Shown here piece after piece: positions 1-64,000 of a stretch of DNA of 64,000 bases (positions within the stretch are counted from its first letter, which is position 1; each line of letters starts with the position of its first letter). The notes below the pieces were generated by a model. The model worked only from the letters and a program-made list of their open reading frames with translations. It was not told the origin of the DNA and ran no database searches. The position numbers and the translations under genes were made by a program. Origin of the DNA: Limonium bicolor (taxonomy: Eukaryota > Streptophyta > Magnoliopsida > Caryophyllales > Plumbaginaceae); contig CM041777.1 in the NCBI GenBank assembly GCA_023374045.1, positions 109,829,588 to 109,893,587 on the forward strand, written 5' to 3'.

Positions 1-92
1 AGAAGAGCAGCAACCGTCTCTACAATCCCTGGGGTAACAGGGTCACCACCGCCCCCTCTGTCGGCTTCACGGCCTCTAGTACGATTCGACAT
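1..92 (-). CDS. Partial gag N-terminus of a second Ty3/gypsy element
   Basis: Reading the minus strand from an ATG at 90-92, the frame stays open to the window edge (about 30 codons) and begins MSNRTRGREADRGGGG. A Gly/Arg-rich, low-complexity start placed shortly downstream of a tRNA-Met primer site is typical of gypsy gag proteins, which form the virus-like particle. The leader, PBS and LTR follow in the expected order at 93-325, 309-320 and 326 onward. The rest of the element lies outside the window, so intactness cannot be judged. The gag start differs from that of the tandem array, which begins MPPRRANNPPGN, so this is a different family or subfamily. Confidence 0.6.
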   Translation of the reverse strand, partial: MSNRTRGREADRGGGGDPVTPGIVETVAAL

Positions 93-325
93 CTATAATA
101 CAGATTGTCGCATCATTAATCGGTAAATATACCATAAAAATTTAGTAGATATTGGATTTCTATAAAGGTTAAAAGGTATACGCGTATTGCGTTTACTAAA
201 CATAATGTCATTTAACGAGTCATCTCGTACCTCACAGACGTATCCCGTGTTTCCCAATCCTAGGCTCACTGTCTTAATCTTAGTATCTCGTCATCAGAGC
301 GGTACTCTGCTCTGATACCACTTTT
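93..325 (-). other. Leader between PBS and gag of the left gypsy element
   Basis: This untranslated stretch separates the gag ATG at 92 from the LTR edge at 326. It contains the primer binding site at 309-320 and no convincing coding frame. Confidence 0.55.
309..320 (-). other. Primer binding site, initiator tRNA-Met type
   Basis: On the minus strand this reads TGGTATCAGAGC, the standard plant iMet primer site. It lies 5 bases from the LTR edge (TG at 326 on the plus strand), the same spacing as in the tandem array. Confidence 0.85.
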
Positions 326-2030
326 TGTAACACCCTCTTGGTAATCACATCTCACAACGGAAGTATAACAGTAAATATCCTTACACGGGTGTCACATGCA
401 ATTACTCGCCCATGCGAGTAAAGAAGCAGAAACGAAATATAGTAATTAATAACGATAATAATAAAACTCCACAGTGATAACGAGATACCATCCTATACAT
501 CATGCTAAGTCCAAAATCATACCGACGACAAGTGAGCGTCTAACCGTTCCCAAATATATACAACATCGTCATAGTGTGAACTAAAGTCTACATAATACAA
601 TACGAAGTCTCGTGCGGTAATAAAAAACAAAATCCCTATCTACCCAGGTCCCACACTTCGGCTTCAGCGTGATCAACAACCTGCAAAACGCCGTGGAGGC
701 TCAATGATAAACGCTGAGTATGATAGGTATGTATTTGGACCCTATTGGTCGCTTAAGTCGTTATAACCGTCTTTGCATTAGATTTGTTACATGTTGTACC
801 GGTTTACAATGTATAATGAATACTGTAAAAGACATAATTAAACACACAACATTCACTACAATACACACTCATCATTTATATCAACGGGAATAAATTTGAA
901 TGCGGTAGAACGCGCAATCACTTTTAATGATCGATATACATTATTACAACCGACCTCTCAAGCCCTCACATACCATCGTATTATAATTAACACTATTGGG
1001 TGTCAAGTTAGGTCAACCCGAAATAACTCACATGGACATTTGTCCCACGTACACACAAAGGTGCTCATCATGCCAAGGATCAGGAGATCCCGGGACTTTC
1101 ACTTTTCCTTTTTAAAGGCGCCCTTAAATGGCCGGAGCTGGTACCAATAGTAGTACACTCTGCCTGGCGATCTATGTAGGTTCATCAGGATTTAACAAAA
1201 GAAAACCCGATCTGGGTGTTAACTCTAGTGATCACTATGCTCAACCAATAGCCAATGACTAAATAGGTTTATATATCAACATACTCACCAACTGTCCATC
1301 ACTTGATTAATTTTAATCAATTACCTAAAGTACAGTCTTAGGTCTGGAGAATTCATTTATTACTTAGCTGCCGTGAGGGTCTTATGCATACCTAGAAATA
1401 ATCTAGGTCGTATTCATGTTTGAGATCCATGCTCTAGAGACCGACATAGTCGTGTCTCGTACCTAAGTGTTTTACTTAGGTTAATATGTATATATTTATA
1501 CTAAGTGTATTATATTAAGTAACAACAGTGTCATCACATTGCTTGTATGTGTATGTTTGTATAAGCCGATCTATAGTCGACGTAATATTAGTCCGAAAGG
1601 ACGTTCACGTACAATAGTAATAATGCGATAATAGCAAACAGATATAAGGTTCAAACCACACATACATGCATATAGCACACACATAAAATTGTTAAAACAA
1701 ATCAATATCGTCAGAACCCGAGGAAGCCCTCAGGACAATTCAGACCAAAAGTGTTCACATACCGTACACCACAGACCAATGATGCGCAAAACCCTAAGCT
1801 CGTCTAGCGCCTTTGTCTAACGTACGAATTAATATATTAATATCACTATGAGTCAATCCACATGACTAATTAAACTTGGTATATCTGAATAACGCTAATA
1901 ATCCTGACATTTCATCCCCGAATTTCAACAATTAGTTGGTTCGGATTTTCGTTACGTTAAACTCGTTACTCGTAGTAATTACTAACGTTCGGGTTTAACT
2001 AAATAAGTCGGTTTATATAAAACGTCATAG
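326..2030 (-). repeat. 5' LTR of the left gypsy element (right limit uncertain)
   Basis: The LTR edge at 326 is fixed by TGTAACACCC next to the PBS, so in element sense the LTR ends GGGTGTTACA. The outer end of the LTR cannot be placed because the partner LTR is outside the window and no target duplication can be compared. I put the limit where base composition becomes strongly AT-rich; it is only a guess. Small ORFs inside show no family resemblance. Confidence 0.45.
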
Positions 2031-3100
2031 TTCGTAGTATCTCCCAATGTTGGGATTTATACCATTATATCCCATGATATTTATAAGTATACAGATATAC
2101 ATCTATGTTCAAACTTATGTATATAATCTAACCAAATCGGTTGCACATAGAAGTATATATTTATTACCTATAGTTGCATGTATACATGCAACGTTAATTC
2201 ATATGATATTGCCATTTCATTATTCATTTTTATACATTGTATTATACAACTCATTAACATTGTAACAAGTTACATTTAAATTCAAAACCTTACAACTTTA
2301 TAGTTTATAAACTATACCAACGTAATAACACTCACTTACCATTTAATATTATATGGTTTCCAACCATACTATATAATTGTTTATACATGTATAGCTTGCG
2401 CATTATATATATATACTTAAGTTTCATGTATTATAAAATCCTCATATTATATGTTACATTTTATCATCTTATATGAGATGATTATTCTCATTAATTGTAT
2501 TATATTGTACAACTTATATTAAGGTTTCTATCTTAATATTATGTAACACTTATGTTATATAACAACAACTCCTAAGGTTTATTTATTATACACCTTAGTT
2601 TATAATTCCCATTTATTCATTACTTGTCACATTATTTCATGTGCATATTATTAATTGTACTAGTTCCATTTTAATCACATTAATATTATATAGTTATTAT
2701 AACATTTATAACATTATAGACTATAGTCTAAAAATTCATTTCTTAACACCTAATATTTGCGCAATAGTCCATAAGTCACATAAATTATATTTTGACTCCA
2801 TGTCTTATACAACATTACAATTTATATCCTTATATCATATAGTATGATATTTTTATTTCATTATTATTTTAACCTATAGTTTTATAAAAACTATTTTAAT
2901 TGCCAAGAAGGCACTAATAACATAAGTCTGATTTTATCAACCTCCCGTACTTTTCTATTATTACAATATTGCCACCTATTTTATACAATGTTATATATAT
3001 CATATATTATAACATCTTAAACTTTATGACAAATATAACCTATTGTTTTTAATACCAAAAATTTCTGAACATACCCTATGGTCTGTTTTAATTTATTTCT
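2031..3100. other. AT-rich intergenic stretch, nothing recognised
   Basis: The stretch is very AT-rich, with many TATATA and TTATA runs. Short open frames at 2047-2265 and 2641-2847 are Ile/Tyr-rich products of that composition. No repeat boundary, RNA gene or domain was found. Confidence 0.5.
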
Positions 3101-4131
3101 CAGCCTACTAATGTAGGATCGGATGGCTGACTCAAACCAACTCAAGGTGTTACTCTGTGAGATGGCTTGACTCAATCGAACTTACACTTGAGACGTAGAA
3201 ACACTTAGTCGAACTAAGTGCATGGAAGCAGTTGCTCAAGGTAGTAAAGTAAGAGAGACTTAGAGGCGCTAAATGGATTAACACTCGAAAGGTAGAGGGA
3301 CTCTGTGAAACTTAGCAGGATACACAATATAAGTTATTTTATTTCTTGGTCAAAACAAAACAACTTATAATGCCCACTCAGTAGATGATATCTACTTCAT
3401 GGTTTTCACTCACTCACCCAATACAATCTATGATCAGCTCAATGATAAGTGTAGTGAAAACTAGGTCCTAGCTAGAATGACTCTGTCGATATACACAAAC
3501 GAATCTAGTACTTATCTCTCTCTTTCTCTCTCTCAAAAATAGGCGAAGCTTTCTTTAACAAATGCTCTGAATGATTCTCCCTGGAAAGCTGCGATTAGAA
3601 ACGAAATGACAAGTCTCTTATATAGTTGTTTGGATCTGAACGTTGGAGAGAGTCTGTTTCCGAAATTCCAGGGACCAACGACTCTTTCCTTGAATTTCAG
3701 AAGCTGGAGCCAAATTTCGGAAGCTGGAGCCAAGTCTTCTGATTAGTGCCACCTTGAGAGAATTTTGGTCCAAGTCTGAACGTTGATGACCGTTGTAATA
3801 AATGTAGTTGCTGTACTTGCTCCTTAATTTTCGTAACTGCTGACGGACTCTCTCGAATTATAAGAAAGTCAAGGCTTTGGATTATGCTCACATTTTGCAT
3901 GAATTTCAGCCCAAGGATGATAGTTGGTGACTGTTATGGTTTAGTAGACGTTGACCCTTGAATTTTGTAACTGATTGATGAATTCACATGGATGGACTCC
4001 CTCGCTCTTTCGTTAAGGACAGAGAGACTCATTCAATCTTTCAAGGTTGACTGACTCTGTCTTTTTTTGAGAAGTGTGATTAACTCATTTGATCTGGTTG
4101 ACTATCTCAGCAACACCTTCATACTCCAACA
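3101..4131 (-). repeat. Probable Ty1/copia LTR, minus strand
   Basis: On the minus strand the segment begins TGTTGGAGTATGAAGG at 4131, a start common among plant copia LTRs of the SIRE/Maximus type. It contains a TATATAAG promoter box at 3617-3624. The right-hand neighbour on the plus strand has the GATGATAGCAAAA and purine-run sequence usual just before such a 3' LTR. The left limit is not defined; about 3100 is where the GC-richer text begins. Frames at 3533-3733 and 3697-3900 lie inside the LTR and are not believed coding. Confidence 0.45.
3617..3624 (-). promoter_or_regulatory. TATA box of the copia-like LTR
   Basis: The minus strand reads TATATAAG, followed downstream by a pyrimidine-rich segment (3510-3535 on plus is CT-rich). 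The position about 510 bases into the LTR fits a U3 promoter. This is inference from motif and place only. Confidence 0.35.
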
Positions 4132-4876
4132 GTTTATCCCTTGTTGTTGATGATAGCAAAACTATTTTGTGAATCCCGAATGAGTCAATCTGCAAAACAA
4201 GATAAGAGCAAAAAGAATTTTGGGGAACCGACCCTGTCCAAGTTCCCCCTTAATTACAGCATAGATTGAGTAACTTGTTAGAGTTCCCCTTGAATCGATG
4301 AGCACAATTTGGCAAACCACAACCTATTAAGAGAGATTGGAAGAAGGGAATATATGACTAAGTTAAGAAAACTGCAACCAACATGATCTAGTACCAACAG
4401 AGTAAAAACGAAACAGAATATCCAAACTTCACCTAAGACCTAGTCGCACAGAGACAAAGTCAATCCAGAACATAACCAGAGTGACCCGTTCATAGAGAGA
4501 CGAGATTCACTACTTCCCCCTTTTTGCTATCATCAGTAAGGGAACTTTGCAACAGAGTCTAAGTCAATCCATACATTAAAAACAAATAGACTGTATCCAT
4601 AATGCAAACATACTCATGGACGACAAGGGGCAAGAAGTATTGTCATATTTCACAATACCTTCATTGCCACATACTCACAACTTGTAATGATCCCTGTTGC
4701 ATTGCATTATAGTTTTGAAGACTTTATAGCTCTATATTTGCAATTCATAGATATTTAACAAGTTAAGCACACAAGGATGTCTCCATCCCCTATAATTTTC
4801 TCTCACCCATGTAACAGCTTTGGGTCAACTTTCCCAGGTTTCGCACCCTTAGGAGTTAGGTGATGAAGCACCCTTA
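4132..4876 (-). mobile_element. 3' internal remnant of the copia-like element
   Basis: Next to the LTR edge at 4131 lies a GATGATAGC / purine-run sequence, and a second similar motif (minus strand TGATGATAGCAAAAAGGGGG) is at about 4514-4536. Both resemble the untranslated 3' part of SIRE-type elements. No reverse transcriptase or integrase motif is left. The gypsy array abuts the segment at 4877, so the rest may have been cut off by array formation. Confidence 0.35.
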
Positions 4877-5327
4877 TGTAACACCCCCAAACACTGGCCT
4901 AGGAGTTAGGGGTATTACACGCCGCGTATTATTACATAATAACGCAAGGCTCTAAAAGAACGAACTTAAACACATATTCAAATAAGGCCCAAAACAGAAT
5001 ACTTAAACAAAGTATAACCACAATGAAGTCTTAACACCTCAAAAGGTTTTACAGAACCCACCAAACGTATAACAGAAACGGAAGCTAACAAAAGGCCCAA
5101 AGGCTCAAATCCGAATACAAAGTCTCAAAAGTAACTAATAATGAAACATCTAACTCCAGAGCTGCAAAACGACCTTCACTGATCAATCTGCAATGTTAGA
5201 TAGAAATAGGGGAATGAGCACACAACTATGCCCAGTAGATGACAAACCTCATCAACCAGCATGCTCAAAACGTTTAAGAATGTTATCAAATCAGAAGGAG
5301 TCAAGAGAATCCATAAGCATGTCAGAA

Positions 5328-5720
5328 AACAGAAGCAGAAGTCCACACCATAGGGACTAGACAGAACAGAAAGCTGAAAACAGAGTGGGACACTAGCGAT
5401 CACAGCATACAGACAGAACGAGCAACCAGCTCGTGAACAGAACGAGGAAACCTCACTCGTAAACAGAACAGGTGTAGACACCCGTGAACAGAACGGGGAA
5501 CATCACCCGTGAACAGAAGGATCCTACATAGCGCGCTACGAGACAGCGAAACCAGCCATCCAAAGGCTCAGACACAGAGATAACTAGGTCCCAAAACAGA
5601 AGCTTAAATACAGATAAGCATATGTGCACCAAAGGCACCAGAAAGCTCATAGATAGCTTGGAAATCAGAAGGGGAATCCAACCCCGCAAACAGAAGTCAA
5701 AACGGAGCTCAAACGAGCAA
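5328..5720. repeat. String of short stem-loops in the LTR (shown for LTR 1)
   Basis: Successive short inverted repeats are separated by copies of (A)ACAGAA(C/G). Stems in LTR 1: AGTCC 5340-5344 / GGACT 5354-5358; ACGAG 5418 / CTCGT 5434; ACGAG 5442 / CTCGT 5460; GGTGT 5471 / ACACC 5482; ACGGG 5493 / CCCGT 5510; AGGATCCT 5518-5525; TAGCGCGCTA 5529-5538; AGCC 5554 / GGCT 5568; GTGC 5624 / GCAC 5638; AAGCT 5643 / AGCTT 5659; GGGG 5671 / CCCC 5685; GCTC 5707 / GAGC 5718. All six LTRs carry the same string with small changes. The function is unknown. Confidence 0.75.
5603..5610 (-). promoter_or_regulatory. TATA-like box in the gypsy LTR (LTR 1 copy)
   Basis: The minus strand reads TATTTAAG, a plausible TATA variant about 1450 bases into the LTR. 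If used, transcription would start near 5575 and the long palindromes at 5743-6120 would lie just upstream. The motif is kept in the other LTRs (for example 12402-12409). No experimental support exists. Confidence 0.3.
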
Positions 5721-5742
5721 GTTATGGCCAAAACAGTAGCCT

Positions 5743-6120
5743 GTCCGAACTTGTGTCCGGACATCAATGTTCGGACACAAGTCGAGACTCAGAGGCAAAA
5801 TCAGACAGATGTCCGAACTTGTGTCCGGACTTCAAAGTTCGGACACAAGCGAACCTTAAAACAGAAGAAGAGCAGAGGTGTCCGAACATCCAAGTTCGGA
5901 CGGATGTTCGGACATTCTTCGGAAACAGAACGGAGAGTCCGAACTTGTGTCCGGACATCCAATGTTCGGACACAAGTCGAAGCCAAAATCAGAGAATGCA
6001 GAAGCTGTGTCCGAACTTCAAAGCTCGGACGGAAGTTCGGACACAGCGAAGATTTTCAAAAGATTAAGCGCAGAAGGGCATGTCCGAACTTCAAAGCTCG
6101 GACGGAAGTTCGGACATGCC
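5743..6120. repeat. Six long TCCGAAC palindromes in the LTR (LTR 1 copy)
   Basis: Six hairpin-capable inverted repeats share the core TCCGAAC/GTTCGGA. Arms: 5750-5762 with 5769-5781; 5818-5830 with 5837-5849; 5879-5891 with 5902-5914; 5944-5958 with 5962-5976; 6004-6019 with 6032-6047; 6077-6092 with 6105-6120. The third, fifth and sixth have perfect arms of 13, 16 and 16 bases; the others have one mismatch. Equivalent blocks occur in LTRs 2-6 (starting near 12544, 16347, 23154, 29966, 36770). Units 1, 2 and 4 form one subtype and 5 and 6 another, so they probably arose by duplication. Confidence 0.85.
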
Positions 6121-7060
6121 GAAAACCTCAGAAATCAGAAGCGAATTCAAACGAACAGAGGCACAAAAACCAATCCAAATCAACACACACATTTACAAAA
6201 CAACCTTGGGGGTTTAATCCATTGAAAAGGCATTAAACAGACATAAGACACACACCAACACAGGATCAAATCAATTAACTGGTAGAATCCAAACTCCCCA
6301 AGGCTGAACACACGGATCGAATCCGAAAGCCACCTACCTCAAATACAGCAGAGACGAGTCACAATCTGAACAGCAGAGCTCGAATCCAAGCAGATACCCA
6401 AACGCAGACCGGAAAGCAATGCCAACCCTCTAACTGAATACAATTGCAATCCCAAATCAGAAACGCAACCAAAACCCCGAAACTGAAACTGTAACCTGAA
6501 CGGGAATACTATTCTCACCTGAATTCTGACAGTAGGACAACGGATTCGCGGACGACGCCCACAGTAGAAGAGAATTGACTGAGAATGCGAAATCGCCACT
6601 GATTCACAATCAGATTGCAAAGGGGAATTAGAAAGCAAACACTTCAGAAACCATAGAACCGAAGAAGGCTAACTTCTATACCTTAAATTGAACAGGAACG
6701 CAACGAAGAGAATGGGTCCACAGCAGAGGCTCGAATCTTCAAACCGGCACAGCAACTCTTACAGATCGAGAAGGCAAGAAAATGCAGAGAGGAGTTGAGA
6801 GAGAGAGAGCGTCTCAGCAGATGAAACTGATCGGGGAATTAGAAAGTGAGAGCGTGGTGAGGAACGTGGTTAGGGAAGTAATTAAGGATGATTTAATAAG
6901 AAATAATATTAGGCTCTCACCAGAAAATCAATTGAGGAAGGAAAAGACTTCTTCGTCCCCAGCTTAATTAGAATGGACTTCCTTGTCCTGAATAATGAGA
7001 TAAGCCACTTAAAATAAGATGGTGATGAAATAAATTATGACCAAAACTTGGGTTATAACA

Positions 7061-7078
7061 TCACCTCCCCCTTAAAAG
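7061..7078 (-). other. Polypurine tract, copy A
   Basis: The minus strand reads CTTTTAAGGGGGAGGTGA directly before the LTR 1 start, the usual plus-strand primer for gypsy elements. Confidence 0.85.
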
Positions 7079-7105
7079 AATTTCGTCCTCGAAATTAAAA
7101 CATAC

Positions 7106-10100
7106 CTACTGCTCGAAAAGGGCGGGAACTTAGAACGCACTTCGCTTTCGACCTCCCAGGTCGCCTCCTCCTCGACTGACCCGACCACTGCACCTTCACC
7201 AAGGGCATGGTCTTGCTCCTAAGCTTACGAACATCTCGGGCTAGAATCCTCGAAGGAACTGCCTCGAACGTGAAGTCCTCCCTCAACTGAAGCGGACTGA
7301 AGTCGATCACATGAGATGGGTCCGGAATATACTTCCTCAGCATAGAAACGTGGAACACACTGTGCACTGCTGCTAAAGACGGAGGCAGAGCCAAACGATA
7401 GGCAACCGGTCCGATCCTCTCTAGGATCTCAAAAGGACCCACAAAACGAGGGCTAAGCTTGCCTCTCTTCCCAAAACGAACGACTCCTCGCACAGGAGAA
7501 ACCTTCAGATACACATGATCGCCCACCTCAAACTCTAGAGGTCGTCTCCTGATCGGCGTAGCTCTTCTGGCGACTCTGAGCCACTAGCAAACGCTCCTGA
7601 TAGACTGAATTTTGCCCACAGCATCCTGAACCAAGTCTGGACCAATCACAGCTCTCTCCTTCAGATCATCCCAACAGATGGGTGATCTGCACCTCCTGCC
7701 ATACAAGGCCTCGAACGGAGCCATCCCGATACTGGTCTGAAACTATTATTATAAGCGAACTCGATCAATGCAACGTGCTGATCCCAGCTGCCCCCAAAGT
7801 CGAGTACACACGCCCTGAGCATGTCCTCCAGGACCTGATTCGTCCTCTCTGTCTGCCCGTCTGACTGAGGATGAAGCTGAACTGAAAGACAACTTCGTCC
7901 CCAAAGCCTGATGCAAACTCTGCCAGAATCTGGACACAAACCTCGGATCTCTGTCAGACACAATCGAAGCGGAACCCCATGCAGACGCACTATCTCATCA
8001 ATGTACAACTGAGCCAAGCGGTGCAAACTGAAAGTCTTCCTGACAGGTAGGAAGTGAGCGCTCTTCGTGAGCCGGTCCACAATGACCCAAACTGCATCAA
8101 AACCCCTCGGAGTCTTAGGCAGTCCCATAACAAAATCCATCCCGACGCTCTCCCACTTCCACTCCGGAACGGGAAGAGGCTGAAGCAAACCAGCTGGTCT
8201 CTGATGCTCAGCTTTGACCTGCTGACAGGTCCGACATCTGGATACAAAGTCAGAAATATCTCTCTTCATGTTGCCCACCAGAATGTCTCTCGAAGATCCC
8301 GGTACATCTTCACCCCTCCTGGGTGTACCGAGTACGGAGCTCCATGAGCCTCCTGCATGATCTCACGCCTCAACGCGTCGTCTGCCGGCACACAAACACG
8401 GCCTCTGAACCTCAGGCAGCCATCCTCTGAAACCCGAACTCGGACTCCTGACCAGCAGACAAACTCTCTCTGATCTTACACAGACTGACATCAAGCTCCT
8501 GACTGGCCTTGATCCGGTCGATCAAGGTAGGCTGAACCTGCAGTGCTGCTAACATCCCAGACCTCTCTGGACGGACAACCCAGATACCCATGCGCTGCAA
8601 CTCCTGAGCAGACCTCTCCACACCGACAAAGCACAAACAGTCCCAGACGGACCCCTCCTACTGAGCGCATCAGCAACCACATTCGCCCTACCCGGATGGT
8701 AGAGGATCTCTAAATCATAATCGTGCAACAACTCCAGCCATCTCCTCTGCCTCAAGTTCAACTCCTTCTGAGTGAACAGATACTTGAGGCTCTTATGGTC
8801 CGTATACACCTTGCACGCTGCCCCATACAAGTAGTGCCTCCAAATCTTCAACGCAAAGACCACCGCAGCCAGCTCCAGATCGTGGGTCGGATAGTTCTTC
8901 TCATATGGCTTCAACTGACGAGAGCCATATGCTACTACCTTCCCATGCTGCATCAGAACACATCCAAGTCCCCTATGGGACGCATCACAGAAAACCTCAA
9001 GACCCTCGGTCCCCTCCGGAAGAGTCAAGATCGGCGCAGTAGTCAACCTCTTCTTCAGCTCCAGAAAACACTGCTCGCAGGCATCGCTCCACTCAAACTT
9101 CACATCCTTCTGCAGCAGACGAGTCAACGGAATCACCAACTTGGAGAAGCCCTCCACAAACTTGCGATAGTAGCCCGCTAGTCCAAGGAAGCTACGAATA
9201 TCCCCAACATTAGTAGGCTGGCCCACTCAGTAATAGCTCGAATCTTCTCCGGGTCCACGGAGATACCATCCTTGGAGACCACATGTCCCAAGAATACCAC
9301 CTGATCTAGCCAGAACTCGCACTTCTTCAGCTTCGCATACAACTCGTTCTCCCTCAGAGTCTGGAGAACGGTCCTCAAATGCTCCTCGTGCTCCTCAGCA
9401 CTCTTGGAATACACCAAGATGTCATCGATGAAAACTACAACGAACTGGTCCAAAAACGGCTTGAAGACTCTGTTCATCATATCCATAAATACTGAAGGCG
9501 CATTCGTCAACCCGAATGGCATCACTAGGAACTCGTAGTGTCCATAACGAGTCCTGAAAGCGGACTTAGGCACGTCGTCTGCCTTAATCCTCAGCTGATG
9601 ATATCCCGACCTCAGATCGATCTTCGAAAACACCTTAGCTCCTGCTAACTGGTCGAACAAGTCGTCTATGCGCGGGAGAGGATACCTATTCTTAATGGTA
9701 ACCTTGTTGAGCTCCCTGTAGTCAATGCACAACTGCATACTACCGTCCTTCTTCTTTACAAATAGCACTGGCGCTCCCCAAGGCGACACACTCGGGCGAA
9801 TGAAGCCCTTATCCAGCAGCTCCTGCAACTGGACCTTCAGCTCCTTGAGCTCAGCAGGCGCCATACGGTATGGGGCCTTCGAAATGGGCTGAGTCTCAGG
9901 TGCGAGCTCGATCGAGAACTCCACCTCTCTGACAGGGGGAAGCCCAGGTACATCATCCTGGAACACATCTGGGAAGTCTCTGACCACTGGAATCTCCTCC
10001 AACTTCGCATCCTTGCGAACCTCAGGGATGTAGCACAGATATCCCTGGCATCCTTTCCTCAGAAAACGGAACGCCTGCATAGCTGATATGACTGGCGGCG

Positions 10101-11567
10101 AGCACGGGAGTCCATTCCCTGCTACAATCAAACGGGGCTGGCCCGGCTCCTCAAAGTGACTCTCGAAGCAGCACAATCAATGTGGGCATGGTGCGCAGCA
10201 AGCCAATCCATGCCCAGGATCACATCAAAAGAAGTCATCTCCATCGGGATGAGGTTAGCACACAGAGTCCTATCTCTGACTAACACAGGACTATCTTTGC
10301 AAACAGAATTCAACAGCATAGAAGAGTCCCTAACTAATGGACTATGCACACATAACTCAACACCCAGAGGCACAACAGGCAAACCGAGCTCACCCACCAA
10401 CTCAGCAGAAATAAAAGAGTGGGTGGCTCCAGAGTCAAACAAACAGAAAACAGAACGAGATGACAGCTGGAGAATACCTGTGACAACTCTGTCAGTCGAT
10501 CGGTCCTCTCTCCAGCCATCGCGTACACTCTGGCCTGGCCCTGGGGCTTCTTCTGCTCAGCCCGGTCTCGATCTCTAGACCCAGATGCAGACCTCCAGCT
10601 CCACCTCCAGAGCTACCTCTGCTCCTCTCAGCCTGAGGGCAATCAGCAATCCTATGCCCATGGATCCACACTTGAAGCAGGCCCCGGACTTCCTGTAGCA
10701 GTCCTGACCTCTGTGAAACTTGCCACAGACCTGGCACTTCGGAGCAGGAGCTGACGAAGACGAACCCCCTCTATCTCGTGAACGGTCCCCAGAGCGGTCT
10801 CCAGTAGACTGCTTCTTCTGAGAAGCAGACTGATCCCTCCTATCACTGTCATCGGACCTCTGCTTCCTCTTCTGGTCCTTCCCTCCAGACTGGCGACCTC
10901 TCAAGTCAGCCTCTACCAACAGGGCGACATCAGCTACGTCCCTGAAGGTCTTGTGACGCAGCGGCGTCACAGCAGATCGGATATCCGGCCTCAGGCCGCT
11001 CTCAAACTTCCTGGCCTTCCTATGCTCGTCAGGCTCAGGTGCAAACTTAGATAGGCTGATAAACTTGCGGACGTACTCCTCAACGCTCATGTCCCGACCC
11101 TGGCGTAGTCGGTTATACTCCAGGATGCGCTGATCCTTGTAGACGTCGGGGTAGAACTGCTTGTTGAACTCCCCAATGAACTGCTCCCACGTCCATGGCT
11201 GTGGGAACTTCCCCATCACTGACCTCCACCACTCCTTGGCTTCGGCCTTGAACAGAAAGGTAGCGAAGTCGACCTTCTGCTCCTCCTCAGAGCCCATCAC
11301 TCGAAGCAAATCCTCCACCTCTGACAACCAGTGGCTGGCCTCCTGGGGGTCTCCTGCCCCATCGAACGACGGCGGCTTCAGCTTCATGAATCCTGAAGCG
11401 CCTTCACGTTCCTCCCTCCAGCATCTGCCCCAGCCGGGCCTGCTCCGCCAGCTGGTCCTCCTCCAGCTGGACCGCCCCCTGCAGCCATGGTCTGCATGAG
11501 CTGCGTCATAAACTGCTGAACAGCATCAGCACATTCCCTGGAGGGTTATTCGCTCTCTTGGCGGCAT
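7106..11567 (-). pseudogene. gag-pol polyprotein, copy A (frameshifted)
   Basis: The start is the ATG at 11567 (MPPRRAN...) and the expected stop is TAG at 7106-7108, about 1490 codons in all. Segments in order: gag 11387-10575 with two zinc knuckles (CX2CX3HX4C then CX2CX4HX4C); aspartic protease 10442-10128 ([10 protein letters not shown]); RT 10176-9178 (FIDDILVYS); RNase H 9226-8549 (FCDAS, DLELAA, TDHK); integrase 8278-7661 (CRTC zinc ligands, GMDFVMGLP and SDRDPRF catalytic aspartates); GPF/chromodomain-like tail 7526-7095. The frame is cut by short indels, for example a C/A loss near 11533, one base near 10152, one base near 9217, two bases near 7868 and two near 7543. It should encode particle, processing, copying and integration functions but cannot as shown. 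Confidence 0.9.
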
Positions 11568-11664
11568 TCTGAAGTCCAACAGCAACAGCAGTTAAACTCA
11601 GACACTAACACTGACATTTCTGACTGACTGGCTAACTTAAAATCCCAGCAGATTAGAACCCAGA

Positions 11665-11676
11665 GCTCTGATACCA
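11665..11676 (-). other. Primer binding site, copy A
   Basis: The minus strand reads TGGTATCAGAGC, complementary to the 3' end of initiator tRNA-Met, five bases from LTR 2. Confidence 0.9.
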
Positions 11677-11681
11677 CTAAA

Positions 11682-13872
11682 TGTAACACCCCCAAACACT
11701 GGCCTAGGAGTTAGGGGTATTACACGCCGCGTATTATTACATAATAACGCAAGGCTCTAAAAGAACGAACTTAAACACATATTCAAATAAGGCCCAAAAC
11801 AGAATACTTAACAAAGTATAACCAATGAAGTCTTAACACCTCAAAAGGTTTTACAGAACCCACCAAACGTATAACAGAAACGGAAGCTAACAAAAGGCCC
11901 AAAGGCTCAAATCCGAATACAAAGTCTCAAAAGTAACTAATAATGAAACATCTAACTCCAGAGCTGCAAAACGACCTTCACTGATCAATCTGCAATGTTA
12001 GATAGAAATAGGGGAATGAGCACACAACTATGCCCAGTAGATGACAAACTTCATCAACCAGCATGCTCAAAACATTTAAGAATGTTATCAAATCAGAAGG
12101 AGTCAAGAGAATCCATAAGCATGTCAGAAAACAGAAGCAGAAGTCCACCCATAGGGACTAAACAGAACAGAAGCAGAAAACAGAGTGGGACACTAGCGAT
12201 CACAGCATACAGACAGAACGAGCAACCAGCTCGTGAACAGAACGAGGAAACCTCACTCGTAAACAGAACAGGTGTAGACACCCGTGAACAGAACGGGGAA
12301 CATCACCCGTGAACAGAAGGATCCTACAGCGCGCTACTAGACAGCTAAACCAGCCATCCAAAGGCTCTCAGACAAGAGATAACTAGGTCCCAAAACAGAA
12401 GCTTAAATACAGATAAGCATATGTGCACCAAAGGACCAGAAAGCCAAAAAGCTTAGATAGCTTGGAAATCAGAAGGGGAATCCAACCCGCAAACAGAAGT
12501 CAAAACGGAGCTCAAACGAGCAAGTTATGGCCAAACAGTAGCCTGTCCGAACTTGTGTCCGGACATCAATGTTCGGACACAAGTCGAGACTCAGAAGGCA
12601 AAATCAGACAGATGTCCGAACTTGTGTCCGGACTTCAAAGTTCGGACACAAGTCGAACCTTAAAACAGAAGAAGAGCCAGAGGTGTCCGAACATCCAAGT
12701 TCGGACGGATGTTCGGACGTTCTTCGGAAAACAGAACGTGGAGAGTCCGAACTTGTGTCCGGACATCAGATGTTCGGACACAAGTCGAAGCCAAAATCAG
12801 AGAATGCAGAGAAAGCTGTGTCCGAACTTCAAAGCTCGGACGGAAGGGACACAGCGAAGATTTTCAAAAGATTAAGCGCAGAAGGGCATGTCCGAACTTC
12901 AAAGCTCGGACGGAAGTTCGGACATGCCGAAAACCTCAGAAATCAGAAGCGAATTCAAACGAACAGAGGCACAAAAACCAATCCAAATCAACACACACAT
13001 TTACAAAACAACCTTGGGGGTTTAATCCATTGAAAAGGCATTAAACAGACATAAGACACACACCAACACAGGATCAAATCATCGAATTAACTGGTAGAAT
13101 CCAAACTCCCCAAGGCTGAACACACGGATCGAATCCGAAAGCCACCTACCTCAAATACAGCAGAGACGAGTCACAATCTGAACAGCAGAGCTCGAATCCA
13201 AGCAGATACCCCAAACGCAGACCGGAAAGCAATGCCAACCCTCTAACTGAATACAATTGCAATCCCAAATCAGAAACGCAAAAACCCCGAAACTGAAACT
13301 GTAACCTGAACGGGAATACTATTCTCACCTGAATTCTGACAGTAGGACAACGGATTCGCGGACGACGCCCACAGTAGAAGAGAATTGACTGAGAATGCGA
13401 AATCGCCACTGATTCACAATCAGATTGCAAAGGGGAATTAGAAAGCAAACACTTCAGAAACCATAGAACCGAAGAAGGCTAACTTCTATACCTTAAATTG
13501 AACAGGAACACAACGAGAGAATGGGTCCACAGCAGAGGCTCGAATCTTCAAACCGGCACAGCAACTCTTACAGATCGAGAAGGCAAGAAAAATGCAGAGG
13601 GGAGTTGAGAGAGAGAGAGCGTCTCAGCAGATGAAACTGATCGGGGAATTAGAAAGTGAGAGCGTGGTGAGGAACGTGGTTAGGGAAGTAATTAAGGATG
13701 ATTTAATAAGAAATAATATTAGGCTCTCACCAGAAAATCAATTGAGGAAGGAAAAGACTTCTTCGTCCCAGCAGCTTAATTAGAATGGACTTCCTTGTCC
13801 TGAATAATGAGATAAGCCACTTAAAATAAGATGGTGATGAAATAAATTATGACCAAAACTTGGGTTATAACA
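11682..13872 (-). repeat. LTR 2
   Basis: This 2191-bp LTR lies between copy A (left) and deleted copy B (right). The fifth long palindrome is damaged by a 4-bp loss near 12845, and several short indels mark this copy. Its variable loop (12147-12154) is a shortened form of the LTR 1 loop. Confidence 0.93.
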
Positions 13873-13890
13873 TCACCTCCCCCTTAAAAG
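13873..13890 (-). other. Polypurine tract, copy B
   Basis: The same purine tract as copy A lies directly beside LTR 2 at 13872. Confidence 0.8.
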
Positions 13891-13915
13891 AATTTCGTCC
13901 TCGAAATAAAACATC

Positions 13916-15369
13916 CTACTGCTCGAAAAGGGCAGGGAACTTAGAACGCACTTCGCTTTCGACTCCAGGGTTAGCCTCCTCCTCCGACTGACCCGACCAC
14001 TGCACCTTCACCAAGGGCATGGTCTTTGCTCCTAAGCTTAAACATCTCGGCTAAGAATCTCGAAGGACTGCCTCGAACGTGAAGTCCTCCCTCAACTGAA
14101 GCGTACTGAAGTCGATTCACATGAGATGGGTCCGGAATATATTCCTCAGCATAGAAACGTGGAACACGCTGTGCACTGCTGCTAAAGACGGAGGCAGAGC
14201 CAAATGATAGGCAACCGTCCGATCTCTCTAGGATCTCAAAAGGACCCCCAAAAACGAGGGCTTAAGCTTGCCTCTCTTCCAAAACGAAACGACTCCTCGC
14301 ACAGGAGAACCAGCTCCAGATACAATGATCGCCCACCTCAACTCTAGAGGTCGTCTCCCTCTGATCGGTGTGCTCTTCTGGCGACTCTGAGCCAATAGCA
14401 AACGCTCCCTGATAGACTGAATTTTGCCCACAGCATCCTGACCAAGTTCTGGACCAATCACGCTCTCTCCTTCAGATATCCCACAGATGGTGATCTGCAC
14501 CTCCTGCCGTACAAGGCCTCGAACGGAGCCTCCCATACTGGTCTGGAAACTATTATCTATAAGCGAACTCGATCAAGGCAACGTCTGATCCCAGCTGCCC
14601 CCCAAAGTCGAGTCACACGCCTGAGCATGTCCTCCAGGACCTGATTCGTCCTCTCTGTCTGCCCGTCTGACTGAGGATGGTAAGCTGACTGAAAGACACT
14701 TCGTCCCCATAGCCTGATGCAAACTCTGCCAGAATCTGGACACCCCAAACATCGGATCTCTGTTCAGACACAATCGAAGCAGGAACTCCATGTAGACGCA
14801 CAATCTCATCCATGTACAACTGGCCAGCGGTGCAAACTGAAAGTCTTCCTGACAGGTAGGAAGTGAAGCGCTCTTCATGAGCCGGTCCCACAATGACCCA
14901 AACTGATCAAAACCCCTCGGAGTGGTCTTAGGGGGCAGTCCCATAAACGAAATCCATCCCGACGCTCTCCCACTTCCACTCCGGAACGGGAAGAGCTGAA
15001 GCAAACCAATTCCCCATCACATGACCTCCCAACACTCCTTGGCTTCGGCCTTGAACAGGAAGGTAGCGAAGCGAAGTCGACCTTCTGCTCCTCCTTAGAG
15101 CCCATCATCGAAGCAATCCTCCACCTCTGAAACCAGTGGCTGGCCTCCTGGGGGTCTCCTGCCCCATCGAACGACGGCGGCTTCAGCTTCATGAATTCCT
15201 GAAGCACCTTCACGTTCCTCCCTCCAGCATCTGCCCAGCCGGGCCTGCTCCGCCAGCTGGTCCTCCTCCAGCTGGACGCCCCTGCACATGGTCTGCATGA
15301 GCTGCGTCATAAATGCTGAAACAACATCAGCACATTCCCTGGAGGGTTATTCGCTCTCCTTGGCGGCAT
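13916..15369 (-). pseudogene. gag-pol remnant, copy B (3-kb internal deletion)
   Basis: Only the ends of the polyprotein remain. From ATG 15369 the gag N-terminal half runs to about 15010, where it joins directly to the integrase zinc-finger/core boundary; protease, RT, RNase H and half of gag are missing. The junction (about 15005-15012) links text equivalent to 8190 and 11210 of copy A with at most 1-2 bases of shared sequence. The integrase core and tail (15004-13916) carry many 1-bp indels, more than any other copy. Unlike A, C, D and E, copy B keeps the third Glu codon base in the chromodomain-like tail near 13982, so its tail frame is not shifted there. It is non-functional and could only move in trans. 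Confidence 0.9.
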
Positions 15370-15465
15370 TCTGAAAGTCCAACAGCAGACAGTTAGACTC
15401 CGACACTAACACTGACATTTCTGACTGACTGGCTAACTTAAAATCCCAGCAGATTAGAACCTAGA

Positions 15466-15477
15466 GCTCTGATACCA
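15466..15477 (-). other. Primer binding site, copy B
   Basis: TGGTATCAGAGC on the minus strand, five bases from LTR 3. Confidence 0.9.
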
Positions 15478-15482
15478 CTAAA

Positions 15483-17674
15483 TGTAACACCCCCAAACAC
15501 TGGCCTAGGAGTTAGGGGTATTACACGCCGCGTATTATTACATAATAACGCAAGGCTCTAAAAGAACGAACTTAAACACATATTCAAATAAGGCCCAAAA
15601 CAGAATACTTGAACAAAGTATAACCACAATGAAGTCTTAACACCTCAAAAGGTTTTACAGAACCCACCAAACGTATAACAGAAACGGAAGCTAACAAAAG
15701 GCCCAAAGGCTCAAATCCGAATACAAAGTCTCAAAAGTAACTAATAATGAAACATCTAACTCCAGAGCTGCAAAACGACCTTCACTGATCAATCTGCAAT
15801 GTTAGATAGAAATAGGGGAATGAGCACACAACTATGCCCAGTAGATGACAAACTTCATCAACCAGCATGCTCAAAACATTTAAGAATGTTATCAAATCAG
15901 AAGGAGTCAAGAGAATCCATAAACATCAGAAGTCAGAACAGAAGTCCGTTCAAAGGACTAACAGAGCAGAAGCAGACAGAAGAAAACAGAGTGGGACACT
16001 AGCGATCACAGCATACAGACAGAACGAGCAACCAGCTCGTGAACAGAACGAGGAAACCTCACTCGTAAACAGAACAGGTGAACACCCGTGAACAGAACGG
16101 GGAACATCACCCGTGAACAGAAGGATCCTACATAGCGCGCTACGAGACAGCGAAACCAGCCATCCAAAGGCTCAGACACAGAGATAACTAGGTCCCAAAA
16201 CAGAAGCTTAAATACAGATAAGCATATGTGCACCAAAGGCACCAGAAAGCTCATAGATAGCTTGGAAATCAGAAGGGGAATCCAACCCCGCAAACAGAAG
16301 TCAAAACGGAGCTCAAACGAGCAAGTTATGGCCAAAACAGTAGCCTGTCCGAACTTGTGTCCGGACATCAATGTTCGGACACAAGTCGAGACTCAGAAGG
16401 CAAAATCAGACAGATGTCCGAACTTGTGTCCGGACTTCAAAGTTCGGACACAAGTCGAACCTTAAAACAGAAGAAGAGCCAGAGGTGTCCGAACATCCAA
16501 GTTCGGACGGATGTTCGGACTTCTTCGGAAAACAGAACGTGGAGAGTCCGAACTTGTGTCCGGACATCCAATGTTCGGACACAAGTCGAAGCCAAAATCA
16601 GAGAATGCAGAAGCTGTGTCCGAACTTCAAAGCTCGGACGGAAGTTCGGACACAGCGAAGATTTTCAAAAGATTAAGCGCAGAAGGGCATGTCCGAACTT
16701 CAAAGCTCGGACGGAAGTTCGGACATGCCGAAAACCTCAGAAATCAGAAGCGAATTCAAACGAACAGAGGCACAAAAACCAATCCAAATCAACACACACA
16801 TTTACAAAACAACCTTGGGGGTTTAATCCATTGAAAAGGCATTAAACAGACATAAGACACACACCAACACAGGATCAAATCATGAATTAACTGGTAGAAT
16901 CCAAACTCCCCAAGGCTGAACACACGGATCGAATCCGAAAGCCACCTACCTCAAATACAGCAGAGACGAGTCACAATCTGAACAGCAGAGCTCGAATCCA
17001 AGCAGATACCCCAAACGCAGACCGGAAAGCAATGCCAACCCTCTAACTGAATACAATTGCAATCCCAAATCAGAAACGCAACCAAAACCCCGAAACTGAA
17101 ACTGTAACCTGAACGGGAATACTATTCTCACCTGAATTCTGACAGTAGGACAACGGATTCGCGGACGACGCCCACAGTAGAAGAGAATTGACTGAGAATG
17201 CGAAATCGCCACTGATTCACAATCAGATTGCAAAGGGGAATTAGAAAGCAAACACTTCAGAAACCATAGAACCGAAGAAGGCTAACTTCTATACCTTAAA
17301 TTGAACAGGAACGCAACGAAGAGAATGGGTCCACAGCAGAGGCTCGAATCTTCAAACCGGCACAGCAACTCTTACAGATCGAGAAGGCAAGAAAATGCAG
17401 AGAGGGAGTTGAGAGAGAGAGAGCGTCTCAGCAGATGAAACTGATCGGGGAATTAGAAAGTGAGAGCGTGGTGAGGAACGTGGTTAGGGAAGTAATTAAG
17501 GATGATTTAATAAGAAATAATATTAGGCTCTCACCAGAAAATCAATTGAGGAAGGAAAAGACTTCTTCGTCCCCAGCTTAATTAGAATGGACTTCCTTGT
17601 CCTGAATAATGAGATAAGCCACTTAAAATAAGATGGTGATGAAATAAATTATGACCAAAACTTGGGTTATAACA
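15483..17674 (-). repeat. LTR 3
   Basis: This 2192-bp LTR lies between copy B and copy C. Its variable stem-loop at 15943-15959 has loop gttcaaa, unlike LTRs 1, 2 and 6. The GGTGT/ACACC hairpin is reduced to GGTG/CACC near 16076-16088. Confidence 0.93.
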
Positions 17675-17692
17675 TCACCTCCCCCTTAAAAG
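17675..17692 (-). other. Polypurine tract, copy C
   Basis: The purine tract lies directly beside LTR 3 at 17674. Confidence 0.85.
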
Positions 17693-17719
17693 AATTTCGT
17701 CCTCGAAATTAAAACATAC

Positions 17720-20700
17720 CTACTGCTCGAAAAGGGCGGGGAACTTAGAACGCACTTCGCTTTCGACCTCCCAGGTCGCCTCCTCCTCGACTGACCCGAC
17801 CACTGCACCTTCACCAAGGGCATGGTCTTGCTCCTAAGCTTACGAACATCTCGGGCTAGAATCCTCGAAGGAACTGCCTCGAACGTGAAGTCCTCCCTCA
17901 ACTGAAGCGGACTGAAGTCGATCACATGAGATGGGTCCGGAATATACTTCCTCAGCATAGAAACGTGGAACACCTGTGCACTGCTGCTAAAGACGGAGGC
18001 AGAGCCAAACGATAGGCAACCGGTCCGATCCTCTCTAGGATCTCAAAAGGACCCACAAAACGAGGGCTAAGCTTGCCTCTCTTCCCAAAACGAACGACTC
18101 CTCGCACAGGAGAAACCTTCAGATACACATGATCGCCCACCTCAAACTCTAGAGGTCGTCTCCTCTGATCGGCGTAGCTCTTCTGGCGACTCTGAGCCAC
18201 TAGCAAACGCTCCCTGATAGACTGAATTTTGCCCACAGCATCCTGAACCAAGTCTGGACCAATCACAGCTCTCTCCTTCAGATCATCCCAACAGATGGGT
18301 GATCTGCACCTCCTGCCATACAAGGCCTCGAACGGAGCCATCCCGATACTGGTCTGAAAACTTATTATAAGCGAACTCGATCAATGCACGTGCTGATCCC
18401 AGCTGCCCCCAAAGTCGAGTACACACGCCCTGAGCATGTCCTCAGGACCTGATTCGTCCTCTCTGTCTGCCCGTCTGACTGAGGATGGTAAGCTGAACTG
18501 AAAGACAACTTCGTCCCCAAAGCCTGATGCAAACTCTGCCAGAATCTGGACACAAACCTCGGATCTCTGTCAGACACAATCGAAGCGGAACCCCATGCAG
18601 ACGCACTATCTCATCAATGTACAACTGGCCAAGCGGTGCAAACTGAAAGTCTTCCTGACAGGTAGGAAGTGAGCGCTCTTCGTGAGCCGGTCCACAATGA
18701 CCCAAACTGCATCAAAACCCCTCGGAGTCTTAGGCAGTCCCATAACAAAATCCATCCCGACGCTCTCCCACTTCCACTCCGGAACGGGAAGAGGCTGAAG
18801 CAAACCAGCTGGTCTCTGATGCTCAGCTTTGACCTGCTGACAGGTCCGACATCTGGATACAAAGTCAGAAATATCTCTCTTCATGTTCCACCAGAATGTC
18901 TCGAAGATCCCGGTACATCTTCACCCCTCCTGGGTGTACCGAGTACGGAGCTCCATGAGCCTCCTGCATGATCTCACGCCTCAACGCGTCGTCTGCCGGC
19001 ACACAAACACGGCCTCTGAACCTCAGGCAGCCATCCTCTGAAACCCGGAACTCGGACTCCTGACCAGCAGACAAACTCTCTCTGATCTTACACAGACTGA
19101 CATCAAGCTCCTGACTGGCCTTGATCCGGTCGATCAAGGTAGGCTGAACCTGCAGTGCTGCTAAATCCCAGACCTCTCTGGACGGACAACCCAGATACCC
19201 ATGCGCTGCAACTCCTGAGCAGACCTCTCCACACCGGACAAAGCACAAACAGTCCCAGACGGACCCCTCCTACTGAGCGCATCAGCAACCACATTCGCCC
19301 TACCCGGATGGTAGAGGATCTCTAATCATAATCGTGCAACAACTCCAGCCATCTCCTCTGCCTCAAGTTCAACTCCTTCTGAGTGAACAGATACTTGAGG
19401 CTCTTATGGTCCGTATACACCTTGCACGCTGCCCCATACAAGTAGTGCCTCCAAATCTTCAACGCAAAGACCACCGCAGCCAGCTCCAGATCGTGGGTCG
19501 GATAGTTCTTCTCATATGGCTTCAACTGACGAGAGCCATATGCTACCTTCCCATGCTGCATCAGAACACATCCAAGTCCCCTATGGGACGCATCACAGAA
19601 AACCTCAAGACCCTCGGTCCCCTCCGGAAGAGTCAAGATCGGCGCAGTAGTCAACCTCTTCTTCAGCTCCAGAAAACACTGCTCGCAGGCATCGCTCCAC
19701 TCAAACTTCACATCCTTCTGCAGCAGACGAGTCAACGGAATCACCAACTTGGAGAAGCCCTCCACAAACTTGCGATAGTAGCCCGCTAGTCCAAGGAAGC
19801 TACGAATATCCCCAACATTAGTAGGTCTGGCCCACTCAGTAATAGCTCGAATCTTCTCCGGGTCCACGGAGATACCATCCTTGGAGACCACATGTCCCAA
19901 GAATACCACCTGATCTAGCCAGAACTCGCACTTCTTCAGCTTCGCATACAACTCGTTCTCCCTCAGAGTCTGGAGAACGGTCCTCAAATGCTCCTCGTGC
20001 TCCTCAGCACTCTTGGAATACACCAAGATGTCATCGATGAAAACTACAACGAACTGGTCCAAAAACGGCTTGAAGACTCTGTTCATCATATCCATAAATA
20101 CTGAAGGCGCATTCGTCAACCGAATGGCATCACTAGGAACTCGTATGTCCATAACGAGTCCTGAAAGCGGACTTAGGCACGTCGTCTGCCTTAATCCTCA
20201 GCTGATGATATCCCGACCTCAGATCGATCTTCGAAAACACCTTAGCTCCTGCTAACTGGTCGAACAAGTCGTCTATGCGCGGGAGAGGATACCTATTCTT
20301 AATGGTAACCTTGTTGAGCTCCCTGTAGTCAATGCACAACCGCATGCTACCGTCCTTCTTCTTTACAAATAGCACTGGCGCTCCCCAAGGCGACACACTC
20401 GGGCGAATGAAGCCCTTATCCAGCAGCTCCTGCAACTGGACCTTCACTCCTTGAGCTCAGCAGGCGCCATACGGTATGGGGCCTTCGAAATGGGCTGAGT
20501 CTCAGGTGCGAGCTCGATCGAGAACTCCACCTCTCTGACAGGGGGAAGCCCAGGTACATCATCCTGGAACACATCTGGGAAGTCTCTGACCACTGGAATC
20601 TCCTCCAACTTCGCATCCTTGCGAACCTCAGGGATGTAGCACAGATATCCCTGGCATCCTTTCCTCAGAAAACGGAACGCCTGCATAGCTGATGACTGGC

Positions 20701-22169
20701 GGCGAGCACGGGAGTCCATTCCCTGCTACAATCAAACGGGGCTGGCCCGGCTCCTCGAAAGTGACTCTCGAAGCAGCACAATCAATGTGGGCATGGTGCG
20801 CAGCAAGCCAATCCATGCCCAGGATCACATCAAAAGAAGTCATCTCCATCGGGATGAGGTTAGCACACAGAGTCCTATCTCTGACTAACACAGGACTATC
20901 TTTGCAAACAGAATTCAACAGCATAGAAGAGTCCCTAACTAATGGACTATGCACACATAACTCAACACCCAGAGGCACAACAGGCAAACCGAGCTCACCC
21001 ACCAACTCAGCAGAAATAAAAGAGTGGGTGGCTCCAGAGTCAAACAAACAGAAAACAGAACGAGATGACAGCTGGAGAATACCTGTGACAACTCTGTCAG
21101 TCGATCGGTCCTCTCTCCAGCCATCGCGTACACTCTGGCCTGGCCCTGGGGCTTCTTCTGCTCAGCCCGGTCTCGATCTCTAGACCCAGATGCAGACCTC
21201 CAGCTCCACCTCCAGAGCTACCTCTGCTCCTCTCAGCCTGAGGGCAATCAGCAATCCTATGCCCCATGGATCCACACTTGAAGCAGGCCCGGACTTCCTG
21301 TAGCAGTCCTGACCTCTGTGAAACTTGCCACAGACCTGGCACTTCGGAGCAGGAGCTGACGAAGACGAACCCCTCTATCTCGTGAACGGTCCCCAGAGCG
21401 GTCTCCAGTAGACTGCTTCTTCTGAGAAGCAGACTGATCCCTCCTATCACTGTCATCGGACCTCTGCTTCCTCTTCTGGTCCTTCCCTCCAGACTGGCGA
21501 CCTCTCAAGTCAGCCTCTACCAACAGGGCGACATCAGCTACGTCCCTGAAGGTCTTGTGACGCAGCGGCGTCACAGCAGATCGGATATCCGGCCTCAGGC
21601 CGCTCTCAAACTTCCTGGCCTTCCTATGCTCGTCAGGCTCAGGTGCAAACTTAGATAGGCTGATAAACTTGCGGACGTACTCCTCAACGCTCATGTCCCG
21701 ACCCTGGCGTAGTCGGTTATACTCCAGGATGCGCTGATCCTTGTAGACGTCGGGGGTAGAACTGCTTGTTGAACTCCCCAATGAACTGCTCCCACGTCCA
21801 TGGCTGTGGGAACTTCCCCATCACTGACCTCCACCACTCCTTGGCTTCGGCCTTGAACAGAAAGGTGCGAAGTCGACCTTCTGCTCCTCCTCAGAGCCCA
21901 TCACTCGAAGCAAATCCTCCACCTCTGACAACCAGTGGCTGGCCTCCTGGGGTCTCCTGCCCCATCGAACGACGGCGGCTTCAGCTTCATGAATTCCTGA
22001 AGCGCCTTCACGTTCCTCCCTCCAGCATCTGCCCCAGCCGGGCCTGCTCCGCCAGCTGGTCCTCCTCCAGCTGGACCGCCCCCTGCAGCCATGGTCTGCA
22101 TGAGCTGCGTCAAACTGCTGAACAGCATCAGCACATTCCCTGGAGGGTTATTAGCTCTCTTGGCGGCAT
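17720..22169 (-). pseudogene. gag-pol polyprotein, copy C (frameshifted)
   Basis: Full domain order is present from ATG 22169 to the expected stop at 17720. Open pieces: gag N-terminus in 22169-21901; gag middle and zinc knuckles 21781-21257; protease 21047-20628; RT N-terminal part 20719-20444 and 20447-20133; RT palm to RNase H 20152-19322; integrase zinc region 19248-18865, with HPGG and downstream CRTC; integrase core 18884-18365; tail 18341-17952 and 17973-17686. Breaks include two single-base losses near 20121 and 20146 (shared with copy D), loss of AT near 20695, of G near 20446, and loss near 18890. It differs from copy A mostly by 1-3 bp indels rather than substitutions. Confidence 0.9.
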
Positions 22170-22265
22170 TCTGAAAGTCCAACAGCAAGCAGTTAAACTC
22201 AGACACTAACACTGACATTTCTGACTGACTGGCTAACTTAAAATCCCAGCAGATTAGAACCCAGA

Positions 22266-22277
22266 GCTCTGATACCA
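22266..22277 (-). other. Primer binding site, copy C
   Basis: TGGTATCAGAGC on the minus strand, five bases from LTR 4. Confidence 0.9.
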
Positions 22278-22282
22278 CTAAA

Positions 22283-24477
22283 TGTAACACCCCCAAACAC
22301 TGGCCTAGGAGTTAGGGGTATTACACGCCGCGTATTATTACATAATAACGCAAGGCTCTAAAAGAACGAACTTAAACACATATTCAAATAAGGCCCAAAA
22401 CAGAATACAACAAAGTATAACCACAATGAAGTCTTAACACCTCAAAAGGTTTTACAGAACCCACCAAACGTATAACAGAAACGGAAGCTAACAAAAGGCC
22501 CAAAGGCTCAAATCCGAATACAAAGTCTCAAAAGTAACTAATAATGAAACATCTAACTCCAGAGCTGCAAAACGACCTTCACTGATCAATCTGCAATGTT
22601 AGATAGAAATAGGGGAATGAGCACACAACTATGCCCAGTAGATGACAAACTTCATCAACCAGCATGCTCAAAACATTTAAGAATGTTATCAAATCAGAAG
22701 GAGTCAAGAGAATCCATAAACATATCAGAATCAGAAACAGAAGTCCAATTAAGGGACTAAACAGAGCAGAAGCAGACAGAAGCAGAGAAAACAGAGTGGG
22801 ACACTAGCGATCACAGCATACAGACAGAACGAGCAACCAGCTCGTGAACAGAACGAGGAAACCTCACTCGTAAACAGAACAGGTGTAAACACCCGTGAAC
22901 AGAACGGGGAACATCACCCGTGAACAGAAGGATCCTACATAGCGCGCTACGAGACAGCGAAACCAGCCATCCAAAGGCTCAGACACAGAGATAACTAGGT
23001 CCCAAAACAGAAGCTTAAATACAGATAAGCATATGTGCACCAAAGGCACCAGAAAGCTCATAGATAGCTTGGAAATCAGAAGGGGAATCCAACCCCGCAA
23101 ACAGAAGTCAAAACGGAGCTCAAACGAGCAAGTTATGGCCAAAACAGTAGCCTGTCCGAACTTGTGTCCGGACATCAATGTTCGGACACAAGTCGAGACT
23201 CAGAAGGCAAAATCAGACAGATGTCCGAACTTGTGTCCGGACTTCAAAGTTCGGACACAAGTCGAACCTTAAAACAGAAGAAGAGCCAGAGGTGTCCGAA
23301 CATCCAAGTTCGGACGGATGTTCGGACTTCTTCGGAAAACAGAACGTGGAGAGTCCGAACTTGTGTCCGGACATCCAATGTTCGGACACAAGTCGAAGCC
23401 AAAATCAGAGAATGCAGAAGCTGTGTCCGAACTTCAAAGCTCGGACGGAAGTTCGGACACAGCGAAGATTTTCAAAAGATTAAGCGCAGAAGGGCATGTC
23501 CGAACTTCAAAGCTCGGACGGAAGTTCGGACATGCCGAAAACCTCAGAAATCAGAAGCGAATTCAAACGAACAGAGGCACAAAAACCAATCCAAATCAAC
23601 ACACACATTTACAAAACAACCTTGGGGGTTTAATCCATTGAAAAGGCATTAAACAGACATAAGACACACACCAACACAGGATCAAATCATCGAATTAACT
23701 GGTAGAATCCAAACTCCCCAAGGCTGAACACACGGATCGAATCCGAAAGCCACCTACCTCAAATACAGCAGAGACGAGTCACAATCTGAACAGCAGAGCT
23801 CGAATCCAAGCAGATACCCCAAACGCAGACCGGAAAGCAATGCCAACCCTCTAACTGAATACAATTGCAATCCCAAATCAGAAACGCAACCAAAACCCCG
23901 AAACTGAAACTGTAACCTGAACGGGAATACTATTCTCACCTGAATTCTGACAGTAGGACAACGGATTCGCGGACGACGCCCACAGTAGAAGAGAATTGAC
24001 TGAGAATGCGAAATCGCCACTGATTCACAATCAGATTGCAAAGGGGAATTAGAAAGCAAACACTTCAGAAACCATAGAACCGAAGAAGGCTAACTTCTAT
24101 ACCTTAAATTGAACAGGAACGCAACGAAGAGAATGGGTCCACAGCAGAGGCTCGAATCTTCAAACCGGCACAGCAACTCTTACAGATCGAGAAGGCAAGA
24201 AAATGCAGAGAGGGAGTTGAGAGAGAGAGAGCGTCTCAGCAGATGAAACTGATCGGGGAATTAGAAAGTGAGAGCGTGGTGAGGAACGTGGTTAGGGAAG
24301 TAATTAAGGATGATTAATAAGAAATAAATTAGGCTCTCACCAGAAAATCAATTGAGGAAGGAAAAGACTTCTTCGTCCCCAGCTTAATTAGAATGGACTT
24401 CCTTGTCCTGAATAATGAGATAAGCCACTTAAAATAAGATGGTGATGAAAAAATTATGACCAAAATTGGGTTATACA
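22283..24477 (-). repeat. LTR 4
   Basis: This 2195-bp LTR lies between copies C and D. Several 1-bp losses cluster at its right end (24314-24477), including within TTATAACA at the terminus. Its variable stem-loop at 22742-22758 has loop aattaag. Confidence 0.93.
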
Positions 24478-24495
24478 TCACCTCCCCCTTAAAAG
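24478..24495 (-). other. Polypurine tract, copy D
   Basis: The purine tract lies directly beside LTR 4 at 24477. Confidence 0.85.
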
Positions 24496-24522
24496 AATTT
24501 CGTCCTCGAAATTAAAACATAC

Positions 24523-27500
24523 CTACTGCTCGAAAAGGGCGGGGAACTTAGAACGCACTTCGCTTTCGACCTCCCAGGTCGCCTCTTCCTCGACTGACCC
24601 GACCACTGCACCTTCACCAAGGGCATGGTCTTGCTCCTAAGCTTACGAACATCTCGGGCTAGAATCCTCGAAGGAACTGCCTCGAACGTGAAGTCCTCCC
24701 TCAACTGAAGCGGACTGAAGTCGATCACATGAGATGGGTCCGGAATATACTTCCTCAGCATAGAAACGTGGAACACACTGTGCACTGCTGCTAAAGACGG
24801 AGGCAGAGCCAAACGATAGGCAACCGGTCCGATCCTCTCTAGGATCTCAAAAGGACCCACAAAACGAGGGCTAAGCTTGCCTCTCTTCCCAAAACGAACG
24901 ACTCCTCGCACAGGAGAAACCTTCAGATACACATGATCGCCCACCTCAAACTCTAGAGGTCGTCTCCTCTGATCGGCGTAGCTCTTCTGGCGACTCTGAG
25001 CCACTAGCAAACGCTCCTGATAGACTGAATTTTGCCCACAGCATCCTGAACCAAGTCTGGACCAATCACAGCTCTCTCCTTCAGATCATCCCAACAGATG
25101 GGTGATCTGCACCTCCTGCCATACAAGGCCTCGAACGGAGCCATCCCGATACTGGTCTGAAACTATTATTATAAGCGAACTCGATCAATGCAACGTGCTG
25201 ATCCCAGCTGCCCCCAAAGTCGAGTACACACGCCCTGAGCATGTCCTCCAGGACCTGATTCGTCCTCTCTGTCTGCCCGTCTGACTGAGGATGGTAAGCT
25301 GAACTGAAGACAACTTCGTCCCCAAAGCCTGATGCAAACTCTGCCAGAATCTGGACACAAACCTCGGATCTCTGTCAGACACAATCGAAGCCGGAACCCC
25401 ATGCAGACGCACTATCTCATCAATGTACAACTGGCCAAGCGGTGCAAACTGAAAGTCTTCCTGACAGGTAGGAAGTGAGCGCTCTTCGTGAGCCGGTCCA
25501 CAATGACCCAAACTGCATCAAAACCCCTCGGAGTCTTAGGCAGTCCCATAACAAATCCATCCCGACGCTCTCCCACTTCCACTCCGGAACGGGAAGAGGC
25601 TGAAGCAAACCAGCTGGTCTCTGATGCTCAGCTTTGACCTGCTGACAGGTCCGACATCTGGATACAAAGTCAGAAATATCTCTCTTCATGTTGCCCCACC
25701 AGAATGTCTCTCGAAGATCCCGGTACATCTTCACCCCCCTGGGTGTACCGAGTACGGAGCTCCATGAGCCTCCTGCATGATCTCACGCCTCAACGCGTCG
25801 TCTGCCGGCACACAAACACGGCCTCTGAACCTCAGGCAGCCATCCTCTGAAACCCGGAACTCGGACTCCTGACCAGCAGACAAACTCTCTCTGATCTTAC
25901 ACAGACTGACATCAAGCTCCTGACTGGCCTTGATCCGGTCGATCAAGGTAGGCTGAACCTGCAGTGCTGCTAAATCCCAGACCTCTCTGGACGGACAACC
26001 CAGATACCCATGCGCTGCAACTCCTGAGCAGACCTCTCCACACCGGACAAAGCACAAACAGTCCCAGACGGACCCCTCCTACTGAGCGCATCAGCAACCA
26101 CATTCGCCCTACCCGGATGGTAGAGGATCTCTAAATCATAATCGTGCAACAACTCCAGCCATCTCCTCTGCCTCAAGTTCAACTCCTTCTGAGTGAACAG
26201 ATACTTGAGGCTCTTATGGTCCGTATACACCTTGCACGCTGCCCCATACAAGTAGTGCCTCCAAATCTTCAACGCAAAGACCACCGCAGCCAGCTCCAGA
26301 TCGTGGGTCGGATAGTTCTTCTCATATGGCTTCAACTGACGAGAGCCATATGCTACTACCTTCCCATGCTGCATCAGAACACATCCAAGTCCCCTATGGG
26401 ACGCATCACAGAAAACCTCAAGACCCTCGGTCCCCTCCGGAAGAGTCAAGATCGGCGCAGTAGTCAACCTCTTCTTCAGCTCCAGAAAACACTGCTCGCA
26501 GGCATCGCTCCACTCAAACTTCACATCCTTCTGCAGCAGACGAGTCAACGGAATCACCAACTTGGAGAAGCCCTCCACAAACTTGCGATAGTAGCCCGCT
26601 AGTCCAAGGAAGCTACGAATATCCCCAACATTAGTAGGTCTGGCCCACTCAGTAATAGCTCGAATCTTCTCCGGGTCCACGGAGATACCATCCTTGGAGA
26701 CCACATGTCCCAAGAATACCACCTGATCTAGCCAGAACTCGCACTTCTTCAGCTTCGCATACAACTCGTTCTCCCTCAGAGTCTGGAGAACGGTCCTCAA
26801 ATGCTCCTCGTGCTCCTCAGCACTCTTGGAATACACCAAGATGTCATCGATGAAAACTACAACGAACTGGTCCAAAAACGGCTTGAAGACTCTGTTCATC
26901 ATATCCATAAATACGAAGGCGCATTCGTCAACCGAATGGCATCACTAGGAACTCGTATGTCCATAACGAGTCCTGAAAGCGGACTTAGGCACGTCGTCTG
27001 CCTTAATCCTCAGCTGATGATATCCCGACCTCAGATCGATCTTCGAAAACACCTTAGCTCCTGCTAACTGGTCGAACAAGTCGTCTATGCGCGGGAGAGG
27101 ATACCTATTCTTAATGGTAACCTTGTTGAGCTCCCTGTAGTCAATGCACAACCGCATGCTACCGTCCTTCTTCTTTACAAATAGCACTGGCGCTCCCCAA
27201 GGCGACACACTCGGGCGAATGAAGCCCTTATCCAGCAGCTCCTGCAACTGGACCTTCAGCTCCTTGAGCTCAGCAGGCGCCATACGGTATGGGGCCTTCG
27301 AAATGGGCTGAGTCTCAGGTGCGAGCTCGATCGAGAACTCCACCTCTCTGACAGGGGGAAGCCCAGGTACATCATCCTGGAACACATCTGGGAAGTCTCT
27401 GACCACTGGAATCTCCTCCAACTTCGCATCCTTGCGAACCTCAGGGATGTAGCACAGATATCCCTGGCATCCTTTCCTCAGAAAACGGAACGCCTGCATA

Positions 27501-28986
27501 GCTGATATGACTGGCGGCGAGCACGGGAGTCCATTCCCTGCTACAATCAAACGGGGCTGGCCCGGCTCCTCAAAGTGACTCTCGAAGCAGCACAATCAAT
27601 GTGGGCATGGTGCGCAGCAAGCCAATCCATGCCCAGGATCACATCAAAAGAAGTCATCTCCATCGGGATGAGGTTAGCACACAGAGTCCTATCTCTGACT
27701 AACACAGGACTATCTTTGCAAACAGAATTCAACAGCATAGAAGAGTCCCTAACTAATGGACTATGCACACATAACTCAACACCCAGAGGCACAACAGGCA
27801 AACCGAGCTCACCCACCAACTCAGCAGAAATAAAAGAGTGGGTGGCTCCAGAGTCAAACAAACAGAAAACAGAACGAGATGACAGCTGGAGAATACCTGT
27901 GACAACTCTGTCAGTCGATCGGTCCCTCTCTCCAGCCATCGCGTACACTCTGGCCTGGCCCTGGGGCTTCTTCTGCTCAGCCCGGTCTCGATCTCTAGAC
28001 CCAGATGCAGACCCCAGCTCCACCTCCAGAGCTACCTCTGCTCCTCTCAGCCTGAGGGCAATCAGCAATCCTATGCCCCATGGATCCACACTTGAAGCAG
28101 GCCCCGACTTCCTGTAGCAGTCCTGACCTCTGTGAAACTTGCCACAGACCTGGCACTTCGGAGCAAGCTGACGAAGACGAACCCCCTCTATCTCGTGAAC
28201 GGTCCCCAGAGCGGTCTCCAGTAGACTGCTTCTTCTGAGAAGCAGACTGATCCCTCCTATCACTGTCATCGGACCTCTGCTTCCTCTTCTGGTCCTTCCC
28301 TCCAGACTGGCGACCTCTCAAGTCAGCCTCTACCAACAGGGCGACATCAGCTACGTCCCTGAAGGTCTTGTGACGCAGCGGCGTCACAGCAGATCGGATA
28401 TCCGGCCTCAGCCTCTCAAACTTCCTGGCCTTCCTATGCTCGTCAGGCTCAGGTGCAAACTTAGATAGGCTGATAAACTTGCGGACGTACTCCTCAACGC
28501 TCATGTCCCGACCCTGGCGTAGTCGGTTATACTCCAGGATGCGCTGATCCTTGTAGACGTCGGGGTAGAACTGCTTGTTGAACTCCCCAATGAACTGCTC
28601 CCACGTCCATGGCTGTGGAACTTCCCCATCACTGACCTCCACCACTCCTTGGCTTCGGCCTTGAACAGAAAGGTAGCGAAGTCGACCTTCTGCTCCTCCT
28701 CAGAGCCCATCACTCGAAGCAAATCCTCCACCTCTGACAACCAGTGGCTGGCCTCCTGGGGGTCTCCTGCCCCATCGAACGACGGCGGCTTCAGCTTCAT
28801 GAATTCCTGAAGCGCCTTCACGTTCCTCCCTCCAGCATCTGCCCCAGCCGGGCCTGCTCCGCCAGCTGGTCCTCCTCCAGCTGGACCGCCCCCTGCAGCC
28901 ATGGTCTGCATGAGCTGCGTCATAAACTGCTGCTGAACAGCATCAGCAACATTCCCTGGAGGGTTATTCGCTCTCCTTGGCGGCAT
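24523..28986 (-). pseudogene. gag-pol polyprotein, copy D (frameshifted, only copy with intact gag start)
   Basis: From ATG 28986 the gag frame is open for 161 codons to 28501; the other four copies share a 1-bp loss near the equivalent of 28952 that closes this frame. Further pieces: gag middle and zinc knuckles 28645-27995; protease 28269-27547; RT N-terminal half 27595-26945; RT palm, connection and RNase H 26908-25970 (312 codons, FIDDILVYS at the start); integrase zinc region 26057-25731; core 25734-25169; tail 25010-24489. Breaks include bases lost near 26914, 26928, 26955 and 27572, and GAG shortened near 28166. The tail has the same frame loss as copies A, C and E. Confidence 0.9.
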
Positions 28987-29080
28987 TCTGAAAGTCCAAC
29001 AGCAGCAGTTAACTCCGACACTAACACTGACATTTCTGACTGACTGGCTAACTTAAAATCCCAGCAGATTAGAACCCAGA

Positions 29081-29092
29081 GCTCTGATACCA
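29081..29092 (-). other. Primer binding site, copy D
   Basis: TGGTATCAGAGC on the minus strand, five bases from LTR 5. Confidence 0.9.
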
Positions 29093-29097
29093 CTAAA

Positions 29098-31291
29098 TGT
29101 AACACCCCCAAACACTGGCCTAGGAGTTAGGGGTATTACACGCCGCGTATTATTACATAATAACGCAAGGCTCTAAAAGAACGAACTTAAACACATATTC
29201 AAATAAGGCCCAAAACAGAATACTTAACAAAGTATAACCACAATGAAGTCTTAACACCTCAAAAGGTTTTACAGAACCCACCAAACGTATAACAGAAACG
29301 GAAGCTAACAAAAGGCCCAAAGGCTCAAATCCGAATACAAAGTCTCAAAAGTAACTAATAATGAAACATCTAACTCCAGAGCTGCAAAACGACCTTCACT
29401 GATCAATCTGCAATGTTAGATAGAAATAGGGGAATGAGCACACAACTATGCCCAGTAGATGACAAACTTCATCAACCAGCATGCTCAAAACATTTAAGAA
29501 TGTTATCAAATCAGAAGGAGTCAAGAGAATCCATAAACATATCAGAATCAGAAGCAGAAGTCCCGTTAAAGGACTAAACAGAGCAGAAGCAGACAGAAGC
29601 AGAAAACAGAGTGGGACACTAGCGATCACAGCATACAGACAGAACAACAACAGCTCGTGAACAGAACGAGGAAACCTCACTCGTAAACAGAACAGGTGTA
29701 ACACCCGTGAACAGAACGGGGAACATCACCCGTGAACAGAAGGATCCTACATAGCGCGCTACGAGACAGCGAAACCAGCCATCCAAAGGCTCAGACACAG
29801 AGATAACTAGGTCCCAAAACAGAAGCTTAAATACAGATAAGCATATGTGCACCAAAGGCACCAGAAAGCTCATAGATAGCTTGGAAATCAGAAGGGGAAT
29901 CCAACCCCGCAAACAGAAGTCAAAACGGAGCTCAAACGAGCAAGTTATGGCCAAAACAGTAGCCTGTCCGAACTTGTGTCCGGACATCAATGTTCGGACA
30001 CAAGTCGAGACTCAGAAGGCAAAATCAGACAGATGTCCGAACTTGTGTCCGGACTCAAAGTTCGGACACAAGTCGAACCTTAAAACAGAAGAAGAGCAGA
30101 GGTGTCCGAACATCCAAGTTCGGACGGATGTTCGGACATCTTCGGAAAACAGAACGTGGAGAGTCCGAACTTGTGTCCGGACATCCAATGTTCGGACACA
30201 AGTCGAAGCCAAAATCAGAGAATGCAGAAGCTGTGTCCGAACTTCAAAGCTCGGACGGAAGTTCGGACACAGCGAAGATTTTCAAAAGATTAAGCGCAGA
30301 AGGGCATGTCCGAACTTCAAAGCTCGGACGGAAGTTCGGACATGCCGAAAACCTCAGAAATCAGAAGCGAATTCAAACGAACAGAGGCACAAAAACCAAT
30401 CCAAATCAACACACACATTTACAAAACAACCTTGGGGGTTTAATCCATTGAAAAGGCATTAAACAGACATAAGACACACACCAACACAGGATCAAATCAT
30501 TGAATTAACTGGTAGAATCCAAACTCCCCAAGGCTGAACACACGGATCGAATCCGAAAGCCACCTACCTCAAATACAGCAGAGACGAGTCACAATCTGAA
30601 CAGCAGAGCTCGAATCCAAGCAGATACCCCAAACGCAGACCGGAAAGCAATGCCAACCCTCTAACTGAATACAATTGCAATCCCAAATCAGAAACGCAAC
30701 CAAAACCCCGAAACTGAAACTGTAACCTGAACGGGAATACTATTCTCACCTGAATTCTGACAGTAGGACAACGGATTCGCGGACGACGCCCACAGTAGAA
30801 GAGAATTGACTGAGAATGCGAAATCGCCACTGATTCACAATCAGATTGCAAAGGGGAATTAGAAAGCAAACACTTCAGAAACCATAGAACCGAAGAAGGC
30901 TAACTTCTATACCTTAAATTGAACAGGAACGCAACGAAGAGAATGGGTCCACAGCAGAGGCTCGAATCTTCAAACCGGCACAGCAACTCTTACAGATCGA
31001 GAAGGCAAGAAAATGCAGAGAGGGAGTTGAGAGAGAGAGAGCGTCTCAGCAGATGAAACTGATCGGGGAATTAGAAAGTGAGAGCGTGGTGAGGAACGTG
31101 GTTAGGGAAGTAATTAAGGATGATTTAATAAGAATAATATTAGGCTCTCACCAGAAAATCAATTGAGGAAGGAAAAGACTTCTTCGTCCCCAGCTTAATT
31201 AGAATGGACTTCCTTGTCCTGAATAATGAGATAAGCCACTTAAAATAAGATGGTGATGAAATAAATTATGACCAAAACTTGGGTTATAACA
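29098..31291 (-). repeat. LTR 5
   Basis: This 2194-bp LTR lies between copies D and E. Its variable stem-loop at 29569-29585 has loop cgttaaa. One arm of the first ACGAG/CTCGT hairpin is lost near 29644. Confidence 0.93.
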
Positions 31292-31309
31292 TCACCTCCC
31301 CCTTAAAAG
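31292..31309 (-). other. Polypurine tract, copy E
   Basis: The purine tract lies directly beside LTR 5 at 31291. Confidence 0.85.
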
Positions 31310-31336
31310 AATTTCGTCCTCGAAATTAAAACATAC

Positions 31337-34300
31337 CTACTGCTCGAAAAGGGCGGGGAACTTAGAACGCACTTCGCTTTCGACCTCCCAGGTCGCCTCC
31401 TCCTCGACTGACCCGACCACTGCACCTTCACCAAGGGCATGGTCTTGCTCCTAAGCTTACGAACATCTCGGGCTAGAATCCTCGAAGGAACTGCCTCGAA
31501 CGTGAAGTCCTCCCTCAACTGAAGCGGACTGAAGTCGATCACATGAGATGGGTCCGGAATATACTTCCTCAGCATAGAAACGTGGAACACACTGTGCACT
31601 GCTGCTAAAGACGGAGGCAGAGCCAAACGATAGGCAACCGGTCCGATCCTCTCTAGGATCTCAAAAGGACCCACAAAACGAGGGCTAAGCTTGCCTCTCT
31701 TCCCAAAACGAACGACTCCTCGCACAGGAGAAACCTTCAGATACACATGATCGCCCACCTCAAACTCTAGAGGTCGTCTCCTCTGATCGGCGTAGCTCTT
31801 CTGGCGACTCTGAGCCACTAGCAAGCGCTCCCTGATAGACTGAATTTGCCCACAGCATCCTGAACCAAGTCTGGACCAATCACAGCTCTCTCCTTCAGAT
31901 CATCCCAACAGATGGGTGATCTGCACCTCCTGCCATACAAGGCCTCGAACGGAGCCATCCCGATACTGGTCTGAAAGCTGTTATTATAGCGAACTCGATC
32001 AATGCACGTGCTGATCCCAGCTGCCCCCAAAGTCGAGTACACACGCCCTGAGCATGTCCTCAGGACCTGATTCGTCCTCTCTGTCTGCCCGTCTGACTGA
32101 GGATGGTAAGCTGAACTGAAAGACAACTTCGTCCCCAAAGCCTGATGCAAACTCTGCCAGAATCTGGACACAAACCTCGGATCTCTGTCAGACACAATCG
32201 AAGCCGGAACCCCATGCAGACGCACATCTCATCATGTACAACTGGCCAAGCGGTGCAAACTGAAAGTCTTCCTGACAGGTAGGAAGTGAGCGCTCTTCGT
32301 GAGCCGGTCCACAATGACCCAAACTGCATCAAAACCCCTCGGAGTCTTAGGCAGTCCCATAACAAATCCATCCGACGCTCTCCCACTTCCACTCCGGAAC
32401 GGGAAGAGGCTGAAGCAAACCAGCTGGTCTCTGATGCTCAGCTTTGACCTGCTGACAGGTCCGACATCTGGATACAAAGTCAGAAATATCTCTCTTCATG
32501 TTGCCCACCAGAATGTCTCTCGAAGATCCCGGTACATCTTCACCCCTCCTGGGTGTACCGAGTACGGAGCTCCATGAGCCTCCTGCATGATCTCACGCCT
32601 CAACGCGTCGTCTGCCGGCACACAAACACGGCCTCTGAACCTCAGGCAGCCATCCTCTGAAACCCGAACTCGGACTCCTGACCAGCAGACAAACTCTCTC
32701 TGATCTTACACAGACTGACATCAAGCTCCTGACTGGCCTTGATCCGGTCGATCAAGGTAGGCTGAACCTGCAGTGCTGCTAACATCCCAGACCTCTCTGG
32801 ACGGACAACCCAGATACCCATGCGCTGCAACTCCTGAGCAGACCTCTCCACACCGACAAAGCACAAACAGTCCCAGACGGACCCCTCCTACTGAGCGCAT
32901 CAGCAACCACATTCGCCCTACCCGGATGGTAGAGGATCTCTAAATCATAATCGTGCAACTCCAGCCATCCCTCCTCAAGTTCAACTCCTTCTGAGTGAAC
33001 AGATACTTGAGGCTCTTATGGTCCGTATACACCTTGCACGCTGCCCCATACAAGTAGTGCCTCCAAATCTTCAACGCAAAGACCACCGCAGCCAGCTCCA
33101 GATCGTGGGTCGGATAGTTCTTCTCATATGGCTTCAACTGACGAGAGCCATATGCTACTACCTTCCCATGCTGCATCAGAACACATCCAAGTCCCCTATG
33201 GGACGCATCACAGAAAACCTCAAGACCCTCGGTCCCCTCCGGAAGAGTCAAGATCGGCGCAGTAGTCAACCTCTTCTTCAGCTCCAGAAAACACTGCTCG
33301 CAGGCATCGCTCCACTCAAACTTCACATCCTTCTGCAGCAGACGAGTCAACGGAATCACCAACTTGGAGAAGCCCTCCACAAACTTGCGATAGTAGCCCG
33401 CTAGTCCAAGGAAGCTACGAATATCCCCAACATTAGTAGGTCTGGCCCACTCAGTAATAGCTCGAATCTTCTCCGGGTCCACGGAGATACCATCCTTGGA
33501 GACCACATGTCCCAAGAATACCACCTGATCTAGCCAGAACTCGCACTTCTTCAGCTTCGCATACAACTCGTTCTCCCTCAGAGTCTGGAGAACGGTCCTC
33601 AAATGCTCCTCGTGCTCCTCAGCACTCTTGGAATACACCAAGATGTCATCGATGAAAACTACAACGAACTGGTCCAAAAACGGCTTGAAGACTCTGTTCA
33701 TCATATCCATAAATACTGAAGGCGCATTCGTCAGACCGAATGGCATCACTAGGAACTCGTAATGTCCATAACGAGTCCTGAAAGCGGACTTAGGCACGTC
33801 GTCTGCCTTAATCCTCAGCTGATGATATCCCGACCTCAGATCGATCTTCGAAAACACCTTAGCTCCTGCTAACTGGTCGAACAAGTCGTCTATGCGCGGG
33901 AGGGGATACCTATTCTTAATGGTAACCTTGTTGAGCTCCCTGTAGTCAATGCACAACCGCATGCTACCGTCCTTCTTCTTTACAAATAGCACTGGCGCTC
34001 CCCAAGGCGACACACTCGGGCGAATGAAGCCCTTATCCAGCAGCTCCTGCAACTGGACCTTCAGCTCCTTGAGCTCAGCAGGCGCCATACGGTATGGGGC
34101 CTTCGAAATGGGCTGAGTCTCAGGTGCGAGCTCGATCGAGAACTCCACCTCTCTGACAGGGGGAAGCCCAGGTACATCATCCTGGAACACATCTGGGAAG
34201 TCTCTGACCACTGGAATCTCCTCCAACTTCGCATCCTTGCGAACCTCAGGGATGTAGCACAGATATCCCTGGCATCCTTTCCTCAGAAAACGGAACGCCT

Positions 34301-35778
34301 GCATAGCTGATATGACTGGCGGCGAGCACGGGAGTCCATTCCCTGCTACAATCAAACGGGGCTGGCCCGGCTCCTCGAAAGTGACTCTCGAAGCAGCACA
34401 ATCAATGTGGGCATGGTGCGCAGCAAGCCAATCCATGCCCAGGATCACATCAAAAGAAGTCATCTCCATCGGGATGAGGTTAGCACACAGAGTCCTATCT
34501 CTGACTAACACAGGACTATCTTTGCAAACAGAATTCAACAGCATAGAAGAGTCCCTAACTAATGGACTATGCACACATAACTCAACACCCAGAGGCACAA
34601 CAGGCAAACCGAGCTCACCCACCAACTCAGCAGAAATAAAAGAGTGGGTGGCTCCAGAGTCAAACAAACAGAAAACAGAACGAGATGACAGCTGGAGAAT
34701 ACCTGTGACAACTCTGTCAGTCGATCGGTCCCTCTCTCCAGCCATCGCGTACACTCTGGCCTGGCCCTGGGGCTTCTTCTGCTCAGCCCGGTCTCGATCT
34801 CTAGACCCAGATGCAGACCTCCAGCTCCACCTCCAGAGCTACCTCTGCTCCTCTCAGCCTGAGGGCAATCAGCAATCCTATGCCCATGGATCCACACTTG
34901 AAGCAGGCCCCGACTTCCTGTAGCAGTCCTGACCTCTGAAACTTGCCACAGACCTGGCACTTCGGAGCAGCTGACGAAGACGAACCCCTCTATCTCGTGA
35001 ACGGTCCCCAGAGCGGTCTCCAGTAGACTGCTTCTTCTGAGAAGCAGACTGATCCCTCCTATCACTGTCATCGGACCTCTGCTTCCTCTTCTGGTCCTTC
35101 CCTCCAGACTGGCGACCTCTCAAGTCAGCCTCTACCAACAGGGCGACATCAGCTACGTCCCTGAAGGTCTTGTGACGCAGCGGCGTCACAGCAGATCGGA
35201 TATCCGGCCTCAGCCACTCTCAAACTTCCTGGCCTTCCTATGCTCGTCAGGCTCAGGTGCAAACTTAGATAGGCTGATAAACTTGCGGACGTACTCCTCA
35301 ACGCTCATGTCCCGACCCTGGCGTAGTCGGTTATACTCCAGGATGCGCTGATCCTTGTAGACGTCGGGGTAGAACTGCTTGTTGAACTCCCCAATGAACT
35401 GCTCCCACGTCCATGTGTGGAACTTCCCCATCACTGACCTCCACCACTCCTTGGCTTCGGCCTTGAACAGAAAGGTCGAAGTCGACCTTCTGCTCCTCCT
35501 CAGAGCCCATCACTCGAAGCAAATCCTCCACCTCTGACAACCAGTGGCTGGCCTCCTGGGGGTCTCCTGCCCCATCGAACGACGGCTTCAGCTTCATGAA
35601 TTCCTGAAGCGCCTTCACGTTCCTCCCTCCAGCATCTGCCCCAGCCGGGCCTGCTCCGCCAGCTGGTCCTCCTCCAGCTGGACCGCCCCCTGCAGCCATG
35701 GTCTGCATGAGCTGCGTCATAAACTGCTGAACAGCATCAGCACATTCCCTGGAGGGTTATTCTCTCTCTTGGCGGCAT
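31337..35778 (-). pseudogene. gag-pol polyprotein, copy E (longest open pol frame)
   Basis: Copy E keeps a 604-codon open frame, 34754-32940, covering protease, RT and RNase H. In that frame the protease Asp is residue 32 (DSGATHSFI), RT catalytic Asp residues are 305 ([10 protein letters not shown]), 369 and 370 (FIDDILVY), and RNase H acidic residues are 516, 553 and 578. Gag is broken into 35720-35331, 35434-35210 and 35189-34878. Integrase pieces are 32866-32642, 32477-32232 and 32225-31818, and the tail is 31824-31303. The pol frame ends early through two short losses at about 32960-32975. It is the best copy for clade assignment. The surrounding indels still make the whole polyprotein untranslatable as given. 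Confidence 0.92.
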
Positions 35779-35874
35779 TCTGAAAGTCCAACAGCAAGCA
35801 GTTAAACTCAGACACTAACACTGACATTTCTGACTGACTGGCTAACTTAAAATCCCAGCAGATTAGAACCCAGA

Positions 35875-35886
35875 GCTCTGATACCA
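35875..35886 (-). other. Primer binding site, copy E
   Basis: TGGTATCAGAGC on the minus strand, five bases from LTR 6. Confidence 0.9.
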
Positions 35887-35891
35887 CTAAA

Positions 35892-38089
35892 TGTAACACC
35901 CCCAAACACTGGCCTAGGAGTTAGGGGTATTACACGCCGCGTATTATTACATAATAACGCAAGGCTCTAAAAGAACGAACTTAAACACATATTCAAATAA
36001 GGCCCAAAACAGAATACTTGAACAAAGTATAACCACAATGAAGTCTTAACACCTCAAAAGGTTTTACAGAACCCACCAAACGTATAACAGAAACGGAAGC
36101 TAACAAAAGGCCCAAAGGCTCAAATCCGAATACAAAGTCTCAAAAGTAACTAATAATGAAACATCTAACTCCAGAGCTGCAAAACGACCTTCACTGATCA
36201 ATCTGCAATGTTAGATAGAAATAGGGGAATGAGCACACAACTATGCCCAGTAGATGACAAACTTCATCAACCAGCATGCTCAAAACATTTAAGAATGTTA
36301 TCAAATCAGAAGGAGTCAAGAGAATCCATAAACATCAGAAGTCAGAAACAGAAGTCCACACCATAGGGACTAGACAAACAGAAGCAGCAGAAGAAGAAAA
36401 CAGAGTGGGACACTAGCGATCACAGCATACAGACAGAACGAGCAACCAGCTCGTGAACAGAACGAGGAAACCTCACTCGTAAACAGAACAGGTGTAACAC
36501 CCGTGAACAGAACGGGGAACATCACCCGTGAACAGAAGGATCCTACATAGCGCGCTACGAGACAGCGAAACCAGCCATCCAAAGGCTCAGACACAGAGAT
36601 AACTAGGTCCCAAAACAGAAGCTTAAATACAGATAAGCATATGTGCACCAAAGGCACCAGAAAGCTCATAGATAGCTTGGAAATCAGAAGGGGAATCCAA
36701 CCCCGCAAACAGAAGTCAAAACGGAGCTCAAACGAGCAAGTTATGGCCAAAACAGTAGCCTGTCCGAACTTGTGTCCGGACATCAATGTTCGGACACAAG
36801 TCGAGACTCAGTAGGCAAAATCAGACAGATGTCCGAACTTGTGTCCGGACTTCAAAGTTCGGACACAAGTCGAACCTTAAAACAGAAGAAGAGCCAGAGG
36901 TGTCCGAACATCCAAGTTCGGACGGATGTTCGGACATCTTCGGAAAACAGAACGCGGAGAGTCCGAACTTGTGTCCGGACATCCAATGTTCGGACACAAG
37001 TCGAAGCCAAAATCAGAGAATGCAGAAGCTGTGTCCGAACTTCAAAGCTCGGACGGAAGTTCGGACACAGCGAAGATTTTCAAAAGATTAAGCGCAGAAG
37101 GGCATGTCCGAACTTCAAAGCTCGGACGGAAGTTCGGACATGCCGAAAACCTCAGAAATCAGAAGCGAATTCAAACGAACAGAGGCACAAAAACCAATCC
37201 AAATCAACACACACATTTACAAAACAACCTTGGGGGTTTAATCCATTGAAAAGGCATTAAACAGACATAAGACACACACCAACACAGGATCAAATCATCG
37301 AATTAACTGGTAGAATCCAAACTCCCCAAGGCTGAACACACGGATCGAATCCGAAAGCCACCTACCTCAAATACAGCAGAGACGAGTCACAATCTGAACA
37401 GCAGAGCTCGAATCCAAGCAGATACCCCAAACGCAGACCGGAAAGCAATGCCAACCCTCTAACTGAATACAATTGCAATCCCAAATCAGAAACGCAACCA
37501 AAACCCCGAAACTGAAACTGTAACCTGAACGGGAATACTATTCTCACCTGAATTCTGACAGTAGGACAACGGATTCGCGGACGACGCCCACAGTAGAAGA
37601 GAATTGACTGAGAATGCGAAATCGCCACTGATTCACAATCAGATTGCAAAGGGGAATTAGAAAGCAAACACTTCAGAAACCATAGAACCGAAGAAGGCTA
37701 ACTTCTATACCTTAAATTGAACAGGAACGCAACGAAGAGAATGGGTCCACAGCAGAGGCTCGAATCTTCAAACCGGCACAGCAACTCTTACAGATCGAGA
37801 AGGCAAGAAAATGCAGAGAGGGAGTTGAGAGAGAGAGAGCGTCTCAGCAGATGAAACTGATCGGGGAATTAGAAAGTGAGAGCGTGGTGAGGAACGTGGT
37901 TAGGGAAGTAATTAAGGATGATTTAATAAGAAATAATATTAGGCTCTCACCAGAAAATCAATTGAGGAAGGAAAAGACTTCTTCGTCCCCAGCTTAATTA
38001 GAATGGACTTCCTTGTCCTGAATAATGAGATAAGCCACTTAAAATAAGATGGTGATGAAATAAATTATGACCAAAACTTGGGTATAACA
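35892..38089 (-). repeat. LTR 6 (outermost 5' LTR of the array)
   Basis: This 2198-bp LTR is the sense-upstream end of the array. No purine tract follows it at 38090; instead unrelated DNA with a 49-bp direct repeat starts there. Its variable loop (36358-36366) matches LTR 1 almost exactly, while the bases just before it match LTR 3. Confidence 0.93.
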
Positions 38090-38366
38090 GTAACTTTTCA
38101 AGTATACCTTCGTTCTCAACATCAGGAAGGTTACTGATTCTATTCTTAAGCACGAGACGAACAGATTTCGAGTCATATACAAATTATCAATCATTTCCAC
38201 CTAATTTACCAAAAAAAAAGTTTCTGAATATTTCATCCATCGGTGGTGATCGAATTTTGGCCCATCTGTGTCTCTAACCACTAGACAAGATGCTGATCCT
38301 TACTTGGTCGACCAAGGGTAACTTTTCAAGTATACCTTCGTTCACAACATCAGGAAGGTTACTGAT
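38090..38366. repeat. 49-bp direct repeat flanking the array edge
   Basis: The segment 38090-38138 recurs at 38318-38366 with one mismatch (start gtaacttttcaag). The first copy begins exactly at the base after LTR 6. The 179 bases between them show no recognisable feature. Confidence 0.85.
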
Positions 38367-39054
38367 AATGAATGCATTTTGGCCAACAGTAATCGTAGGT
38401 TGAATACCCACTGATAGTGAATACATATAGTGACTTCATGTTGAGTGGATGGTTTTATCCCATTAGTGAACAACTAAAGTTAAGGAATTAAATTGGTTTC
38501 TTGTCACACAGCTAATACTAGAATTTGGGAGTTCGTTAACACCTTGTTAAAGAAAGGACTTTTAGCAGCCAAAATCAATGAGATTGCGTTTAGACTATTT
38601 ACTCTAGATTCTACTAGACTGCAACAGTGATGAGGAAATCATGGAAGGTGAGAGGAAAAGAAAAACAGGCAGTATTGCTATGGAGGAAAATATCACGACC
38701 ATTCTCGACGTATTTGTTGCCGACGATTGTTGAAAAGAATGTTTATTTTTAACAATTGAAATTGAATACATATTTGAAACATATTTTCAGGACTTCAAAA
38801 GCGAGATCGGTTTGTCGTCGAAGATTGTTGAAAAAAAATGTTTTTTTTACTAATAAATTGTACACATATTTGAAACATATTTTCAAGACTTCAAAAGCGA
38901 TTCTATTTAGAGTTTCATTTTCAATCAACATTGTTCACACGTCATTTGTCATAATGTTACAACTTATTCCACACACACACATCATTTTAAATCTTAAAAC
39001 AAATAACAATTATGATGACTACCAGTACATGAAAGCCAAATGTGGTTGCACTGA
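38367..39054. repeat. Intergenic DNA with a tandem duplication at 38707-38900
   Basis: A unit of about 96 bp is repeated: 38707-38804 and 38808-38900. The best-kept 37 bp are at 38768-38804 and 38864-38900 (acatatttgaaac...). The short frames on both strands here follow the duplication and are not believed coding. Nothing else was recognised. Confidence 0.65.
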
Positions 39055-39507
39055 TCAAGCGGGAGGAGGTCGTCTCCTCGTAGTAGCCCTGTAGCGTGAA
39101 TTGTGTTCCCTACGGTCCGCCTCAGCCCTGCTTCGTATTACATCTGGGTCTTCTAAGTCTGAATCATCTTCATACTTCACAAGAATCCTAACTCTTTCCA
39201 TTATTTCTCCAAGGTCTAAGTAGTTCTGCAACATCATGCGTACGTCTGCATCGGTTAGTATATCGACGATAGAGTCGTTGTACAGATCTTGGTCCATCCT
39301 AAGGTAGACAATGGAAAAGACGTTGAGTTGCTGATTATCAAAATGTGATCTGACAATTTGATTTAATGAAGCTGTTAGGTTGTTAACACTTCTCGGAGTT
39401 CTAATTTCTGTATTGATCACTGCCCATCCCGGAGCACGTTGGAACCGTGCCCCGTATTCATTGAGTGCGGTGTAATGGTTCACGTGAATTGCAAAGGGAA
39501 TTGACAT
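39055..39507 (-). CDS. Hypothetical protein resembling the MuDR-type N-terminal (PB1-like) domain
   Basis: A 150-codon frame runs from ATG 39505-39507 to a stop at 39055. Residues about 50-115 (VNNLTASLNQIVRSHF, then DADVRMMLQNYLDLG and VRILVKYEDD) have the pattern of the ubiquitin/PB1-like domain that begins plant Mutator transposases. An acidic stretch follows and the protein ends in Arg/Pro-rich residues. No zinc finger or DDE transposase core follows, so this is a truncated or separate version. It sits 135 bp downstream of the PMD gene on the same strand, a pairing consistent with a PMD-carrying Mutator-like element. The family match is from recall; an HMM search would decide. Confidence 0.5.
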   Translation of the reverse strand: MSIPFAIHVNHYTALNEYGARFQRAPGWAVINTEIRTPRSVNNLTASLNQIVRSHFDNQQLNVFSIVYLRMDQDLYNDSIVDILTDADVRMMLQNYLDLGEIMERVRILVKYEDDSDLEDPDVIRSRAEADRREHNSRYRATTRRRPPPA

Positions 39508-39642
39508 CCTAATGACATAAACAAGAATGAATTATTTAAAACCAAATAAACATAAATTAAAATTACAACAATCACACCAGTTTAAGCATCAGTACAGAAT
39601 GTTTAAAAACAAACATAAACTAACTCTAAACTAATAAGTCTA

Positions 39643-42349
39643 CTAATATCCAAACCCACCACCACTATACCCACCCCGACCATACCCACCACCACCATAC
39701 CCACCCCCACCATACTCACCCGCCCCAGCCCCAGAACCACCACCAGCATGTCCTCCCCTGCCATCACCACGCCCTCCCCTCCCATCACCCGGTCCCCTCG
39801 CATCACTGTGCCCACCATCACCCCCATGACGACGCGCCTGCTCCATGTGCCTACGGTGCATACCTCCCCTCTAGGCCTAAGGCCTCTGGTGCGACGCCCC
39901 GCGATGTACCACTCCATGCCAGCACGAGGCTGGTTAGGGTTCCTGTGACGTGTGGGCGAATCAGGGGTGGTCGGGACATTAAGCCGGCAGTACTCAAAGG
40001 CCATCTCCAGTGTATCAGCCGCCCAGGGGGGAAGCCGGTGGGCCAGCCGGGTTGTTCTCCGGTGCGAGTCTCATGATAAGCGGCGCTGTCTCATCCCAAT
40101 ACTGTAGTAAGGTATAAATGTGAAGTTAGTATTTAAAAACAATTACAAACAACAAAAAAAATTTAACAAGACAAAGTATTTACCTGGAGCTGATCCTCTC
40201 ATCGTGTACTGGGCCCACCGTCCGCTCCTAGTGGACGCACCTGAACATGAGAAACGCGCAGGAACCACCGGATGTAATCCGGGGCCACGGCCCATGCCAT
40301 CTGTGCACGCGTCAGAGGAAACCTCCACCTGCTGGGCCCTGTCGTGTTGTCCCACACGGCTGTCCCGTAGTCGTACGTAGCAAGGTACGTCTTCCCATGT
40401 CTGGGACGATAATGGCTGTCGGGTCTGATAGGCTGAGGCGGGATAGTCTGCACGTATCCAAACTGGCGCAGACACCGCTCCGGCATATACGGCTCAGCAA
40501 TATCCAAGAACTGTATGGTGCCATAGTACCGGGAGCGCGCCTGTGATACGAGGGCACCCTCTACCTCAATGACAGCCAAGTAACCTACGTTTCATTTAAT
40601 GGAAAACAATTAACAACTTAAATGAGAAACAATGTTTGACGATACGTTAAACGTCAACTTTTTATTACTACAATCGCTAAGCAACTCGTACCTCAGTAGA
40701 GGACATCGTGTCCAGCCGTCCCCTCACGAAACGTAGCCTCTCATCCATCAAATTCCTCGTGTAACGAGGCCACCTCGCCGTCGTCGGGGAGCAACCATCC
40801 CAATCTGAAAGGGGCTCCGGTCTGAACATGGGGAAGTACTCGTAGATCCAGCACTGCGGTGATCATCCGAAACATTAGCCAAGATAGTCAAACAATAACT
40901 TTACAATACTTAAGTCGTGAGCTCGCAATCAAGTTCTCACCTGAAACAACGTCAGACAACCAGCCAGCTGACTTGTATCGCCCGGGAAGCGATGCTGAGC
41001 TGTCGGTACAGGTATGCCAGTGTCCCGGTCCCCCACGCATACAAGTGGACCCTACTAGGGTCACGGATGGGCCAGTAGGACGAGGGCATAACACGATCCC
41101 CGCCCTTGTCGATGATCAATGAGTGGGACACCAGCCACCAGAGGAAGGCCGTCATCTCCTGAAGTGGGTAGAGTATGGACCGCCACAAGTATCATGAAGA
41201 GCTCGGTAACGTACCTGACTCTTCTCCAGGAACCTACAGTCTATCAGCTCCTGCTGGTCCGCCACGCCAAACAGCCGTACGAAGTGGGGGATGAGAACAG
41301 GTAACGGTGGGGCCGCTATACCGAGGCGGGCGCCATCCTCGGGCTGGTACGAAATCGCCATGCCAGTGATGGGGATACCCAAAATGTGGTAGACGTCGTG
41401 GAGAGTAATAGTCATCTCTCCTAATGGCATGTGAAAGGAGTTCATGTCAGGCTGCCATCTCTCCACGAACGCTGAGAGGAGCGCGAGGTCAAAACAACCA
41501 TGCGCTATGTCGACAAGATGCGCAAGTCCGCTATCCTCGCCGCGCTGCTACAGACTCTGGGTGCCTCAATGTACTCAGAGTCCACGCCTCCAAATACTTC
41601 GTCTTAGGCTTGAAGCTAAGACATCCCTTCTCCTGTTGAATATTATATTGAGTTCACACTATGTTAACCATTTCCTAAACAATCTAAAATTTTATGGAAT
41701 CTATACAAGACGGGAAACATACCACTCCTCGCCACACGTCTAGCGCGACGTGACCACCGAAACTCGGGATCAAACTCGTATCCTGAGGGCCTCCGGGCAC
41801 TGGAGTCTGCCCAAGCACCAAGCATCAGCAGCCGGCATCTGCGCCACCCCCTCTGTCGGACCATGTACTGGGGACCGGCGACGACGGTGCACCCGTGTGC
41901 CCTCATGCTCAGCACCCGGCTCATCTATATCCTCGTCATCAGCGTCAGCCTCGCCATGACGTGCGTCTCCGGTCACCTCTGTGGAGGAGTAGGCCAAGCA
42001 GGACTACCAGACCTCACGACCAGCGTCCCATCGCCGATCAATGAGTCCAGATCCACACCATGTAGCTGGTCCACCTCCTGCTCCTCCTCCTCCGCATACT
42101 CCTCCTCCTCCCCCTCCCCTGATCCAGCTCATACTCCGCCCGCAACCTCTCCTCACGGGCTCGTAGAAACTCAAGCTCCCTACGCTTCCTCGATGAAGCT
42201 GTAGCGTACTGTGTACGCCTCCTCTCTGTAGCAACAGCATCAGGCCCGGTCACACGAGGGTGTGATGAGCTCTCGCCTCGGTCGGAAATCGACTTACCCT
42301 TACCCAGACCGAACCTACCAAGCAAACCCTTGCCCTTTCCTCCCACCAT
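39643..42349 (-). pseudogene. Plant mobile domain (PMD / aminotransferase-like) gene, six exons, frameshifted
   Basis: Predicted exons on the minus strand: 42349-41723, 41632-41215, 41158-40941, 40853-40692, 40584-40184, 40101-39643, each bounded by GT-AG introns of 56-107 bp. The start ATG 42347-42349 gives MVGGKGKGLLGRFGLGKG. A Glu-rich acidic region follows, then the PMD core: HVALDVW in exon 1, FVERWQPDMNSFHMP and GEMTITLHDVYHILG in exon 2, LAYLYRQLSIASR in exon 3, CWIYEYFPMF in exon 4. The last exon ends in a Gly/Tyr-rich tail (GGGGYGGGGYG). PMD proteins (MAIN/MAIL family and transposon-borne relatives) act in silencing or transposition. The frame is broken by about eight 1-bp changes, many in G runs (near 42120, 41800, 41000, 40035, 39870), and an in-frame TGA at 40199-40201. 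It is a decayed transposon gene, or an intact gene with sequencing errors. Confidence 0.7.
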
Positions 42350-42544
42350 CTGTTGTTTATCGTAGAATTTAGTCATACTATTTTTACAGTTAGTCAAGAC
42401 CGGTCGAGGTTAGTCAATATCGGTCATACATGCATCTCTGTAGTTCAACGTCAAAATAAATTCATACAAATCCAGTAACTGATTAAAACACGCATAATAG
42501 AGGTATACAATGTAAAAAACCGACCAATTATATAACAAAACAGC

Positions 42545-42790
42545 AAAAAACGAGCCCGAGCGTTCCCGGCAGTTGGCGCCCGCACGCCCTATTCCTCCCC
42601 GGCGCCCGCGCCCTCTCTTCCTCCCCGGCGCCCGCGTCCTCTCTTTCTCCCGCGCGCCTGCGCGCCGTCTTGGTCCCCGCGCCCGCGCGCCGTCTTCGTC
42701 CCGCGCGCCCGCGCGCCCTCCGTCGTCCCGGCGCCAGCGCGCCCGCCGTTGTCCAGGCGCCAGCGCGCGCTCTTCCCTCTCCCGTTTCCG
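42545..42790. repeat. GC-rich low-complexity segment
   Basis: Repeats of the type GCGCCCGCGCGCC in an otherwise AT-rich region. It lies between the PMD start codon and its predicted promoter, so it would be 5' untranslated or intronic. The Arg/Pro/Ala-rich frames on the plus strand come from composition. Confidence 0.7.
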
Positions 42791-43040
42791 ATTTCGTCTT
42801 GTTTTTCTTGCTAAATTTGCTACTTTTACTACTATTCTATGCTAAAAACTATAAATTATGACAAAAAAGAACCTGATTTTGCAGATCAAACTAGCAGAAA
42901 TGATGACTTCAGCACCGGCTTTCCTCCGCTCCTGCTCCCGCTCCGATTACCGCTTCTAGAGAGAAGTCAGAGAGAATTCTAGAGAGATAGAGAGTTTTGA
43001 GATTTTAAATTTTGTGGAGAGATAATAGAGGGTAAAGGTG

Positions 43041-43048
43041 TATATATA
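43041..43048 (-). promoter_or_regulatory. Predicted TATA box of the PMD gene
   Basis: The sequence TATATATA on the minus strand is followed about 30-40 bp downstream by an AT-rich start zone and then CT/GA-rich leader text at 42950-43010. The distance to the ATG at 42349 (about 660 bp) would include an intron ending in AACAACAG just before the ATG. This is inference. Confidence 0.35.
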
Positions 43049-43355
43049 GGAGAATTTAAGAGTAAGGGCAAAATGGTAAAATTTTTTAAATTTCCGACTG
43101 AGCGAAGTGAAAACTCGACTGAGCGAACGAGTTCAGTAATTTTAGAACAAACATGTTGAAAGAGGACACAAATCGTTAAAAATGCTAACTGGACGGAAGG
43201 GGACCAAGCCACAGTCCTGTAAGCGAGGAGCAACGCTGTTTCGCTCCTTTTTCTTTGGTAGGTATTTTTTTTGGTACCAAAGTCGTCTTTTTGCTGTAGT
43301 AGAGTAGTGCTAGTACTTTTTCTCAGGTGCAGGATCCATGATCACGACTCAAAAC
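43049..43355. other. Upstream region, nothing further recognised
   Basis: About 300 bp without a gene or repeat boundary. It would be the promoter-distal region of the PMD gene. Confidence 0.4.
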
Positions 43356-44520
43356 CTATTAAATATAAAGTGAAATGTAACTATATTTTGCTAATTCATA
43401 AAATGCCATTAAAAAAAAAAAAAAAGTTAGGAAATACTACTATATTTTCTAAAAAGTCCATGAAATGTCACTATAGATAGAAAAAAAAACAAAATACCCT
43501 TACTAGTTAAAAGTACTTTTAAAATTCACAATATGCCCTAAGTGTTAAAAATTAACAAAAATATCAAAATACAATAAAAATTAAAAAAATTTAAAAAAAA
43601 TAAAAAATGAAAAAAAATTGTAAAAAATGGAAAAAATTAAAATATCATTAAATTTTTTTAAAAAAATATTTCATTTTTTAAAATTTATTCAATACCATAA
43701 AAAAATATTGAGTTCTAAACAAATAATTTATACCAATATTTCTACTAATTTAGTACCATAATTTATATCATACATTTTTTAATTATTATTTGTAAACAAT
43801 TTAGATTATTTATTTGTGTTTTCAAAATAATAAGTTGCATATTATTATTCTGAAAACGTTTTATTGTACATTTCAAATAAGTTTTACTATTTAATATTGT
43901 ATGTTATATGTATATTCTTAGTCGCTCTATCTCAAATAAATTATTATGTTTAGAATTTTAGTTTTAAATTTTATCACCAATATAAAAAATTATTTACTTT
44001 AATAAATAAAAATCTAATAGTAAATAATAATTAAAAATGTATGATAAAAATTATGATACTTATTTGTATAATTATGGTACTAAATTGGTAGAAAATTGGT
44101 ATAAATTATTTGTTTAGAACTCTATATTCTTTTATGGTATTGAATAAATTTTAAAAAATGAAATATTTTTTAAAAAAATTACTGAGATTTTAATTGTTTC
44201 AATTTTTTTCAATTTTACTTTTTCTAATTTGTTTAATTTTTTAATTTTTTTAATTTTTTTGTAATTTTTATAATTGAATTTATTATAATTTTTTTTATTT
44301 TTATTGTATTTTAATATTTTTGTTAATTTTCAACACATAAGGGCATATTGTGAATTTTAAAATTACTTTATTAACTAGGGGTAATTTTGTCTTTTTTCTA
44401 TTTATAGTGGCGTTTCATGAACTTTTCAGAAAATATAGTGACATTACATGACTTTCTTTTTTTTTAGTGGATTTCATGAATTAGCAAAAAATGATAGTGG
44501 CATTTCATGAAATTTAATAG
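43356..44520. mobile_element. Foldback element with very long inverted repeats
   Basis: The left arm 43356-about 43830 is the inverse of the right arm about 43990-44520, imperfect and with poly-A/T rich interior. Terminal bases are CTATTAAAT on the left and ATTTAATAG on the right. Within each arm a unit of about 50 bp with tttcatgaa(a/c)tg(c/t)cactat is repeated. No transposase is present. No clear target duplication was found, so superfamily is open. Confidence 0.7.
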
Positions 44521-45090
44521 TTACAAGCATCTTTTATAGTAAAGATTAAGGAAACTAATTATAACATAACTCCATCAAGTAAGGGACTTTATTCTGCATG
44601 TATAGTTATATACTTTAATTACGAATCCCCGTAACATATGTAAGCGCTGTGTCAGTTTGACGTTTCTTCTTAATGAACCTGGACAGATAAACAAAAGAAG
44701 AAAAACTAAAATAAAAGATAAAAAGACTTATGTTATCCCCTTCCGTTTTGAATGAATATACTATCCCTTTTCTTTAAACAATATATTATCCCTTCTGGAC
44801 TTGTACGTACATCATGCGAATTCGATTCGAAAGTTATTATATTCAGTCCAAACTCATGACATTTGAGTTGATGTAAATTTGCGTAGAATTTGTTCCATAT
44901 ATATATATATGAATTCTCCGACTTTCATTTTCACATGACATGACACAGAGTTTATCTTATGTATTTTATCCGGTTAGTGTGGCTTGCGGAGGGTCGTCAA
45001 TCCGTGATTTACCCAAATACACTAAAAACCAGCCGTTTTAAGAAGAAAGTTTTTATTGTGAAAAGATTTGTCACATGCCCAATGGCCAAT
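44521..45090. other. Intergenic, nothing recognised
   Basis: AT-rich sequence between two inverted-repeat elements. No frame, RNA gene or repeat could be supported. Confidence 0.4.
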
Positions 45091-45427
45091 GCGATTTTGA
45101 ATCTGGCGCTTGCGCTAGGTTCTAATATGGCGATGTAGTAGTTCTGTCATTTACTTTGAGGTTAATTGTAAATGTCCATATTCGTTTCTCTTCTCCCTCT
45201 CTTTTCCTACTCCCGCATTTTGCGCAGGCAAGGCAACGGAAACCCTCAACTCTAACTATTTTCGCTTCATGCACCTTCCCTTCTGAGCTTCTGCGATTTC
45301 GTTCTCGAGATCCCAGATCTTCCTCCAACAACAGATCACCCTCGCCGTGCTCATCCCTTCTCTTGATCTTCACCTTCCCTTAACCCTAACTCCGGTTCGT
45401 CAACCCGAAATCCATAGTAAGTCTCTA

Positions 45428-46055
45428 TTTTTTTGGCGTTTTCTCTTCGTTTTACTATTGTACTTTTCTAACTTCACTAGTTGTAGTAGTCTTGTGTGGT
45501 GTTCGTTTAATTTTGAACTAGAGATAACCTCAAAAACTGTATCTGAAACCCTAGAATCTCATAGTTGCTCTATACCATTAATCTGTCGTTGATGATTTTT
45601 TTGCGTTTTCTCTATGTTTACACTTGTACTTTTTCTAACATCACTAGTTTAGTAGTTCTTGTGTGGTGTTCGTTTAACTTTGAATAGATAACCTCAAAAA
45701 CTGTATCTGAAGCCCTAGAATCTTATATGTTGCTCTATACCCATTAATCTGTTGTTGACGCACTGAAACGTCCTTTAGTTTTGTTTTTGTGTTGAATCTA
45801 GCTTTTCTATTCTTAAACCTTTTTTGTGGTGAATTGATCTGTTCTTGGTTGCAATGGATTTTTGTTGTGATAACCTCAAAAACTGTATCGGTATCCCTAG
45901 AATCTCATATGTTGCTCTATACCCATTAATCTGTCGTTGACGCACTGAAACCTCCTTTAGTTTTGTTTTTGTGCTGAATCTAACTTTTTTATTCTTAAGC
46001 CTTTTTTGGGGTGAATCGATCTGTTTCTGGTTGCAATGGATTTTTGTTGTATGAG
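45428..46055 (+). repeat. Tandem duplications inside the MULE (5' leader/intron)
   Basis: The phrase gataacctcaaaaactgtat recurs near 45523, 45686 and 45870. The two last units (about 45685-45869 and 45870-46055) are near-identical blocks of roughly 185 bp. They lie between the left arm and the first predicted exon. Confidence 0.7.
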
Positions 46056-46108
46056 TCGATCTGCTCATATATCTGTTATTTTGTTTGTTGTTTGGCTTAG
46101 TTTGAAAT

Positions 46109-47540
46109 ATGGCAAAGGGTAACAGCGAAAACAGATCCATGATGATGATCTGTCTTTTGAAGAACTAGATGCTGTTATAACAAGGTAAGTTTAAGTGGTT
46201 TTTTAGATGTTGTTTCTGTTTTTGTTTGTTGTTTGGTTCGTTTAGCTACTGCTTTTTCTTGACAATACTATTTTTTTTAATTTTTATACAGAGCACTACT
46301 ATTGCTAAAGGCAAACAGAAAGCTACTGATGAAGACCCTTCTGTTCCTGTGACAACATCTTTGAATTGCCCAAATCAAAGAATCCAAAATCTGTTTGTTG
46401 TTCAAAAATTAGATAAAGGAAGGAGAAGGCTGATGTTGGCCCTTCTTTAAAGGTTGAAAAACCAAAGAAGTCTAGGCAAGTTAATAAACCTATCTCTGCA
46501 TGTACTGTTTTTATTTGTTTCATATACTAATAATATTTATTATTTTATATACAGAGCTTCAGTTAGTGTTAAAGGAAAGGAGAAGGCAGTTGATGTTGTC
46601 CCTTCTGGTAAGGTTGATAAACCTAAAAAATCGAGGCAAGTAAGGAACTCATAGAACCTGTGATGAATGTGAAACTGAAAATGAGTTTCTAGGGTGCCAT
46701 CTCGTATGGCCTTGAGAAATATGGTTTATGTTATTCGAGACCTAGATGAGGAGCTAGGTTTCGGATCTTTGTTACACCTTAACTTACTCGGTTGAATGGT
46801 TCCTTCAATTTCTGGCTTGTAAATAACTATGATTGGGCTCAATGCGTTTGTGGATGACTGATGGTGATAAGATCCACATTACCTCCGATTCTGTTTAGCT
46901 TATTTGAGTCTGCCTAAAGGTCTGCTCCCCGTTGTAGAGGCTAAAAGTCAGTTTGAGTCTGATGATTTTTTTTCAATTTATTGCTTATTGGAGGGATAGT
47001 TGGAATGTGAGGTTAAAGGTCCACAATCAAACAAAATGGCTGAGATTTTGCATACTTTTAGAGGGGCTGAATTTAAAAGGAATTTTATCTGTTTTGTTGT
47101 TTCTTGCCTGATAATGCTCCAACAACTGGCCACTGTAATTGGAAAGTGTTGTACTCTTTGATGATCTGGAGTGATTGCAATCAAATGAACTGGTGTGAGT
47201 TTGTGATGAGCAAACTCAATGAGTTTTTGAAAAGTTGGACTAAATCTGAATCTGAGGGCAAATACTTCACCGGTTCTTGTGTGCTCTTGAATTTTGATAT
47301 ATCTGGCTGTACCTCTTAGCGTGTAATCCCGGGATTAGGAAGTTTCCTTCCCTTTTATGTTGGGATCAAAAGAGGTTTTATGAGAGAGTGAAGTTGGAGA
47401 TTTTAGCTGGTGGCTTTGGTCAGGGTAAGATTGAAGCCCCTTTGTCTGTTGAGGAGTTGAACCAAATCCCGAAGTTCAGCGCAACTTTTTCTAAAGCTGA
47501 AACTTCAAAATTTGAAGTTGGTTCCACTTCTTCTTCTTCG
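46109..47540 (+). pseudogene. Decayed gene inside the MULE (aminotransferase-like mobile-domain type)
   Basis: Three short exon-like blocks repeat a basic motif: KGKQKATDEDPS (from 46292, after an AG acceptor), KGKEKADVGPSLKVEKPKKSR (about 46412-46475) and KGKEKAVDVVPSGKVDKPKKS (46573-46635). The exon before them ends at 46184 with a GTAAGT donor; the other two end AG|GCAAGT. Downstream, broken frames contain RDLDEELGFGSLLHL (about 46725-46780), WCEFVMSKLNEFLKSW with KYFTG (47190-47270) and LEILAGGFGQGKIE (47390-47435). These resemble the plant transposon-borne mobile-domain proteins found beside Ulp1-type genes in MULEs. Stops separate them, so the gene is dead. Family placement is from recall. 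Confidence 0.45.
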
Positions 47541-48267
47541 GTAATCTTTTATTTTTGTTATTTTCTTTTTTTTTGTTTCATTTCTTTGTTTGTATTTATT
47601 TTAAGTTAAATGTTTTTAACTATTTTTATGTTTGTATGTGTCAAGTTACATTGTGAGACAAATTTATGAATGTGGGGACTCGATTTCTCTCATCTTTTCA
47701 AGACTTTCATTCTTGATGTCAAACTAGATCTGAAGGCTTTATGAGTTCACCATTGAAAAACGATGATATTTGTTTAGCTATTGCAACTATGATGAGTAGT
47801 TTTGAGTCTTTTGAAAAGACTATAGATGATGATTTCTAACAATGACATGTTAAAAGGTCTAGGACGCTCGAGAACGAAATCGTAGAAGCTCAGAAGGGAA
47901 GGTGCATGAAGCGAAAATAGTCGAGAGTTGAGGGTTACTATGGATTCCGGGTTGACGAACTGGAGTTAGGGTTAAGGGAAGGAGAAGATCAAGAGAAGGG
48001 ATGAGCACGACGAGGGTGATCTGTTGTTGAAGAAAGATCTGGGACGCTCGAGAACGAAATCGTAGAAGCTCAGAAGGGAAGGTGCGTGAATAGAAAATAG
48101 TCGAGAGTTGAGGGTTTCTGTTGTCTTGCGTGCGTAGACTCTGGAGCAGGAAAAGAGAGGGAGAAGAGAAAACGAATATGGACATTTACAATTATAACTT
48201 CAAAGTAAATGATAGAACTATCCATCGTCATATTAGAACCTGGCACTTGCGCCAGGTTCGAAATCGC

Positions 48268-50699
48268 GTAATTCAATAGGTGTTTGAAAATAAATATTTA
48301 ATAAGACATGACTGATTAAAAGAAATTGTTGTATAGTTATGATAAAAGGAAACCGTTGGATTATATGACATATTTTAGCACAAGATTAGAACTAATTATC
48401 ATGAAATTTAAATACATTATTAAAAGACGTTAAAGTTTACTTATTTTTAAAAATGTGAAATGTTATTGTATAATTTCTTTTTCTCACCATACCATTAAAA
48501 TATTAGGTCCTCTTTCATATAATAACTGTAAAAATATATTTACTTTTATCTAAGACAAGCTTCATTTTTGGTTGATGTATGCTGATTTTTAAATCATATT
48601 TAAGGAAAAAAAATTATAGCCAAAATTATATATATTCATCCTTAGGAATTTTTTAATCAAGCTCTAGTAGTGTTTTTTAATAATATTTCCTAAAAATTAT
48701 GGTGTTTTTAGTTTAATGTAACTAGATAAAACTTATCAAAATAGTATAATTTCAAACATTCTAAATAGTCAAGTGTGTGTAGTGTTTTTGTGTTAGAATA
48801 TGTAGTTTTGGATATTAAGTTGGAGGCTCTCTCGTCTACATTGTTTTATTTCAATTCCCAAATGAATGGTATTTAAGTTTGTTAGCTTTTATAAACATTA
48901 AGCGTGACTTTGTTTTCGCTTAAAAAGCTAGAACTAGGATTCGCCATTAGGGTAAATGGGTGTTACACTAAGGTCATGTCACAAATTTTGGTAAATGACA
49001 TGCGGAGTCAAGTAATGAGCGAGGCCTCACAAAGCTGCCACACTCAAGAGAACCTGATTTATCGGTGAGTTACCCACATCGAAAATAAAAGTGGGTGAAA
49101 ATAATTTTATGCTAAATTGTAACGACATATCAACAAACCGAAAATATAGCAACATAGCCAAACAACCTTGTATATAAAGTGTCATGACACGGGAAAGGAA
49201 GTCTCACTACAGTAATCATTAGTTTGTCAGTATAACTTTTTATATATGAACAATATATTATTGACGGGATACAATAGAGCAAGTTTAGATCCACTCATAT
49301 GGGTGTTTTTGTGTGTATACCATAAATAGTTGTGTTGCCAGAAGACGCTTAGTAAAAAGAAAATCAAAAAGTGATTTGAAGAATGGAATTGGACCAGAAA
49401 TGTCTCTCTTTACGATGCGCTTAGTACTTCAAAACTAGGCAAAAATTTCCCTTGGAGTTGATCTTGATTTTTTTTTTGGAAAGAGGATCTTGATTCTTGA
49501 TAGTCATTTTATTCGTCATCTTTCATATATGACGTCCCTTTCTGAACTCAACTCTCAAAAAATAATGAATCGGTTCAACAGCTGAAGGATTGTCAAGATT
49601 CCTTTTTTCTTTAGAAAAAAGGCCCAAGCTCATATACTTTGATAAGAAAACCTCTTTGTAGCCCAAGTGTATATTATTCTTTTCTTTTCTTTCTCGGAAA
49701 AAGCAAAACACGAGAAAAATTTAAATGTTTAAACTCGACACTGGAACTATATCAAATAGAGGCATCTTGTTTTGTTAGCTTTGTAAGTATAATCCATCAC
49801 AAAGACTATTAAATAAGTATATACAAGCTGAGGAATCATGGTTATTAAAAGGATATAGCTACACCTCAAGTGTCCGAATTTTCTCTCTCGTTCTTTCCTT
49901 GCATGCATTTGGACAACATATATCAGACTTCTTCCTTTATGTTTTGTGGACCAGAACTTTTTTTTTTTTCTTGATATTTACCTTCCCTATTGCACGAACA
50001 AATGAGTCTTAGCTACATGGTTGTAGTAATTATCAATAGTTATATTTTTCATGATACAATTTACATAGAAGAAAAGTACATATTTTATAAGTTTATTATA
50101 TAGTTTATAAAACTTAGTGTGTATATTTAATACATACAAATTCAGAAATATCATATTTCATTGTATGCATTTATTTATATATTAGTACAGTTTTAAATGA
50201 CCAAATATATAGTTTTAATATATATATATATTGTTATCTATAACTATATATATGATTATAGTCAAGAAATTGAGTTGCACGAATGGTAACTCTCCGGCTA
50301 TCCTTTTAGAAATGTGTGGCTTGGAGTGAATGCCACAGGATGTATTTTGTACATATTCGTTTTTAGCAATATCGATCAAGTTTGCTCGGGTTTGTTATCT
50401 ATAAATTATTTTACATAAAATATCTCTTGTAAATTTGAATCAGGTGAGTTGTTGGGTGAAACAGATGTTCACTACCACGGGAGTAACTCGTTTGCTCCCT
50501 TGTGCCTTCTTGAGTATCAGTAAGGTGGGTCAGGAAGACTTTTTCTTATCTCTTGGTCTTGATCATTGCTAGCTTCAATCATCCCCGGCCTATTTCCTGA
50601 TGTTCGCTTCCGCGCATATTCTTGTTTTGTTTCCAACCGGCCAGAACTATGCTTTATGTTTCGAAATATTATTTACTAAATATAACGAGTCTAATACTT
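48268..50699. other. AT-rich intergenic stretch, no gene recognised
   Basis: About 2.4 kb of AT-rich sequence. Short frames (for example 49523-49711 minus) show no family features. Positions 48950-49100 contain text of a GC-richer kind (tgttacactaaggtcatgtc) that may be a repeat fragment, but no boundary could be placed. Confidence 0.4.
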
Positions 50700-50733
50700 C
50701 GAATCTAGCTTGCGCAGGTTCTAATATAGATAG
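50700..50733. repeat. Solo fragment related to the MULE tip
   Basis: The 34 bases starting cgaatctagcttgcgcagg match the tip of the MULE left arm (about 45097-45135) with one small gap. It may be a footprint or end of a related element. Confidence 0.5.
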
Positions 50734-51013
50734 TGTCACATGTCAACATTCTATTGGAGGGAAATAAAGAAAAAGAAAAAAAGAGAATAAGGGGAATAGT
50801 TATACGGGGATCAATGGGGGATTGTATGGGTAGGAGAGAGAAAACTATTTTTTTTTAAAATGTCATAACTTACAAAATATAATTGCAAAAATAAAATAAA
50901 TTATATCATTGTTCATCATTTTTCGTACTCTTCAAAATAAGATACATCATGGATATGTTTTGGTAAATTTTAAAAAAATTATTTTTTGTATATATATATT
51001 GTTTAAGATTAAT

Positions 51014-51460
51014 TGTGAATCATAAGTTTAAGCAAAGTGAATTAAAGATTGTTTAAAAGTGAATCAGAAGTTGTTACAAAGTGAATTAGAGTAATAAGAG
51101 TGATCAATCTCGTAAGCATATATTGTTAAACTAAAATAAGTGATTAAGAGGTTTAAGAAATGTGAATCATAGGTTTTTATAAAGTGAACCTTTCTTTTAT
51201 TGAAAATGAATCATTCGTTTTAAAAATTATTTTTCTAGTGTGAATCAAAGGTTTAAGCAAAGTGAATCAAAGGTTATTAAAAAGTGAATCAAAAGTTGTT
51301 ACAAAGTGAATCAGAGTAATAAGAGTGAATCTCGTAAGCATATACTATTGTTTAACTAAGGTAGGTGATTAAGAGGTTTAAGAAATGTGAATCAGAGGTT
51401 TTTATAAAGTGAACCTTTTATTTATTGAAAATGAATCATTCATTTTAAACAATGTGAATC
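51014..51460. repeat. Tandem duplication of about 225 bp
   Basis: Units about 51014-51236 and 51240-51460 share the phrases gtgaatcaaaagttgttac and gtaataagagtg. A short motif aagtgaatca recurs within each. Confidence 0.7.
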
Positions 51461-51529
51461 CTTTGGGTTTTTTTAAAAGTGAACCTTAATCCTGCACTAC
51501 AAACCCTAAAAATGTCTTCCTAGGATGGT

Positions 51530-51790
51530 TTTTAGGGTGTTTGGGGGGGGGGGGGGGGGGTAGGGTAATCTTTTGGCATTAGTTCTGCACTTTATATTGT
51601 CGTCACTGACTCGACAGTTTTTTAGGGGTTGTGGTTTAGGGTTTAGGTTTAGGGTTTTGGGTGTTGGGGGGTAGGGTAATCTTTTTCGGTATTAATTCTA
51701 CTTTATATTGTCGTTATTGACTCGACCGGTTTTTTGGGTTTGTGGTTTAGAGTCCCTAAACCCTACACTACAAACCATAAAAATGTCATC
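51530..51790. repeat. Second tandem duplication with poly-G run and telomere-like motif
   Basis: Two units of about 120 bp contain ggtagggtaatcttt and tattgtcgt(c/t)a(c/t)tgactcgac. A run of 18 G lies at 51543-51560. The text gtttagggtttaggtttaggg near 51635-51655 resembles plant telomere repeats but is only a few units. Confidence 0.7.
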
Positions 51791-52225
51791 GACGTTTTTA
51801 ACTTTACTATAGTGGTTTTTAGAGTGTTTGGGGTAAGAATCATTTTGTTAATGAATAAGGTTCATTTTATTATGAAAGAAGATTCATTTTGCTAATGAAT
51901 AAGATTCACTTTGTAATATATACTCATTCTAAAAATATAAAATTTCAAGTTTACTAAAACATATCCATGATGCGTCTTGTTTTAAAGAGCACGAAAAATG
52001 ATGAACATTGGTATAATTTTATTTATTTTTGTACTTATATTTTGTAAATTATAACATTTTGAAAAAAAATTATTTCTCTCTCCTAATAACAAATATCATA
52101 TTCAACCCCGCCAAAATTGCTTCCGGTGCGCGCATGTTAGTTCCTCTTTATTTTTGATTTTTTTCTTCTTTTAATGTTTTTCCCCAATCTCTTGGTGACA
52201 ACTGACAAGTGGACAATCTCCATCT

Positions 52226-53420
52226 TCCAATATGGCTCATTCTCAGGCTCTCCATTTAAAACCATTTTATCTGTTATTTTATACTCTTTCTGTTAATTAA
52301 TAACTGTCGTTTTAGTAGTGATTCTTGTTCAAAAATATATGTTATTCTAGCTTTTTGACACATTTTTTTCCACTTTTAACCCTACTATTCAATACAAAAG
52401 TAATTATTATCTAGATGGAAAAGTAAAAAGTAGGGGTACATGTGTCATTTTTCTACTTTCCTTAATAAGTGTGTAAGTTTATAAAATGTTCATTCTTCAA
52501 AAGTCTGAGTCAAATTTTTTTCATAGCGTCTTCTTTTTTTAGATGCCGGTCTGGTTTGTTTGCTGAATCCATACATATATGACCACACGACGCAGAAGTC
52601 AGACCAATCTAATTATAAAAAGGTTACAAGTATCTTCAAAGACTATAGGAGATATTACTGGGTCAATATAGTTTATATATATTTAATGTATATAATTACT
52701 TACTCCCCAAGTCCCGGACCCCCGGTAGCGTAAGTAAGCACTTGTAACAAAATAATGCACCTAAACAAAAGAAAAGATGTCTTCATTAAAAATGTTTGTT
52801 GACTCAGTCTCGTCGTTTTCGCAGGCGAAGCCATACCGTTGTTTATATTTATCCCCTCCTCGACTTGTAAATCGCCCGAATTGATTTGAAGTTAGCTGGT
52901 CGTGTATGGAAATAATAGAGGTGTTGAACAGTTGATGCTGGCTAAAAAATAGGTACATAATTAAGGTATATCTATGTAAAAATTAGTGTATGTATTCATG
53001 TTTAAAATAAAATATAAACAGAGCATGTTTTATTACTTTTTTTTTTGATGGTATAGTGCTACATGAGGGACAATAGTTAAACTTGATAACAAATGGTTGA
53101 TTTCTCCTGTAGCATATAGATGTAACTTTACAATATTGTGTAATATTAATAACAAATAAGTTTTTAAGAAAACATAAATAATAACTTCCATTGAAAAGTT
53201 TTAAACAATTATTATGATTTTCTATCATCATAAATTTATTTAGAAGAATTAACTCCTCTAATCATGTATGATCTACAGTAGTAAGCCACAAAGTAAAAGT
53301 GTAATTTTATTTCAAAAGTACTTGCAAACATTTGGTAATGAATTAATTAATGCCAAATTCTTGGCTAAACGTGGTTGTACCTATCCTAACTACATCCTAG
53401 CTACATGTGCAAGTGAAATA
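52226..53420. other. AT-rich intergenic stretch, nothing recognised
   Basis: No gene or bounded repeat was found. Small minus-strand frames at 52761-52958 and 52983-53231 lack family features. Confidence 0.4.
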
Positions 53421-53424
53421 TGAG

Positions 53425-54262
53425 AGAGGGAGCGCGTGTAATGTTGAATTTTTTTTTTTTCATTTTTTTGCTGGCCACAGTTTTACCTTTTTTTTTTTTT
53501 TAATTTTTCTTTTTCTTTTATCTTTATCTCAACAATAATATTTAAATTTTATAACTTTTTATATATAAGTCTAAAATGAAATACAATTATATCATTGTTC
53601 ATCTAAATTCAAGCTCTTCAAAACAAGACCAGTCATGGATCTGTTTTGACAACTTTCAAAAAAATTTATTTTTACATATATACGTTGATATTTTAATGTG
53701 AGGATGTATGTACATGTTTTAATGTGAGAATGTACATGTTTTAATGTGACGATGTACATGTTCAAATGTCAGAATGTACATGTTTTTAATGAACATCTGG
53801 TACATGTTTGTATGACCATCTATAATGTTTATATGACTGTCTGTACAAGTGTTCTTTCTTATGTACAGGTTTTAATCTAAGAATATATATATTTAGTGAT
53901 TCGTACAGTTTTATGTGACCTTCTGTATGTTTTTAATGTACATGTTTTTACGTGAGAATGTACATGTTTTAGTGAACATTTGTACAGGTTTGTATGACCA
54001 TCTGTACAAGTTTTCTTTTACGTTCAATGCACTATACATGTAAAAATATTTTTTTTTTAATTTTGTCAAAATATATCCATGAATGGTCTTGTTTTGAAGA
54101 GCTTGAATTTAGGTGAACAATGATATAATTTTTTTCATATTGGACTTATATATTAAAGTTACAACATTTAAGTTACAACAATTTAAAGTTTTTATAATTA
54201 AAACAAATAACAAACCAACCAAACAAAAAAAAAAAAAAAACAACAACTCCCGCGCGCTCGTG
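53425..54262. mobile_element. Inverted-repeat element 2 with minisatellite core
   Basis: Arms 53425-53690 and about 54020-54262 are imperfect inverse copies (tips near gagcgcgtg and cgcgcgctcgtg). The inner arm phrase tatcattgttcat...ctcttcaaaacaaga...catggat is shared in kind with element 1, so the two belong together. The core 53696-54010 is a degenerate repeat of tgtacatgttttaatgtgag. No coding sequence. Confidence 0.55.
53696..54010. repeat. Minisatellite tgtacatgtttt(a)atgtga
   Basis: Roughly a dozen degenerate units of 20-25 bp, some with a tgacca or tgaaca variant. Confidence 0.7.
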
Positions 54263-54314
54263 GACGTAGCCAATTTTGGCTCCATCCAGGTGACAACTCC
54301 CGCGCGCTCGTGTA
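54241..54314. repeat. Short GC-rich direct repeat
   Basis: The phrase acaactcccgcgcgctcgtg occurs at about 54243-54262 and 54294-54313. Confidence 0.75.
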
Positions 54315-54365
54315 CATCCAGGTGTAGCCAAGACTCTCCGTTAATTAATTGAATAATTTAAATAA

Positions 54366-54493
54366 TGTTATAAATAGATATATTTTATATTGAATTTCAC
54401 ATCTGTAATCAAGTTTCCCCTTGTACTCTCTATAAATAGAGGTCTTGTATATTCATATCGTAATAAGAATATCAGTTACCTCTCTATCTCCTC
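54366..54493 (+). repeat. 5' LTR of the copia element, 3' end replaced
   Basis: It matches the 3' LTR for about 128 bases with scattered substitutions and contains the TATA box CTATAAATAG (about 54430-54439). The match stops after tctctatctcct at 54493; the last 33 or so bases and any PBS are missing. Confidence 0.8.
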
Positions 54494-54601
54494 TAAAAAA
54501 ACTAAGATGGAAGTGGCCGTCTTCACTCGTTTCTGCTCTTCAGCATTTTCGGACAACCTCAAGAAGACGGAGAAGAATCGAACGGTCAGCGACAACTAGC
54601 T

Positions 54602-54829
54602 ATGGCTTCTTCTAAAGCTAATGCTTATCATTCTCAAGATCCCTTTAACGATGATATCAATAAGAAGAAAGAAATGGGAAACCGAAGAGCCCTTCAAGAA
54701 ATCGGCAATTTCGTCAAGCCTAATAGTAATAATCCGCTTGAAGGAAAGCCTAATATGCCTCACGTGAAGCATAATACCGAGTCAACGGCAACAAGAATCC
54801 AAGGCGAAGGAATTCGTTCGCGGCCGTAA
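54602..54829 (+). CDS. Cyclin-B-like N-terminal fragment with destruction box
   Basis: A 75-codon frame from ATG 54602 ends at TAA 54827-54829. It starts MASSKANAYHS and contains GNRRALQEIGNFV, which fits the mitotic cyclin destruction box RxALxxIxN, followed by LEGKP as in plant B-type cyclins. The two cyclin boxes are absent, so the product could not bind a kinase. It lies just inside the 5' LTR of the copia element, in the place of leader and gag, and may be a captured first exon. A small upstream frame, 54508-54597, precedes it by a few bases. Identification rests on the D-box and spacing; a protein search is the test. Confidence 0.5.
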   Translation: MASSKANAYHSQDPFNDDINKKKEMGNRRALQEIGNFVKPNSNNPLEGKPNMPHVKHNTESTATRIQGEGIRSRP

Positions 54830-55049
54830 TCTGATATGACCAACAAAAGTTTGGAGAGAAGGCGACGACCGATAGAGATAAATCGCCCGAGCAAATGGAT
54901 ATGTGAATCCTTATCTTTGTGAGATAAATTCTTTTTCTGTTGGGATTGATAAGAAATAAACAATCCTTAACATCTCAATTTAATTATTCTCAATAATGCA
55001 TGATTTTATTATTATGTCAAATTAATATCACATGATGTATTAAGCTGAA
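54830..55049. other. Copia internal, nothing recognised
   Basis: Non-coding stretch between the cyclin-like frame and the GGCATCGTGCC repeat field. Confidence 0.35.
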
Positions 55050-56245
55050 AATGTATATCATGTGAGGCATTGCGCCAAGAATTAATCACGTGAGGCATTG
55101 TATTAGAAAAATAATCACGTGAGACATTGTGCCAGGAATTGATACCGCGTGAGGCATCGTGTCAGAATTTAATATCACGCGAGACATCATGTCGGATCAT
55201 CTTGTTTACTGTTATTTTTTTATTTTGTGTTGTTCAATTTATTCAGTCTCATTTTTATTTATTTGTGAACTATAACGTAAGGCATCGTGCCAGAAAAATA
55301 ATCATGTGAGGCATCGTGCCAAAAAAATAATCACGTGAGACATCGTGCCAGAAAAATAATCACGTGAGGCATCGTGCCAGAATTCAATAATGTTAATTTT
55401 TATTCTACGTTGTTTAATTCATCCAGTTTTCATTTTTATTTATTTGTAGTATAATGTGAGGCATCGTGCCAGGTATAATCATGTGAGGCATCGTGTCAGA
55501 TATAAATTTTCATTTAAGGCATTGTGCCAATATATATAGATATCACGTGAGGCATCGTACCAGAATTTATTTATTGCACTACTTTTATTATGTGTTATAT
55601 GATTTATTTGTGTTGCGATATAATATACTTCATTATTTTATGATTGTTATTTATAATGTTTACCCCAATATATACGGCATTGCGCCCGATAAAATTAATT
55701 TTAATATTATTTGAAGAAATAATGGCATTCCACCTGAAAGTCTTTGATATTGATATATCATAAACAATGTCCAATATTGCCGAACTTGAGCTTACATGCC
55801 TTGGACATCACTAAGAAGGGCATCGCGCCTGTAATTTTGACATCAATATACTAAGACGGGCATCGCGCCTGAAATTTTGACATCAATATGCTAAAAAAGG
55901 GTATTGTGTCTAAAAGTTTAGTTGCATATGTTATAAAAAGGCATCACACTTGAAAGTGTTAATATGATCAATATAGAGAGCGGAGCCAGATTCTTTTTAA
56001 TTACTTTTATACAGTATAAGCAAAGAAATTGACATTGTGCCGGAAACTTCTGAACTAAATTTGATATGGTATTAGCATTGAGCTAGAAAATTGACAATAT
56101 TTTGAAAATTAAATATATTGATAATATCATTGATCTAAAAGGGTATAACACCTGATGATTTCATCTGAAGTATCTATTTTATGTATAAGATGAACGTTAT
56201 TTCATGATTGTGAAAAATCAATGATGGTATTGCACCAGGAGAAAT
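55050..56245. repeat. Field of GGCATCGTGCC motifs
   Basis: About 23 copies of an interrupted palindrome, consensus GGCATYGTGCC, occur from 55061 to 56235. In the first half (55050-55570) they form a tandem repeat of about 27-33 bp with the prefix cacgtga and suffix agaaaaataat. Later copies are more divergent and spaced 40-90 bp. The function is unknown. Confidence 0.8.
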
Positions 56246-56438
56246 TTGTGAAAATCGTTTGAAGTAATTCTTGGAAAACTACGCAAGTGATTACCATGAT
56301 GATGAATATGCATATGTCAAGTTTGACCTCTATGATGATGGTATATGCATAATGTCATACAAATAATTCAATTTGAATGTGATTTTACAAATGATTCTCA
56401 ATGAATCATAAGTTCATCTTCATTGAGATAGTGCTAAA

Positions 56439-57165
56439 TAATGGTGGCCATCGGGTCCGGTTCTACCGGAACCGGCGGTTCTACCCGGAACCGATTGGAA
56501 CCGGAACCGGCCGGGAACCGGTGCGAATCAGAACCGGAACCGAACCGCCTCAGCCGGTTCCGAATACGAATACATGTTTTGAGATTCGGGCCCGAACCGG
56601 AACCGGACCGCCAACCGCCTGGAACCGTCATCGGATTTGGAACCGGAACCGCCCCGGAACCGGTTGAAGTTACCGTTGGGTTTTTAAAATGTAACCTCTT
56701 AGTAGTTGTACTCTTTTTCCTTATTAGGGTTTTCCCAATGGATTTTTACCTAATAAGGTTTTAATGAGGCAGTGAATCATATAATAAAATTCTCTTTGTT
56801 CCTTATTTTTTGTAAATTCAATAAAAATTCCTAAGTCTTTGTTTCTTACACATTTAAGATTATAAAATTGAAGAATAACCTATCTAGGAGTAAAGTGGAT
56901 GAAAAGAGCAACGTGTGCACTCAAACGGATCTCAAATCGGAGCTAAAACGAAGCAACTGGAGCCGATCGAATCTTTCCAGAACCGGTCGGAACCGATCAG
57001 AAACCGAAACCGGAACCGGTTTTTTGACCGAATCCGAAGCGAATCCAGATTTCTGAACCGGAACCGGAACCGTAACCGGAACCGCCCCCACCGGTTCCGA
57101 ATACGAATACACATTTTCTGAACCGGAACGGTGGAACCGGTGGAACCGACCCGTGGCCACCATTA
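56439..57165. mobile_element. Non-autonomous hAT element with 8-bp target duplication
   Basis: Terminal inverted repeat TAATGGTGGCC at 56439 and its inverse ending at 57165. The perfect 8-bp duplication GTGCTAAA flanks it (56431-56438 and 57166-57173), as expected for hAT. Both subterminal regions are rich in ggaaccgg repeats. The middle (56706-56772) contains the copia 3'-UTR motif. There is no transposase. Confidence 0.9.
56455..56670. repeat. GGAACCGG repeats, left half of the hAT element
   Basis: Many degenerate units of ggaaccg(g) and the inverse ccggttcc. A matching block in the right half lies at 56960-57150. The Arg/Gly/Thr-rich frames here are by-products. Confidence 0.8.
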
Positions 57166-57589
57166 GTGCTAAATCACAAAATGAGTGACTCTGGTGAATC
57201 ACCCAAATATTGTTCATCTATTAAAGAAAACAATTGGCATGACAAATATAGAATGATTCATATTGGATCATTTTTATTCCTTGTTTTTCATGAATAGTCA
57301 AAAGTCATGACCAGATTGGAGAGATGATGAGCAGTTATTAACATCACATAAAGTATAATAATGATCATGATTGGATGTTACTATGATTGCAAGACTTTCA
57401 AGGTCTTAGTGGATATAACTCGGCTTATTTCAAAGCTAGCTCAAAATTGAAGCTATGCAGATTTTTTAATAAGAAGTTATGTTGAGAATGACAAATTTTA
57501 AATTTTAAATGTTATTCTATGTTTCTATATATTTTATATTATTATTGTTGTTGATTGTTTATAATATATATGTATGTTCATTTACATTT

Positions 57590-57755
57590 ATGAGATTTAT
57601 TCATTTAGAAACAATTTGTACACTCTAAAAGGGGTCATGAAAGACATATGTCCGGAAAGGCATATGTTATGAATGGGATTTATCCATTTACAAAGAATTT
57701 GTACACCCTAAAGGGGTCATGAAAAGCATATGTCCGGGAAGGTGTATGTCTTGAG
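57590..57755 (+). repeat. Direct repeat of about 82 bp inside the copia element
   Basis: The text tttgtacac(t/c)ct...aaaggggtcatgaaa...catatgtccgg occurs at about 57615-57668 and 57699-57755. Confidence 0.75.
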
Positions 57756-58429
57756 AAACATGATTAAAGACAATACAACTATAAATAATATTTCTTGATG
57801 GAGTCAAGAATTAACACTTGCTTGGAATATAGTGCAGTTGTAGCTCGCTACCCTTTCCAAAAAATTATAGTTGACCCATAAGCATGTGTCTTGATGACAA
57901 GGCATCAGTCTCATGAGTGAGAATGATTTTCCATGATTAAAAAAATCATAAGATAAGGGTCAATAAGCTCTAGAAGAGCAGCTACAATACCACATATAGA
58001 ATGAAATTTTTATACTGAGAACACTTTGTAAATAACAAGTTTTCTCAAAAAGTGGTACTGATATACCTGAGGCGGATATCACGTTAAGGCTACAAATAAG
58101 AGAATATCAATGTATATTCTGGAAACGATATAAGTCATGATTGTAGCTTCTTGTTTTCTCCTTTGATTTGTATCACATGTGTGTTGGTACAATGAAGAAC
58201 TTGAGATATAAGATAAAGAAAACAATAAGTTTTTCATTGTTCCTTTTGGCATGACTGGTTAGACCATCCCAGTTCAAAAATGTTGCAAATTGATATCCAC
58301 TGTACGTGTGGACACTTTCTGAGGATTATATTCTTCCATCAAATGATTTGTTGCTTACTTTGAAAAACCTTTTATGAGGCTATCACCAGTTGATATTATG
58401 TGTAAACCTGGATTTTTATACGCGTGAAT

Positions 58430-59230
58430 TCAGGTAAGATATGAGGACCATTTTGGGGACCATATCCTGTCCAAAAATGGTTTAAATTGATGCATCAACC
58501 AAATGGTCATTACAGCTAAAGGTTGTATGATTGAATAATAAAGTCCATAAGATTGGACAATGCTGGTGAAATGTCAACGCCTTAATATGAAGTTTGACAT
58601 GTTCATTGGGATAAATTGATGGTTAAGAAGAACCATCGATCAAAGATTTATAATAAATTGTAAGATCTTTTAGTTTGAGAATCCCAATATGGATTTGGAG
58701 ACATGTAATTTACATGAAGCAACATTGATTTGCATCAAGCCATATAGTGTTGATGAAATCTCACTCTTATAAATGACTTTGAGTCAAAAGCTAAATATTC
58801 TCCCATACAAGGTTTTGTTTGAAAGATTTATATATTATGCTTCAGTGGATCAATCAATTCCTTGAAGATGTTGAGATTGTATGTTGAGTTCAAATTTTAA
58901 TACCTTGAACTAACAGTTGGGGATACCTTTATGACTCGATTGTCATTTTGGCGAGTAATTTTTCCCAACATCAGGGGGAGAAAAGAAGCAATTGGAAGGT
59001 GAGTTGATATGATATGAAATATATAATTGCGTCATCCTCGTTAGTAAGAACTTTTAAGTTCAAAGTACTATTCATCTCCAAAAAGTTGGCAACCCAATTG
59101 CTTGATGTTGAGTGAAAAATATGCGCCAACGTCTAATGCTCCTGTATTATAATGTCCCGTAAGGACAAGTGGTCTAACCTGAAGCATGGTAGACTATGTG
59201 GTTCCAATGACAATGCCCTTAAAAGGAGCA
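58430..59230 (+). pseudogene. Decayed copia integrase
   Basis: Broken frames keep recognisable pieces: IRLDNAGE at about 58548-58572, which contains a catalytic Asp region; YLE...GDTFMTR near 58905-58940; and GRKEAIGR near 58975-59000, equivalent to the GGEKK segment. GRLCGSNDN (59190-59215) echoes the linker after integrase. Stops and frame changes make it non-coding. Integrase would insert the cDNA. Confidence 0.55.
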
Positions 59231-60099
59231 TAGAATTAAAATGGTTATACTACAAAGGGTATAGCTCTAGACGAGCCGTCAGACATGACAAATTACCGGT
59301 ATATAAGGTAATCAGGTACCTGATGATAATAAAGATCTCGAGATATTATGTCATGTCAATAATATAATGGAACCGATATGAAATCAATGTTGATTATATT
59401 TATGTATATGCATGCAAATGTATGTAGCGCTACATGTCACAATGATGACGAGGACATTGACTTGATTTGTCAAAAGTACTTGAAAGACGCGAATGAGAAG
59501 CAGAATTTCAACACATTCAAGTTGTGAATGTTGCAAACTTGATGTCCACATAATGATGTGAATCCAGCTGGATACAAACAAGTGTTTGTATGAAAATGAA
59601 AATGTGTGGTTTCAAATTCTTTTAATATACAACCTGTATTGGTGTATACAAGATTTTTCAAACCCTGCTATTGATTATAAAAGGCTTTATCCCCAGCAGT
59701 TAATTATTTTGAAGATATATGTATGGTTGAAATTATGATTAATTTGTATGGTTATACCTTATACAGGTAGATCACTTTGATAGTGCATTTATATAAGGTT
59801 CGAAAGAGATTAATAACTAGAGGAGTTTGGTGAATTCTGAAAGGGAATGCCCCTGTGACCATGTAATAAATCTTATCATAAAGGTGATTGTGGAATTACA
59901 ACCTTAGAGAAAACTATTGAAAATGTATCTCTAAGAGGAGTCCAATTTTAGTGGATAATTCATGTTGCTATAGTAGCAGTGTAAGAGTATAATTGGAACT
60001 CCTTACGAGTCTCCTGATGGTCGTTGAATCAATGATCATGAAGTTCCAATCTTAATGTTATTGCAGCAGAATGATTAATGGGTTATGGTATCTATAGAT

Positions 60100-60480
60100 A
60101 AACACATATGAATAACCCCACCATCCAAGAGATTAATTGAGGGTGTGTTTAATTCTCATTTAGAAGAAAGAAGCTAGGAGATTATCTTCTCCAAAAAGCT
60201 ACCTAGCGTAAGAATCTACCTTTCATTTGAAATGAATGAATTGATGATTGAATTATGGACTACTACCTCATAATCTTCATCTACATCCATATGTTTGAGA
60301 ATAATTGAATCTGTGGCTTAATACCCAGATGATATAGATGATTACATCTATCGATTAGAAAATACATACCATCAAAAGTTCTACTTATAAAAGAGTCATC
60401 GATATTAATGTAGAGCAAATATGCTAAAGTGCAAAAGTGATGGATGCATGTATTCAACCAAGTGCTTCCCAAGTAACTGG
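60100..60480 (+). pseudogene. Possible copia RNase H end, very decayed
   Basis: Around 60365-60425 the text aaaagttctacttataaaagagtcatcgatattaatgt is cut by stops but resembles the usual end of copia pol just before the 3' untranslated region. No catalytic residues can be verified. Confidence 0.3.
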
Positions 60481-60816
60481 GTGCAGGACCAATTAAAGAT
60501 TGGGGATGCATACAATCAAAGTAATAAAGTGATGTTTTCATCAGGGGGAGCAATAATGATTGTACTCTTTTTCCTTCACCATGGTGTTTTTCCCATTGGG
60601 TTTTTTCCAGGTAAGGTTTTAACGAGGCAATCGATGAAAATCATTAAATGGATTAATTGAATGTAAATTCCAAGTGAGAATATCTATGATTGATTGTCAT
60701 AGCTATGTAAAGTTATTGCAAGACTGTACTCTTTTCCTTTGCCCAAGGTTTTTATCCCACAGGGTTTTTCCAGGCGAGGTTTTTAACGAGGCAGCATATA
60801 ACAAGATGTTTCGTCC

Positions 60817-60825
60817 AAGGGGGAG
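60817..60825 (+). other. Polypurine tract of the copia element
   Basis: AAGGGGGAG directly before the 3' LTR start TGTTATAAATAG. Confidence 0.8.
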
Positions 60826-60985
60826 TGTTATAAATAGATTATTTTATAGTGGACTTCAAATCTGTAATTAGGGTTTCCCCTTGTACTCTATAAATAGAGG
60901 TCTTGTATACTCATATCGTAATAAGAATATCAGTTGCCTCTCTATCTCCTTTGTCTCTACAATCTCTCTTTACTCATTTACAACA
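60826..60985 (+). repeat. 3' LTR of the copia element
   Basis: A 160-bp LTR, TGTT...AACA, with TATA box CTATAAATAG at about 60887-60896. It has the end missing from the 5' LTR. Confidence 0.85.
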
Positions 60986-61289
60986 AATAATGATATGTGC
61001 GGTTGTATATTTCTTAATATAGTAGGTTTTTGTTATTGTTGGAAGGTATAGTTTGGAAAGGGAGTTAGATGTCAGATATATGTCTTGGTTACTCTCTGAA
61101 AGGGATGTAGATTATATTATGGAAGGGTTTTCTCGCTGAATATTCTGGTCATGTTGTTGACCATCAAAAGATATTATTATAATAAAGGGTCCAGATTATA
61201 TCGGTTCTAAAATCTTTTATTTACTCAGTTACCATTGACGGTATCAATTTAGTACGAAAGTTTAGCGAGTAGTTTTTTTTCTCCATTTT
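60986..61289. other. Intergenic, nothing recognised
   Basis: About 300 bp with no gene or repeat boundary after the AATAA duplication. Confidence 0.4.
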
Positions 61290-61352
61290 TTTAACTCCCC
61301 ACTTATATGTTAAATAAGTTTATAAAATATCAAAGACATATATATATATATA

Positions 61353-61840
61353 TAAGAATCCCTTGAGGATTTAAGATATTACAGTTAACCCCCTTGTAGT
61401 TATCATAATTACTGGTAACCACCTTGAGGTTAAGGTATTTTGACAACGAGCCTCCGAACTATAACTCTATTATCAGGAAGTTAACTACATGTTAACCTAT
61501 CAACTTAATTATATTAATACGGTCATGTTGGACAAAAAACACTAATTAATCTGCATTGTTATTTTCTAAAAATGTCAACCCTTCCTTGAAAATGCATCTA
61601 AAGTGGGATGAAGGAGAGTTAGACAATGTTGATTAAGCAGTTTATTGTCCAGTCTGGCATTATTAATGTGATTGAGCTGATAGATTAACACATAGTTAAC
61701 TTTTTGATCACAGAGTTATAGTTCGAGGGCTCGTAGTCAAAGATACCTTAACCTTGAGGTGGTTACCAATAATTATGATAAACACGAGGGGGTTAACTGT
61801 AATATCCCAAATCCTCATGGGGGTTCCGAGTAATTTACTC
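61353..61840. mobile_element. Mutator-type MITE, copy 1, inserted in a TA tract
   Basis: Sequence matches the MITE at 63364-63867 across its length. Right tip GAGTAATTTACTC at 61828-61840; the left tip is shortened and merges with a TATATATA run. TA repeats on both sides may hide the target duplication. Confidence 0.75.
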
Positions 61841-61867
61841 TATATATATATATATATATATATATAG

Positions 61868-61917
<50 letters not shown>
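61841..61917. repeat. (TA)n then (GA)n microsatellite
   Basis: A TA run at 61841-61866 passes into a GA run to about 61917. Confidence 0.95.
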
Positions 61918-61920
<3 letters not shown>

Positions 61921-61977
61921 AAAGTACCACACCGTCGTCAAACTAATACCAATGCAACATCTATAATGTATCAAATA

Positions 61978-62213
61978 CTCCCTCCGTCCTGAATTGACCG
62001 TCCTGTTTACTATTTGGACATGTCGTTTGACTTCATTTTTAACATATGAGATAAATTAATTTTAAAAATGTAAGTTTTGCATATGATTTCTTACAAGATA
62101 AACTATATAGTATAAAATTTAGTTTTATAAATTAATTTATCTTATATGCTTAATATTGAAGTGGAAAAACGTGCCATAAAGCAAACAGGACAGTCAATTC
62201 AGGACGGAGGGAG
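61978..62213. mobile_element. Stowaway MITE (Tc1/mariner)
   Basis: Terminal inverted repeats CTCCCTCCGTCC at 61978 and GGACGGAGGGAG ending at 62213, flanked by TA on both sides (61976-61977, 62214-62215). At 236 bp it has the usual Stowaway size. The interior pairs as a long hairpin. It interrupts a monomer of the tandem repeat. Confidence 0.95.
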
Positions 62214-63120
62214 TAATATCTTACATTTTCAAAATCCTTTCGTACCTATAAATTACTTTATTATTTGTTTTACAACTTACCAATGTATCACCGTTCAAAC
62301 ACCAGCATCATTATAACTTCAAACCCTATTACAAAATACCTACAATTTGTGACTTTAGTACCTTCCCGAATGTAAATAAAAACCAATACAAAATTAATTA
62401 TATGCGAAATAAATTTATGAAATACCAAAGACATTTATATATAAGTATCACGCCTTCGTCAATATAATACCGCCGTAACAGCTATAATGTCCCAAGTGTA
62501 ATATCTTACATTTCCATTCATAACTATAAATTACTATTATTTTACAACATACTAATGTATCATTGTTCAAACACCAACATTATTTTAACTTCGAACCATA
62601 TTACAAAATACCTCCAAGTTATATCTTTAATACCTTCACAAATGTAAAACAAGCAATGTATAAATAAATATAGGTGAAATAAATACCAAAGGCGTATATA
62701 TACAAATACCACGCCTTCGTCAATATAATACCGTCGTAACATCTATAATGTACCAAGTTTAATATCTTATATTTTCAAAATCCACTCGTAACTATAATTA
62801 CTATATAATTTTTTTACAACATACTAATGTATCATTGTTCAAACACGAGTATTACTTTACCTTCAAACCCTATTACAAAATACCTACAAGTTATATCTTT
62901 AATACCTTCACTAATGTAAAAAAAACAATATACAAATAATTATATGTGAACTAAATTTATAGTATACCAATGACATATATATACAAGTATCACATCATTA
63001 TCAAACTAATACCAGCTAAATTTCTATATGTACCAAGGTAATATTTAACATTTTCAAAATTCTTCATAACTATAAATAATATAATTTGTTTTACACCATA
63101 TTAATATAATAATTGAAGAT

Positions 63121-63363
63121 TTAGTAAATAATTATATTTTCATTAAAGTTACATGGAAGTTACCACTATTTAACTTGAATATATTCTAAAAACAATTAAG
63201 AAGAAATTACCACACCATACACTAATGCAATAACTAAAAAAAAAACGCCATCCAGGACATTCAGGGATTAACTATGTGTCCTGGACGGAATCCACTTCCC
63301 AATCTGAGTTTAAGACTTATGATGAACAGAAATGAGGAATGAATCAAGTTTTAATTGATTTTT
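63121..63363. other. Intergenic; one short hairpin
   Basis: Contains the inverted repeat TCCAGGACA (63251-63259) / TGTCCTGGA (63277-63285). Nothing else recognised. Confidence 0.5.
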
Positions 63364-63867
63364 GAGTAAATTACTCAGAACCCCCTTGAGGATTTAGGAT
63401 ATTATAGTTAACCCCCTTATGTTTATCATATTTACTGGTAACCACCTCGAGGTTAAGGTATCTTTGACTACGAGCCCCCAAACTATAACTCTGTTATCAG
63501 GAAGTTAACTACGTGTTAACCTATCAACTTAATTATATTAATAAGGTCATACTAGACAAAAAAACACTACTTAATCTGCATTATTATTTTCCTAAAAATG
63601 TCAAACCTTCCTTGAAAATGCATCTAAAGTGGGATGAGAGAGAGTTAGATGATGTTGATTAAGTTTTTTGTTGTCCAGCCTCGCATTATTAATGTGAGTA
63701 AGCTAATAGGTCAACACATAGTTAACTTTTTTTATCACAAAATTATAGTTCGGGGGCTGGTAGTCAAAGATACCTTAACCTTGAGGTGGTTACCAATAAT
63801 TATGATAAACACAAGGAGATTAACTGTAATATCCCGAATCCTCAAGGGGGTTCTGAGTAATTTAGTC
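63364..63867. mobile_element. Mutator-type MITE, copy 2, with 9-bp target duplication
   Basis: The tips are GAGTAAATTACTCAGAA at 63364 and its near-inverse ending GTC at 63867. TTGATTTTT flanks both sides (63355-63363 and 63868-63876). The 504-bp element has inverted arms of more than 100 bp and no coding sequence; 9-bp duplications are the Mutator signature. Confidence 0.88.
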
Positions 63868-64000
63868 TTGATTTTTTTATCACACAATAGCGTATCAATA
63901 ACCGACACACCTAGTCACACGATGTCGGGAACAGTCCTCTCGCGCCTTTTATCTTCTCTCTAGCAACTACAAAATCTCAAGATCTAATTTCTACAATGAC
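63868..64000. other. Window end, nothing recognised
   Basis: After the target duplication only short unassigned sequence remains. Confidence 0.5.

Follow-up and report, generated by a model that had tools for sequence, protein, structure and literature searches.

A string of short hairpins in the long terminal repeats (LTRs) of a Ty3/gypsy retrotransposon of Limonium bicolor is best explained, with a probability that we put at roughly 45%, as the small-hairpin half of a structured LTR zone whose pairing is maintained during replication and which acts as hairpins of the leader RNA. The zone holds more hairpins than expected by chance, hairpins with different stems occupy coinciding positions in two subfamilies of the element, and compensatory changes are in excess when the hairpins are pooled. 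It appears to be a case of structure retained and sequence replaced inside an LTR, most clearly for its larger hairpins, and folding as such may be of importance to the element.

Results

A tandem retrotransposon array with a hairpin zone in each LTR

The window, as we call the whole stretch of 64,000 nucleotides that was analysed, contains a tandem array (4877-38089) of a single retrotransposon arranged as LTR-internal-LTR, in which five internal regions lie between six LTRs of 2.18-2.20 kb each and one internal region is shortened, giving a spacing of 3.8 kb versus 6.8 kb for the others. No target site duplication was seen, as the 5 bases outside the array's two ends differ. The minus strand is the sense of the element, as judged from its open frames, its Pfam matches and a primer binding site that we take to be that for tRNA-iMet (Table 1). 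Its domain order of gag, then protease-reverse transcriptase (RT)-RNase H, then integrase, together with the TG..CA LTRs and the primer binding site, places it in Ty3/gypsy, within which the family is probably a Tekay/Del-type chromovirus. The frame-broken open reading frame at the integrase end matched the SH3-like domain PF24626 with no Pfam chromodomain match, and the tail after the integrase presumably resembles a chromodomain. No relative of the RT protein was found among viral contigs, the U5-primer binding site and hairpin-string patterns had no match in viral contigs, and an Rfam search of the 64-kb window returned 0 matches above the gathering score.

Table 1. Positions in the window of the array features discussed in the text.
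Feature	Position	Strand	Remarks
LTR 1	4877..7060	-	U5 end 4877, U3 start 7060, from repeat boundaries and ends; last LTR in the sense direction, without an adjoining primer binding site
Splice-acceptor-like TTGCAG/ATTGATCAG	5179..5193	-	putative; sense-downstream of the hairpin zone; exact in 26/45 LTRs
Small hairpin string	5328..5720	-	13 stems, each 4-6 bp long; connectors read ACAGAA on the plus strand and TTCTGT in sense
Six larger hairpins	5749..6120	-	11-16 bp; built from GTCCGAAC / GTTCGGAC / GTCCGGAC
Splice-donor-like GAG/GTAGGTGG	6330..6340	-	putative; sense-upstream of the hairpin zone; exact in 42/45 LTRs
Primer binding site region TTTAGTGGTATCAGAGC beside LTR 2	11665..11681	-	likewise beside LTRs 3-6, absent beside LTR 1
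Hairpin zone, LTR 2	12119..12928	-	three small stems broken; one large arm minus three bases
Hairpin zone, LTR 3	15923..16729	-	all 13 named small stems present
Hairpin zone, LTR 4	22720..23536	-	all 13 named small stems present
Hairpin zone, LTR 5	29537..30346	-	stem ACGAGC broken
Protease, RT and RNase H of one unit	32940..34838	-	PF08284, PF00078, PF17917
Hairpin zone, LTR 6	36332..37144	-	all 13 named small stems present

Several other features of the window were recorded. The U5 end at 4877-4919 forms an imperfect palindrome of 43 bases, TGTAACACCCC..GGGGTATTACA, which is the same across the six LTRs, and the RT region shows a stem excess (z 3.7-5.4) at 9201-9600, 19801-20200, 26601-27000 and 33401-33800. 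Outside the array, 39650-39806 consists of 15/30/45-base repeats such as CCATACCCACCACCA, which would be proline-rich if coding, GC content reaches 0.53 at 40-42 kb, and 61360-63870 holds a cluster of units of about 480 bases, each partly palindromic, which lie in direct and inverted orientation and are 77-90% alike.

The original prediction was of about twelve perfect stem-loops at 5328-5720, joined throughout by an ACAGAA connector and found at the same place in all six LTRs. Counting non-overlapping, perfect stems of at least 4 bp with loops of 2-12 against 200 dinucleotide shuffles revealed 13 stems versus 4.78 ± 1.51 in shuffled sequence (0/200 reaching 13), so that the predicted number is borne out and stem density lies above that of the shuffled controls. 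The excess held for stems of at least 5 bp (7 versus 1.31 ± 1.06, 0/200 reaching 7) and was absent for those of at least 6 bp, of which there is one, a number reached by 44/200 shuffles. Stem numbers in the flanks (4923-5327, 6151-6550 and 6551-7066) were at chance level by the same comparison. That no shuffle reached the observed density speaks against chance pairing in an A/C-skewed CAGAA repeat that is conserved only through conservation of R-U5, an explanation that we regard as distinctly improbable and that is taken up again with the covariation results. ACAGAA occurs nine times in the string, versus a shuffle mean of 0.96, but borders some of the stems and not all. All 13 named stems are found in LTRs 1, 3, 4 and 6, 12 in LTR 5 and 10 in LTR 2 (the second ACGAG stem there was searched loosely, and AAGCT/AGCTT is retained with an altered loop), in agreement with the claim that the string recurs. 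In 149 background segments of 400 bases outside the array, stem z averaged 0.5 with a maximum of 3.9; by the same measure, the six LTR hairpin zones peak at 5.3-6.3. One hairpin of the string, AGTCC/GGACT (5340-5358, and correspondingly in LTRs 2-6), has a constant stem and five loop forms among the six LTRs of the window, its loop being nearly invariant in 20 other close copies.

The hairpin zone runs beyond the flagged string to 6120, where the larger hairpins lie. Compared with shuffles, this half folds with z of -13.4 and -12.9 on the two strands; its excess is in paired bases, the number of stems of at least 4 bp being 10 versus 9.6 expected. The small string, for which folding of both strands had been proposed as a check, gave z of -4.60 as plus-strand RNA and -4.59 as minus-strand DNA, but only a mild -1.72 as sense (minus-strand) RNA, with 5/100 shuffles as good. 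Across ten LTRs of the family, the string ranged from 0.0 to -2.5 as sense RNA and from -1.1 to -3.7 as antisense.

Two further explanations bear on these features. Dicer substrates need longer stems than 4-6 bp, and only the longer hairpins might matter to a role through small RNAs, as a silencing trigger or decoy acting for host or element. Such a role we consider highly improbable: LTR hairpins in maize correlate with small RNAs and methylation, but in the available part of that survey they are concentrated in Copia elements, with no obvious peak in Ty3/RLG elements (PMC10760457). A single symmetric, CpG-rich motif, TCCG..CGGA, recurs in the large hairpins, and CpG observed/expected is 1.23, which would suit a palindromic cis-regulatory promoter array acting at the DNA level, as proposed for Sirevirus LTRs, whose dyad-symmetric boxes would bind factors or shape chromatin and whose folding as RNA would be incidental. 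We hold this to be unlikely, since the small string has a repeated connector and differing stems, the opposite of what an array of binding sites would show.

Hairpin positions and covariation in two subfamilies

A pattern consisting of the U5 end plus primer binding site matched the genome 34,118 + 33,725 times, and 1,321 + 1,345 times exactly when the spacer of the window's family was included (more than 2,600 junctions). From these roughly 2,666 spacer-specific places, the first 47 in the list were taken, less an early one and two adjoining an included place (44 in all), and LTR 6 of the window was added. The resulting 45 LTRs, all from the same genome, fall into two sister subfamilies, A1 with 24 sequences, to which the window's LTRs belong, and A2 with 21; members compared between the two are 57-62% identical across about 2 kb aligned. 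A set of 20 added close copies, 26 sequences when aligned, was too similar to inform on covariation.

Hairpins were called separately in A1 and A2, and centres within 3 alignment columns were counted as matching, with 106 offsets as the null. This revealed that 11/19 centres match (null mean 2.1, maximum 5; 0/106), including 6/13 for small hairpins (null mean 1.4, maximum 4). Five of the six matched small stems differ in letters between A1 and A2 (GTGC/GCAC versus GCAT/ATGC, GCTTA/TAAGC versus TTGCTT/AAGCAA, TAGC/GCTA versus TGGT/ACCA, ACAGGTG/CACCTGT versus GGGTT/AACCC, and ACGAGC/GCTCGT versus GGGTC/GACCC); the sixth, AGCC/GGCT, is the same in both and has a different loop. Between single sequences the correspondence is looser, only 10/26 hairpins having a partner within 6 columns and 16 having none when LTR 6 is compared with L039, a sequence in which AGTCC/GGACT is matched by GGAAC/GTTCC. 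Replacement of the stem letters at matching places would hardly be tolerable for sequence-specific factors, which argues against a promoter array, and the coincidence of positions despite replaced stems likewise argues against chance pairing.

Base pairs of A1 hairpins with both letters changed in A2 were Watson-Crick in 14/19 cases versus 15/71 in slid controls, and in the reverse direction 11/21 versus 22/86. On the tree, same-branch compensatory changes numbered 20 in A1 hairpins (null mean 3.1, maximum 8; 0/100) and 14 in A2 hairpins (null mean 3.3, maximum 8; 0/100), averaging 17.8 and 12.2, respectively, over five reconstructions. In one reconstruction, large hairpins account for 12 of the 20 A1 compensations and small hairpins for 8. 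Ten of the 20 map to branches with a single leaf, where changes from before and after insertion are mixed, and a T-A to G-C change seen in three leaves may represent a single event counted three times. As a further control, we used chance stems with loops of 20-300 bases from the same alignment. Small A1 hairpins exceeded these far stems (7.2 versus 2.4, maximum 5.0; double changes kept in 8/13 versus 237/682), and small A2 hairpins showed no excess over them (4.6 versus 2.7, maximum 6.6; 7/17 versus 268/645). An all-pairs G-test in the manner of R-scape, with APC, a tree null and all column pairs, gave 0 significant pairs; much of the change falls on the A1/A2 split, which leaves this test little power.

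The proposed covariation check therefore came out divided, with an excess in the helix-level tests and none in the all-pairs test, and the signal suggests strong covariation for the large hairpins and a moderate one for the small. The original description of different stems with kept pairing accordingly applies strongly to the adjoining large hairpins and moderately to the flagged string itself. Chance pairing would be in keeping with the negative all-pairs test and with the small A2 hairpins that do not exceed far stems, but is at odds with the positive tree test of same-branch compensation. Slower change of stems on internal branches was rejected as proof of selection, since far chance stems show slowing too, almost to the full extent in A1 and to a lesser one in A2 (far stems versus hairpins, 0.26 versus 0.21 in A1 and 0.68 versus 0.29 in A2); it is largely an artefact of calling hairpins from the commonest letters.

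Stem changes before and after insertion

Among 20 LTR mates examined, 12 formed clear 5'/3' pairs, 0-9% apart, six had no match and two were closer to another copy. As both LTRs are alike at insertion, differences within a pair arose after it. Non-CpG differences in the 12 pairs affected 54/2738 stem and 94/5453 unpaired positions, CpG differences 26/463 and 34/583, and 0/2 double changes were compensatory. Stems are not spared after insertion in these pairs, and the making or repair of palindromes in resident chromosomal DNA is thus unsupported. Between copies, with the same hairpins scored, non-CpG change was 7.9% in stems versus 12.8% in loops and 14.0% elsewhere in A1, and 7.7%, 13.3% and 9.2%, respectively, in A2, rates that carry a hairpin-calling bias. 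Pairing therefore seems to belong to the replicating life of the element, through selection or through an event at reverse transcription, with some doubt left by the compensations on single-leaf branches. Of the two causes offered originally, selection on structure and a copying process that makes palindromes, the former fits best when placed in the replicating lineage, and the latter loses its footing in resident DNA.

Some process at reverse transcription could possibly also keep pairing. In its strongest form, the hairpins would be a functionless by-product, made and corrected as palindromes by fold-back template switching, and quasipalindrome mutation by template switch is documented in E. 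coli in the available text of PMC7202029. The 10/20 compensations on single-leaf branches and the one small hairpin with five loops on a constant stem point in this direction, but template switching would not favour one zone of the LTR and would not alone account for the coinciding positions of unlike palindromes in the two subfamilies, and we consider it rather unlikely.

Hairpin zones in other families

The U5-primer binding site pattern also matched bacterial assemblies, in six contigs resembling plant contamination. From these came a family B (L002, L003, L005 and the more distant L006), whose LTR has no similarity to that of the window except a 25-base GA/CT run and whose mid-LTR zone has many hairpins, joined by another connector and including stems like TGCATA/TATGCA. 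Its stem density reaches z of 4.1 (L002) and 3.2 (L006), near the ordinary maximum of 3.9. Double changes were kept in 7/267 predicted pairs between L003 and L006, five of them within two hairpins, and covarying hairpins include TACCT/AGGTA versus TACCC/GGGTA, with its outer stem, and TGGCTG/CAGCCA versus TAGCTG/CAGCTA. Stem changes were 7/177 versus 14/92 in loops, or about 8% versus 15% even with the stem changes doubled, hairpins called in one old copy undercounting stem changes by up to half. In other families, with counts of S 280/3273, L 306/2091 and o 2810/18362, the lowering in stems was lost after correction for this undercount, and covariation is not claimed for them, the 19/37 kept doubles versus 36/142 slid counting both directions. 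The window's genome also yielded 16 LTR stretches with different spacers, of which six (L042, L045, L046, L047, L049 and L054) have a segment above z 3.9, and comparison of such stretches gave no demonstration of covariation. Two further plant-like LTRs, L001 and L004, look like contamination in Solirubrobacter and Geminicoccus genomes and carry a 158-codon open frame downstream of the primer binding site, with MASPSSVNMIPDLNESL near its start.

Strand and setting of the zone

Selection on the sense RNA should tolerate G-U pairs over A-C mismatches. The window's family, A, shows no preference for G-U (in sense) over A-C mismatches, and 14/15 mismatches inside the longer stems of seven LTRs were A-C in sense, all 15 coming from paralogous hairpins that possibly pair otherwise too. 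Wobble asymmetry was rejected as a strand test, being equal in family A and 6 to 1 on few counts in family B (6 G-U versus 1 A-C, both directions of one sequence pair). Wobbles without strand preference are what a promoter array or template switching would leave.

Identity of A1 copies to LTR 6 is low over the first 950 sense bases and mostly high beyond, in the hairpin zone and U5; in 50-base blocks, the hairpin zone is mostly 0.76-0.95 identical and the upstream part 0.43-0.78. Within the otherwise poorly kept stretch before the zone, the donor-like GAG/GTAGGTGG is conserved, and the acceptor-like TTGCAG/ATTGATCAG is within one change in 40/45 LTRs, its AG being retained in 43 of the 44 located. 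In LTR 6, a distance of 1.16 kb that includes the hairpin zone and 23 upstream ATGs separates the two putative sites, and U content of the putative intron is no higher than in its flanks. A search of the LTRs for a TATA box found none common to A1 and A2; TATATTA occurs near the LTR start in 12/21 A2 LTRs and in no A1 LTR in that bin. Sirevirus palindromic boxes sit upstream of a TATA box (PMC2829016, in the text available), and the start site of transcription leaves room for a similar promoter arrangement here, as the leader location of our zone is presumed; against it, no TATA common to both subfamilies follows the zone.

Discussion

We infer that the zone is transcribed, that the RNA is the molecule that pairs, and every function set out here. 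The zone would be transcribed as part of the R-U5 leader of the element, possibly inside a facultative leader intron, and its many hairpins together would serve recognition or packaging of the genome RNA, its dimerisation or its protection, for instance against splicing, much as a retroviral 5' leader does, with stem letters and loops free to change as long as pairing persists. A more specific proposal, which we regard as doubtful, is that of a psi-like module of interchangeable hairpins in a plant Ty3/gypsy element, lying inside a facultative leader intron and marking unspliced RNA for packaging; selection would then act on the presence and place of hairpins and hardly on their letters, and stems would turn over completely between subfamilies. 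With a compact, conserved hairpin zone between splice-like signals and more than 2,600 U5-primer site junctions in one genome, the question is testable.

The original statement that no LTR module like this had been described was too strong, since Sirevirus (Ty1/copia) LTRs are known to carry arrays of palindromic boxes (PMC2829016, Bousios 2010; Bousios 2016, cited in PMC10760457; each available in part). The likeness is that of a row of palindromes inside a plant LTR. In the Sirevirus arrays, as far as the available text goes, the palindrome is itself the repeated motif, with a CGG-CCG core, upstream of TATA, whereas here the connector repeats and the small stems differ. A repeated CGG-CCG box upstream of a conserved TATA was not found in our LTRs, and only the large hairpins resemble such a box. 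Sireviruses are moreover Ty1/copia elements, and in the window element RT precedes integrase, which is not the Ty1/copia order.

Caulimovirid leaders fold as one big stem, whereas here there are many small ones. The zone nevertheless resembles the caulimovirid leader with its ribosome shunt (PMC5902531, available in part) in that it would belong to a plant retroelement leader that is long, structured and supplied with upstream ATGs. BARE, a Ty1/copia element, has separate RNA pools and a facultative intron, and its unspliced RNA is packaged (PMC3735527, in the part available); its intron is 104 nt long and the spliced RNA encodes Gag alone, in contrast to the putative 1.16-kb intron within the LTR considered here.

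Retroviral 5' leaders with their psi and dimer-initiation (DIS) elements are likewise strings of stem-loops in which structure counts over sequence (PMC11449360, PMC8096270, PMC7599994 and PMC7291142, each available in part), and the longer R regions of some retroviruses are conserved owing to stem-loops (PMC3601003, likewise). In retroviral dimer-initiation palindromes, the letters change and palindromy persists (TAGCGCGCTA, TGGTATACCA), according to the same partial texts. Structure is kept over sequence in the LTR zone as well, except that small A2 hairpins are not above control. A location downstream of a splice donor, donor-like by sequence in our case, may be a further shared trait; unlike the retroviral leader, the zone is contained within the LTR, with about 0.45 kb between its near end and the primer binding site. 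A literature search of limited coverage, in sources seen in part, found no Ty3/gypsy hairpin string with covariation, which is no proof of absence. Taken together, the zone differs from the known arrays in its superfamily, in a repeated connector that joins unrelated stems, and in covariation.
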